A stretch of DNA of 39,768 bases. Source: a virus. Every line of letters begins with the position of its first letter. The first letter of the stretch is position 1. The position numbers were made by a program, and so were the translations under genes. This document shows, piece by piece, positions 1-39,768 of the stretch. The notes beneath the pieces are model-generated. The model was not told where the DNA came from and made no database searches. It saw only the letters and a program-made list of their open reading frames with translations. Location: positions 1 through 39,768 of IMG/VR virus record IMGVR_UViG_3300025687_000113; one strand, written 5' to 3'.

Positions 1-11
1 CGTTGGCCCTG
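1..11. other. Left copy of 11-bp terminal repeat (cohesive end)
   Basis: The first 11 bases, cgttggccctg, are identical to the last 11 bases of the window. In cos-type phages with filled-in 5' overhangs, the overhang appears at both ends of the linear sequence, so the repeat probably equals the cohesive end. Joining the ends leaves one copy inside GGGC-GTTG-GCCC, which has partial dyad symmetry as cosN sites do. Confidence 0.7.
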
Positions 12-39
12 CGCATGGCGTCAAAGTGACCAAAGTACC

Positions 40-243
40 TTAACTTTTTTTGAATCCATTCAAAGATCCGCCAGAGTGAGGCTTATCCTTAGACTGTTGA
101 CCGCTTTTAAAAGCCTCGTGAGCGCTATTAATCGCATCAATAACAACCTGCTCGCGCAAAACACGCCGGCCTTTTTTCAGCTCAGCAACCTTTAAAATAA
201 TCTCGCGCGGCACGCGAACGCTTAAAGTTTGTATGTCTTCCAT
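40..243 (-). CDS. Small ribbon-helix-helix-like protein near cos
   Basis: This 67-residue protein has a short beta strand (TLSVRVPREI, residues 7-16) followed by two predicted helices and a polar tail. That is the layout of Arc/CopG-type ribbon-helix-helix DNA-binding domains. The ATG at 243 follows an AAGAGG ribosome site 8 bases upstream. It is the last gene before cos in the late minus-strand unit, 11 bases after the 106-residue gene, and would be co-transcribed with the terminase genes across the joined ends. It could regulate late transcription or assist packaging at cos. The fold is inferred from pattern only, and no target is known. Confidence 0.6.
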   Translation of the reverse strand: MEDIQTLSVRVPREIILKVAELKKGRRVLREQVVIDAINSAHEAFKSGQQSKDKPHSGGSLNGFKKS

Positions 244-254
244 TTGTTAACCTC

Positions 255-575
255 TTATTGTGTTGTGTGTATCTGATTAAATTTTGGCGTGATGTCTTTG
301 CTGTGATCATCCGGCACATAGTTAATTACTTGATGGTCGTGCGAGTGTTTGTGTTCTACAGCTTTGCGCTTTGGGTAAACGTAAGGCATAAGCTTGTGAT
401 AACAGTCTGCGGCAAGTGCTAGCTCGCCTTTGTTCTCAGCTTGCTTAGCTATTCGCACTAGCCCCTCGATCAGATCACAATCTAATTGCTCTAATCGCTC
501 GATCATTTCAACCGTTCGTTTATTAGGCACGCCAGGCTTGCGCCCGCCGAATTTTTTACCGGTCGTGTTTGCCAT
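255..575 (-). CDS. Conserved phage protein, basic N-terminus, terminase-adjacent
   Basis: The 106-residue protein has a basic, glycine-rich start (GGRKPGVPNKRT, residues 10-21). A predicted helical middle (about 25-65) and a histidine-rich tail follow. Proteins with this GGRKPGxPNK start recur in tailed phages close to terminase genes and are sometimes annotated as small-terminase-like. A real small terminase is already present at 39212-39694, so I do not assign that role. It is the first gene behind the strong late promoter at 622-650. The start at 575 has only a weak GGG ribosome site. Function unknown; a DNA-binding role near cos is plausible. Confidence 0.6.
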   Translation of the reverse strand: MANTTGKKFGGRKPGVPNKRTVEMIERLEQLDCDLIEGLVRIAKQAENKGELALAADCYHKLMPYVYPKRKAVEHKHSHDHQVINYVPDDHSKDITPKFNQIHTTQ

Positions 576-621
576 GTCTATACGCCCATCAATTTTAAAA
601 CTTTAAAATAAATATAAGAGG

Positions 622-650
622 CTTATAGCACTATAGTGCTGTTATGTCAA
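622..650 (-). promoter_or_regulatory. Strong sigma70-type promoter of the late unit
   Basis: On the minus strand the sequence reads TTGACA (645-650), a 17-base spacer, then TATAAG (622-627), a near-consensus sigma70 promoter with start predicted near 615. It lies directly after the terminator at 655-683 and ahead of the 106-residue gene. It therefore probably opens the late unit that crosses cos into the terminase and structural genes. The spacer contains a perfect 14-bp palindrome, which suggests repression. Confidence 0.7.
627..640. promoter_or_regulatory. Palindromic operator inside the late promoter
   Basis: AGCACTATAGTGCT is a perfect 14-bp palindrome filling most of the spacer between the -35 and -10 boxes and overlapping the end of the -10 box. 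A dimeric repressor bound here would block RNA polymerase. Candidate binders in the genome are the two RHH-like proteins (40-243, 8587-8739) and the XRE-type protein (8871-9140). Confidence 0.55.
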
Positions 651-654
651 CAGA

Positions 655-683
655 CACAAAAAAAGGGCCATAATCGGCCCTTT
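655..683 (-). terminator. Intrinsic terminator after pentamer array 1
   Basis: A perfect 8-bp stem (AAAGGGCC at 662-669, GGCCCTTT at 676-683) encloses a 6-base loop. On the minus strand it is followed by seven T residues. It closes the 194/138-residue gene unit together with array 1 and insulates it from the late promoter just beyond. Confidence 0.8.
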
Positions 684-699
684 GGGTGTGGCGTATCTT

Positions 700-789
700 T
701 GCAATGCCTTGCTTTGCCCTACAGTGCCGTGCTCTGCGCTGAAATGCGTTGCATTGAAATGCAGTGCTCTGCGGTGCGCTGCGCTGCAT
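700..789 (-). repeat. Pentamer array 1: 18 degenerate 5-base units
   Basis: Eighteen 5-base units sit in perfect register. On the plus strand 15 are TGCNN, two are TGAAA (740, 755) and one is TACAG (720). Read as minus-strand RNA the unit is NNGCA. The RNA-3' side carries the tail motif shared with array 2 (plus strand gtgtggcgtatctt, 686-699), followed at once by the terminator at 655-683. Unlike arrays 2 and 3 it lacks the TGCACAAATAATCCCA element at its other end and begins 6 bases past the stop codon of the 138-residue gene. It is probably a co-transcribed 3' region or a decayed copy. Confidence 0.85.
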
Positions 790-795
790 TAAAAC

Positions 796-1212
796 CTAAA
801 AAAGCGCTTTATGCCTGTCTGAAGCATCCCTAATGCTTCTCTGCTTAACGTGAACCCTTGTGCTAACACTAGGGCTTTTGAACTCTTTTGGCGTGTTGTC
901 ATAAAGTCGCATTGCTCGCTTTAACTTACCGTCTGCTGACTTCATGTATTTTTTAACCTGCTCTGAATTCTCACTTGGCAATAACACCCGGTAAGAATCC
1001 CCAACAGAAGCAAAATATTTACCTTCACCAATAAGCCGACCGCGAATAAAATCAGCCACGTTAAGCTCTTTTAGAGCGGCGTTTTTAAAGTCCTCTCGTG
1101 TTCCAGTTTCAGGCAATTCAATACCGGCAAGACTTCTTAAAACGCTGGCATCAAATGTTGAGCCATAATCAAGCATTTTTCTATTTTTCAATTCATTAAA
1201 TATTTCTATCAC
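796..1212 (-). CDS. Hypothetical phage protein, 138 aa
   Basis: I do not recognise this family. The protein is soluble and mixed alpha/beta, with a basic C-terminus and no membrane segment. It starts at GTG in a GTGA overlap with the stop of the 194-residue gene, so the two are translationally coupled. Its stop codon lies 6 bases before pentamer array 1, which would form its 3' untranslated region ahead of the terminator at 655-683. The pair sits downstream of two array RNAs with their own terminators, so expression may depend on read-through. Because the pair is bracketed by arrays, a functional link to the array RNAs is possible but not shown. Confidence 0.6.
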   Translation of the reverse strand: MIEIFNELKNRKMLDYGSTFDASVLRSLAGIELPETGTREDFKNAALKELNVADFIRGRLIGEGKYFASVGDSYRVLLPSENSEQVKKYMKSADGKLKRAMRLYDNTPKEFKSPSVSTRVHVKQRSIRDASDRHKALF

Positions 1213-1793
1213 GTAACCCCCAGTGAAGCCCGTCCGTATGTAGGCCTAAAGTCACCAAAACCATTAAAACGTGCGCCATATTCAGCAACACGCACCAAAG
1301 TTTCCTCATCAATTATTGAGTCATCAAATTCAACGCCTACTGAAAAGCTCCAATTCTCAAACATTGGAAACGCTTTCATAACTTTAACTTGGCCCTGCTT
1401 CGTGGGAAAAAGCCACCTAAACTCACTATTCCCGATAATATCCTGCTTATTTTTAACTTTGTTGCTGCCTGGATATTCCAGTGCAACAAAATCGGAAATA
1501 GGAAAAAAACCGCTGCGAATTTCAGCCTTGGCTATTTTTGCCAGCTTGTGTGAAACCTTGCAAACTGAGGCAGTGATCCATGTGGTGGGTATTACAACCT
1601 TGTTATCATGCCAATAAAGTTTTGCGGAAACTTCAAGGTCATATCGGTGAAGTATATCTTCCTCGGTTTTAGTGCGCTTTTTATTTATTTTTTGAAGTTC
1701 TTTGCTGTAGTGGTTTAGCGGGTCTACACACTGAGGATTGTTTAAGATTATTGAATTGATACCGGAGTATTTAAAGGTAAGAGTCTTAATCAT
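1209..1793 (-). CDS. Conserved phage protein of unknown function, 194 aa
   Basis: The protein has no membrane segment. Its C-terminus carries the pattern GARFNGFGDFRPTYGRASLG (about residues 173-192), which resembles the closing GDxRPxYGRF-like segment of a family of uncharacterised phage proteins. I recall that family only loosely and assign no function. The start lies 28 bases past the hairpin at 1817-1839. No separate promoter fits in that gap, so transcription should come from the array 2 promoter by reading through the hairpin. The gene overlaps the following 138-residue gene by four bases. Confidence 0.65.
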   Translation of the reverse strand: MIKTLTFKYSGINSIILNNPQCVDPLNHYSKELQKINKKRTKTEEDILHRYDLEVSAKLYWHDNKVVIPTTWITASVCKVSHKLAKIAKAEIRSGFFPISDFVALEYPGSNKVKNKQDIIGNSEFRWLFPTKQGQVKVMKAFPMFENWSFSVGVEFDDSIIDEETLVRVAEYGARFNGFGDFRPTYGRASLGVT

Positions 1794-1812
1794 TTTAATG
1801 TTCCATTTAATT

Positions 1813-1925
1813 TATTAAAACAACACCGATATGGTGTTGAGTGTGGCGTATCTTTGCGGTGCGATGCTGTGCTTTGCGGTGCTATGCCTTGCATTGCAAT
1901 GCTATGCTGTGCGTTGCCATGCACT
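1813..1925 (-). ncRNA. Predicted small RNA carrying pentamer array 2
   Basis: The predicted transcript starts near 1925, seven bases after the -10 box at 1932-1937, and ends after the hairpin at 1821-1839, about 113 bases. It consists almost entirely of NNGCA units, then the tail AAGATACGCCACAC, then the terminator hairpin. No ribosome site or convincing ORF is visible within it. The alternative is a 5' leader with an attenuator for the 194-residue gene. Confidence 0.5.
1817..1839 (-). terminator. Terminator or attenuator hairpin after array 2
   Basis: A perfect 7-bp stem (CAACACC 1821-1827, GGTGTTG 1833-1839) with a 5-base loop is followed on the minus strand by TTTTAATAAATT. The T tract is short, so termination may be partial. 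It stands between array 2 and the 194-residue gene and could act as an attenuator. Confidence 0.6.
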
Positions 1926-1929
1926 GCAC
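1855..1929 (-). repeat. Pentamer array 2: 15 perfect TGCNN units
   Basis: All fifteen 5-base units fit TGCNN on the plus strand (NNGCA on the minus strand) without a register slip, while the two N bases change almost freely. The array is bounded by gtgtggcgtatctt (1841-1854), identical to the array 1 flank, and by TGCACAAATAATCCCA (1925-1940), identical to the array 3 flank. The latter contains the -10 box of the predicted promoter. Confidence 0.9.
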
Positions 1930-1931
1930 AA

Positions 1932-1960
1932 ATAATCCCATAAATTAATAATAATGTCTA
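1932..1960 (-). promoter_or_regulatory. Predicted promoter of array 2
   Basis: On the minus strand TAGACA (1955-1960), a 17-base spacer and GATTAT (1932-1937) are preceded by TG in extended -10 position (TGGGATTAT). The -10 region is identical to that of array 3 while the upstream sequences differ, which suggests the element is conserved for its own sake. Confidence 0.55.
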
Positions 1961-1967
1961 CGCAACA

Positions 1968-2005
1968 AAATAAAAAACCCCCAATGTGGTTTACAATGGG
2001 GGTTT
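1968..2005 (-). terminator. Intrinsic terminator after array 3
   Basis: A 9-bp stem (AAACCCCCA 1975-1983, TGGGGGTTT 1997-2005) with a 13-base loop is followed on the minus strand by TTTTTTATTTT. It ends the array 3 transcript just before the array 2 promoter. Confidence 0.8.
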
Positions 2006-2072
2006 AGGCTTATCTTTGCTCTGCCCTGCGCTGCCTTGCATTGCTTTGCTTTGCTATGCATTGCGTTGCTGT
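1968..2072 (-). ncRNA. Predicted small RNA carrying pentamer array 3
   Basis: The predicted transcript starts near 2072 and ends at the T tract near 1970, about 100 bases. It has the same plan as the array 2 RNA: NNGCA units from the first base, tail AAGATAAGCC, then a strong terminator hairpin. No coding capacity is evident. Its own promoter and terminator make it the clearest stand-alone unit of the set. Confidence 0.55.
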
Positions 2073-2076
2073 GCAC
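2017..2076 (-). repeat. Pentamer array 3: 12 perfect TGCNN units
   Basis: Twelve units in perfect 5-base register all fit TGCNN on the plus strand. The flank at 2007-2016 (ggcttatctt) is a variant of the tail motif of arrays 1 and 2. The flank at 2072-2087 (TGCACAAATAATCCCA) matches array 2 exactly. Confidence 0.9.
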
Positions 2077-2078
2077 AA

Positions 2079-2107
2079 ATAATCCCACACCCACACAAAA
2101 CAATCAA
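2079..2107 (-). promoter_or_regulatory. Predicted promoter of array 3
   Basis: On the minus strand TTGATT (2102-2107), a 17-base spacer and GATTAT (2079-2084) with an upstream TG form an extended -10 sigma70-type promoter. It lies between the terminator at 2112-2135 and the array, so the RNA should be transcribed independently. Confidence 0.6.
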
Positions 2108-2111
2108 GCAC

Positions 2112-2135
2112 AAAAAAGCCCGCGCTGGGCGGGCT
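2112..2135 (-). terminator. Intrinsic terminator of the replication/RusA unit
   Basis: A 7-bp GC-rich stem (AGCCCGC 2117-2123, GCGGGCT 2129-2135) with a 5-base loop is followed on the minus strand by six T residues. It ends the leftward early unit after the 105-residue gene. The stretch before it carries gtgtggcgt (2158-2166), part of the tail motif that precedes the terminators of arrays 1 and 2. Confidence 0.8.
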
Positions 2136-2179
2136 GGTCTTTAAAAAGTGCGGGGTTGTGTGGCGTCTAGTCGCCCAGC

Positions 2180-2497
2180 TTATATAGCTCCATACTGCTT
2201 CAATAATAACCTTGTTATGTCGGGGTCTTTAAGTAGAGCTTTCTTGTATTCTTCAACGTCCTGCATATTTTTGGGTTTTCTAGTTTTATACTCCACATGT
2301 ACCATTTTCCCAACTCTGCGAACCTCCTTGTCACCACACAATAGAATTGCTGGCGTTAAAGACGTTGGCCCTAAGTCGTCCACTTCTCTATCACCCACAA
2401 TTGCGGGTATCGGTTTCGATATATGATCAAGCCACTTTGCTATTATATCCTCAACGGTGGCGGCTTCATATTTATGAAATACGTGCATATCGTACAT
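2180..2497 (-). CDS. Hypothetical phage protein, 105 aa
   Basis: Not recognised. The protein is soluble, with an acidic helical start (EAATVEDIIAKWLDHI), a hydrophobic middle and a charged helical C-terminus. It overlaps the end of the RusA gene by 55 bases in another frame, which is long but not rare in compact phage operons; the Met at residue 4 would shorten the overlap slightly. It is the last gene of the leftward early unit before the terminator at 2112-2135. Confidence 0.5.
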   Translation of the reverse strand: MYDMHVFHKYEAATVEDIIAKWLDHISKPIPAIVGDREVDDLGPTSLTPAILLCGDKEVRRVGKMVHVEYKTRKPKNMQDVEEYKKALLKDPDITRLLLKQYGAI

Positions 2498-2856
2498 TCC
2501 ATGAATTGATACTCTATCTCTACACTACCCCCTTTAACCACCTGCCCAAAATCTATAGTTATAGGCCGAAAGTTTTTATCATCCACCCCTATGCGCTGAG
2601 CTATACCGTCAAGTTCACCCTTGATGCTCGCAAGCAAGTTATCAAGATCATAGTGTCTCTTATCTGGCGGGTTAAAAATAACAGTCATTGCTAGGCGCTT
2701 AGTGTTAATTTTTGGCAGCCCTGCCGACAGCATAAAACCAACACGTTTGCGTTTTTTTCTTGCTTCGTGCAGAACTCGCCAGTTAACGCGCGCGTTCGGG
2801 CTGCATTTTTTATCGGGCCAAGGTAGTGATACTTTCATAATAATATTGCACACCAT
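2443..2856 (-). CDS. rusA: RusA-family Holliday junction resolvase
   Basis: RusA enzymes resolve four-way DNA junctions; in phages they process recombination and replication intermediates before packaging. The protein starts with the RusA-type segment KVSLPWPDKK. It continues with the acidic core RHYDLDNLLASIKGELDG, matching the RRDLDNLxKxxxDAL block with its catalytic aspartates, then a second acidic IGVDDKNF and the final strand GGSVEIEY. The reading frame extends upstream to 2952, but that part is unlike RusA. I chose the ATG at 2856, which has GGA 5 bases upstream and gives 137 residues, close to the E. coli length of 120. The ATG at 2838 (MKVSLPWP) is the alternative. Confidence 0.85.
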   Translation of the reverse strand: MVCNIIMKVSLPWPDKKCSPNARVNWRVLHEARKKRKRVGFMLSAGLPKINTKRLAMTVIFNPPDKRHYDLDNLLASIKGELDGIAQRIGVDDKNFRPITIDFGQVVKGGSVEIEYQFMECTICTYFINMKPPPLRI

Positions 2857-2878
2857 TTTTCCAAGTTGGTAAATATGG

Positions 2879-3076
2879 TTAGAAAGCCTCCCACGGCCCA
2901 GACTCACATAAGCCATCATGATGAAAACAATTGCACCCAAGGCACCAACCATGTTCCATGCATATCATGCGTATCTCCTGTAGTCTTTCTGTTTCGGAAA
3001 GTGTTCGATCCCAAACAACCTTAATTTCCTCTAAAAGATTCTCATACATTGATCGATCATTCTGACTTCCACTCAC
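2879..3076 (-). CDS. Small cysteine-rich phage protein, 65 aa
   Basis: Not recognised. An acidic helical N-terminus (MYENLLEEIKVVWD) is followed by a cluster of Cys and His residues (CMEHGWCLGCNCFHHDGLC, about residues 39-57). This cluster could bind a metal ion. It overlaps the upstream 57-residue gene by 20 bases. Small metal-binding proteins are common in the region between phage replication genes and RusA. Confidence 0.5.
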   Translation of the reverse strand: MSGSQNDRSMYENLLEEIKVVWDRTLSETERLQEIRMICMEHGWCLGCNCFHHDGLCESGPWEAF

Positions 3077-3230
3077 CTATCATTTCCTCTATTTTAACAG
3101 CGTCCTCGAACGATACGGGTTTCATAAACGCATTCTTGCAAACCCACTTGCCATCTTCATTCTTGTACCAACCCTGCTTTTCTAGCTCTAGCTGAATAGC
3201 TATGGTTGGTTCCTTTTTGGAACTATCCAT
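3057..3230 (-). CDS. Small phage protein, 57 aa
   Basis: This short frame begins MDSSKKEPTIAIQLELEKQG, continues with a WYKNEDGKWVCKN segment typical of small beta-rich phage proteins, and ends GEWKSE. An AGAGG ribosome site lies 6 bases before the ATG. The start overlaps the end of the 63-residue gene by 8 bases and the end overlaps the 65-residue gene by 20 bases. The good ribosome site and tight packing support it as a real gene. Function unknown. Confidence 0.6.
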   Translation of the reverse strand: MDSSKKEPTIAIQLELEKQGWYKNEDGKWVCKNAFMKPVSFEDAVKIEEMIGEWKSE

Positions 3231-3414
3231 TTTTTACCTCTTTATTAGTTGCAGTCCTATACCACCCGCGAGGACACTTAGTAAACTCTACATGCGACAC
3301 CCGATCCCCCCACCTATATTTTAAATCTCTCAGCCAAGCTTTTTGACAGCCAAAGGACCGGGTGTCTATTATCTGGATCTTATTATTATCTAGCGTTATT
3401 GTTGCTACTATCAT
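3223..3414 (-). CDS. Small phage protein, 63 aa
   Basis: Not recognised. The sequence alternates short beta-like segments (MIVATITLDNNKIQIID) with a basic aromatic half (WLRDLKYRWGDRV, RGWYRTAT). There is no membrane segment. It overlaps the 57-residue gene by 8 bases at its 3' end. The gap to the methyltransferase gene (3415-3527) holds no gene with a usable start codon. Confidence 0.45.
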   Translation of the reverse strand: MIVATITLDNNKIQIIDTRSFGCQKAWLRDLKYRWGDRVSHVEFTKCPRGWYRTATNKEVKNG

Positions 3415-3527
3415 TAGTTTTATATGTCTAATCTTTTTATTGATTTGTCGTCAGCTATGATTTTATACCTATCATTTACATCCTCACCTTGACATATAAA
3501 TTCACCAGAAAAATATAAACCAACCGG

Positions 3528-4358
3528 TTACACTCCTTTAATAGATAGACCTATTTTTTCTACAATTTGGGGGACTACTGCATTACCTAATCCTCTAATT
3601 CTGTCCACCCTGTTGGGTATCCCATCAACCACTCGACCCACTCCGGGTTCAATTGGCCACGGCTCCCATGTTCCGCTACCGATTTTTCTAAGTTTCTGTT
3701 TTTGTCGTTTAATCTTTCCGCTGATGCTGCGCCGGTCATCCGGGCCCTTGGAGTCGGCCATAGTTGGGCATAACGTGTTAGGGTCATCTGGCAATGCTTG
3801 CCGGTCTTCTTTGAGTAGTTCCGAGCATTTTTCTTTGGTTCGTGGCTGAGCTCCGGCATCGGTCCCGACTCTTGGGCGCTTGGCGTTGGCAATAATCCAC
3901 ACTCTGTCTCGTCGGTGGGGCGCATCGATGGCACAAGCTGGAATAACAAGCGCCCTTGCGGTGTAGCCTTCACTTTCCAAGTCAAGAAACACGCTGTCGA
4001 GCCCCATTGTGACGTGACCAGTAACGTTTTCAGCAATGACCCAAGCGGGTCTTGCCTGTTTAACAACTCTAAACATTTCCGGCCATAGGTGGCGGTCGTC
4101 TTTATGTCCATTTCGATTGCCTGCATTGCTGAATGGCTGGCATGGGTAGCCGCCGGTGATAACGTCAATTCCTTTGTATTCATTACCGTCTAGCTCCCTT
4201 ATGTCATTATGTATTTTAATACCTGGGAAGTTTTTTCGAAGTATTTTTTTACAAAAAGGGTCACTTTCACAAAAGGCCAATGTTTTAAACCCTGCCCTAT
4301 GAAGTCCTAAGCTAAATCCTCCTATCCCGCTAAATAAATCTAAAACATCCATCATCAA
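3528..4358 (-). CDS. dcm: C5-cytosine DNA methyltransferase (orphan)
   Basis: The enzyme transfers a methyl group from S-adenosylmethionine to cytosine C5 in a specific DNA site. Motif I is DLFSGIGGFSLGL (residues 7-19), and motif IV contains the catalytic Cys in GGYPCQPFSNAG (C73). Motif VI is AENV (109-112) and motif VIII is HRRDRVW (148-154). The C-terminal motifs read GVGRVVDGIPNRVDRIRGLG then NAVVPQ. At 276 residues it is short but has every core motif; the target-recognition part (about 160-235) is compact. No restriction enzyme gene is adjacent, so it is probably used to escape host restriction or mark phage DNA. A second conserved frame overlaps its 3' two thirds. Confidence 0.92.
   Translation of the reverse strand: MMMDVLDLFSGIGGFSLGLHRAGFKTLAFCESDPFCKKILRKNFPGIKIHNDIRELDGNEYKGIDVITGGYPCQPFSNAGNRNGHKDDRHLWPEMFRVVKQARPAWVIAENVTGHVTMGLDSVFLDLESEGYTARALVIPACAIDAPHRRDRVWIIANAKRPRVGTDAGAQPRTKEKCSELLKEDRQALPDDPNTLCPTMADSKGPDDRRSISGKIKRQKQKLRKIGSGTWEPWPIEPGVGRVVDGIPNRVDRIRGLGNAVVPQIVEKIGLSIKGV
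3587..4183 (-). CDS. Conserved phage protein overprinted on the methyltransferase gene
   Basis: This 198-residue frame lies wholly inside the methyltransferase gene on the same strand in another frame. Its segments CFLTWKVKATPQGRLLFQLV, GLLPTPSAQ, LWPTPRARM and QLNPEWVEWLMGYPTGWTEL match what I remember of a recurrent phage protein family usually found beside C5 methyltransferases. The WVEWLMGYPTGWT stretch is read from the same bases that encode the methyltransferase segment GVGRVVDGIPNRVD. That suggests the family arose as an overprint of this methyltransferase type. Function unknown. No strong ribosome site was identified, so the start at 4183 is tentative. Confidence 0.55.
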   Translation of the reverse strand: MNTKELTLSPAATHASHSAMQAIEMDIKTTATYGRKCLELLNRQDPLGSLLKTLLVTSQWGSTACFLTWKVKATPQGRLLFQLVPSMRPTDETECGLLPTPSAQESGPMPELSHEPKKNARNYSKKTGKHCQMTLTRYAQLWPTPRARMTGAASAERLNDKNRNLEKSVAEHGSRGQLNPEWVEWLMGYPTGWTELED

Positions 4359-4390
4359 CCCCCCGCCATTTATTTAAAAATAAAGAAACC

Positions 4391-4582
4391 TTATTTTTTT
4401 GCTCCAGTTGGGGGTTTTTTTATTTTTTCGTCGTTGTCGTAGTCATCTTGACATATCCCGTATTTATTGCCTTTATCTAAAGCTAAGGGATAGCCTAAAG
4501 ATTCAAAAAGCCTAATGTTTTTTTCAAACCATGCCCGATCCGCTACAATATGCTGCGGCTCCTTTATTTCTATTTTTTTCAT
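4391..4582 (-). CDS. Small phage protein, 63 aa
   Basis: Not recognised. It is a charged soluble protein (MKKIEIKEPQHIVADRAWFE) with a lysine-rich end. I chose the ATG at 4582 because it overlaps the upstream stop codon as ATGA, a coupling typical of this operon; the alternative ATG at 4591 adds three residues. It lies between the putative replication partner gene and the methyltransferase gene. Confidence 0.5.
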   Translation of the reverse strand: MKKIEIKEPQHIVADRAWFEKNIRLFESLGYPLALDKGNKYGICQDDYDNDEKIKKPPTGAKK

Positions 4583-5250
4583 TCGGCGCACCCCTTTAGC
4601 ATGTCTTTAATATTTTTGATTCTACGCCTCGCTACTTTCGGGTCAGTTATTTTTGACTGCGTTAAATTTCCTATAGCTTTTTGATCTTTTCTTGTGTCTG
4701 TTAACTGTAAAATTTCCCTTTGTGCCTGTTTGCTTGTGATCCATCCCCGCGCTTGAGCGCTAAAAACTGCCTGCTCTTTTGCCATTCTTTTTTCGTCAGC
4801 GTCTAGCCCAGTTGCGTATGTCATCCAAAAACGCGCGCGCTTTTTTAAAACTTTTGCGGTAGCAAGTTGTTGTCTGTAAACCTCAGTAAAAGCCATACGC
4901 GCCGCTACTAAATCACCCCGCTGTAAACTGTCGTCGCAAGCAGCTAATGCGGCCATTATTTCATCAGTTACATATGCCGTATCTTGCTCAGTTTTTGGGC
5001 ATGCGTTCCAGGCCTCCTCAGCGCTCGGGTGTCCTAACGGATCTGGCAGGTAGGCCGTGACCTTGCTTGGCTCTAAACGCCCGCGAGATTCGATTACAGC
5101 GCGTTTCAGAGCTTCTTTGAATGCATCAATGGAATAGTCGACAAATAGATCAAACCAAAAAATGATTATCTCATCTTCCGAGCTCCCGTTTTTTGTTAGT
5201 AGAGCGATTTTAAGCAGCTCGTAAAACTCTCTTTTATCACTGTCTAACAT
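4579..5250 (-). CDS. Putative phage replication protein, position of lambda P
   Basis: The 223-residue, largely helical protein carries the segment YLPDPLGHPSAEEAWNACP (about residues 66-84), a pattern I associate with phage proteins encoded next to O-like replication initiators. It overlaps the O-like gene by 14 bases. By position it could load the host DnaB helicase as lambda P does. No Walker motif is visible, so it is not a DnaC-type ATPase loader. The role is inferred from context. Confidence 0.5.
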   Translation of the reverse strand: MLDSDKREFYELLKIALLTKNGSSEDEIIIFWFDLFVDYSIDAFKEALKRAVIESRGRLEPSKVTAYLPDPLGHPSAEEAWNACPKTEQDTAYVTDEIMAALAACDDSLQRGDLVAARMAFTEVYRQQLATAKVLKKRARFWMTYATGLDADEKRMAKEQAVFSAQARGWITSKQAQREILQLTDTRKDQKAIGNLTQSKITDPKVARRRIKNIKDMLKGCAE

Positions 5251-6082
5251 GTGTAAACACCCCGTCGTAAATGTTGTGTGTTGCGTCGCCGTTTGTAATA
5301 TCCCTACCGTTTAACCAGTTGTCTATGCCGTTGTCTTTTGCTGTCGTTGCCCCAAGCGCGCCGACGTACTGCGAAAATTTACTTTCCCTAAAAATTGTTT
5401 GCGGCCTGAGGTACTGACTCATTTTTGGGTCACTGCCCCAGGCTCTAACCCGGTCATCAATAACTTGCTTGATCAGTTCCGGTGTTCTGCCATCAATTTT
5501 TAAAATTGAATCTATTAATTTCAGATTGCTGTCAACAGCCTCAAAACTTCGACCAGTTTTCTTATTGAGATAGTCCAGCACGTTTTTTGAGCATTCGCTG
5601 TTTTTCTTTGGTGGTTTACTTCTGGCATTCTTTTGATGTGCGTCGTCGGGCTTGCCCGACATATGTTTTAAGTTCTTTTCTTCTTTAACTTCTTGTACTT
5701 CTTGTTTGTGGTTATCTGGTTGGTTATCCCGTTGGTTAGTTGGTTGGTTAGTTGGTTGGTTAGCTTGCTGGTTATCGCCTTGGTAGTTTTCGTAATTATT
5801 CACTGTTATTACAGTATGTTGCGGGCTTGTTGTTATGGTTATTTCGTTGGTTGATTGCAGGTTGTTTAGTGCAGTCCTCACTTTTTGCCGTGTAAGCCCT
5901 AATTCACCCGCCAACTTTTCAGAGCTGGTTATAAATTGCCCTCTTTTTATATCCTTTCCGCGCCAAGTTGCAGGCTTATGGTTAGCCTTTAGTAAACAAT
6001 GAATGAACACGCGGCTTGTGTTGGCGTCGCTGTACCACTCCCAATCCAATATATCTCTATAGAATTTTACCCAACCAGACAT
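5237..6082 (-). CDS. O-like replisome organiser with phage replication C-terminal domain
   Basis: The 281-residue protein should bind the phage origin and recruit the host replisome. Residues 1-95 form a winged-helix region (SSEKLAGELGLTRQKVRTAL is the recognition part). Residues 100-125 are a low-complexity linker of NQPT-type repeats, and residues about 165-240 match the conserved phage replication C-terminal domain (VLDYLNKKTGRSF to RPQTIFRESKFSQYVG). The linker repeats are produced by 12-bp iterons in the DNA, as in lambda O, whose gene contains ori. The gene starts 19 bases downstream of the 93-residue helix-turn-helix gene. Confidence 0.8.
   Translation of the reverse strand: MSGWVKFYRDILDWEWYSDANTSRVFIHCLLKANHKPATWRGKDIKRGQFITSSEKLAGELGLTRQKVRTALNNLQSTNEITITTSPQHTVITVNNYENYQGDNQQANQPTNQPTNQRDNQPDNHKQEVQEVKEEKNLKHMSGKPDDAHQKNARSKPPKKNSECSKNVLDYLNKKTGRSFEAVDSNLKLIDSILKIDGRTPELIKQVIDDRVRAWGSDPKMSQYLRPQTIFRESKFSQYVGALGATTAKDNGIDNWLNGRDITNGDATHNIYDGVFTHVRQ
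5707..5778 (-). repeat. Six 12-bp iterons inside the O-like gene (putative origin)
   Basis: Six contiguous 12-base units run without a gap: TGTGGTTATCTG, GTTGGTTATCCC, GTTGGTTAGTTG twice, GTTGGTTAGCTT, GCTGGTTATCGC. The shared core is GGTTA. A pyrimidine-rich, AT-rich stretch (5668-5705) lies next to them. Iterons inside the initiator gene beside an AT-rich unwinding stretch are the plan of lambda ori. Because 12 bases are exactly four codons, a protein-level repeat is an alternative reading. Confidence 0.6.
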
Positions 6083-6101
6083 AAAACATCCCCCCTGCTT
6101 T

Positions 6102-6383
6102 TTATACTGCTTCGCTTAATAAGTCGGGGATGCTGTAGTAATTTCTTCTCCTTTTTATATCCTGCAATTTTATTAAACCGCCATGCTGTATTAGATCTTT
6201 AACAGCTTTTATAACTCCGCACCTGCTCATGCATAAAGCCTCAGCTATATCGTTATAAGATGCATTTGCTATAGTCTCGTTATCATTAAGATAGAAAAAC
6301 GCTGCTACCATTTTGCTACCCATAGTTAAGTCACTAGACAAAATAACGTCTCTAAATATTTCCTTTTTAATTGATTCATTCAT
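6102..6383 (-). CDS. Small helix-turn-helix protein, first gene of the replication unit
   Basis: The 93-residue protein has a winged-helix layout: a helical start, then YNDIAEALCMSRCGVIKAVK (about residues 43-62) as helix-turn-helix, followed by a basic wing (KRRRNYYSIP). AAGGAG lies 8 bases before the ATG at 6383. As the first gene behind the leftward promoter at 6418-6446 it may regulate the replication unit or help origin function. It resembles the N-terminal half of O-like proteins. Confidence 0.65.
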   Translation of the reverse strand: MNESIKKEIFRDVILSSDLTMGSKMVAAFFYLNDNETIANASYNDIAEALCMSRCGVIKAVKDLIQHGGLIKLQDIKRRRNYYSIPDLLSEAV

Positions 6384-6399
6384 TTTTAAATACTCCTTG

Positions 6400-6414
6400 G
6401 TTAACTGAGTTAAC
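6400..6414. promoter_or_regulatory. Perfect palindrome operator below the leftward promoter
   Basis: GTTAACTGAGTTAAC is a perfect palindrome with 7-base arms around a central G. It sits just downstream of the -10 box at 6418-6423, around the predicted transcription start. A dimeric repressor here would shut off the replication unit. Confidence 0.55.
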
Positions 6415-6417
6415 TAC

Positions 6418-6446
6418 AATATAGTGTGCACGATTAACCAAATCAA
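6418..6446 (-). promoter_or_regulatory. Leftward early promoter (replication unit)
   Basis: On the minus strand TTGATT (6441-6446), a 17-base spacer and TATATT (6418-6423) match sigma70 spacing exactly. It drives the 93-residue gene and the replication genes behind it. Confidence 0.65.
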
Positions 6447-6484
6447 CCCACCACCCCTAAAAATTTAAAAATTAACCAACTTTA

Positions 6485-6562
6485 GTTTACAACCATGATG
6501 GCATTGTAAACCAGTTCTATAGATTGCAATCGCCCCGCCACTACTCCGTAAACCAGTTTTAT
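6485..6562. promoter_or_regulatory. Repeated GTAAACC boxes in the control region
   Basis: An inverted pair GTTTACAA (6485-6492) / TTGTAAAC (6504-6511) is followed by a direct repeat: GTAAACCAGTTCTAT (6506-6520) recurs as GTAAACCAGTTTTAT (6548-6562), 42 bases or about four helical turns apart. A further TGTAAACC lies at 8743-8750 in the other divergent control region. The boxes look like sites for a shared regulator. Confidence 0.5.
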
Positions 6563-6590
6563 ATAAACTTTATTTTTTGCAAATAAATAT

Positions 6591-6619
6591 TTGACGATGC
6601 GATGGTAAAGACGTTTAAT
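6591..6619 (+). promoter_or_regulatory. Rightward promoter of the recombination unit
   Basis: TTGACG (6591-6596), a 17-base spacer and TTTAAT (6614-6619) form a good sigma70-type promoter 40 bases before the recT start codon. It is the rightward counterpart of the promoter at 6418-6446. Confidence 0.65.
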
Positions 6620-6659
6620 AAAAACACGCGATAACGCGCAAACAAAAAGGTATTTTTTT

Positions 6660-7472
6660 ATGAGTAAGGCAATTGCAAAATTAGCAGAGCGTTTTAATAG
6701 TGACGAAAAAGAATTAATTGCGACGTTAAAAAACACGGCTTTTAAAACAAAAGATGGTGTTGCTACAGATGCGCAAATGCAAGCATTGTGCATTGTTGCA
6801 GACCAATACGGGCTTAATCCCTTTTTGAAAGAAATTTATGCTTACCCCGACAAGCAAAACGGCATTGTGCCGGTCGTGGGGTTGGACGGTTGGACGCGCA
6901 TCATAAATAGTCATCCACAATTTAACGGCATGGCATTTACATATAGCAACGACAGCGAGGAAATGCCTAACGGCAAAAAGTGCCCTGCTTGGTGTGAAGT
7001 AACTATTTATAGAAAAGATCGAGAGCACCCCGTAATTGTTCGTGAATTTTTAGATGAAGTTTATAGGGATGCATTTACAGGTAAAGGGCAAAACGGCAAA
7101 CCATACACTATCAACGGACCATGGCAAACTCACACAAAGCGAATGCTGAGGCACAAAACGCTAATCCAAGGCGCCCGCCTCGCCTTTGGCTTTGCTGGCA
7201 TCTATGACGAAGATGAAGCGCAACGCATACAAGAATCTGAAGCGCCTAGAATCGATCACAGCAAAGGGCAAGTTATTGAAGGGAAATGGTCCAGCGAACC
7301 CGAAACAATAACTCATGAGCAAGCTGAACAGCTTAGAACGCTTATTGCAAACGCTGGCATAGATGAAACAAAATTTTGCGCTGATCCAAAAATAGCTATC
7401 GGATGTTTAGAAGAATTTCCTAGCGCTAGGTTTGAGGGCGCAAAAAATTATCTTAGTTCACTAGCCAAATAA
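6660..7472 (+). CDS. recT: RecT/Bet single-strand annealing protein
   Basis: This 270-residue protein belongs to the Bet/RecT family, which coats single-stranded DNA and anneals complementary strands during phage recombination. Typical segments are GLNPFLKEIYAYPDKQ (about residues 51-66), VGLDGWTRIINSHPQF, CPAWCEVTIYRKDR and the basic stretch TKRMLRHKTLIQGARLAFG. Its length matches lambda Bet (261). An AAGG ribosome site precedes the ATG. The partner exonuclease gene follows 51 bases downstream, the usual pairing. Confidence 0.93.
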   Translation: MSKAIAKLAERFNSDEKELIATLKNTAFKTKDGVATDAQMQALCIVADQYGLNPFLKEIYAYPDKQNGIVPVVGLDGWTRIINSHPQFNGMAFTYSNDSEEMPNGKKCPAWCEVTIYRKDREHPVIVREFLDEVYRDAFTGKGQNGKPYTINGPWQTHTKRMLRHKTLIQGARLAFGFAGIYDEDEAQRIQESEAPRIDHSKGQVIEGKWSSEPETITHEQAEQLRTLIANAGIDETKFCADPKIAIGCLEEFPSARFEGAKNYLSSLAK

Positions 7473-7523
7473 TATTACCGCCGCCGGTCGGTTACCGGCA
7501 TTCACTAATTACGGGGAAAAATC

Positions 7524-8165
7524 ATGGTAATACACGTTAAGTGCGAACAGGGCGAGCCAGAATGGTTTGAAGCGCGCGCCGGGGTTATCACCGCGAGTAT
7601 GTTTGGCGAAGCCAGAAAGAAACTAAAAAGCGGAAAAGAAAAAGGCGAACCGACAAAAGCAGCACGCGATTATGCCTTTAAACTCGCTATAGAACGAATC
7701 AGCGGCGAATTGTTAGATGATCCTGAGTTTGACTCATGGCAAGCGCGTCGCGGTCGTGAGCTAGAACCAGAGGCCAGAATGAAATACGAAAGCAGAACTA
7801 AAACTTTGGTTGAGCAAGTAGGTCTCGCGCTCACTGATGATAGAAAGTTTGGTTGCTCTCTCGATGGCATCATAAGCGATAAAAAAACGCTTGAAATAAA
7901 ATGCTTTTTATCACCATCAAAAATAAAAAACATTATCTTAAATAGAGATATAGGCGAATGTATTGATCAAGTACAAGGTGGACTATGGATAACTGGAGCT
8001 GAATATTGCGATTTTGTGTTGTACTGCCCTGCTCTTAAATCAATAGAAAAAGATATGACTATAATCACAATAGAAAGAGACAATGATTATATAGAAAAAC
8101 TTGAATTGGACTTGTTAGAATTTGAATCGCTAGTGAATAACTATGTTGAACAAATTAAGAAATAA
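7524..8165 (+). CDS. exo: Lambda-type (YqaJ) 5'-3' exonuclease
   Basis: The enzyme digests the 5' strand at DNA ends and hands the 3' strand to RecT. The 213-residue protein shows WFEARAGVITAS near the start, RRGRELEPEAR (about residues 75-85), and the catalytic PD-(D/E)xK core GCSLDG (D114) with LEIKC (E124, K126). QVQGGLWITGAEYCDFVLY follows. Length and order match the lambda exonuclease/YqaJ family. A GGGG ribosome site lies before the ATG, and the end overlaps the zinc-ribbon gene by 23 bases. Confidence 0.92.
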   Translation: MVIHVKCEQGEPEWFEARAGVITASMFGEARKKLKSGKEKGEPTKAARDYAFKLAIERISGELLDDPEFDSWQARRGRELEPEARMKYESRTKTLVEQVGLALTDDRKFGCSLDGIISDKKTLEIKCFLSPSKIKNIILNRDIGECIDQVQGGLWITGAEYCDFVLYCPALKSIEKDMTIITIERDNDYIEKLELDLLEFESLVNNYVEQIKK

Positions 8166-8403
8166 GCCATGCGCTTCTTGCGGCCTCACTGATCGCTATA
8201 AAAGCGGCAAGTGTAGGCCGTGCACTACGAAACGAAGCATTAAAAATAAGTCTACAAAATCAGTTTACGTAGAGGCTATGGTTTTATGGACAAAAGCAAA
8301 CAAACAAAGGTGTGCGGCAAGTGCAATCAATCCGACTGGTTCCCTAGTGGATATTGCAGGCCATGCTCAAGGCGGCGCGGGAGAAAACGAAACGAGCAGT
8401 TAA
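8143..8403 (+). CDS. Zinc-ribbon protein, probably the N-terminal part of a frameshifted gene
   Basis: The 86-residue frame starts with a zinc-ribbon unit CASCGLTDRYKSGKCRPC (residues 10-27). Its C-terminal part, after about residue 48, is an out-of-frame reading of the second ribbon encoded by the next ORF. The next frame (8286-8621) carries two more copies of the same unit. This suggests one ancestral three-ribbon protein split by a -1 shift near 8286, or two overlapping genes made by duplication. No canonical slippery heptamer is visible at the junction. Confidence 0.55.
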   Translation: MLNKLRNKPCASCGLTDRYKSGKCRPCTTKRSIKNKSTKSVYVEAMVLWTKANKQRCAASAINPTGSLVDIAGHAQGGAGENETSS

Positions 8404-8621
8404 TAAAAGATGGCAAAAGAGTATCTGAGGGAACTGTTAAATACTGCAAGGTATGCGACAAAAATACGGAACGCTATGGCACGGGAAAATGCAAATTGTG
8501 CTGCAAAAGATATAATAAGGCTAATTATGGCCTGACTACAGTAGACAAGTCAGAGAGAGAGATAACTATAAATAATAACAAAGCGTTTATTTTTTGGTAT
8601 CGCTCTGTGATATCACCTTGA
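8286..8621 (+). CDS. Double zinc-ribbon protein
   Basis: The 111-residue protein contains two CxxC(x)nCxxC ribbons: CGKCNQSDWFPSGYCRPC (residues 10-27) and CKVCDKNTERYGTGKCKLCC (about 54-73). Both resemble the ribbon of the overlapping upstream frame. Basic residues between them suggest nucleic-acid binding. It has no strong ribosome site at its ATG, which fits a former continuation of the upstream gene. Its 3' end overlaps the convergent RHH gene by 35 bases. Function unknown. Confidence 0.55.
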   Translation: MDKSKQTKVCGKCNQSDWFPSGYCRPCSRRRGRKRNEQLIKDGKRVSEGTVKYCKVCDKNTERYGTGKCKLCCKRYNKANYGLTTVDKSEREITINNNKAFIFWYRSVISP

Positions 8622-8739
8622 GCATATATTGATATATAAGATCACTTGAGGTTGTCCCCTGCTCCGCCGCCTTTTTTTTAAAAGCGTCTCTAACGTCGCG
8701 GTTAACTCTAATATTTAATAAACAATTTTTATCTGCCAT
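8587..8739 (-). CDS. Ribbon-helix-helix repressor, 50 aa
   Basis: This short frame encodes MADKNCLLNIRVNRDVRDAF followed by a helix KKKAAEQGTTSSDLIYQYML. The beta strand LLNIRVN and the two helices match Arc/CopG/MetJ-type repressors, which dimerise and insert the strand pair into the DNA major groove. It is the only minus-strand gene in the rightward region. It faces the XRE-type gene at 8871 across a 131-base gap containing a promoter and a GTAAACC box. This divergent pair is the best candidate for a lysis-lysogeny or early-late switch. Confidence 0.75.
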   Translation of the reverse strand: MADKNCLLNIRVNRDVRDAFKKKAAEQGTTSSDLIYQYMLKVISQSDTKK

Positions 8740-8742
8740 TAC

Positions 8743-8816
8743 TGTAAACCTATGTTGTATTAATTTAAGTTTTATTTTTTATACGTCTTTACATAACGAT
8801 AATTAAGAATTATATT
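8743..8816 (+). promoter_or_regulatory. Control region between RHH and XRE genes with rightward promoter
   Basis: The rightward promoter is TTTACA (8788-8793), a 17-base spacer and TATATT (8811-8816). TGTAAACC (8743-8750), immediately upstream of the RHH start codon, matches the boxes of the control region at 6485-6562. It could be an autoregulatory site. No clear leftward promoter for the RHH gene was identified. Confidence 0.55.
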
Positions 8817-8870
8817 ATTAACACGCTTAGATAAACAAGCGCAACAAACAACAAACCGGGAGTTATAAAA

Positions 8871-9140
8871 GTGATTTGTAAACTTGATGAGGTTTTAGAG
8901 CAAAAAGGCCTTACAAAAGGCTGGGTTCAAAAAATGTCAGGGGTGGGTAACTTGGCAAAGATTTCTGAGGGCGCCGATCTTCGATTGTCTGGCGCTTTAA
9001 AAATCTGCGCGGTACTTGAATGCGAAATTAGCGATATTTGGCCAAACACCTTTGGGCTAGCAAAAAAAGAAATTGTAACAGAACAGCTAGTAATGGTTGA
9101 CGCTTCAGAGCAATCGTCAGAATCAGTGTTTGCAGGATAA
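8871..9140 (+). CDS. XRE/Cro-type helix-turn-helix regulator, 89 aa
   Basis: The protein has the small Cro/CI-type layout: LDEVLEQKGLTKGWVQKMSG (first helices), NLAKISEGADLRLSGALKIC (recognition part) and AVLECEISDIWP, the usual end of the HTH_26/XRE fold. It starts with GTG after a GGGAG ribosome site. It lies divergent to the RHH gene and ahead of a run of small genes. It probably represses or activates the early promoters; the palindromes at 627-640 and 6400-6414 are possible targets. Confidence 0.7.
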   Translation: MICKLDEVLEQKGLTKGWVQKMSGVGNLAKISEGADLRLSGALKICAVLECEISDIWPNTFGLAKKEIVTEQLVMVDASEQSSESVFAG

Positions 9141-9162
9141 CGTCTCGCTGACGTTGCAGTAC

Positions 9163-9214
9163 CCCGCCCCTTTATTTTAACTGACTGCTGTGGTTGGTGA
9201 ACGGGGCGGGTTTT
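9163..9214 (+). terminator. Possible terminator after the XRE gene
   Basis: CCCGCCCC (9163-9170) pairs with GGGGCGGG (9203-9210) across a 32-base loop and is followed by TTTT. The GC-rich stem and T tract suggest a terminator or attenuator, although the large loop weakens the case. Confidence 0.45.
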
Positions 9215-9236
9215 AAACTAACAAAAGGATTTTGTT

Positions 9237-9440
9237 ATGTATATTCAGAAAAGGGAAATGAAAAGAACATTAAATCAAGTTTTTTGCTTGGTCGTTTCAA
9301 GCTTATCTATTTTTGCCGCCATTATTGCATTATACATATATAGTGGCCAAGTGCAAGCACAAGGCTATGACACCGAAGAAGCCACCGCCCCTGCCCCATA
9401 CTGCGATCCCATTTCAAAAGGTGAAAGCGTATGCGATTAA
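9237..9440 (+). CDS. Small membrane or secreted protein, 67 aa
   Basis: Not recognised. A basic start (MYIQKREMKRTLNQ) is followed by a hydrophobic stretch FCLVVSSLSIFAAIIALYIY (about residues 16-35) and a short polar tail with two Cys. It is either a signal anchor or a cleavable signal peptide ending near VQAQG. An AGGA ribosome site precedes the ATG; an internal ATG at 9258 (MKRTLN) is an alternative. It overlaps the next gene by 10 bases. Confidence 0.5.
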   Translation: MYIQKREMKRTLNQVFCLVVSSLSIFAAIIALYIYSGQVQAQGYDTEEATAPAPYCDPISKGESVCD

Positions 9441-9625
9441 CATACGTAACAAGCAACGCCAAATTGGGAAAAGCCTGGTTTAACGCCAAGCCTTTATTTA
9501 AAAAAGAAACCCTTATTTGTATTAAATACCACGCGCATGAAGGTTGCTGGCGCTTTGAGAAAAGCGGCAAAGAGGTGCCTGCAAAAATAGAACTGAAGTT
9601 AAAAAAAACTTTGGTGATGAGTTAA
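9431..9625 (+). CDS. Small basic phage protein, 64 aa
   Basis: Not recognised. A lysine-rich soluble protein with a beta-like core (TLICIKYHAHEGCWRFEKSG) and a basic helical tail. Its start overlaps the end of the preceding gene, which suggests coupled translation within the rightward small-gene block. Confidence 0.45.
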   Translation: MRLTYVTSNAKLGKAWFNAKPLFKKETLICIKYHAHEGCWRFEKSGKEVPAKIELKLKKTLVMS

Positions 9626-9648
9626 GTAAAATCGAGGAGTTTAAAAAA

Positions 9649-9843
9649 ATGCAAAGAATTATAAGCGAATCTGAATTATTAATGTTGCTTGAAATGAAAC
9701 ATCAACTTAGTTTTTTAATGGCCTTTGATGTTGAGGACTGGGATAAATTCGAGGATGCAATGATTTGTTTTGATGAACTTAGGCCAAAAATAAAAGAGTA
9801 TATAAAAAAATATGAATTAGTTGAAGATATAAGCGGAGATTAG
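9649..9843 (+). CDS. Small acidic helical protein, 64 aa
   Basis: Not recognised. It is predicted to be almost all helix (SESELLMLLEMKHQLSFLMA, then FEDAMICFDELRPKIKEYIK) and is acidic. A GAGG ribosome site lies before the ATG. Short acidic helical proteins in this part of phage genomes are often anti-host or regulatory, but nothing in the sequence shows a target. Confidence 0.5.
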   Translation: MQRIISESELLMLLEMKHQLSFLMAFDVEDWDKFEDAMICFDELRPKIKEYIKKYELVEDISGD

Positions 9844-9846
9844 ATT

Positions 9847-10050
9847 ATGTATGATGTTAGCGAAGAGGATATAGAAGAATATAAAAAAATAATAAGAATT
9901 AATAGCAAGGCAAGAACGGCCGTGAAAGTGGCTTGCATCTTAACCTTGAAAGAAATAAAAAAAAAGATAATGAGCACAGGAAACCCTGTAAGATTCAGCA
10001 CGTGTATTGCTGAAGAAGCAATTAACAAACTTTTAAACGGGGATTTATGA
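9847..10050 (+). CDS. Small helical protein, 67 aa
   Basis: Not recognised. It has an acidic helix (SEEDIEEYKKIIRINSKART) followed by a basic helix (ILTLKEIKKKIMS) and a short end. It starts 4 bases after the previous stop and overlaps the next start by 4 bases, so it belongs to the same operon. Confidence 0.5.
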   Translation: MYDVSEEDIEEYKKIIRINSKARTAVKVACILTLKEIKKKIMSTGNPVRFSTCIAEEAINKLLNGDL

Positions 10051-11099
10051 TGATGCAATTCTTGATGCGGTATCTTATTTTCATATGCTCTATAGTTCTC
10101 GTTGTTCTTGGATTTACTGCTGATTGGTCAAATAATACGGCGTCAGTTGTTCACGTTGAATCACTTGATAGCTTATACAACATAGGGCAATTCGGGCTTA
10201 GGGATCTTGGACTTATAGGGCTGTCTGCTGTTTTTGCTGTAAGTGTTGCCATTTTTGGGTACGCCGCAGGCATCAGCATTAGGTTTATGCCGTTTGCTAT
10301 AGTTGCTGTTTTCTGTAGCAGCATAATGACGCTACAGTCTCAAACTGGGCGAATAAATGACAAGGATCATAGGGCAGCCGTTCAGTCTGCTAGAGTCCCT
10401 GCCCTACTCGCTGAGCTGTCTACGCTAAACGAAAGCTTGAATCCAAGCGATGGAAGCCAACCCTGCGCCTTACAAGGAAACTGGTGCGATAGCTCAGCAA
10501 AAGAGGCTCGCGTCGCTGAGATAAACCGAGAACTAGCAGAAATAGAAAGGCGCCCGGCCACCGCTGCCAACGCTGACTCTATAGAAACAAAAACGTTTTT
10601 AGGATCAATCGTTATAGGTGGCCCTATAGTCAACTTTGGGCTTAGCTATCTTGCTGGATGGATATTGCGATTTAGGCCAAAATCGAAAAAACCAGAAAAC
10701 AATAATACTATGTCTAAGCGCCCTACTCGCAAAAAACAGTCACCGCAAAAACATAAAAAGCAGTCACCCGCTAATAACAATGTTGTACCGTTCAACCATA
10801 AAAAAAAAGAGACGGTGACCGCTGAAAAGTTTGACGGTGACCGATTTTCAGGGAACGGTGACTACCTAGAACAGTGCCGCGAAGTAGTCACCCAAATGAT
10901 CAGAGACGGTGAACGGGTAAGTATAAAAACGGTGATGTCAAAGCGTAACGGTTCACAAAGGATTGTAAGAGGTAGGCGTGAGGATATAGGCGCATATCTT
11001 CGAATACTGGCAGATGAAGGATTATTAATAAAGGGGAAAGGAGGGTACACGTATGAAAAAGAGGCAGCCAATAGCCGACTCACTAAGCGCAATTTTTAA
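10047..11099 (+). CDS. Four-helix membrane protein with cytoplasmic winged-helix-like tail
   Basis: This 350-residue protein has hydrophobic segments at about residues 8-24, 52-74, 78-96 and 187-205. Between the third and fourth lies a stretch with two Cys and coiled-coil-like acidic helices. After the fourth comes a very basic linker (KSKKPENNNTMSKRPTRKK), so the positive-inside rule puts the C-terminus in the cytoplasm. Residues about 275-340 look like a winged helix (LEQCREVVTQMIRDGERVSI, then RREDIGAYLRILADEGLLIK and a GGYTY wing). Its own coding DNA holds a cluster of CGGTGAC boxes. It could tether DNA to the membrane. Family not recognised. Confidence 0.6.
   Translation: MMMQFLMRYLIFICSIVLVVLGFTADWSNNTASVVHVESLDSLYNIGQFGLRDLGLIGLSAVFAVSVAIFGYAAGISIRFMPFAIVAVFCSSIMTLQSQTGRINDKDHRAAVQSARVPALLAELSTLNESLNPSDGSQPCALQGNWCDSSAKEARVAEINRELAEIERRPATAANADSIETKTFLGSIVIGGPIVNFGLSYLAGWILRFRPKSKKPENNNTMSKRPTRKKQSPQKHKKQSPANNNVVPFNHKKKETVTAEKFDGDRFSGNGDYLEQCREVVTQMIRDGERVSIKTVMSKRNGSQRIVRGRREDIGAYLRILADEGLLIKGKGGYTYEKEAANSRLTKRNF
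10739..10936. repeat. Cluster of CGGTGAC boxes inside the membrane-protein gene
   Basis: Boxes matching GGTGAC, or GTCACC on the other strand, occur at 10739, 10763, 10814, 10836, 10857 and 10887. One-mismatch boxes occur at 10908 (GGTGAA) and 10931 (GGTGAT). A weaker relative is GGTTCAC at 10950. Most same-strand copies begin ACGGTGA, and neighbours are mostly 21-24 bases apart, about two helical turns. They occur in both orientations and in two codon registers, so the repeat is at DNA level rather than a protein repeat. They resemble iterons, a partition site or a multi-site operator. Confidence 0.65.
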
Positions 11100-11172
11100 C
11101 GGCGTAATGCTGGCATGGGTTGGTGGTTTGGTAATTTATTATATTCTGAAACAAAACGGTGTTTGTTCATAA
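11053..11172 (+). CDS. Small single-span membrane protein, 39 aa
   Basis: This frame begins MKKRQPIADSLSAIFNGVML, continues into a membrane span (AWVGGLVIYYIL) and ends QNGVCS. An AAGGAGGG ribosome site, the strongest in the neighbourhood, ends 9 bases before the ATG. The gene overlaps the preceding one by 47 bases in another frame. Its place in the rightward unit ahead of the secreted proteins fits an inner-membrane accessory protein. Function unknown. Confidence 0.65.
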   Translation: MKKRQPIADSLSAIFNGVMLAWVGGLVIYYILKQNGVCS

Positions 11173-11202
11173 ACAATTAACATCACTAAATGCGGGGATA
11201 CT

Positions 11203-11466
11203 ATGAAATACATTTCACCAGTTTTTTTAGCGTTCGCAATATTCGCAATACTAGCAAACGAGGCAAGAGCGGGGCAGTGCGAGTTTTACAAAACTTATCA
11301 CGGTGTAGCTTTCGGTCAAATTAAAGTTATTCAGTGCCACTTATGCCCAACAAGCAAGCGGCAATTATGGAATGAGCACGGTGTAAAAGGTCACTGCAAG
11401 AGAGTAAAGAAAAGCAAAGAAAGCAATAGAAAAAAGGTACCAGTAGAAAGCATAGCGGTTAACTAA
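11203..11466 (+). CDS. Secreted small Cys-containing protein, 87 aa
   Basis: A signal peptide is clear: MKYISPVFLAFAIFAILANE with probable cleavage after ARA. The mature part has four Cys (GQCEFYKTYHG, IQCHLCPTSKRQ, GHCKRVKK) and a basic tail. This suggests a disulfide-bonded or metal-binding periplasmic protein. A GGGG ribosome site precedes the ATG. Phage periplasmic proteins in such positions can act in superinfection exclusion or lysis, but no family is recognised. Confidence 0.6.
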   Translation: MKYISPVFLAFAIFAILANEARAGQCEFYKTYHGVAFGQIKVIQCHLCPTSKRQLWNEHGVKGHCKRVKKSKESNRKKVPVESIAVN

Positions 11467-11483
11467 CTAAACGGGGTTTTATT

Positions 11484-11774
11484 ATGAAAAAGACAGCTTC
11501 AATACTATTAATTACAGCAGTTTCTTTTTGTTTTATTCAGTACACACACGCTGGGTACACAAGTGAAGACAATGGGCCACACGTTTTGACACTTTTTTGG
11601 GAGACGTCACCTGATAATTATTGTGTTAAAAAGGTAATAAAAGGATACGATCACAAACACTCTTGTGATAGCGCCGGATATGTGGCTTGCGATGTCGGAG
11701 AATACGACGAATTCGAATGTGACAAAGAAGGGGATCATGAAAAATGGGTAGAAGAATGGGGTATGTGTCAGTAA
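11484..11774 (+). CDS. Secreted small Cys-containing acidic protein, 96 aa
   Basis: It starts with a signal peptide (MKKTASILLITAVSFCFIQY, cleavage probably after THA). The acidic mature domain has Cys at NYCVKK, HSCDSAG, VACDVGE, FECDKEG and the C-terminal GMCQ, enough for two disulfides. It lies 17 bases after the preceding secreted protein, so the two form a pair of periplasmic proteins made together. Family not recognised. Confidence 0.6.
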   Translation: MKKTASILLITAVSFCFIQYTHAGYTSEDNGPHVLTLFWETSPDNYCVKKVIKGYDHKHSCDSAGYVACDVGEYDEFECDKEGDHEKWVEEWGMCQ

Positions 11775-11849
11775 TTATGTTGCCTTTAATTATTGTGATG
11801 TGACAAACAGCCCTATTTAGTTGTTGGGGCTTACAAGATGGGGTGAATA

Positions 11850-12119
11850 ATGGTAATTGTTAATGACTTTATATTAGGCTTAGTTATCGCTGTGCCAATC
11901 GTTGCTGTGTGGGCTGGCTATGGAATTTGGGAAGATGCTAACAGCCGGGATAACAGTGCGACGATCGAGCAGTGCCGCCAAGCCATGGTGAGATATAACG
12001 ATAAGCATGGCGCTTATCAGGTGAGGAACGTAAAAGCCGAAATTCACCCTGTACATGGGTGCGTGTGGGTAATGGAAAACGGGATTGTCACAAGGTTGCA
12101 TAATTCAGTTTTTAAATAA
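11850..12119 (+). CDS. Membrane-anchored small protein, 89 aa
   Basis: The N-terminal span (FILGLVIAVPIVAVWAGYGI, residues 7-26) is followed by a soluble domain with two Cys (EQCRQAMVRYNDKHGAY and HGCVWVMENG). A GGGGTG ribosome site lies before the ATG. The layout of an N-terminal anchor and a small periplasmic domain is shared with Rz-type spanins, but the soluble part is too short for a typical i-spanin and lacks a coiled coil. Function unknown. Confidence 0.55.
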   Translation: MVIVNDFILGLVIAVPIVAVWAGYGIWEDANSRDNSATIEQCRQAMVRYNDKHGAYQVRNVKAEIHPVHGCVWVMENGIVTRLHNSVFK

Positions 12120-12159
12120 CATATATTATGTGAAGGCGAACAATAAAGAAATTTAAATT

Positions 12160-12333
12160 ATGATAAGTGTATGGCCATACTTTTTATTGTTTGTAACCTG
12201 CATGATTCTTGGTTTTATATTAACATCAATGGGTTACAAAAGGCAGGTTGTGATATTTGACACCCTGGTATTAATTCCTGCCTTTTTTTATTTTTTGCTT
12301 TGCTTCATCGGCGTATTAAGTTGGCCATTTTAA
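12160..12333 (+). CDS. Two-helix membrane protein, holin candidate, 57 aa
   Basis: The frame encodes two hydrophobic segments: VWPYFLLFVTCMILGFILTS (residues 4-23) and DTLVLIPAFFYFLLCFIGVL (about 34-53), with a short basic loop MGYKRQ between. That is class II holin topology. It lies shortly upstream of the peptidase gene at 12582. Weaknesses are the lack of a clear ribosome site and a terminator-like hairpin inside the frame (12238-12290). Moderate confidence as a gene, low as a holin. Confidence 0.5.
   Translation: MISVWPYFLLFVTCMILGFILTSMGYKRQVVIFDTLVLIPAFFYFLLCFIGVLSWPF
12238..12290 (+). terminator. Terminator-like hairpin within the small membrane gene
   Basis: AAAAGGCAGG (12238-12247) pairs with CCTGCCTTTT (12277-12286) over a 29-base loop and continues into a T-rich stretch. 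It could reduce transcription into the lysis genes, or be a chance result of the coding sequence. Confidence 0.45.
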
Positions 12334-12373
12334 ACAAATTGCAGTACAACAGATCAAGTGATAAGGTGATATT

Positions 12374-12595
12374 ATGGCCGAAGAAAAGAACCCGTTTGTT
12401 TTAGAAAGATACTCAAACAAAAACCAAGCTTATGATGCTAGGCGTTTTCAAATACTGGAACTAATACCATCAGGCATACCAAGCTTAACGCCATACATGC
12501 CAATTATAAAAAAATACAAAAAGAAGAAATTAACAGAAAGCGTTATAGAAGAAATCAAAATCAAAATAGAGGCGGTTAAAAATGATCAAGATTAA
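12374..12595 (+). CDS. Small phage protein upstream of the peptidase, 73 aa
   Basis: Not recognised. It is a charged soluble protein with a proline-rich centre (LIPSGIPSLTPYMPIIKKYK) and a lysine-rich helical end. It overlaps the peptidase gene by 14 bases, so the two should be co-translated. A role in lysis timing is possible by position only. Confidence 0.5.
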   Translation: MAEEKNPFVLERYSNKNQAYDARRFQILELIPSGIPSLTPYMPIIKKYKKKKLTESVIEEIKIKIEAVKNDQD

Positions 12596-12947
12596 AAAAG
12601 GCGTTAAAATGCACGGCTTAAAGCAACCAATGATGAAACCATTAAGGTTGCTCGATTGTATCTTTCAGATTATAGGAATAGATCTAGTTATAACTGATGC
12701 TATAGCAAAAAGGGAAGGGCGAAGCCTTCACCCTGATGGCTTCGCTTTTGATTTTAGAACAAGGCACTTAACACCATCACAGGCTAGCGTTATCTTTGTT
12801 ATTCTTACACAACAACTAGGTAATGACTATGATGTTATAAAATACGACACTCACATTCACATTGAATACCAGAGGCATATAGACGACAACAAACAAATAA
12901 GTTTTATTTCAGCTTTTGGCATGGATAAGTTCACAGAGGTTTCTTGA
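12582..12947 (+). CDS. M15-family peptidoglycan peptidase, endolysin candidate
   Basis: M15 enzymes cut peptide cross-links of peptidoglycan. The 121-residue protein has the zinc-site pattern SLHPDGFAFDFRTR, with H50 and D57 in the HxxGxAxD spacing. The closing block YDVIKYDTHIHIEY follows, with H91/H93 as the third ligand. Both blocks match short phage M15-like peptidases. No signal peptide is visible, so a holin is needed for access to the wall. The gene is the last of the rightward unit and its stop codon abuts the convergent minus-strand gene. A DD-carboxypeptidase role cannot be excluded. Confidence 0.75.
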   Translation: MIKIKKGVKMHGLKQPMMKPLRLLDCIFQIIGIDLVITDAIAKREGRSLHPDGFAFDFRTRHLTPSQASVIFVILTQQLGNDYDVIKYDTHIHIEYQRHIDDNKQISFISAFGMDKFTEVS

Positions 12948-13583
12948 TTAAAAAAACTCTTTCATTCGTGAAGATATAACATCGCACCGGGTTCTGGCGT
13001 CAATTTCTATTCCATGCTCGCTGTGCGTAGCAAATGAGCAATAAGTTATTGATTTTGATTCAGTTCCCGGTATCCCTTCGCTTTTTAAGTGTATCCAGTA
13101 GCTAAACTTTACGTTCTCTGCGTCGTAAATTCTTTTAATTCCTGAGTCTGGCATTTTGTCAACTTCTAAATATATTCTGTTAGCTTTACTTATATGCCTT
13201 AGCTTTTGCACGTAATCATCGTCTAGTTCGTAATGAACGTATGACACAGGCTTTTGGTTTCCTTGCCTTATTTGGTAAAATGCTGTGGTGTATTTTGGCT
13301 CAAGCAAACCATTCCACGCGCGCAATAATAAAAACCTATCAACGTTAGTTGAAAGCATAAGGCTATCAATATCTTGCGATATATCAGCCCAATTTGTTAA
13401 AAATTCCTCAAACGAAAGGCTGGCTCGTTTAAAAGCAATTTCATTTTTGTATTGGTCGCGCTCGTGTTCAGCTTCTTTTTGCTTTTGCTGTCTCTCCTTA
13501 ACTTTAGTTCTTCCAAAGTAGGCCGTTGCAATTACTCCGGCGGCGCCAACGCTGGCTATAATTACGTCGTAAATGTCAGTCAT
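12948..13583 (-). CDS. Membrane-anchored coiled-coil protein, 211 aa
   Basis: Not recognised. A single N-terminal span (VIIASVGAAGVIATAYFG, residues 7-24) is followed by a charged coiled coil (VKERQQKQKEAEHERDQYKN) and a soluble mixed domain of about 150 residues. It is the last gene of the late minus-strand unit, after the tail fibre gene, and converges with the lysis unit. Late position plus inner-membrane anchor plus coiled coil is compatible with a spanin-like or membrane-blocking role. The large C-terminal domain argues against a simple i-spanin. Confidence 0.5.
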   Translation of the reverse strand: MTDIYDVIIASVGAAGVIATAYFGRTKVKERQQKQKEAEHERDQYKNEIAFKRASLSFEEFLTNWADISQDIDSLMLSTNVDRFLLLRAWNGLLEPKYTTAFYQIRQGNQKPVSYVHYELDDDYVQKLRHISKANRIYLEVDKMPDSGIKRIYDAENVKFSYWIHLKSEGIPGTESKSITYCSFATHSEHGIEIDARTRCDVISSRMKEFF

Positions 13584-13596
13584 TTTCTGATCTCTA

Positions 13597-14313
13597 CTAA
13601 TTAACTAGCAGTATAAAATCAAAATCAAAATCCTCCAGGGTGGATATCGCTATGCCTCCAGCGTCCATTGTATAAACTACAATATCGTTTGACGTCTTTG
13701 ATTTATAATGGCATCTAGGTGACCCAGCACCATCCCCCCCAGTCACTATCATTGTGTAATCTGTAGTACCTAAATTATGAGTTATCTTATAAGCTCCGAC
13801 GGATATACCAGAGACCCTTGCGCAAGTCCACCCGCTAGGCAAATTTATTGCTGTTCCGTCTGAATTAACTTGCCCAGCGTATATTTTTGTAATATTAACA
13901 ATGTTCGTTATTGCTGAACCGTTTACCGTCAAGCTGTCTGTGTCAACATTCGATGTCAATGTTCCAGTCGCATTAGATAATGCTAAGTAATGGCTACCGT
14001 GCTGCCCATCCAACAGATCAGAATCAATACCGTTTCCAGATCCTGTATTTAACCTTGCATTATCTAACTTACCCGCGTTTATGTTGCCTGCGTCTCTATA
14101 AAAACTGCCGTGCTGATCATCCAGAAGGTCAGCATGAAGCCCGCTACCGTTCCCATGGTTGCCAGTGTGCCAAATTGATTGGCCCGCTGTGACTTCTGCC
14201 AGAATAAGCTTAACTTTATCAATCAAAGCCTCAAGCTCTGCGCGTGCGTTTGCTGGGCTGTCTGTGCCAGCGTCCAGGTGTGTTTTTGTTAAGTCATCAG
14301 TTGGCCAAACCAT
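13597..14313 (-). CDS. Tail fibre protein with DLLDGQHG repeats
   Basis: The 238-residue protein contains the tail-fibre repeat DLLDDQHGSFYRDAGNINAG (about residue 62 on) and DLLDGQHGSHYLAL (about 99-112), the stems typical of trimeric phage fibres. An N-terminal helical stretch (residues 20-45) could attach it to the tail tip. The glycine-rich C-terminal beta region probably contacts the host surface. It lies 3 bases after the J-like gene, where lambda-type phages carry side or central fibre genes. Confidence 0.8.
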   Translation of the reverse strand: MVWPTDDLTKTHLDAGTDSPANARAELEALIDKVKLILAEVTAGQSIWHTGNHGNGSGLHADLLDDQHGSFYRDAGNINAGKLDNARLNTGSGNGIDSDLLDGQHGSHYLALSNATGTLTSNVDTDSLTVNGSAITNIVNITKIYAGQVNSDGTAINLPSGWTCARVSGISVGAYKITHNLGTTDYTMIVTGGDGAGSPRCHYKSKTSNDIVVYTMDAGGIAISTLEDFDFDFILLVN

Positions 14314-14316
14314 TTA

Positions 14317-17022
14317 TTAAACTCCTATCACCTGAGCGCTAACGCTCGGGTATTGTAATGTGCCGCTACCATCCCAAACCTTTACCCATGGACCGTTTGT
14401 GGCATCCAGGTCTATAAATTCCCAAGTGTAACCAGCGCCAACGCCTTGAAGAGATAAATTTACGTCCGTTATTTGCTGAAAACTAGATCGAATTGGAAGC
14501 CTAACACCACCGGCGCTATAAGTTGTGCCTTCGATTGTTTGTTCTGGCTCAGTGCTTATAGTGCTTAAATCCAATAACCTAAAATAATCAATTATTGAAT
14601 CGCCACCAATATAAATATTCATGTTATTTAATTTTGGTATATCGCCGGTATTTCTTACAGTAACCTTTATTTGAATGTATCTACATGAAATAAGCCCTAA
14701 TGTTGATATATTAACCCAGCTAGTGTATGTTATATCATCTTCACTATGCCTAACCTCAACGCTAACACTGGATCCATAATCAACTATAGTCTGAACATCA
14801 ACATTGATAGAAAGCAATAACCCTAAATCGATAGTAGAATACTGATAAACAAAGCTATCTACAGTGTCAAAAAACCAACTTTCGTTATAGCTATCCCATG
14901 TTCCTGTCGCTGTGTTCCAGGTTGTATTGGTTTCGCCAACTAGGCTATTATCACCTGATTCTATTCTCCCGCTGGTTATTGTGCCTGGCCAGCCTTGCCC
15001 GCGTGGGTTATCAGTTCTTAAGATTGTTCCAAGCCTGCGAGCGCCAAGCTCAGCGATTACATAAACGGCATTAACAGATTCACGTCCACCGCGATCAAAT
15101 GCTTTTATTGCAAACCGATAATCACCCTCAGATAGCAAATTAAATTCGAATGGAGATTGCGTTAAAAGCCCGTCGTGCAGCGGGTCCATATCTGCCCACA
15201 CTGATGATTGATTGCTGCTGTAACGTATCTTATAACCCGCTAGGTCTATCGGTGGGCTGTCTATGCTAAATGTTGCAACCCGCGTTCCGTCAGGGTCCGC
15301 ATACACTGCGAAGTTATCAACATCATCAGGTGGACCGCTAACGCCTTCAACAGAATGTTGTAAGCTTTGAGACCACGCGCCAACAACCCCACGCGAATTT
15401 ACGGCGCGAACCTGCATTTCAATCAAATCGCCATCGTCAAAGCCTATTACATATTGAGTGTTTGCTTGGTTGCCAATCGCTGGCGCTTGGTAAATCCAGT
15501 CTGTGTCGGTTGTTACTTTTGCGCGGATCTCGTAATTTGTCACAAAAACATCAGTTAACGCTGTCCAGCTTAAAAGCACCCGCGCTATATAGTCTCCGCT
15601 TGAGGCTGTTATAACGTGTGTGATTCCGCTGGCTGCGCTTAATCCCGCGACCTGTGCAACGCTGAACGGGTTTGGTAAATAGGTGTCTGGCGGAGTAGGG
15701 GCCGCCACTGGCACGGTTCGGTCATAAACGGTAGACTCATGTTCTAACAAATTCATGGCAATATTGCCGCCGGTAAGCTCCTTAACTTTAAGAACCCTAA
15801 ATTTTTTGGCAGACCATCCAGGCTCATCTAGCGTTAAATCAACAATAGCCCCTGGCAATACCTCGAACGCTTCTTCACTTGCAGTTAAACCAACAGCTAT
15901 GCCTTGCCGTGATTTTTTTAGAACTATTTTTGCAAAGTGAGTAATGCGGTATTGATTAACGTCTAAGTATCGCTTTATTCGTTTTTGGCTTTCTTTCCCA
16001 TTGTCGGCGCTTAATAGAGTCGCGTCCTGGTATATATACTGATCATCTAGGTAATTGTTTTCTTCGTTAGGGTAATCAACTACAATCTCATTGAATCGTT
16101 CTTTAACGTCATTGATGGCATATGTTATCGAATCCTCAATAATGTTATCACTATTAAGGCTTAATGCGCTTGATTCATCTTTTTCAACTATTAGCCTATA
16201 ATTGCTACCTTCAGGTACCAAGTGAGCATTAAAAGAATTTAAAATCTCTTTTATGTTTTTTATAACTGTTTTACCTGTATCAATAACACCGTTCATTTGA
16301 TAGTAATCTGTGTTTGTTCCCGCGCCGCTGTATATCTCAATCTGAGTTTCACAGTAATTTGCAGCCGCGTTAAAATCTGCGTCAAGTAGTTGGCTAGTTG
16401 ATATTTTATAACCTGCGCCATATCTTGAGTTTGTCAGATAATCATAAAGAGCTAAAGCTGGGTTTGTGCTGTAGGCTGTGGTGTCGTCTCGTGTATCAAA
16501 TAGTTTTTTACCTTGAATTAAAAATTCAAACTTAGGCTCTCTCGGCATATTCTCTTGATCGTACTTCAGAGAAACAACAGCTTTACATAATCCCTTGCCG
16601 TGATCTGTTGTGCTGTAATCTGCAAATTTTGATTCAAGGTTAGCATCATATGTTTGTGCGTCTGTCCCTAAATATTTTGTAAGCGTAACCAGTCCTGAAT
16701 ATTTACTGTCTGTGTATTCGTTCCCGTCCAAATACATCATAACAATATCTTCGCATTCTCCCTCAGCTAATATAAATTCAATCCACAAATATTCATTATC
16801 GGAACCCTCAACGCCTTTGAAATTAACTATCCCACCGGTCCTGCGCTGGCCGTATATAACCGGGATATGCTCAAGGCTTCCGCGCTTTGTTATTGTTATC
16901 CCACGCCCTGGGTTTGATTCACCTACGTCGTCAAGATCTCCGAATAAAAAATCACGTATCGGCTCGATAGCCATAGCCGCAGTGAAAACTAATGCTGTTA
17001 ATAATATTGCAAATAGCGCCAT
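14317..17022 (-). CDS. J: J-like tail tip / host specificity protein
   Basis: The 901-residue protein is the central tail-tip protein that closes the tube and contacts the receptor. It starts with a hydrophobic segment (MALFAILLTALVFTAAMAIE) and carries the hub block IPVIYGQRRTGGIVNFKG (about residues 54-71). Fibronectin-III-like stretches follow around residues 470-560 and 570-660, the second containing YKIRYSSNQSSVWADM. The C-terminal part is a beta-rich receptor-binding region. It is shorter than lambda J (1132 residues). Position after two minor tail genes and before the fibre gene fits. Confidence 0.8.
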   Translation of the reverse strand: MALFAILLTALVFTAAMAIEPIRDFLFGDLDDVGESNPGRGITITKRGSLEHIPVIYGQRRTGGIVNFKGVEGSDNEYLWIEFILAEGECEDIVMMYLDGNEYTDSKYSGLVTLTKYLGTDAQTYDANLESKFADYSTTDHGKGLCKAVVSLKYDQENMPREPKFEFLIQGKKLFDTRDDTTAYSTNPALALYDYLTNSRYGAGYKISTSQLLDADFNAAANYCETQIEIYSGAGTNTDYYQMNGVIDTGKTVIKNIKEILNSFNAHLVPEGSNYRLIVEKDESSALSLNSDNIIEDSITYAINDVKERFNEIVVDYPNEENNYLDDQYIYQDATLLSADNGKESQKRIKRYLDVNQYRITHFAKIVLKKSRQGIAVGLTASEEAFEVLPGAIVDLTLDEPGWSAKKFRVLKVKELTGGNIAMNLLEHESTVYDRTVPVAAPTPPDTYLPNPFSVAQVAGLSAASGITHVITASSGDYIARVLLSWTALTDVFVTNYEIRAKVTTDTDWIYQAPAIGNQANTQYVIGFDDGDLIEMQVRAVNSRGVVGAWSQSLQHSVEGVSGPPDDVDNFAVYADPDGTRVATFSIDSPPIDLAGYKIRYSSNQSSVWADMDPLHDGLLTQSPFEFNLLSEGDYRFAIKAFDRGGRESVNAVYVIAELGARRLGTILRTDNPRGQGWPGTITSGRIESGDNSLVGETNTTWNTATGTWDSYNESWFFDTVDSFVYQYSTIDLGLLLSINVDVQTIVDYGSSVSVEVRHSEDDITYTSWVNISTLGLISCRYIQIKVTVRNTGDIPKLNNMNIYIGGDSIIDYFRLLDLSTISTEPEQTIEGTTYSAGGVRLPIRSSFQQITDVNLSLQGVGAGYTWEFIDLDATNGPWVKVWDGSGTLQYPSVSAQVIGV

Positions 17023-17583
17023 TTATGGCCGCCCCCACTCTAAATCTTCGTATTTGCGCTCGCTATGTCGTAGGCACGTATCACCTGCAAAAACTCTCTG
17101 CTGGCTGTCGTCGTTCGTTTGCCTTCCGTTTTTCCTTTCGAAGTCAACAAACTCGCTCACGGCTTCAATTTCCATAACTGAGGTGCCCTTGCTTTGGTCC
17201 ATGGAGTTACTAAAATTTGCAAAATATCCGCTGAACCTAAGTATTGGATCACCAATAAGCGCGCCTGCTGAATCTAGCCAAAACTTGTAAAGATCAACCT
17301 TTTTAAAATAAGGCGGCGTTAGCAAAAACGCTGCTGTATTAGCTTGGTTAACTGCCGATAGTTTGAATTTATATCGCCTTACTTTTAGGTCTAAATCGTC
17401 GTCTATGTTTGGAATCTGAAGCAAGAAAGCGCCGCTTATATAAGTCTCGCTGTTGTAAGTAACGTCTTTGTAGGCAGTAGTTAAAAGTAGCGGGGTTCCG
17501 GTATCAACGCGAAAAAGCCAATAATGCCTTGATTGATTAGCTGATATCTCTGTTTGTTGTGCTGATGTTAGTGATCTAATCAC
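17023..17583 (-). CDS. Minor tail protein, hub or distal-tail associated
   Basis: The 186-residue protein ends with FAGDTCLRHSERKYEDLEWG. That resembles the closing block of siphoviral tail proteins encoded just ahead of the tip protein (compare PGD...KxxxWG). The beta-rich N-terminus (YWLFRVDTGTPLLLTTAYKD) fits a hub domain. It abuts the J-like gene and overlaps the preceding tail gene by 4 bases. The role is assigned from position and pattern. Confidence 0.65.
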   Translation of the reverse strand: MIRSLTSAQQTEISANQSRHYWLFRVDTGTPLLLTTAYKDVTYNSETYISGAFLLQIPNIDDDLDLKVRRYKFKLSAVNQANTAAFLLTPPYFKKVDLYKFWLDSAGALIGDPILRFSGYFANFSNSMDQSKGTSVMEIEAVSEFVDFERKNGRQTNDDSQQRVFAGDTCLRHSERKYEDLEWGRP

Positions 17584-18176
17584 ACCATAGCCTCAACTAA
17601 ATTAATTGTGAAAGATTCATAATTATAGCCGCGTCTGCGCCACGATATATCATTTTTATCTAGCTGCACAGTAAAAGCAACGCCGGTATGCGTTACCGCT
17701 GCTCCTCCGCTTGGCGTGGTCACTAAGTCAGGGTCAAAGTTCACAGTAGCATTGCCTGAACCGTCGCTGGCCGCGTCTGCATTTACCATATAAACTTTTG
17801 TATCACCTGCCAATGTAAATATATCACCAGCCTTAACCGCGCTGCTGTCGTTATTAGAAAATCCAGCCATAACAATTGTGTTGTCATCAGTAACACTTGA
17901 AACTGTTATTGTACCCCAGTTACCTCTAGGGTTAGACATACCTGGCGGAATAAAAGTAAATGTTTCATAACCGCCGCGCTGGCTATTTAAAAACGCCATG
18001 AGCGGGCGCATTTCGTTTGGTGTCATAATGTTGAAACTAACTTTCATTTTCCATTGGTGATATTCGCCAAGGCGCGCAAATCGCTTACCGCTCAAAGATA
18101 TTGAGTTGAAAACCTTGTGATCGCTTGTTAATTCAACTTCTGAAATTTCAAAAGTTGTGCTTAATTGTCCGCTCAT
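17580..18176 (-). CDS. Minor tail protein after the tape measure
   Basis: The 198-residue protein is beta-rich, with an insert (about residues 90-150) containing GDTKVYMVN and a closing strand block RRRGYNYESFTINLVEAM. Proteins of this plan follow the tape measure gene in many siphoviruses and form the distal tail ring. It overlaps both neighbours by 4 bases, so translation is coupled from the tape measure to the hub protein. Confidence 0.65.
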   Translation of the reverse strand: MSGQLSTTFEISEVELTSDHKVFNSISLSGKRFARLGEYHQWKMKVSFNIMTPNEMRPLMAFLNSQRGGYETFTFIPPGMSNPRGNWGTITVSSVTDDNTIVMAGFSNNDSSAVKAGDIFTLAGDTKVYMVNADAASDGSGNATVNFDPDLVTTPSGGAAVTHTGVAFTVQLDKNDISWRRRGYNYESFTINLVEAMV

Positions 18177-20002
18177 CTCATCGGCCCGCCCATCTCGCCT
18201 CGCTGCTCATATCGGCTTTGAACCATTTCAACGATAGCATTTTCATTACGCATTAAAAATTCAACGCCAGTTTGGGTATCTAATGCATTTATTGAAAAGT
18301 TATAAGTGTTGCCCATTGCCATTGCTTTATTATCTTCCTTCTTAATTACGCGCTCGCCTTTTTCTAGCAAGTATGTGCCTGTTCTAGGGACATAATCTAG
18401 CCCATCATGTAGTATGCCTAAGTTTCCAGAGCTGACAGCTCCAATAGTTGCCGCCGCCGCTGTTGCTGAACTGGCCGCCGCTGCTATTCCAGCCGCGCCA
18501 AATGAGGCGATGTTGGCCGCTATTGCTGCCGGTGTATATGCCGCTGTCAAGGCTGATGCTTGCGCCACGCCTGCCGCCGTTGATGCCGCTTGCTGGCCCC
18601 TGGTTGTTGCAAACTCGATTGCACGCTGAACACCTATTCTAACTAATGAACTGATGACCTCGCGAGCAACAATTCTCATAGTGGCCTGCATGGCCTTGCC
18701 TAAGCTTTCCTGATCAATGATGGCAGAGGCCACGGCATCACCCATGCCAGACGCAAAGGTATCTTGTGCGCTTTTCCATGCGTTTTCCCATTCCTCTGCG
18801 CGCCTTTTTCTTTCTGCCTGTAAATTGTTTTCTATTTCGTTTATAGCGTCAGCGTTCGCTTGTGCCGCTTCCAGCTCAGCGTTAAACATTGCCTCGCGTA
18901 TTGCTTTGCGGCCTTCGTCTGTATTGAAAAATAAAGGTGTGCTTTTTTTGTCGGGTGTTTTGTCTTTGTCTTTATCATTTCCTGATGTTATTGTAATTAA
19001 AGGCTCTGACAGTATATCTTTCCTTTTTTGATATAAAGACAAAAGCCTTTGCATTGCTTCAGCTTCTTTTTCTGGGTGTATTCGTCCCTCAGCAAACAAG
19101 TTATCCAATACGGAAATACTTTTTTCAACCTCTTCTATAGTGTCTGGAATTCCTAGGAGCTCGTTCTTTAAAGAAGAAGCAGCATTTCTATATGTTTGAA
19201 ACCCCCCCATCGGGGTCATACCTAGAATAAAGTTCCATGCATCTTGGTTAGAACTTATCCATGACGAAAAGCCAGATAGCGCATCCGTTAAATCTTCTAT
19301 CCATTCCGTCATGCTTTCGGAACTTACCTTAAGCATAGTTTTAACTAGACCGTCAAAAGCAACTTGAAGCTTTTTAAAAGCTTCAGATAGCCCTGCTATT
19401 TTTTCCGCTTCCTTTTCCGTTAAAACACCGTTTAACTTTCTGTATTCATCGGTTAATTCTTTTACGGCATCGCTACCCTTATTCAAAAGGGTGGACATTT
19501 TTGCTGCCTCTCCTGCAAATATTTCTTCTGTTAAAAACTGTGATCTTTGTTTGTCATCTAACTTTTCAAATGCGTCCGCAATTTTTAAAACCATTTCGTC
19601 AGTTTTAAGTGATCTAACTTCAGAAATAGAAAGCCCTAGCTCTTGAAACGCATCGACCAATGGCCCGCCACCAGTAACAGCGGCCTCACCCAACCTTACG
19701 TTCAACTCTTGCAAAGTATCCGCGAATTGCTCAGCGTTTATGTTTCCCTCTTGGCCAAATGCGTAGGCTAATTCATTCAGGCTTTGTGTGCTTATACCTA
19801 GCTGATCAGCGAACTTTTTTTGCTCCTCTATAACTCTAGCTTGTTGAATAGAGAAAGCGCCAAAAGCGATACCAGCAGCGCCTACAGCTGTTCCAACTTT
19901 CGCTACATGCCCGGCTAAATCTTGAAAGTTCTGGCGCGCCTGCCTGATTGCTCTCGCTGTACGGTCTTCAGCTTCAATTGTTATTCTTGCGTTCCGAGCC
20001 AT
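18173..20002 (-). CDS. Tape measure protein
   Basis: The 609-residue protein sets tail length and is ejected with the DNA. The N-terminus (ARITIEAEDRTARAIRQARQ) and FADQLGISTQSLNELAYAFG are typical of siphoviral tape measures. Long coiled-coil helices occupy the middle, and an Ala-rich hydrophobic stretch (about residues 455-525) could insert in the membrane. The C-terminus GLDYVPRTGTYLLEKGERV is the recurrent tape-measure end. At about 0.15 nm per residue the tail would be near 90 nm (an inference). It overlaps the frameshifted chaperone extension by 22 bases. Confidence 0.88.
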   Translation of the reverse strand: MARNARITIEAEDRTARAIRQARQNFQDLAGHVAKVGTAVGAAGIAFGAFSIQQARVIEEQKKFADQLGISTQSLNELAYAFGQEGNINAEQFADTLQELNVRLGEAAVTGGGPLVDAFQELGLSISEVRSLKTDEMVLKIADAFEKLDDKQRSQFLTEEIFAGEAAKMSTLLNKGSDAVKELTDEYRKLNGVLTEKEAEKIAGLSEAFKKLQVAFDGLVKTMLKVSSESMTEWIEDLTDALSGFSSWISSNQDAWNFILGMTPMGGFQTYRNAASSLKNELLGIPDTIEEVEKSISVLDNLFAEGRIHPEKEAEAMQRLLSLYQKRKDILSEPLITITSGNDKDKDKTPDKKSTPLFFNTDEGRKAIREAMFNAELEAAQANADAINEIENNLQAERKRRAEEWENAWKSAQDTFASGMGDAVASAIIDQESLGKAMQATMRIVAREVISSLVRIGVQRAIEFATTRGQQAASTAAGVAQASALTAAYTPAAIAANIASFGAAGIAAAASSATAAAATIGAVSSGNLGILHDGLDYVPRTGTYLLEKGERVIKKEDNKAMAMGNTYNFSINALDTQTGVEFLMRNENAIVEMVQSRYEQRGEMGGPMR

Positions 20003-20268
20003 TTGATAAGCCTCATAGCCTGCATATATGGCGCTGGCTGATCACCTGCGCCACCTTTCTTCAATAAAAAACCAGAGTTATAAGCGCTGAACTGCCTAAG
20101 CCAAAAATCAGAATCGCGGTCATATTCAGTAAGAAAACATGTGTTTTGTCGAATTTCATAACCTGGAACCTTTATTTCAAAAATATCATTAGGCGCTGGG
20201 TTGTCTTTGTCGCAATGGCGGCCCCACCTGCATTTGTTACAATCAAAATCATCAGGATTAGAGGCCAC
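19981..20268 (-). CDS. Tail chaperone extension (T part of the G-T frameshift fusion)
   Basis: This 95-residue frame (GTG start as listed) continues in frame, without a stop, back to the A9 run at 20288-20296. It should be made mainly as the C-terminal part of a fusion with the upstream gene through a -1 shift, giving a product of about 211 residues. It contains a Cys cluster (CNKCRWGRHC) and the block FWLRQFSAYNSGFLLKKGG, typical of T-type extensions that hold the tape measure protein during tail assembly. Confidence 0.75.
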   Translation of the reverse strand: MASNPDDFDCNKCRWGRHCDKDNPAPNDIFEIKVPGYEIRQNTCFLTEYDRDSDFWLRQFSAYNSGFLLKKGGAGDQPAPYMQAMRLIKWLGTQE

Positions 20269-20282
20269 CGTGTAGGACTTAA

Positions 20283-20615
20283 TTAACTTTTTTTTTCTTC
20301 TTCTGTTAGTTGGCTTTTAACATATACATCACTGGCCAATTCCATTCTTATTTTTGTTGGCAAGAATGACTCGTTACCGGGTTTATACTTGTACTCTTTG
20401 TCGTTTTCATCACGCACCCCTGTCCAATCAATAAGGCAGTTTTGCAGGATAAATTTAACAGCCTTCGGCGGGAGTATTGTATGGTTTGCTTGTATCATTT
20501 CGACTAGCATATAGTTGCATTGCTCTAGCTCTACCTCTGAAAGAGGCCTCAAAGTAAAGCTGCATTCCTGCAATTCAAGTGTGTATTCTGGCAGTGACTT
20601 TCTGATCTTTATCAT
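20283..20615 (-). CDS. Tail assembly chaperone (G part)
   Basis: The 110-residue protein (MIKIRKSLPEYTLELQECSF...) lies between the tail tube and tape measure genes, where lambda G is found. It ends EEEKKS at a homopolymeric A run and stop codon. A -1 shift in the run extends it into the frame at 19981-20268. The unshifted form is normally in excess and coats the tape measure protein through the fusion product. Confidence 0.8.
   Translation of the reverse strand: MIKIRKSLPEYTLELQECSFTLRPLSEVELEQCNYMLVEMIQANHTILPPKAVKFILQNCLIDWTGVRDENDKEYKYKPGNESFLPTKIRMELASDVYVKSQLTEEEKKS
20288..20296 (-). promoter_or_regulatory. A9 slippery site for -1 frameshifting
   Basis: On the minus strand nine A residues (GAAG-A9-GTTAATT) contain A-AAA-AAG in the 0 frame, the strongest class of bacterial -1 slip sequence, three bases before the TAA stop. 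The distance between the two gene starts (347 bases) equals a -1 shift. The -1 frame reads through KLIKSYTVASNPDD into the downstream gene. Confidence 0.75.
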
Positions 20616-20641
20616 TTGTTAGTTCCCCGCTTTGGTTTTTT

Positions 20642-21562
20642 CTATGTGAATACTATGCTGATCTCATCATCACCAGATGACTCTGCGAACCCGGTTTGGA
20701 TCTCTTGTGTTCTAATCCCTTCTCGTTCTCCCTCCTGTAGGTCTTTGTAATAAATTGCAGGCGCCGTGATAGTGTAAATATTTCCTGCTGTAGAGCCTAT
20801 TGCGCCGGTTGTGAATGCCTTTGTGTTGCTGCTAGTCCAGTCTGATTCAAATGGCTGTGTGGCAACTAATACTGATTCAGGGTCAATCGTACCGCTAACG
20901 TCTCGGCTGGCTATTCGTATCTCACCAACGCCGTTGGTCTCATTAATGCTTAAAGGCTTAGCAATCTGGTTGCCAAGGTCGATTTCTACTTTTGTAACTT
21001 CGATCTCTGTGCCACCAATAGCAACCGCGCCGTTAACAACTTGAGGCGGTAAAATAGTGCTGTAGCTTGGGTCAATGATTCCTGAATCAACTTCCGCGTC
21101 AGGGTGCCCTTGCATTGTGAACTCTATATAACCGTACTCGCGCGCCTCCATAACAAACTTAGCGTTACCCCTAACGCCTCGCATTCTCTTTAATTTACCG
21201 TCTTGGTAATAATACAGAACGCCGCTGTCGGGGTCTGAGGTTTCCGGGTTGTATGTTACGCTTGTGTCTGCAACTGTGGCTTTACCCATTCCGCAAGCTT
21301 GTAATAATTTTCCAAATTCTGGCGAACCGCCAGGCGTGCCGTTGCCTTTTAATTCGCACTTAAATGTAACCGTTGCAGTTCTGCCGCCATAAACTGATTG
21401 GAAGCTCGCAAGGGTATCGGATGGGCCTTGCCTCTGCAAAGTTTTGGCTTCGTTGCTCCAGTTAGCATCAAAAACAAAAACCGCATCGGATGCGTCAGCC
21501 GTTGTGCTGTCTCTGTATGTTGTCTCAAGCTCAAATAAAATAGCCTCGCGCCTTACTAGCAT
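20642..21562 (-). CDS. Major tail tube protein
   Basis: The 306-residue protein begins with a tube-protein start (LVRREAILFELETTYRDSTT). It continues with a beta-rich body (VYGGRTATVTFKCELKGNG, EYGYIEFTMQGHP). It lies between the tail terminator-like genes and the chaperone pair, the standard place for the tube subunit that polymerises around the tape measure. The stop-start overlap with the gene at 21562 is one base. Confidence 0.82.
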   Translation of the reverse strand: MLVRREAILFELETTYRDSTTADASDAVFVFDANWSNEAKTLQRQGPSDTLASFQSVYGGRTATVTFKCELKGNGTPGGSPEFGKLLQACGMGKATVADTSVTYNPETSDPDSGVLYYYQDGKLKRMRGVRGNAKFVMEAREYGYIEFTMQGHPDAEVDSGIIDPSYSTILPPQVVNGAVAIGGTEIEVTKVEIDLGNQIAKPLSINETNGVGEIRIASRDVSGTIDPESVLVATQPFESDWTSSNTKAFTTGAIGSTAGNIYTITAPAIYYKDLQEGEREGIRTQEIQTGFAESSGDDEISIVFT

Positions 21563-21984
21563 TATACTAACCCTCTTGTTCGCCTATATGTTATTTTATA
21601 AACTCTTTCTATAGTTAAAAGTGATCTCTCTAAATCTATAGGGTCGACTATATCGCTAGTTGAAAGCTCTATAACTTTCATAATATTTTGCAACCTGTCA
21701 CTTATTCTTTTAACTATAAGGTTAGAATCGTGCAAAATATTTAGAAGCTTCTTGTCTCCCAAGTTAAACCCTCTGTCGACTGTCAAAAACTTTAGGTTAA
21801 CGCTCAAATCCACCAGATAATGATTTCCATATTCTTGAATATCTTCACCGTCAACGCTTACAACAACGCAAGGCAAGTCATCTAAATCAAGCTTTTTGTC
21901 TATCCAGTATGCGCCCCTTATATCATCAACCGACCATTCAAGCCTGTCCTTTATGTCGTTTAATATAAGTTCTGATGGGTGCAT
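21562..21984 (-). CDS. Tail terminator-like protein (U position)
   Basis: The 140-residue protein has the alpha/beta pattern of tail terminators: an N-terminal helix (PSELILNDIKDRL), strands around LPCVVVSVDGEDI and VDLSVNLKFLTV, and a long helix (LNILHDSNLIVKRISDRLQN). These rings cap the completed tail tube and join it to the head. It precedes the tube gene as lambda U precedes V. Assignment is by position and secondary-structure pattern. Confidence 0.6.
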   Translation of the reverse strand: MHPSELILNDIKDRLEWSVDDIRGAYWIDKKLDLDDLPCVVVSVDGEDIQEYGNHYLVDLSVNLKFLTVDRGFNLGDKKLLNILHDSNLIVKRISDRLQNIMKVIELSTSDIVDPIDLERSLLTIERVYKITYRRTRGLV

Positions 21985-22409
21985 TAATAATCAACCTCAG
22001 ACAGCAAAAATGAATAGGTGATTGACTGTGACACTATAGGGAATTGCAATTCTTGGTTTGCTTCAAAAGCTCCCGCGCCTTCCTCTTTAAAATCTATTAC
22101 GCTTGAAGGGGTTTCCATTGCTTCAAGCGTTTGAGTTACCATTTCGCGTATGTCGCACAATAGTTTTATTGACCAAAACGCTGATTTATTTACGACATGA
22201 ATACCAACGGAAAACGTCGCCCGTTTTATGTTTTTCGTGGCGGTGCTTGCCTCGGTGGCCTCTACAGAATCTAGAGTTATAGTTAACGCGGGCATTAGAT
22301 CTTCGGTTAAATAGTCCACGCTGTAAGCGTAAACATTTGGCCCTATTCCCCTTATATTCATATATAGAGAATTTTTCAGCCATTCTAACGCCTCGCTTTC
22401 TACGCTCAA
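21984..22409 (-). CDS. Second tail-terminator-like or tail completion protein
   Basis: The 141-residue protein has a plan similar to its downstream neighbour: helix (SVESEALEWLKNSL), strands LMPALTITLDSVEAT and ATFSVGIHVVN, helix LLCDIREMVTQTLEAM and closing strands. Two such genes in a row suggest one is the tail terminator and the other a tail-completion or head-tail adaptor ring. Which is which cannot be told from sequence alone. Confidence 0.55.
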   Translation of the reverse strand: MSVESEALEWLKNSLYMNIRGIGPNVYAYSVDYLTEDLMPALTITLDSVEATEASTATKNIKRATFSVGIHVVNKSAFWSIKLLCDIREMVTQTLEAMETPSSVIDFKEEGAGAFEANQELQFPIVSQSITYSFLLSEVDY

Positions 22410-22699
22410 GATAAGTCCCTTATTAAATCTAGCTCAACAACCTTTATAACTTTGTCGCTGCTATGGTCTGTGATTGATTTAACTTTATATGTGGCTGTGC
22501 CTCTTGTTATTTCGTCACCTCTTACCATTCCGTTCAATCTTGATCTTGGGATTGTGAAATATACGTGATTAATATAAACGCGCTCTGACTCTTCTCGAAC
22601 GTCAAAAAACATCACTGAAATTTCAACGCCCTTATGCGTTATTGTTTCTGAGAACTCCTCATTGCTATAGAATTCTAATATGTCTGATTCAAAAGCCAT
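22406..22699 (-). CDS. Head-tail connector, FII-like
   Basis: The 97-residue protein has a helical start (FESDILEFYSNEEF) and then a beta barrel with the loop RSRLNGMVRGDEITRG, the layout of lambda FII and related attachment proteins at the neck. It lies directly after the capsid gene and its terminator, and overlaps the next gene by 4 bases. Confidence 0.6.
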   Translation of the reverse strand: MAFESDILEFYSNEEFSETITHKGVEISVMFFDVREESERVYINHVYFTIPRSRLNGMVRGDEITRGTATYKVKSITDHSSDKVIKVVELDLIRDLS

Positions 22700-22711
22700 A
22701 ATTTAAGCCTT

Positions 22712-22754
22712 AAAAAAGGCCAGCCTAACCCACGGGGATAAGCTAAGCTGGCCT
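22712..22754 (-). terminator. Terminator behind the capsid gene
   Basis: An 8-bp stem (AGGCCAGC 22717-22724, GCTGGCCT 22747-22754) with a 22-base loop is followed on the minus strand by six T residues. Partial termination here would give more capsid mRNA than connector and tail mRNA. Confidence 0.7.
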
Positions 22755-22762
22755 GGGGGTAA

Positions 22763-22780
22763 CCTAACCAAACGGTTAGG
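22763..22780 (-). promoter_or_regulatory. Hairpin at the capsid stop codon
   Basis: CCTAACC (22763-22769) and GGTTAGG (22774-22780) form a perfect 7-bp stem with a 4-base loop, spanning the capsid stop codon at 22776-22778. It may stabilise the 3' end of the capsid message. Confidence 0.5.
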
Positions 22781-23705
22781 TGAACGTGGTCATGCAGCAC
22801 GATTGCCAGAATCCAGGCGCTACCGCTCTACCTGCTTTGACGCCGTACTGATGGTGGTTGTATTCATGCTCGTACTCGCTACCATAGGACATAGCGCTAA
22901 CCGTCAAGCCTTCTTCTTCCTGAAGGATCATTGACTTTGTGCCGGTATCGGTTGCGAACGTCATAAACTTTGTGGTCCAGCTTAATCTGGGATTCATAAC
23001 AACAGACAAGCTAAAATCAGACTTTCCTAAAACGTTAGTCTCACCGCTTGCAATTAACTCTTGTTTAACCGCTTTCTGCGCCACTGCCCAATAAGTCAAA
23101 GGCACCATAATTAAAAATTGTGATGCGTCCTGATTAATTGGCTCGCCTTGATCGTCTTTAAAACTGTACATTGTTTTAATATTATCTAGGATAGCATCAA
23201 CCATTTCAGTCACTGTTGGGGTCGTGCCAGTTGCAGCGGCAAAAGAAATATCATTACTTTGATTGCTTCCGCTTTCTGCATGGTCCGTATCAACCCAGAA
23301 CTGGCCATCGTAACATACTGTCGATTCTGCCGCGTTAATAACATCAGAAGCTAACTTGTTCCAATGATTATTGGCACGCCTAACCAGATCATTAATATAA
23401 TTCTGAACTTTTCCGGTCTTGTCGCGTTTAATATCCTTTAACGGGATATCGACAGTGCCTTCGTATAGCTCATTCGTTACATCAATCCCGTATGCATTAG
23501 GCTTGTGCGCTTGGCGCCCACCTTCCCATAAACGCATAACTGGCGCCATTCCTAACCAGCGGTGCTTTTCAGTCTCCTGATCGGTGGGAATAAACATGCC
23601 CAAATCATTAACCCACCCCATGGGATCTTGGGCAAGTTGCATATACATATAGCCTAGAATGTCTCTCGTTTGGGTTGACTTTAACCCGTCTGTTTGTGTT
23701 GCCAT
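22776..23705 (-). CDS. Major capsid protein, Mu gpT-like
   Basis: The 309-residue protein contains HRWLGMAPVMRLWEGGRQ (about residues 48-65), VDIPLKDIKRDKTGKVQNYI and CYDGQFWVDTDHAESGSNQS (about 131-150). These match the pattern of the Mu gpT capsid family (WLGxxPxMREW; CYDGQxFFDTDH) rather than lambda gpE. Length agrees with gpT, about 305. It has the HK97 fold by family and assembles the head shell. A GGA ribosome site lies before the ATG. Confidence 0.82.
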   Translation of the reverse strand: MATQTDGLKSTQTRDILGYMYMQLAQDPMGWVNDLGMFIPTDQETEKHRWLGMAPVMRLWEGGRQAHKPNAYGIDVTNELYEGTVDIPLKDIKRDKTGKVQNYINDLVRRANNHWNKLASDVINAAESTVCYDGQFWVDTDHAESGSNQSNDISFAAATGTTPTVTEMVDAILDNIKTMYSFKDDQGEPINQDASQFLIMVPLTYWAVAQKAVKQELIASGETNVLGKSDFSLSVVMNPRLSWTTKFMTFATDTGTKSMILQEEEGLTVSAMSYGSEYEHEYNHHQYGVKAGRAVAPGFWQSCCMTTFT

Positions 23706-23755
23706 TGTTGTGATTCCTTTTAAATGTTTTTAAGGGTTTGCAGCGTTAAAAATTA

Positions 23756-24184
23756 TTAGGTGCTTAAATCAGTGTAAATTTCTTTGCTTCCAAGGATCGG
23801 CAAGATCACGCATGATGTTCCGCTGATCCAGTTTGAGATAATACCGATAAGGCTATTTGATCCTTCAGTGAGAGTTAACGTATTATCATCGGATGCATAA
23901 ACAGGTAAGCTAATGCTTGTTACATCAGACACGCCTGTTACATCCATGACAAAGGGCAATGTTGTTGCCGCCTTTACTTTAACGTCACCGGCTGAACCTG
24001 ACGTGTTATCAACAGTTTCAACGGCTACACCAACGAAAGTGTCACCAGCCTGAAGCGGGCGAACATAACCTGATGCAAGGCCCAACAATGAACCCTCAAA
24101 AATTTTATCTGATGCAACTACCGCATAATCCTCATATTCGGTTGTGGTGAATTTGCGCGGTGTTGCTTTTGCTAATGTTGCCAT
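23756..24184 (-). CDS. Capsid decoration/stabilisation protein
   Basis: The 142-residue beta-rich protein contains GDTFVGVAVETVDNTSGSAG and the closing block YASDDNTLTLTEGSNSLIGI, patterns common in small head-decoration proteins encoded between the protease/scaffold and the capsid gene. It occupies the place of lambda gpD. It would bind the expanded shell and reinforce it. Confidence 0.7.
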   Translation of the reverse strand: MATLAKATPRKFTTTEYEDYAVVASDKIFEGSLLGLASGYVRPLQAGDTFVGVAVETVDNTSGSAGDVKVKAATTLPFVMDVTGVSDVTSISLPVYASDDNTLTLTEGSNSLIGIISNWISGTSCVILPILGSKEIYTDLST

Positions 24185-24230
24185 GATCTTTTACCCTTTT
24201 TTGGTTAATGTTTAATTTTTTAAAAGAAAC

Positions 24231-24677
24231 CTATTGTCTGCCAATGATTCTAATTACACCCTTAGCCGCGCCCTGCTTATAGCTTTTAAAATTGGCGAAG
24301 CTTGAGAACTGATCTCGGCATCCGCCGGCGTTTGTGTCCCATTCCTTCTCAATAGGATCGCGCGTGTCTTCTGGCTCGTCGTGAATTGGCGCCTGAACTT
24401 GTGCAATCTGCGCGGCCACTTGTGCGCCTTGTTCCTTGATTGCTTTGAGCATTGCTACAGCAGCTTGCTCTCCTGATGTTTTGCCATCAAACATCATTGA
24501 TTCAATCTCAGTCTCTAGCCCTGGGATAGACTGCTCTTTTACTGCTTGAATCCGTGCGCGCTCTTGCTCTGCGCCAGCTTCAAAAATAGAGCTATATAAT
24601 TCAGAGTAATTTGCCTTGATGAATTCCGCGTTGAAATCTTCAACCGCGAAAAATACGCCTTTCTTTTCTTCACTCAT
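24231..24677 (-). CDS. Nested scaffold protein (Nu3-like) in the protease gene
   Basis: An in-frame ATG (MSEEKKGVFFAVEDFN) lies 9 bases after GGAGAG, a good ribosome site. Starting here gives 148 residues that cover only the helical tail of the protease, just as lambda Nu3 is made from an internal start in gene C. The protein would act as the internal scaffold. Confidence 0.65.
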   Translation of the reverse strand: MSEEKKGVFFAVEDFNAEFIKANYSELYSSIFEAGAEQERARIQAVKEQSIPGLETEIESMMFDGKTSGEQAAVAMLKAIKEQGAQVAAQIAQVQAPIHDEPEDTRDPIEKEWDTNAGGCRDQFSSFANFKSYKQGAAKGVIRIIGRQ

Positions 24678-25469
24678 TGTGCCGCTCTCCAACGTTTTTA
24701 TTAATGATTCTAATGAACCCATTTTATCCGCCATGCCTACTTCTACCGCTTCCGCTCCCATCAGTAGGCCGCCTTGACCAAAATACTTTTCAACAAAATT
24801 TGATGTGGTTTTTCTATACGTCGCAACGTCATTGATAAACACGCCGGCCATTTTATCTACCATGGCCTGGACTTCTGCGCGGCCTTCGTCTGTGTCTGGA
24901 TCTAATCTCTTTTTGGGGCTTTGGCTGCTTACAATTTCTATTGTTTCGCCATCGTCGCCGCTTAGATCAATAGTTGCAACTGTTCCAATACTACCGACTA
25001 AACCAGTTGAACTTATTATAACCTCATTTGCAGCACTTGCTAACCAATAACCTGCACTGGCGGCCATAGCGCCGACATAGGCTACAGTGTGTTTTGGCGT
25101 TGTGTGTATCATTTCCGCAAGCGTGCTGATCTCTGTTGCTTCGCCGCCTGGAGTGTCAAAATTGAAAACTATATTGTTAATATTTTCATTTTGCTCAGCA
25201 TCGCCAATCGCCTTTGCGATTGCTTCCGTGCTAGTTGCGCCGCTTATTTCTGTAAATAGGTTCGCATAACGGAATACAGGCCCGCTTATATTAATAATAG
25301 CGGTGTTACCTCTATATTCTAAAGTCCTGTTTTCTTTGTCTAAGTCTCCGTTTTCTTTTGCGAGCGCTTTTAGGTCTTCGTTATTCCTGCTCGCTATCTT
25401 TGCTATCTTCGTCAGTGCCTCCGTCTGAATCGCCCACGGGGTCCGGCTGATCTTTGTCAGTGCTCTCAT
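24231..25469 (-). CDS. S49-type head maturation protease with scaffold tail
   Basis: The 412-residue protein cleaves scaffold and portal parts during head assembly. The S49 (SppA-like) core is FNFDTPGGEATE, YVGAMAASAGYWLASAA with the nucleophile Ser in MAASAG, and GLVGSIGTVAT. From about residue 265 to the end it is helical and charged, as expected for scaffold. An internal ATG at 24677 gives a separate scaffold product. It overlaps the portal gene by 89 bases. Confidence 0.88.
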   Translation of the reverse strand: MRALTKISRTPWAIQTEALTKIAKIASRNNEDLKALAKENGDLDKENRTLEYRGNTAIINISGPVFRYANLFTEISGATSTEAIAKAIGDAEQNENINNIVFNFDTPGGEATEISTLAEMIHTTPKHTVAYVGAMAASAGYWLASAANEVIISSTGLVGSIGTVATIDLSGDDGETIEIVSSQSPKKRLDPDTDEGRAEVQAMVDKMAGVFINDVATYRKTTSNFVEKYFGQGGLLMGAEAVEVGMADKMGSLESLIKTLESGTMSEEKKGVFFAVEDFNAEFIKANYSELYSSIFEAGAEQERARIQAVKEQSIPGLETEIESMMFDGKTSGEQAAVAMLKAIKEQGAQVAAQIAQVQAPIHDEPEDTRDPIEKEWDTNAGGCRDQFSSFANFKSYKQGAAKGVIRIIGRQ

Positions 25470-26961
25470 ATTGTGTTGCTCCTAATAATGATTCAAGTAT
25501 ATTTTCTTTAGCCCGCTGCGCATAGTTCTTTTCGTAGTCGCCGCCATCTATTTCAAGCGTTTCTTTTGTTCGCGTAGTTAACCCTAAAGATATACGTTTT
25601 TCTGCTGCGTTAATATCTTTTAGCGGGTCAAGGCTTCCGAAAGCATCACCCACCCAAATAGATCTAAGATAAGCCTGGCGGGTTTCATAATCTGCAAAAA
25701 ATCCTGGTGCGTTTAGCCTGCCTGTTGCCACCGCTTCAATAATCACTGATTCATAAATCGGTTGGCAGAATCCTTGAGCAAACCATTGCCTACGCTCCCT
25801 GAACGCCCTCTGCGCCTCGTTTAATGCTGCGCGGCTTGCGCTATAGCTCGCGGTGAAATGCTTAATCATAAGCTCATAGGGAAGCCCTAGAGCTACGCCA
25901 ATCTGTCGGACCACTGCAAGCACGAAGCCATCAAAAGCGGTGTTTGGTCTGCCGGGGTTCGCGGTGCTTATGTCCTCGCCTTCAGCAAGCCCAACGATGG
26001 CACCATTCCCCATGCTGTAATCACTGTCACCCGGTCGGCTCGCGTCGTCGCCCTCGTAAAAATCCAGCTCAGAATTCCCGTCAGGGCTTTTTACAAAAAC
26101 AGTAAACAAACCAGACACAACCGCCGCCTGCAATTCTGCTTCTGTATAGCGTCCAATTTGTTTAAATGCCTCTATCACTGGCGCAAGTATTGGCCGCCCG
26201 CGTGGCTCGCCTATTGCGCGCTTACGGAACGTGTGCAGGATATCGGTGTTGTAACCGTCGGCGCTTTGACGTCTATACCTAGACCACTTCACAGGCTCTT
26301 TATAGCTAGCGGGGTTTATGTTGCTTATGTGGTACCAATTAGGAACGCCAAAACTATCTCGCTCTATGCCTCCTGCAATCCTTCTTGAATCCATTTTTCG
26401 ATCAGGATTAGATACCCGCTTTGGATCTATCAATCGCCAACACGTTCCTATAAATTCACGGTTTATAAATTGTCTTTGCGCGAATGCATCACCCGTTAAA
26501 AGTGTAGAAATAAAAGCTGTTTGCTGCATAGCCCAAAAGTTTTGCTCTTGCTTTGCGTCGCACAACTTTGTTCGCGCCCACAAGTTAAAAATTCGCTCCG
26601 CGTCACGTTGCCATTCTTCGGCTTGTGCGTCTGGCATCCCTAAAAAATCGGCGTCTATTTGGCTTTGTAGTTTTAATCCTGTGCCTATTATGTTGTCACA
26701 TAACGAAGATATAGCACCATGCGCCATAGGGTTATTGCGGTCTAAATCATAGGACCTATCAACCAATGTTTCATAGTCCTCTAACAAAACCTCGCCACTA
26801 TCCGCCGGCCTTGTTCGCCAGCTTGAAAGGCTTTTACGTGACTTTGAAGCACCGCTAAACCCATCAAGCGCGCCTATCGCCATTTTTGCACGCCTTCGCT
26901 CAAGCGCTTTTTGTGGATCTCGCCACTCGTAATATTTATCTATAAGCGTCTTTTTAGTCAC
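25381..26961 (-). CDS. Portal protein, lambda gpB family
   Basis: The 526-residue protein forms the 12-fold portal ring. Recognisable parts are LVDRSYDLDRNNPMAHGAIS, FNLWARTKLCDA, LTGDAFAQRQF, the block ILHTFRKRAIGEPRGRPILA, and LPYELMIKHFTASYSASRAA, all typical of lambda-type portals. Length matches lambda gpB (533). The acidic Asp/Glu-rich end (about residues 500-526) overlaps the protease gene. The start overlaps gpW by 8 bases. Confidence 0.92.
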   Translation of the reverse strand: MTKKTLIDKYYEWRDPQKALERRRAKMAIGALDGFSGASKSRKSLSSWRTRPADSGEVLLEDYETLVDRSYDLDRNNPMAHGAISSLCDNIIGTGLKLQSQIDADFLGMPDAQAEEWQRDAERIFNLWARTKLCDAKQEQNFWAMQQTAFISTLLTGDAFAQRQFINREFIGTCWRLIDPKRVSNPDRKMDSRRIAGGIERDSFGVPNWYHISNINPASYKEPVKWSRYRRQSADGYNTDILHTFRKRAIGEPRGRPILAPVIEAFKQIGRYTEAELQAAVVSGLFTVFVKSPDGNSELDFYEGDDASRPGDSDYSMGNGAIVGLAEGEDISTANPGRPNTAFDGFVLAVVRQIGVALGLPYELMIKHFTASYSASRAALNEAQRAFRERRQWFAQGFCQPIYESVIIEAVATGRLNAPGFFADYETRQAYLRSIWVGDAFGSLDPLKDINAAEKRISLGLTTRTKETLEIDGGDYEKNYAQRAKENILESLLGATQYESTDKDQPDPVGDSDGGTDEDSKDSEQE

Positions 26962-27181
26962 GCGCTGTTATACTCCGTGCAATGATGTTTCCGCTTGTGC
27001 CTCGTGATAATCTTCTGCACTGTTTATCCCAGAATTCTATGGCATCCTGTATTTCTTTTATATTCGCATAAGTTAGAGATCGGCCATCAATGCTATAAGA
27101 CTGCTTAGCTGCTACCTTTTCCGCTGCCGCCAAGTATTCATCTAACTTTTGCTCACACTGCGCTAACGTTAAGCCTGCCAT
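26954..27181 (-). CDS. W: Head-tail joining protein gpW
   Basis: The 75-residue protein matches gpW in size (lambda W, 68) and layout: helix TLAQCEQKLDEYLAAAEKVA, the strand pair SYSIDGRSLTYANI, helix EIQDAIEFWDKQCRRL. gpW seals packaged DNA in the head and attaches below the portal. In lambda it lies between terminase A and portal B. Here the portal side is kept, but about 10 kb separates it from the terminase gene. Confidence 0.82.
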   Translation of the reverse strand: MAGLTLAQCEQKLDEYLAAAEKVAAKQSYSIDGRSLTYANIKEIQDAIEFWDKQCRRLSRGTSGNIIARSITARD

Positions 27182-27182
27182 T

Positions 27183-27764
27183 TTAACTCATCCTAATTCG
27201 CTGCAATCTGTAGTTAAGCTGTTGCTGAAAGCGTCTATAAAAAACACGCTGGCCCGCCCTAGAATACCAAGCGCTTACACGCTCTGCGCCTTGTATTTTT
27301 ATTCTGTATATAAGGTTCGCGACTTCGTGAGAATTCCAGCTATTTTCATATCTGTTTTTATTTGCAAGCCTCATCCCCCATATCATTTGGCTACTGTTCC
27401 GGCCTTTAAATAAAAAGGGTTGACCGTGTACCGCTTTATTTTTCCAAGGCTTAGCTGAAGCTGAGGTGGCATCAGCGTATGTGTAGCCTCTTGATTGTGT
27501 CATTGTCTCGCCATATTCGTTTATATAAACAGATCCGCTTAACTCTCTTTTTGAAGGCTTAATGTAAAAAACAACCTTTTTTCGTCTTATGTCTTTGTTT
27601 CTTAACCTCAACTTTTGGGCAGCATAACGGACGCTTAGAACCTCGACACGCTTTGTTGCTGCCCGTAGTGCGTTAAGTGCCGCCGGCCTAACCGCTCTCT
27701 GCTCAAAGCGATCCAGGCCGCGCATAACATCATCTATATCTGCTTCTACGTTTATAGTTATCAT
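27183..27764 (-). CDS. Minor tail protein Z-like
   Basis: The 193-residue basic protein matches lambda gpZ (192) in length and plan: RPAALNALRAATKRVEVLSV near the start, then a basic segment LRLRNKDIRRKKVVFYIKPS, and a C-terminal helical stretch. Z-like proteins connect head and tail. In lambda the gene lies after FII; here it has moved in front of gpW, next to the large fibre-like genes. Confidence 0.65.
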   Translation of the reverse strand: MITINVEADIDDVMRGLDRFEQRAVRPAALNALRAATKRVEVLSVRYAAQKLRLRNKDIRRKKVVFYIKPSKRELSGSVYINEYGETMTQSRGYTYADATSASAKPWKNKAVHGQPFLFKGRNSSQMIWGMRLANKNRYENSWNSHEVANLIYRIKIQGAERVSAWYSRAGQRVFYRRFQQQLNYRLQRIRMS

Positions 27765-30694
27765 TTAACTATAACCTGCAATTCTCTTTCGGCTGTCATA
27801 CAAACGCCATCAGGGTGTTTAGTATCAAAGTAATCAATGTTCAACAAATAATTACCGGCAGTTGCCCCTGAATCAGAAAGCCTTACGTTAAACTTTCCAC
27901 CCAAAGGGCTTAAGTCAAAGCTTAACGGGTTATCAATTTTATTAAGGGTAAATGTAGAATCCCCTATAAGCGTACAAATTATATTTGTTGAATTATTCAG
28001 CTCGAACGCAATGCCGTCATTGTAAAATTGCACCTGAGACCAATTGTCGCTTAATGCTTTTGTTTTTGTTCTATATGGGTCACCATAAAACTTAACAAAC
28101 TGTACAGAAGGGTCAAATATTGCTTCAAGTTCTTCTGCTGCTGTTAGCGTATTAATTAAAAACGAATCGCTAACGCTTCCGTTTTCGTTTACCCCTTGAA
28201 CCGTTATAATGAAAGGGCTTGATGCGTCGTCTGTATTTGTAAAAACCCCGCCTAGTCCTGTTGCTGTTTGTATTATTCCAGTTCCAGCGGGCAAACCTGA
28301 TACAACATAACTTGTTGCGCCGCTTATATAATTTGAAAACGTTACGCTTACCGGGGAACCTATAGCAAACGATAAATCGGGAAAGCCAGCGGTAAGGGTT
28401 GGCGTTGTTGCCTGTGTTACTGTTGCAATAAATGTTCCGTCAGTACTTCCGTCTGAGTTTGTAGCTCTTACTGTTACTGTGTACGGTGAGCTATTAAAAT
28501 CAGAGGAGTTTGGCGTTCCCGTTATTATTCCTGAATTGTTTATAGTTAAGTTTGAGCCTATTGGAATATTCAAAAGACTATAACTAATGGCGCCAGTAAA
28601 ATATACGCTAACGTCAAGAGTGAATGCTTGCCCTACTGTAAGAGACTGGCCTGTAATCGGTCCAGAAAAAACCGGCGGCGCGCTTGCGCTGATCGTTGTT
28701 GTAAATGTTTGCCACGCGCTGGAGCCATCAGCGTTTGTTCCCCTGGCACGCATTGAATAAGGGCTATTTGTAACTGATAGCGCGTTTGGCGTTCCCGTTA
28801 TTGCTCCAGTTGTTGAGTTAAAGGTTATTCCGTATGTTGCAAGCGTTGCGGTTGCGTCTGATCCATCAATTTGTAATTCATATGAGGTGCTATTGCCTAT
28901 ATACTCATTAAGAGATAGCGAAACAGGCACGTTTTCTTGCCAGCTTCTATCAGTTAATGTTTGCAATATTGTTGGAGGATTTATTCTATAAACCAACAAG
29001 TCAAAGGCTATAGAACTTGAACCGGTGGCATTTGTTGCCGTTACCGTAAGTGATTGTGTTTGAGTAGTTCCCGCTGCGCCTGTTGAATCTACAGTGGTGT
29101 TTGGCGTTCCAGTTAAAACACCCGTTGTCGAATTAATACCAACAACCCCGGAACCTGACAAAATACCAGATATTGAATAGCTATTTGCATCAGTTGCGAA
29201 TGCGCTTAAATCAATACTAAAAGCAGACCCCGTTGAAACGTTTTGATCAGGTATTGATGACCAAACCGGCGCCGTCCCTGTCGCTATTGTTGATAACACC
29301 ACGGGGCCTTCGAGCGTTCGCCCGCCGTGTTGATCTTCTAAACAAAGAAAAATCCAATAACCGGCGCCCGCTGTTGGCAATCCATTTACCGTAACAATTT
29401 CTTCAACCGTCGCGGCTTGTTGTTGAAGACCTGAATCAAAAAGCGCTGCGTTACCGTCTGGGCCTTGTCCCGCCATGACTTGCGATTTAGTCGGCGTGCC
29501 AAAACCGCGAGGTATTGCAATCAAACGATAATCACCATTAGCGCCTGCCACCTCTGAACCCTCATCAGAAGTGAACCGCATTTGGCCGCCGCTAGTTGTC
29601 GAGCTATTCGGCACGACTTCGAGCGGGCTAGTTAGCGTTGGACCTGTACCAGTTAGCGTTACAGAAAAGGGGCCTATTCGAGAATATCCGGCGCTCTTGT
29701 CTCTAATATAAATCCCATCAACTTTAACTGACCGTGTTCCGTTTACCGTCATCAACCCGTCCGAAGCAAACGATACTGTCCGGGTGTTTCCTGCGGCATC
29801 TGTTACAGTTAATGGATAATCAACTTGATCACCCGCAAGTAAATCAGAATCCGTTATAGCGGCATTGAGCGGTGAGTCTGGGTTTAGTCCACCATAACTA
29901 ACATCAAGCGTTGTTACAGTGTAACCAGAGCGAGCGATACTAAAAACAATAACTGCGGTATCTGTCCCACCTGCGCCATCATTTACAGTAAACGTAGATT
30001 CTACCGTTTCTTCGTAAAAGTATACGCCCTGCACGTTTGACCCAGTGAGATTAATACCAGAAGGCAAGACATCTACAGAATAAGACAGCGTATCTCCCAC
30101 GTCGGGATCTGTTGCTGCAATACTAAATAGATCAATATCTCCAACAGTAGCAACCACATTAGAAACGCCGCCGAATGCTGGCGCCGTGTTTGCTCCGCTT
30201 TGCGTATAACTGAGTCCCTCAATTGCTCCTGTGGAGGCAATGATGTGCCATACCGTATAAGTGGCATTCGCGCCAGTAAATGAGCCATCAGGAGCAATTG
30301 AAATCGTGTTAGGAAAAACTATCTGGTCGCCCGCAACTGGCGTTGTTGTGAAAGTCATCGGACCTGAATAGCTTGTAAGTGTGACATAGCTAAAGCTGTC
30401 AGTTATATCTGTGTCTAGTTCTACGGATGTGGAAGCACTCTTGCCTGCTGCCCTAACATGGCTTACCGCTTGTATGGCGCCAGTTGCCGCAACAATATGT
30501 CTTACCGTATAAGACCCAACCGGGCCTTCTATGCTGCCATCGTTAGCGACAGTCAATCCAGTAGGGTACTCGATTTGATCGCCAGAAACCGGTGTTGTTG
30601 TCCACGTTATAGAACCGGCATAACTCGACAGCGTTATAACGTCGCGCCCTATATTTTCTTGTAGCGTAAACGCTGAGCTAGTAGCTGTGGCCAT
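27761..30694 (-). CDS. Giant Ig/cadherin-repeat protein, 977 aa
   Basis: The protein has no signal peptide. Its N-terminus holds two similar repeats (SGDQIEYPTGLTVANDGSIE and AGDQIVFPNTISIAPDGSFT). A cadherin-like domain (ATDPDVGDTLSYSV) follows, then several putative Ig (He_PIG-type) repeats marked by TTGVLTGTPN, TTGAITGTPN and NSGIITGTPN. The C-terminal domain (about residues 855-977) is different. Such repeat proteins decorate virions or form fibres that bind carbohydrate surfaces. Its place beside gpZ and gpW suggests a virion protein on head, neck or fibre. Confidence 0.65.
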   Translation of the reverse strand: MATATSSAFTLQENIGRDVITLSSYAGSITWTTTPVSGDQIEYPTGLTVANDGSIEGPVGSYTVRHIVAATGAIQAVSHVRAAGKSASTSVELDTDITDSFSYVTLTSYSGPMTFTTTPVAGDQIVFPNTISIAPDGSFTGANATYTVWHIIASTGAIEGLSYTQSGANTAPAFGGVSNVVATVGDIDLFSIAATDPDVGDTLSYSVDVLPSGINLTGSNVQGVYFYEETVESTFTVNDGAGGTDTAVIVFSIARSGYTVTTLDVSYGGLNPDSPLNAAITDSDLLAGDQVDYPLTVTDAAGNTRTVSFASDGLMTVNGTRSVKVDGIYIRDKSAGYSRIGPFSVTLTGTGPTLTSPLEVVPNSSTTSGGQMRFTSDEGSEVAGANGDYRLIAIPRGFGTPTKSQVMAGQGPDGNAALFDSGLQQQAATVEEIVTVNGLPTAGAGYWIFLCLEDQHGGRTLEGPVVLSTIATGTAPVWSSIPDQNVSTGSAFSIDLSAFATDANSYSISGILSGSGVVGINSTTGVLTGTPNTTVDSTGAAGTTQTQSLTVTATNATGSSSIAFDLLVYRINPPTILQTLTDRSWQENVPVSLSLNEYIGNSTSYELQIDGSDATATLATYGITFNSTTGAITGTPNALSVTNSPYSMRARGTNADGSSAWQTFTTTISASAPPVFSGPITGQSLTVGQAFTLDVSVYFTGAISYSLLNIPIGSNLTINNSGIITGTPNSSDFNSSPYTVTVRATNSDGSTDGTFIATVTQATTPTLTAGFPDLSFAIGSPVSVTFSNYISGATSYVVSGLPAGTGIIQTATGLGGVFTNTDDASSPFIITVQGVNENGSVSDSFLINTLTAAEELEAIFDPSVQFVKFYGDPYRTKTKALSDNWSQVQFYNDGIAFELNNSTNIICTLIGDSTFTLNKIDNPLSFDLSPLGGKFNVRLSDSGATAGNYLLNIDYFDTKHPDGVCMTAERELQVIVK

Positions 30695-30710
30695 TATGTT
30701 CCTCTGCTAT

Positions 30711-31700
30711 TTATGCGTCGTCTAGTGTGGCCGTTACATTGCCGAACAATAAAAAATTACCCGAACTACCCGCCGAAGGAAGGTTAGGAACAGTGCCCGT
30801 AAATGTTCCCGTGCCGTCTCCGGCTGAGTCATCGATGGTTATAGTTACGTCTAAGCTGTTCGTCCCATCAGTTAAAACCAGTGGGGACGTGGGCGCTGTT
30901 CCTGGCGTAAATCCTGAATAGCTGCCGGATATTGTTCCGCCTGGAACAATAACGGCTTGATCAATTGTTAATGCCGTGTTTGATACTTCGCTTAGTAATA
31001 TAGCGATCGATACCGCCGCCTTGTTACCTGTAGTATCTGTATCGTCGTTAGGGTAGGTTATTGTGGTAGTAACTGACGTTGAATCATTTAATAAAGGGTT
31101 AAAGTGATACGCAGATTGTTTTGTTGTTACTTGCTCCGAGAGCCACCCTAAGCCATGCGCATGTGGATTAACTAAAGCATAAAGGCTTGTACCGCCAGTG
31201 TGGCTGAAATTAAAGTCGCCCCCTGAATTATCAGACGGGTTGGTGATAACCCAAGCGATAGCTGTTTTTCCAGAATTGGCGCCAAAATTATGCGTTAACG
31301 TAGATTCGCCGCCGCCGTTGTTTGCATGGGTAAGTAAGTTGTAATCCGGGTTTATACCCTGATCAGCACCAAACGCAGCAAAGCAAATCACCGGCCTTCC
31401 ATTTGCCAGCGGTGTCATAGTTATATTGTTTGCACCTGCCGGGATATCAGCTTCTTTTATATACCATAAACTATATAGAGTTGCTTTGTAATTGTTTAAA
31501 TATAAAGCCGGGGAAATTAACTGCGTGGCTGCTTGGGCGCCATAAGATATCCCAGTCAAGCGGTTAGCAGTACTCTGATCACCCCGTCCAGTCACAAGAA
31601 AGAAAAGTATTCGATTGCTTCCAGCGGGTGCAGTGTAAAGACTGTCACCGTTAGCCGGATCTCCACGCCGAACTGTATAATCAGAAAACGTAATAGCCAT
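30711..31700 (-). CDS. Beta-sandwich virion-type protein, 329 aa
   Basis: Residues about 1-225 form a beta-rich domain (GDSLYTAPAGSNRILFFLVT, GTSLYALVNPHAHGLGW) of the kind seen in phage appendage or lectin-like proteins. The C-terminal 90 residues are an Ig-like domain (TIDQAVIVPGGTISGSYSGF to GNVTATLDD). No signal peptide is present. It lies in the extra block, one base overlapping the upstream secreted gene. It may assist adsorption; no enzyme motif is visible. Confidence 0.55.
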   Translation of the reverse strand: MAITFSDYTVRRGDPANGDSLYTAPAGSNRILFFLVTGRGDQSTANRLTGISYGAQAATQLISPALYLNNYKATLYSLWYIKEADIPAGANNITMTPLANGRPVICFAAFGADQGINPDYNLLTHANNGGGESTLTHNFGANSGKTAIAWVITNPSDNSGGDFNFSHTGGTSLYALVNPHAHGLGWLSEQVTTKQSAYHFNPLLNDSTSVTTTITYPNDDTDTTGNKAAVSIAILLSEVSNTALTIDQAVIVPGGTISGSYSGFTPGTAPTSPLVLTDGTNSLDVTITIDDSAGDGTGTFTGTVPNLPSAGSSGNFLLFGNVTATLDDA

Positions 31701-32125
31701 TACTGAACCTCAAAAGTGAAATTTGAACGCGGGGAAATCCAACCATCAGCGGCCACCGCCTCGACATACCCTTCGTGGCTTCCCGTAGAAAAGTTACTTG
31801 TCACGCCAGCATAGTTCGCCGGTACAATTATAACCTCGTACTCTGTATCGCCTACCAATCTATGCCGTACCTCGTAAACATATAGCGTTATTGGATCTCC
31901 GTTTGAATCCGTAACAACCGGTGACCATCTTATTGTTGCGTTGTTAGTGTCCGCGGTTATAGGGTCGAATACATCACCAAATATTGGCTGCTCGCCATCG
32001 GCAACAGCATCAGAAACAAGATTTCCATTATCAACCCTTCCTGGTGTGACGGTATCTGTCACCTCTAAAGCGTAAGCAATTACCGAAAAAACCAGACCAG
32101 CAAAAAGCAAAGCGTTTTTTATCAT
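31700..32125 (-). CDS. Secreted fibronectin-III-like protein, 141 aa
   Basis: A signal peptide (MIKNALLFAGLVFSVIAYAL) is followed by one beta domain with a fibronectin-III-like strand pattern (ATIRWSPVVTDSNGDPITLY, YEVRHRLVGDTEYEVIIVPA, FSTGSHEGYVEAVAADGW). It overlaps the cytochrome-like gene by 4 bases and should be translated with it. A periplasmic partner of that protein is the simplest guess. Family not recognised beyond the fold. Confidence 0.55.
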   Translation of the reverse strand: MIKNALLFAGLVFSVIAYALEVTDTVTPGRVDNGNLVSDAVADGEQPIFGDVFDPITADTNNATIRWSPVVTDSNGDPITLYVYEVRHRLVGDTEYEVIIVPANYAGVTSNFSTGSHEGYVEAVAADGWISPRSNFTFEVQ

Positions 32126-35100
32126 GGCGTACTCACTGACACGGTTGCTGGTTGCGATGGGGTCACAATAGGCGCTTGCGCTGTGAATCTTGACGTTATT
32201 GTCTCAGTGTTGCCAGAATTATCGTCAACAGTAACGCTGAACACGTAGGTATTGCCTACTGACAAGGCTGGCATATTAGCCTTAACAATCCCACGCTCGT
32301 CTCTATCAAATGACGTGATATTTAAAACAGTACCCGGCGTTGACGTATCGTAATAGCTCAAAGATAACGTGGCCCAATTTACGCCAGACTGAGCATCTGT
32401 GACGCCTACCCTTATTTTTTGGTTTATCGGCGCTGAACCGTTTTGTGGGCTGTATATATGAAGCGCTGGTAATTGATTATCGTCCTCATAACCAAAACCG
32501 TCGGTGCTTACCCCTGGATAATTTATCGGTAATCCTAGATCAACCCACCTCGCGATAGTTCGCTTTTCTTCAAACGTTAGCGACAATGCTGGGTGTGCGT
32601 CTGGGTAATCAACGTCATCCCCTCGTGTGGCGTTTGTTCTCCCGTCCAAGCGCTCACCCCACGCCACCCACACAAACTGTGACATGCGGGCTTGCGGGCT
32701 TCTTATCCATTTTGATACTTGTGGCTTTATATAATCGTAACCGCCTGACTTTGTAAGACGGGGCCATACTGCGTCGCCGTCATCCAATATTAGGGCCGAA
32801 CCGGACCCGCCTGCAGTGTGGCACGCTACACACTTGGCATCAATTATTGGCTTTACGTCTCGATTATATTCGATATCCCACGAGCCGCCGGTCTTTATAT
32901 CTACGCCGCCATTTTCTGAAATAACCGGCACCCTATCTCCTGTCAAATCCCAATATGAATAAGCGATCATTTCGTCTGTGTCAGACAAACCTGAAACGCC
33001 CGTTATCGGCATACCTTTACCAGCTTGTGTTGTTTCAAAATCAAGTTGCGTGGTGTCTGTGCTGTGTACGTGACAACCGCCGCAATCCGTTCTTTCTTCG
33101 CCTGGTGGAAGGCTGCGCCACACTGTCTCTGAATAAAGAGTCATGCCGTTAGCGTCTAATGCCTGAATTGTTGTTGGTGTGTCACTCGGTATTTTTGCCC
33201 ACCAGCTTGTATCATTGTTGCCCTGTCCGTCGATAGTCGATTTGTGTGTTAGCGGGAACTCGCCTAGAATTTCCCAGCTCTCATCATGAACAGCCGCAAA
33301 TCTTCTTGGCTCTCTGTTTTGCCTTGAGTCTTCTTGATATAACCCCAGACCTGAGTTTGATGTACCTGTTAGAATGGGGGAAGTAAAGGGTATCTCAGGG
33401 ATTGCTAGAATTCGAACCGCATGAACGTCTTCATCATTAAATAGACCAACCTCTGTTCCGAATATTGCCCATTCGCCGCCGTGAAGCTCTCTTTGAATGT
33501 TGTTTTTAAATCTATGGTCGTGATATGTCTCACGATTAATCATAGAGCTTGTGCCAATCATAGCGGCTGCTTCGCCTTTGGCTACGTGTTTCGAACCGGC
33601 TTCTTTTCTGACGGAAGGGATAACATCGGGCGCAGACTGGCCGAAAACATCACTATATGGGACCAATGCACGCGGCCATATCTCATTGTATGAAGGATCG
33701 TCTATCATTACTGCAAGCTGGTTGGCGTCTTCGGGATCTGTTACAGAAGCCGTCTCCGCATTTTTGAATAAATAAATCCCCGACTTTAGCGCTTCGCATC
33801 TTGACCCATTGGGATACGGATTAGAAAGCCCGAACCTAGTGCCATCTGGTTGCCCTGAGCATGCTGGCGGGTTGGAAACTGCTGCGGCATCGCATAAAAC
33901 ATAACACCCTGCATCAAAAACATTTACATAGCCGGGGCTGTACGACACAAGCATGTGCCCGCTTTTCCCCCATGATGGATAGGAATATTTGCCCTCTCTA
34001 TCATCCCCATAAGGAACATCTAAACCGCTTCTGCTTGGCATATCGCCATTTTCTGAGTGAGGCGTTATGACCCATACATTATCTGCGTTTGGCCTATCAA
34101 GAAAGCGCTTACTCCATGTTGATGTTATGTTCTTAACTTTTTGCTGTGGAAAATTCCCAGGCAAAAAAGATCCGTTGTGCGGTGCTACGTCATAGCGAAC
34201 CAAGGCACCGAAACCAAAGTCATAAGACGGATAATACCAACTTACAACAATGTCCTCGTTTGCTAACTGTGTTATAAAATGATTAACATTTTTTGCGTGG
34301 TCGTGCGGCTCGGTAAACTGCTGTAGGTTTGACCCGTCCGGGTGCATAGTAAAAAGCTCTGTCATCGCATACCGAAACTTATGCGCGAAGTCTTGCCATG
34401 TCGAAAACATGATCCGGCCGTCTTTAAGCTGCATGGGATGCTGTATCATGCTCATGCCGCTTTTTTCTATTTGAAGCATGTTTGATAGTTCCGGCGTGTT
34501 CATTGTGCCGTCATGGTCGTCTATCGTGTACATATGCTGAACCGAACTATCCATATGAGTCGTGCCAGTTTTGAACCCAATGGTGCCCGCACGGTTGCTC
34601 GTGAAAAGTATCTTACCGTTTGATAACGGAACCGGGGCCATATCACGGATAAGCCGGCACCCTATGAAATTAATACACGTGACTAAATCGTCTTCTGGGT
34701 CCGTGTTGCCGGCATACTTTGACGAGTTATAATTGCCTGGAAATGTTAGCTGAACCTCTGTGTATGGCGCTGTGCCGCTTACGTCCACTTTATATATATA
34801 TCCTGCGGCATACTTACCAGCAATTGCCTTTGGTATCTGACCATCGGACGTTGGTATATCAATTATTTTTGAATAATAAACCGTTGTACCGTCATAACTG
34901 ACGTATGGGTCCATTACTGAACATGTGGCATCACAATCGATAATCGTTTCTGTTGATCCGTCCGGCTTCAGCCTCATAAGATCAGCGCCGCCTAAAATCC
35001 TATATGGTCTTTCGCCCTGCGGAATGTCGCCCTCGTTCAGATTTATAGGATAATTCACGTAGATAATGTCGTAATCAACACCATGATCTTGTGGTGCTGC

Positions 35101-35151
35101 ATGGGCAAAACACGCAATAAACGCAATGCAGAAACATATAATCTTATTCAT
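32122..35151 (-). CDS. Secreted dihaem cytochrome c with beta-propeller (HzsA-like)
   Basis: The 1009-residue protein starts with a signal peptide (MNKIICFCIAFIACFAHA). Residues about 55-500 form a PD40/TolB-like beta-propeller (blades such as LMRLKPDGSTETI, LSNGKILFTSNRAG, LKDGRIMFSTW, ELFTMHPDGSNLQQF). Two haem-c motifs follow: CGGCH (690-694) after LPPGEERTD, and CVACH (774-778) after RDVKPIIDAK. The final 110 residues are Ig-like. Propeller followed by two c-haems is the plan of the hydrazine synthase alpha subunit and its relatives in non-anammox bacteria. The gene sits between phage genes with one- to four-base overlaps, so it is part of the late operon. Electron-transfer or oxidoreductase activity is inferred; the substrate is unknown. 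Confidence 0.8.
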   Translation of the reverse strand: MNKIICFCIAFIACFAHAAPQDHGVDYDIIYVNYPINLNEGDIPQGERPYRILGGADLMRLKPDGSTETIIDCDATCSVMDPYVSYDGTTVYYSKIIDIPTSDGQIPKAIAGKYAAGYIYKVDVSGTAPYTEVQLTFPGNYNSSKYAGNTDPEDDLVTCINFIGCRLIRDMAPVPLSNGKILFTSNRAGTIGFKTGTTHMDSSVQHMYTIDDHDGTMNTPELSNMLQIEKSGMSMIQHPMQLKDGRIMFSTWQDFAHKFRYAMTELFTMHPDGSNLQQFTEPHDHAKNVNHFITQLANEDIVVSWYYPSYDFGFGALVRYDVAPHNGSFLPGNFPQQKVKNITSTWSKRFLDRPNADNVWVITPHSENGDMPSRSGLDVPYGDDREGKYSYPSWGKSGHMLVSYSPGYVNVFDAGCYVLCDAAAVSNPPACSGQPDGTRFGLSNPYPNGSRCEALKSGIYLFKNAETASVTDPEDANQLAVMIDDPSYNEIWPRALVPYSDVFGQSAPDVIPSVRKEAGSKHVAKGEAAAMIGTSSMINRETYHDHRFKNNIQRELHGGEWAIFGTEVGLFNDEDVHAVRILAIPEIPFTSPILTGTSNSGLGLYQEDSRQNREPRRFAAVHDESWEILGEFPLTHKSTIDGQGNNDTSWWAKIPSDTPTTIQALDANGMTLYSETVWRSLPPGEERTDCGGCHVHSTDTTQLDFETTQAGKGMPITGVSGLSDTDEMIAYSYWDLTGDRVPVISENGGVDIKTGGSWDIEYNRDVKPIIDAKCVACHTAGGSGSALILDDGDAVWPRLTKSGGYDYIKPQVSKWIRSPQARMSQFVWVAWGERLDGRTNATRGDDVDYPDAHPALSLTFEEKRTIARWVDLGLPINYPGVSTDGFGYEDDNQLPALHIYSPQNGSAPINQKIRVGVTDAQSGVNWATLSLSYYDTSTPGTVLNITSFDRDERGIVKANMPALSVGNTYVFSVTVDDNSGNTETITSRFTAQAPIVTPSQPATVSVSTP

Positions 35152-35435
35152 CAGTACCCACCAGACATATAGACTGCCCTAGCTGCCGACCTAACTGGTA
35201 TGCCCGGCTCTACTTTGCACAGATCCCATACTGCCGCGAAAAAAGACGCTTGAGACTTACCATCTGTTTCGCCTGACATGGCCTCAAGAAAGCCAGACAG
35301 ATATTGCGAGTAAAACGCATGTTCGTCTGGGCTTGCATCTATAAAGCCGCCGCAAAACTCCCAAGGCTGCGTGTAATCCTCAGAAAACGCCATAGGAGAA
35401 AATAACATAACCATTGCTAAGATTAACGTTTTCAT
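35151..35435 (-). CDS. Small secreted protein, weakly Rap1a-immunity-like, 94 aa
   Basis: A signal peptide (MKTLILAMVMLFSPMAFS) precedes a helical domain with two Cys (EFCGGFIDAS, WDLCKVEPG) and the pattern YLSGFLEAMS ... CKVEPGIPVRSAARAVY. Rap1a/Tai-type immunity proteins share a signal peptide, a Y(L/V)xG helix and a Cys followed by PxGxxxxxxxxxVxxY. The likeness is suggestive only. It overlaps the cytochrome-like gene by one base. An accessory or maturation subunit of the cytochrome is an equal alternative. Confidence 0.5.
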   Translation of the reverse strand: MKTLILAMVMLFSPMAFSEDYTQPWEFCGGFIDASPDEHAFYSQYLSGFLEAMSGETDGKSQASFFAAVWDLCKVEPGIPVRSAARAVYMSGGY

Positions 35436-35436
35436 A

Positions 35437-37143
35437 TTACGCCCCCAGCGCCACGGTGCTAACGTTTGATAAATTATCTATTGTTGTTTCGCCCGCTGAC
35501 TTATCCACGAACGCGCTTGCGCCACCGTCAAGGTTTAACAGCGTTATGCCGGGGTGATATACGTTTTTTGTGGCGTTGGTGTCGTTTTCGTTCCAGAAGT
35601 GACGTGGAAAATCAGAGCCGTTTCTTGTGACTTTCGGATTGTCTAGCCAATATACCGTTGGCGACACTCCGACATCTGACCGTAGGTTAACGCAGTAATG
35701 CGCACCGGATTGTCGGCAATTTGAAAAATCAAATGTTGTGTTTGATCCAATAACAACAGCGCCAGCGTTAACGTCGAAGGGCATTTTTACGCCGTGTACT
35801 GTGACGTTACTGTGAATTAGTTTTGCATATTTACCAACAGCAATTCCACGGTCGGCATCTGTAAAGCTGCAATTATCGAGATACACAACAAGCTCGTCGG
35901 CGCTTGCTCTGTCTACAATATCAAGCACCTCGGCGTTATCACCGCTGTTTTGTATATCCCTAGAATGAAAGTCAGATATTTTTACTTTATTAATAATTCC
36001 TGAAGCTTTTCCGTGATCAACGTTTGATACTCGTATGCCGCCAACGCCACCTATTGATCTAATGTTGCTGATAGTCTCGTTATAACTTCTGCTTTGGTGG
36101 GTTATTCCTAACGTATCTGCTCTGTCTCTCACCGGATAATGAGCGGTAACATCACATACTAAACCGTCTGCGCCCTCTTCGTGTGTGTCTGTTGCGCACC
36201 CATAAGAATAATAACTATCAACGCCGCGGCACACAAAATTGGTTGGATATCCACGCTGGTGCCATGTGGTAGTGTTATTATTATTACCGTCTGTAGTAAA
36301 AGCTGGGTGCCTGCAATTTAAAACTACCGCGTGAGTAGCGGTGCAATTGTCGTTCATACCGTACTGGCTAACGCCGTATGAGTAGCCGTTATAATCAGCA
36401 TTGTTATGTGCGTTATACATTGCATAGTGGTGTACTTGGGCATCAAAACAGCACGTGTGCATTATGAACATCGCCCACGGTCTATCATAAGATGCCCTAG
36501 TAACCCTAGGATGGCAGAAACCTTCAAAATAAATACAGCGCTCCCTAACTGTTATATTAGTGTCGTCGGGGTCGCCATTTGGCACTACTTTGACGCCATC
36601 AATTTCAAATTTTCTGGTTTTATCTAATTTACGAACTCGGATGTTTGTTGTCCAAAGTGAGGGGCGCGCCAATGGCTTGTTAGTGCTAACAACTAGGCTT
36701 GTTTCATCTTGTATTACTTGCTTAATTTCCCCGAGATAACCGCCGCTTTTTGAAGGGTTTCCGTCGTCGCTATACACTGCTATGACGTCATGAGCGACTA
36801 TCCCTAGTGTGCTTGCTAGCGTTAGCTCTGATGTTTTTGTGCGTCCTACGCTGCCAAGCGCGTGAGTTGCAACTACCTCTGCGCTGGCGTTGGCAGTGTT
36901 GCGCACGTCAATGCATCGCGCGTCATTGTCTTGGGCCAAATTCAAATCTTTAAGCAAAACATCATCAGTTGCGCCCAGTGAACCACGCTGCCCAAAGTTT
37001 CTAAGCAGGGCCAGCGTACCCGGCGCTTGGGTGACTCTATTCCCCTGATTTGCTGAGACAAACTGCTCAAGTTCAACAGCCATGTCTGTTGCGCCTGTCG
37101 GGTCGCTGGGTACCCAGATAACTGAACCATACGGCATGATCAT
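35437..37143 (-). CDS. Beta-helix tailspike-like protein, 568 aa
   Basis: The protein begins like a spike (GSVIWVPSDPTGATDMAVEL). From about residue 190 to 480 it shows repeated short strands with Asn/Asp/Gly turns (RHPAFTTDGNNNNTTTW, GGIRVSNVDHGKASGIINKV, SFTDADRGIAVGKYAKLIHS), a right-handed beta-helix as in pectate-lyase-like phage spikes. There is no signal peptide. A polysaccharide-binding or depolymerising role is plausible. It overlaps TerL by 4 bases, an unusual place because spike genes normally follow the tail tip gene. Confidence 0.65.
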   Translation of the reverse strand: MIMPYGSVIWVPSDPTGATDMAVELEQFVSANQGNRVTQAPGTLALLRNFGQRGSLGATDDVLLKDLNLAQDNDARCIDVRNTANASAEVVATHALGSVGRTKTSELTLASTLGIVAHDVIAVYSDDGNPSKSGGYLGEIKQVIQDETSLVVSTNKPLARPSLWTTNIRVRKLDKTRKFEIDGVKVVPNGDPDDTNITVRERCIYFEGFCHPRVTRASYDRPWAMFIMHTCCFDAQVHHYAMYNAHNNADYNGYSYGVSQYGMNDNCTATHAVVLNCRHPAFTTDGNNNNTTTWHQRGYPTNFVCRGVDSYYSYGCATDTHEEGADGLVCDVTAHYPVRDRADTLGITHQSRSYNETISNIRSIGGVGGIRVSNVDHGKASGIINKVKISDFHSRDIQNSGDNAEVLDIVDRASADELVVYLDNCSFTDADRGIAVGKYAKLIHSNVTVHGVKMPFDVNAGAVVIGSNTTFDFSNCRQSGAHYCVNLRSDVGVSPTVYWLDNPKVTRNGSDFPRHFWNENDTNATKNVYHPGITLLNLDGGASAFVDKSAGETTIDNLSNVSTVALGA

Positions 37144-38954
37144 ATACCCTTGCTAATTGTTCCGCGTTTGCGTTTTTTGCGCTTAACCTCCCCAATAGGG
37201 GGGCTTGATTCATCGGCATTTCTTTCGTAGACTTTTTTAAGTTTAGGCCAAACAGGGTTTAACATTGTTATTGCAGCGTAATTATAAACTCTAATATCTA
37301 ACGGCTCGTTGCGCTTTCCTGGCTCAAGAACCCATTTTTTTACAGGAAAACCTGCCTTATTTTTAGAATTAACCAACTTTTCAGCTGTTAAACCTTCAAA
37401 ATATAATTCATCATTTTTAAAGTTAAAATGGCAATAGCCTGCACCTGGCTCGGTTTGCTTCAATCGTCGCTCTAGCCATATCTTAGCCTGATCAACGGCA
37501 ATATTCCATAATGAAACCTTCTTACCTGTTCTTTTGTTCTTGCTTGTGCCCTGCTTTATGAGCGGAAGCCCCCAGCCGCCCACGCCTCGCACGGGCCATA
37601 CGCGCTCTGGCCTCATCTTTTCGGCAAAATCATATACCTGTTGCGTGTGGTGGCCGCCTAAATCTATTGCCATACATGAAGCGCGCATTCTGTGGCCGCT
37701 TTGATGCATAAAAGTGTTATTTAAAAAATAATCTTTTAAATCTTTCCAGACTTGTTCTCGTGATGGGTCGCCAAGTATCACGCCATAGGCCATTGACCAT
37801 GATTCTAAGCCCTCACCCCACGCTACAACCTCATATTCTAGCCGGTTGTCTTGCACGTCAACGGCCATAGTGAGCGCTAGCGCTGATTGTGGGACTTCCT
37901 CGTAGTTCTCGCGCCGTGCGAGCAGTGTGTGCGGGTCTGCGCGCTCTCCGGCCTCTTCCCAAACCTCAGCTTCTACTGTATTTTTAAAAACCTTTAACTT
38001 TTCGGCATTACCTTTTGCTTTCAAAAACTTTTGTTCTATTTCTGACCATGTTACAAAGTTTGAAGCGTACCCGTTTAACCAAAAACCCCTGTCTGGGTTG
38101 TCTGGATTCTCGTGAATATAAACACCTTCTCGTGACTTCCATTCTTGCTCTGTGTGTATTGAACCGCACTCGGTGCAAGTTGCCCTTATATTTAATCCGT
38201 CGATTACTAAAGTGTCACGGCATACCCAATTGGGATAGTCACAAGAAGGGCATAACATGCAATACTTTCCCATGCTGGTCTTTTCGTAGTGATCTGTTAT
38301 TTGGCATATATGCTTATCAGTTGGTGTGCTGACTAAAAATATAAGCTTGTTGTGAAACGTCGTTGTACGGGCTTCTGCAAGGTCTACGGGGTCGCCTTCA
38401 GTGCCTGCGCTCTCGTTGTATCGGTTTATTTCGTCGCATAATAAAATTCTGATAGGTCGGCTTGCTAATGATGCTGGGCTGTTGCTACCGATTAAAGAAA
38501 CATGACCACCTGCAAATGTTTTATGTAAAATAGTGTTATTTGCCGTTCTGCTTTTTGCGCTGCTGAATATATCCCTTAAAACCTTTGTATCTCTTATCAT
38601 TGTGCTAAGGCGATCTTTTGAAAAAGCCTCAGCCATTGATTCTGTGGGCTGTACTAATAACATAGGGCCGGGGTCGGTGTGTGCGTAATATCCTATAATA
38701 TTAAGCAAAAGTTCAGTTTTTCCCACCTGACTTGCAGACTTAACCACTACTCTTTTATATTCTGGATTTTTGCAGGCGTTCATTATTTCGCGGAAATACG
38801 GAGCGCGACTCGTGCGCCATAGTCCAGCCTCTGCGCTGGCTTCGCGTGATAAAACTCGGTAGGTGTCTGCCCATTCTGAAACGGGTATGTCAGGTGGGGG
38901 TTTAAATGAATTGTATAGCTTTGAAGTTGCTTTTTTTAGGCGTGGGTTATTCAC
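37140..38954 (-). CDS. Terminase large subunit, lambda gpA family
   Basis: The 604-residue protein is the packaging motor and cos nuclease. Walker A is SASQVGKT (residues 73-80) and Walker B is LLCDE (171-175). A Cys cluster (CMLCPSCDYPNW with CTEC) follows the ATPase. The nuclease region shows the acidic blocks TMAVDVQDNRLEYEV and CMAIDLGGHH. gpA-type terminases cut at cos, which agrees with the terminal repeat. Length is close to lambda A (641). Confidence 0.95.
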   Translation of the reverse strand: MNNPRLKKATSKLYNSFKPPPDIPVSEWADTYRVLSREASAEAGLWRTSRAPYFREIMNACKNPEYKRVVVKSASQVGKTELLLNIIGYYAHTDPGPMLLVQPTESMAEAFSKDRLSTMIRDTKVLRDIFSSAKSRTANNTILHKTFAGGHVSLIGSNSPASLASRPIRILLCDEINRYNESAGTEGDPVDLAEARTTTFHNKLIFLVSTPTDKHICQITDHYEKTSMGKYCMLCPSCDYPNWVCRDTLVIDGLNIRATCTECGSIHTEQEWKSREGVYIHENPDNPDRGFWLNGYASNFVTWSEIEQKFLKAKGNAEKLKVFKNTVEAEVWEEAGERADPHTLLARRENYEEVPQSALALTMAVDVQDNRLEYEVVAWGEGLESWSMAYGVILGDPSREQVWKDLKDYFLNNTFMHQSGHRMRASCMAIDLGGHHTQQVYDFAEKMRPERVWPVRGVGGWGLPLIKQGTSKNKRTGKKVSLWNIAVDQAKIWLERRLKQTEPGAGYCHFNFKNDELYFEGLTAEKLVNSKNKAGFPVKKWVLEPGKRNEPLDIRVYNYAAITMLNPVWPKLKKVYERNADESSPPIGEVKRKKRKRGTISKGI

Positions 38955-39219
38955 TTTTTGTTTTTTCTTTTTCTTTTATTCCTAGGCAATAACCAAATAA
39001 CGTTTTGAAGTCATGAAATACGATTACGCATTTACCGCTTTCTCTTTCTAAGACTTCATAGTAATATTCATTTTCAAACTCAAGCCTTAGCCCTAGGCTT
39101 TTTAGTGTTTTAACACAGTAATAAAATTGCCTCTGATACTTGTAAAGCTTCACATAGTCGGGATTCATTCGACAGTTTTGTTCCTGTCCTAATTCATCAT
39201 AACTTTTTGATTCACTCAT
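38947..39219 (-). CDS. Small protein between the terminase subunits, 90 aa
   Basis: Not recognised. The ATG at 39219 (MSESKSYDEL) overlaps the TerS stop as ATGAGTGA, so I prefer it to the ATG at 39240. The protein is charged, with a central aromatic stretch (KLYKYQRQFYYCVKTL) and a strand-rich end. It overlaps TerL by 8 bases. It could be a packaging accessory factor. Confidence 0.5.
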   Translation of the reverse strand: MSESKSYDELGQEQNCRMNPDYVKLYKYQRQFYYCVKTLKSLGLRLEFENEYYYEVLERESGKCVIVFHDFKTLFGYCLGIKEKEKTKSE

Positions 39220-39694
39220 CGTAATAGCTCTCTGTTTCAACCGTTACACTATCAAGCGTTGCGGTAAATTCTTTTTTTAACTCTGATTCTATTTTTCTTG
39301 GGTCATCAATCGGCGCTAATATTTTTGATAACTTTGCTGGCAGTGCTAGTATGTTGTTGCGTAGTGTTATCGCTGCATTGCACCATACTCGCTCTGCGGT
39401 TTCTATTAAAACCAATTCGCCGCGCCCTCGCATTACTTTTAATTCTCTTTCGTCTGCTTGTGCTTTTGTTAATCGTGCTCGCTCCGCATAGTAATCCGTC
39501 TCTGAGTCGCCGCTGCTTATATTCCCTTTAAGCATTTGGATATAATTATTAACGCTTTTTATTAGATCGTATGCGTTTCTTTCTGGTTTTATTATTATTC
39601 CCTTTTTGCACAAATCTTGTACTTGTGTGTGAGACAAGCTTAGAGCCGCACAGATTGCGGCTTGGTTAACAAGTATCTGATTTGTGGTTGTCAT
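39212..39694 (-). CDS. Terminase small subunit, Nu1-like
   Basis: The 160-residue protein begins with a winged helix-turn-helix (NQAAICAALSLSHTQVQDLC, residues 9-28) that would bind cosB. It then has the helical oligomerisation region with DYYAERARLTKAQADERELK and the closing block LPAKLSKILAP, both typical of lambda Nu1-type (phage DNA packaging) proteins. The gene starts 74 bases from the end of the window, where cosN/cosB would lie. Confidence 0.88.
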   Translation of the reverse strand: MTTTNQILVNQAAICAALSLSHTQVQDLCKKGIIIKPERNAYDLIKSVNNYIQMLKGNISSGDSETDYYAERARLTKAQADERELKVMRGRGELVLIETAERVWCNAAITLRNNILALPAKLSKILAPIDDPRKIESELKKEFTATLDSVTVETESYYDE

Positions 39695-39768
39695 GCATTA
39701 GTTGTATCCGTTCAAACGAAGGTTACCTAAAAAAATTGCGCCTAGCGAAAAAACGGGCGTTGGCCCTG
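39695..39768. other. cos region (packaging site) and right copy of the terminal repeat
   Basis: Read on the minus strand from the end, the sequence is CAGGGCCAACG, then CCCGTTTTTTCGCTA, then AATTTTTTTAGGTAACC. Lambda's left end has its overhang followed by CGGGTTTTCGCTA and AAAATTTTCCGGTT, so the order and sequence match the lambda cos pattern. The last 11 bases (39758-39768) repeat bases 1-11. The small terminase gene begins directly beyond, as in lambda. Confidence 0.75.

Follow-up and report, generated by a model that had tools for sequence, protein, structure and literature searches.

The closest described counterpart of the protein analyzed here is HzsA, the hydrazine synthase alpha protein (PF18582 / NF052339; structure 5c2v), which combines a beta-propeller, an HZS_alpha middle domain with a CxxCH motif and a C-terminal cytochrome c domain with a second CxxCH motif. 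The proximal haem ligand of HzsA is Tyr591, four residues past the CxxCH histidine (PMC12607021, PMC12758564). Key residues are absent from non-anammox HzsA homologues, and Cys303 is also missing in Scalinduaceae (PMC12758564), which makes this cysteine a weak marker of HzsA. Uncharacterized bacterial HzsA-like dihaem proteins, annotated as 'HZS_alpha / cytochrome c domain-containing', have been treated in two studies (PMC12758564, PMC10732223). Phages are known to carry redox-type AMGs related to cellular genes, e.g., dsrA, soxC, and soxD (PMC8190135). The sole claim of a phage cytochrome c that we met concerns a 'multiheme cytochrome c-like' protein of a microvirus (PMC10190252). We found no published phage HzsA-like protein in the open-licence literature, though one may be described elsewhere; judged by title and abstract, none of the open-licence papers on PF18582 deals with viruses, and papers on viruses and nitrogen mention hydrazine synthase as pathway background only.

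The window, i.e., the whole 39,768-nucleotide stretch of viral DNA that was analyzed, looks like a complete phage genome. Family matches identify terminase, portal, head protease, neck, RecT, exonuclease, replication, and RusA-like genes. Its two ends share the 11-nt sequence CGTTGGCCCTG (positions 1–11 and 39758–39768) beside the gene for the terminase small subunit (39212–39694, minus strand), and two related contigs stop at the same point beside terS; such matching ends and a common stop point would fit a cos end. The gene of interest occupies 32122–35151 on the minus strand and encodes a protein of 1009 aa. The original prediction had placed it directly between TerL and gpW, which needs correction on both sides. 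Between it and the gpA-type terminase large subunit (37140–38954, minus) lie genes for a 568-aa and a 94-aa protein, and downstream come genes for 141-, 329-, and 977-aa proteins, followed by a neck or tail-completion gene (27183–27764, minus) that is phrog_27 and gpZ-like rather than gpW, and then by the portal gene (25381–26961, minus). In Roseobacter phage CRP-831, one of the cultured phages whose TerL is nearest, a single 588-nt gene stands between terL and the portal gene; the window thus has a block of approximately 9.4 kb between terL and the neck gene. Elsewhere in the window, a 276-aa ORF (3528–4358, minus) has the look of a full-length Dcm-like cytosine methyltransferase and is overlapped in another frame by a 198-aa ORF (3587–4183) that matches the DNA methyltransferase family phrog_1008. 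Three intergenic stretches (631–789, 1790–1924, and 1945–2103) contain similar odd ORFs rich in K, Q, A, and C, possibly a repeat between early genes.

The gene and its fold are well supported. The N-terminus reads by eye as a Sec signal peptide (aa 1–18, MNKIICFCIAFIACFAHA/APQ; 35098–35151), a pattern that relatives share. It is followed by a beta-propeller region (about aa 25–520, limits approximate; 33592–35079), delimited from AF2 strands, fold matches to propellers and HZS-alpha, and conservation, in which D81, H238, H291, Y306, and Y307 are family-invariant. The PF18582 middle domain (aa 645–694; 33070–33219) scores 34.4 bits, above the gathering cut-off of 26.6, which places the protein in the HZS_alpha superfamily. 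This domain ends in haem-c motif I, CGGCH (aa 690–694; 33070–33084), with the invariant H696 just beyond. A C-terminal cytochrome c domain (aa 759–880; 32512–32877), delimited by a phmmer alignment to 5c2v and helices in the model, carries haem-c motif II, CVACH (aa 774–778; 32818–32832), and a C-terminal Ig-like domain (about aa 893–990; 32182–32475) is suggested by model strands and a Pfam Big_3_3 match that is weak and below cut-off. Two or more CxxCH motifs arose in 1 of 100,000 composition shuffles of the protein, and a motif scan found none in the other window ORFs of at least 60 aa. The AF2 model (pLDDT 83, pTM 0.88) has the succession of propeller, haem domain, and cytochrome c fold typical of the superfamily; the CGGCH loop falls below pLDDT 50, as expected without haem, and so is uninformative on haem incorporation. 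When the model was searched against the PDB with Foldseek, Kuenenia HZS-alpha came first (5c2v_A, E 9e-27, TM 0.65 by target), 5c2v_D was also among the top matches, and the next non-HZS match stood at E 2.7e-8. No match above TM 0.20 by query length was obtained among the BFVD viral structures. At the sequence level, phmmer matched Kuenenia HZS-alpha at E 1.2e-7 and a 59-sequence profile found the same protein at 2.2e-28. The predicted product is an exported c-type oxidoreductase that carries two haems and belongs to the HZS-alpha superfamily.

The likeness to hydrazine synthase alpha holds for architecture and lends no support to a link with hydrazine chemistry. The structural alignment to HzsA has only 15% identity, the phage protein has the extra Ig-like domain, and a profile alignment puts other residues in HzsA at H238, H291, and Y306/Y307, so that the set H238/H291/Y306-Y307/H696 is not that of HzsA. 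This set is a family trait: H238, H291, Y306, Y307, H694, and H696 are present in 90 of 90 copies (10 viral and 80 bacterial), where seeding the searches with CGGCH[AV]H and YY... biases the counts for haem I and Y306/Y307, while H238 and H291 are in no seed. Among 123 positions near-invariant in the bacterial proteins, the window protein keeps 111. The position equivalent to Tyr591, four residues past the CxxCH histidine, is T698 (in CGGCHVHST) and mostly Q in the bacterial relatives, and the stretch aligned with the Cys303 region (aa 270–295) contains no cysteine. H853 aligns pairwise with the distal His772 of HzsA; the four nearest viral copies retain it, but most of the bacterial proteins do not. 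In HzsA, Cys303 shares a zinc with the haem I histidine; its location just before the H291 strand suggests that H291 probably lies near haem I. The active site is predicted to differ from that of HzsA on the same scaffold. A true nitrogen-cycle gene of hydrazine-synthase type, carried as an anammox AMG, would agree with Kuenenia HZS-alpha being the best match in both structure and sequence; it is nonetheless largely refuted and very improbable, since the HzsA equivalog model NF052339 gives 46.6 bits against a cut-off of 800 and since Tyr591, the cysteine of the zinc-ligand region, and any haem gene resembling HzsB, HzsC, or a fused BC protein are absent from the window (PMC12758564). Hydrazine synthase proper was ruled out on these missing features.

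We compared the surrounding genes with those of two other IMG/VR contigs (L014 and L015/L016), in which an HzsA-like gene occupies the same slot between terL and portal. All three share the order terS-terL-[HdeA-like]-HzsA-like-[141]-[329]-[977 Ig], to which the window adds the gene for the 568-aa protein. Across them, TerL proteins are 59–76% and HzsA-like proteins 53–56% identical. Differences from L016 at codon positions 1, 2, and 3 of the HzsA-like gene (0.35/0.27/0.62) resemble the TerL pattern and indicate that the gene is under purifying selection. Its start and stop codons overlap those of its neighbors on both sides, through TGATG with the upstream 94-aa gene and ATGA with the downstream 141-aa gene, as originally predicted, and a phage origin of the gene is well supported. 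An assembly chimera or host contamination, in favor of which nothing was found, is refuted by these independent contigs and their synteny, together with the overlapping genes, the matching 11-nt ends, and the shared end point beside terS; we regard it as practically out of the question. Viral genes flank it within a viral genome, and it has cellular homologues, as expected of an AMG.

Several of the cassette neighbors look exported or carry Ig-like domains. The 94-aa protein (35151–35435, minus) has two conserved cysteines and resembles HdeA/HdeB chaperones (PF06411), which are likewise small, exported, and helical with two cysteines. Its L015 homologue scores 42.9 bits to PF06411 against a gathering score of 22; the window copy has no Pfam match, a fold search ranks HdeA structures first, though weakly (E about 0.37–0.6), and a PDB profile search with the three-sequence alignment returned no match. 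Compared with HdeA/HdeB, it is divergent and adjoins a cytochrome gene, and its chaperone role is putative. The 141-aa protein (31700–32125, minus) is also small and exported, FnIII-like by eye, 46–50% identical to its L015 and L014 counterparts, and without a Pfam match. Also conserved in the cassette are the 329-aa protein (30711–31700, minus) and the 977-aa protein with He_PIG Ig-like repeats (27761–30694, minus). The 568-aa protein (35437–37143, minus), encoded between terL and the HdeA-like gene, is an insertion found only in this phage and absent from L014 and L015; it has no Pfam match above cut-off and no PHROG match, and in our reading looks like a beta-helix spike.

Relatives in viral and cellular genomes surfaced only when a family motif was used. 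No relatives were found in IMG/VR and genome scans with single sequences, in a TerL scan of IMG/VR, or in a scan with a two-sequence alignment, and tblastn against INPHARED (50,697 records) with the HzsA-like protein P0001 and a Bacteroidota homologue as queries gave no match. A degenerate DNA pattern for PGExxxxCGGCHxH recovered five IMG/VR contigs, each with a full-length homologue, and an alignment-based IMG/VR scan recovered nine viral contigs besides the window: the two with the same cassette, L018 at 44% identity, and six at 24–27%. Several of the seven copies beyond the cassette pair adjoin tail-tip, fibre-like, or Ig-domain genes. Those of L018, L021, L022, and L023 have fibre-like or structural genes around them, and that of L020 is close to a tail module with homology to the one in the window, whereas ORF reading places those of L019 and L024 near replication-type genes. 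The L022 copy, the one phage copy that has lost haem motif II, is directly followed by a sulfatase gene (L022:12242-13981; PF00884, 168 bits). Contig L024 also encodes four tandem, mutually similar small cysteine-containing secreted proteins (5758–7806, minus), one of which matches the RTX-like repeat PF00353.

Cellular relatives were found at 296 or more bacterial genome loci, the best 80 of which were kept for analysis. These bacterial proteins are homologous over their full length (27–44% identity) with the same motifs. They are chromosomal, the nearest in polysaccharide loci, whereas the phage genes are part of virion operons that also encode exported partners. The nearest belong to Glaciecola (44%), a Moraxellaceae MAG (43%), and Endozoicomonas (42%). 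Gammaproteobacteria rarely encode the family (7 of 369 genomes), and none of these 369 genomes showed a prophage cassette or a copy that came as near as those in phages. A careful 37-row tree unites the window protein with L016 and L017 in a clade (100/100), which L018 probably joins (92/96); this group sits with Glaciecola, the Moraxellaceae MAG, and Endozoicomonas (100/98). L023 groups with Planctomycetota, and L019 and L022 with Acidobacteriota/Nitrospinota. A single viral clade was rejected (p-AU 4.4e-5), and a larger quick tree gave six label changes, but with long branches. We read this non-monophyly as at least three acquisitions by phages, and such repeated capture suggests that phages probably gain something from the gene, more likely at the cell surface of the host than through hydrazine production.

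The genomic surroundings of the phage copies and their closest cellular relatives point to the cell surface or exopolysaccharide. Each of the three relatives from Gammaproteobacteria in the group that holds the phage copies (L025, L026, and L039) is encoded in a polysaccharide locus: L025 and L026 adjoin genes for exosortase A or for an XrtA deacetylase or glycosyltransferase, and L039 lies among glycosyltransferase genes with exosortase A 27 kb away. In another clade, L037, L042, and L072 are within exosortase A/EPS clusters. Most of the 80 bacterial loci are without a conserved polysaccharide neighborhood, and the co-occurrence with exosortase by genome (5 of 7 vs. 73 of 369) is weak, falling to 3 of 5 without two genomes already known. 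A plasmid-borne Bacteroidota gene beside sulfatase and GH2 genes encodes a single protein in which NPCBM, HZS_alpha, and FGE-sulfatase domains are joined (L006:3631-7602). A Parabacteroides relative (L008:5911-8358) adjoins a ccsA gene.

Three readings of the function deserve to be weighed against this context, and we lean, tentatively and at somewhat less than even confidence, toward an exported haem oxidoreductase, not a hydrazine synthase, that acts on the surface glycan or envelope of the host late in infection. The polysaccharide loci, the sulfatase links, and the exported phage neighbors favor such a surface or matrix role over the other two, periplasmic electron transfer and a place in the virion or in adsorption, which the original prediction had raised. 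An auxiliary respiratory or redox gene, whose product joins periplasmic electron transfer in the infected host and either keeps up its energy supply or removes NO or peroxide, is an unlikely competitor: it would suit the paired c-haem motifs and the signal peptide, the characterized superfamily member is a redox enzyme (PMC12607021), and cellular relatives are spread across many phyla without a fixed neighborhood. The window, however, encodes no other CxxCH protein, the neighbors are fibre and structural genes in the phages and polysaccharide genes around the closest cellular relatives, and the rarity of the family in Gammaproteobacteria means that, if the host is one, the gene was not copied from a common host respiratory gene. 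Somewhat less probable still is a virion or adsorption component that binds the particle, perhaps through its own Ig-like domain and the neighboring Ig-domain protein, and acts at the surface of the next host. The late structural operon with its He_PIG/Ig-domain neighbors and the fibre-gene context of L018, L021, and L023 would fit this; yet a Sec signal and periplasmic haem attachment would separate the protein from cytoplasmic assembly, leaving attachment only after lysis, and the HdeA-like and 141-aa neighbors look exported too. That the protein is a haemless or decaying structural protein retaining the fold alone seems improbable: L022 has indeed lost motif II, but haem I and the conserved polar residues persist in 10 of 10 viral copies (the haem I part being biased by the CGGCH[AV]H seed) and the codon pattern is purifying.

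For the favored surface-acting oxidoreductase, we infer the substrate and the benefit to the phage as follows. The gene would be expressed late, among the structural genes; its product would be exported by Sec and receive haem from the host Ccm system, with the HdeA-like chaperone possibly helping it fold. Haem I, with its CGGCHxH motif and the propeller residues H238, H291, Y306, and Y307, may then carry out a redox reaction on some part of the host envelope, with a surface polysaccharide or matrix-linked molecule as the likeliest target, and haem II would pass the electrons on. The outcome could be a matrix loosened for release of progeny, or a receptor layer changed against competing phages. 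A broader version, unlikely as a whole though worth stating, is that several phage lineages independently recruited an uncharacterized class of exported dihaem enzymes whose redox chemistry alters or cleaves surface polysaccharide, in one lineage together with a dedicated periplasmic chaperone, as an oxidative counterpart to depolymerase tailspikes.

Unlike the phage-borne dsrA, soxC, and soxD, the HzsA-like gene is not a known host-pathway gene; it encodes an exported dihaem protein, is fixed in the structural operon of one phage lineage, and was acquired repeatedly. Such repeated capture suggests a real benefit to the phages, which, as predicted from their genes, invest in exported c-haem chemistry. 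Moreover, the short cassette offers a test system for the function of a large uncharacterized bacterial family related to hydrazine synthase.
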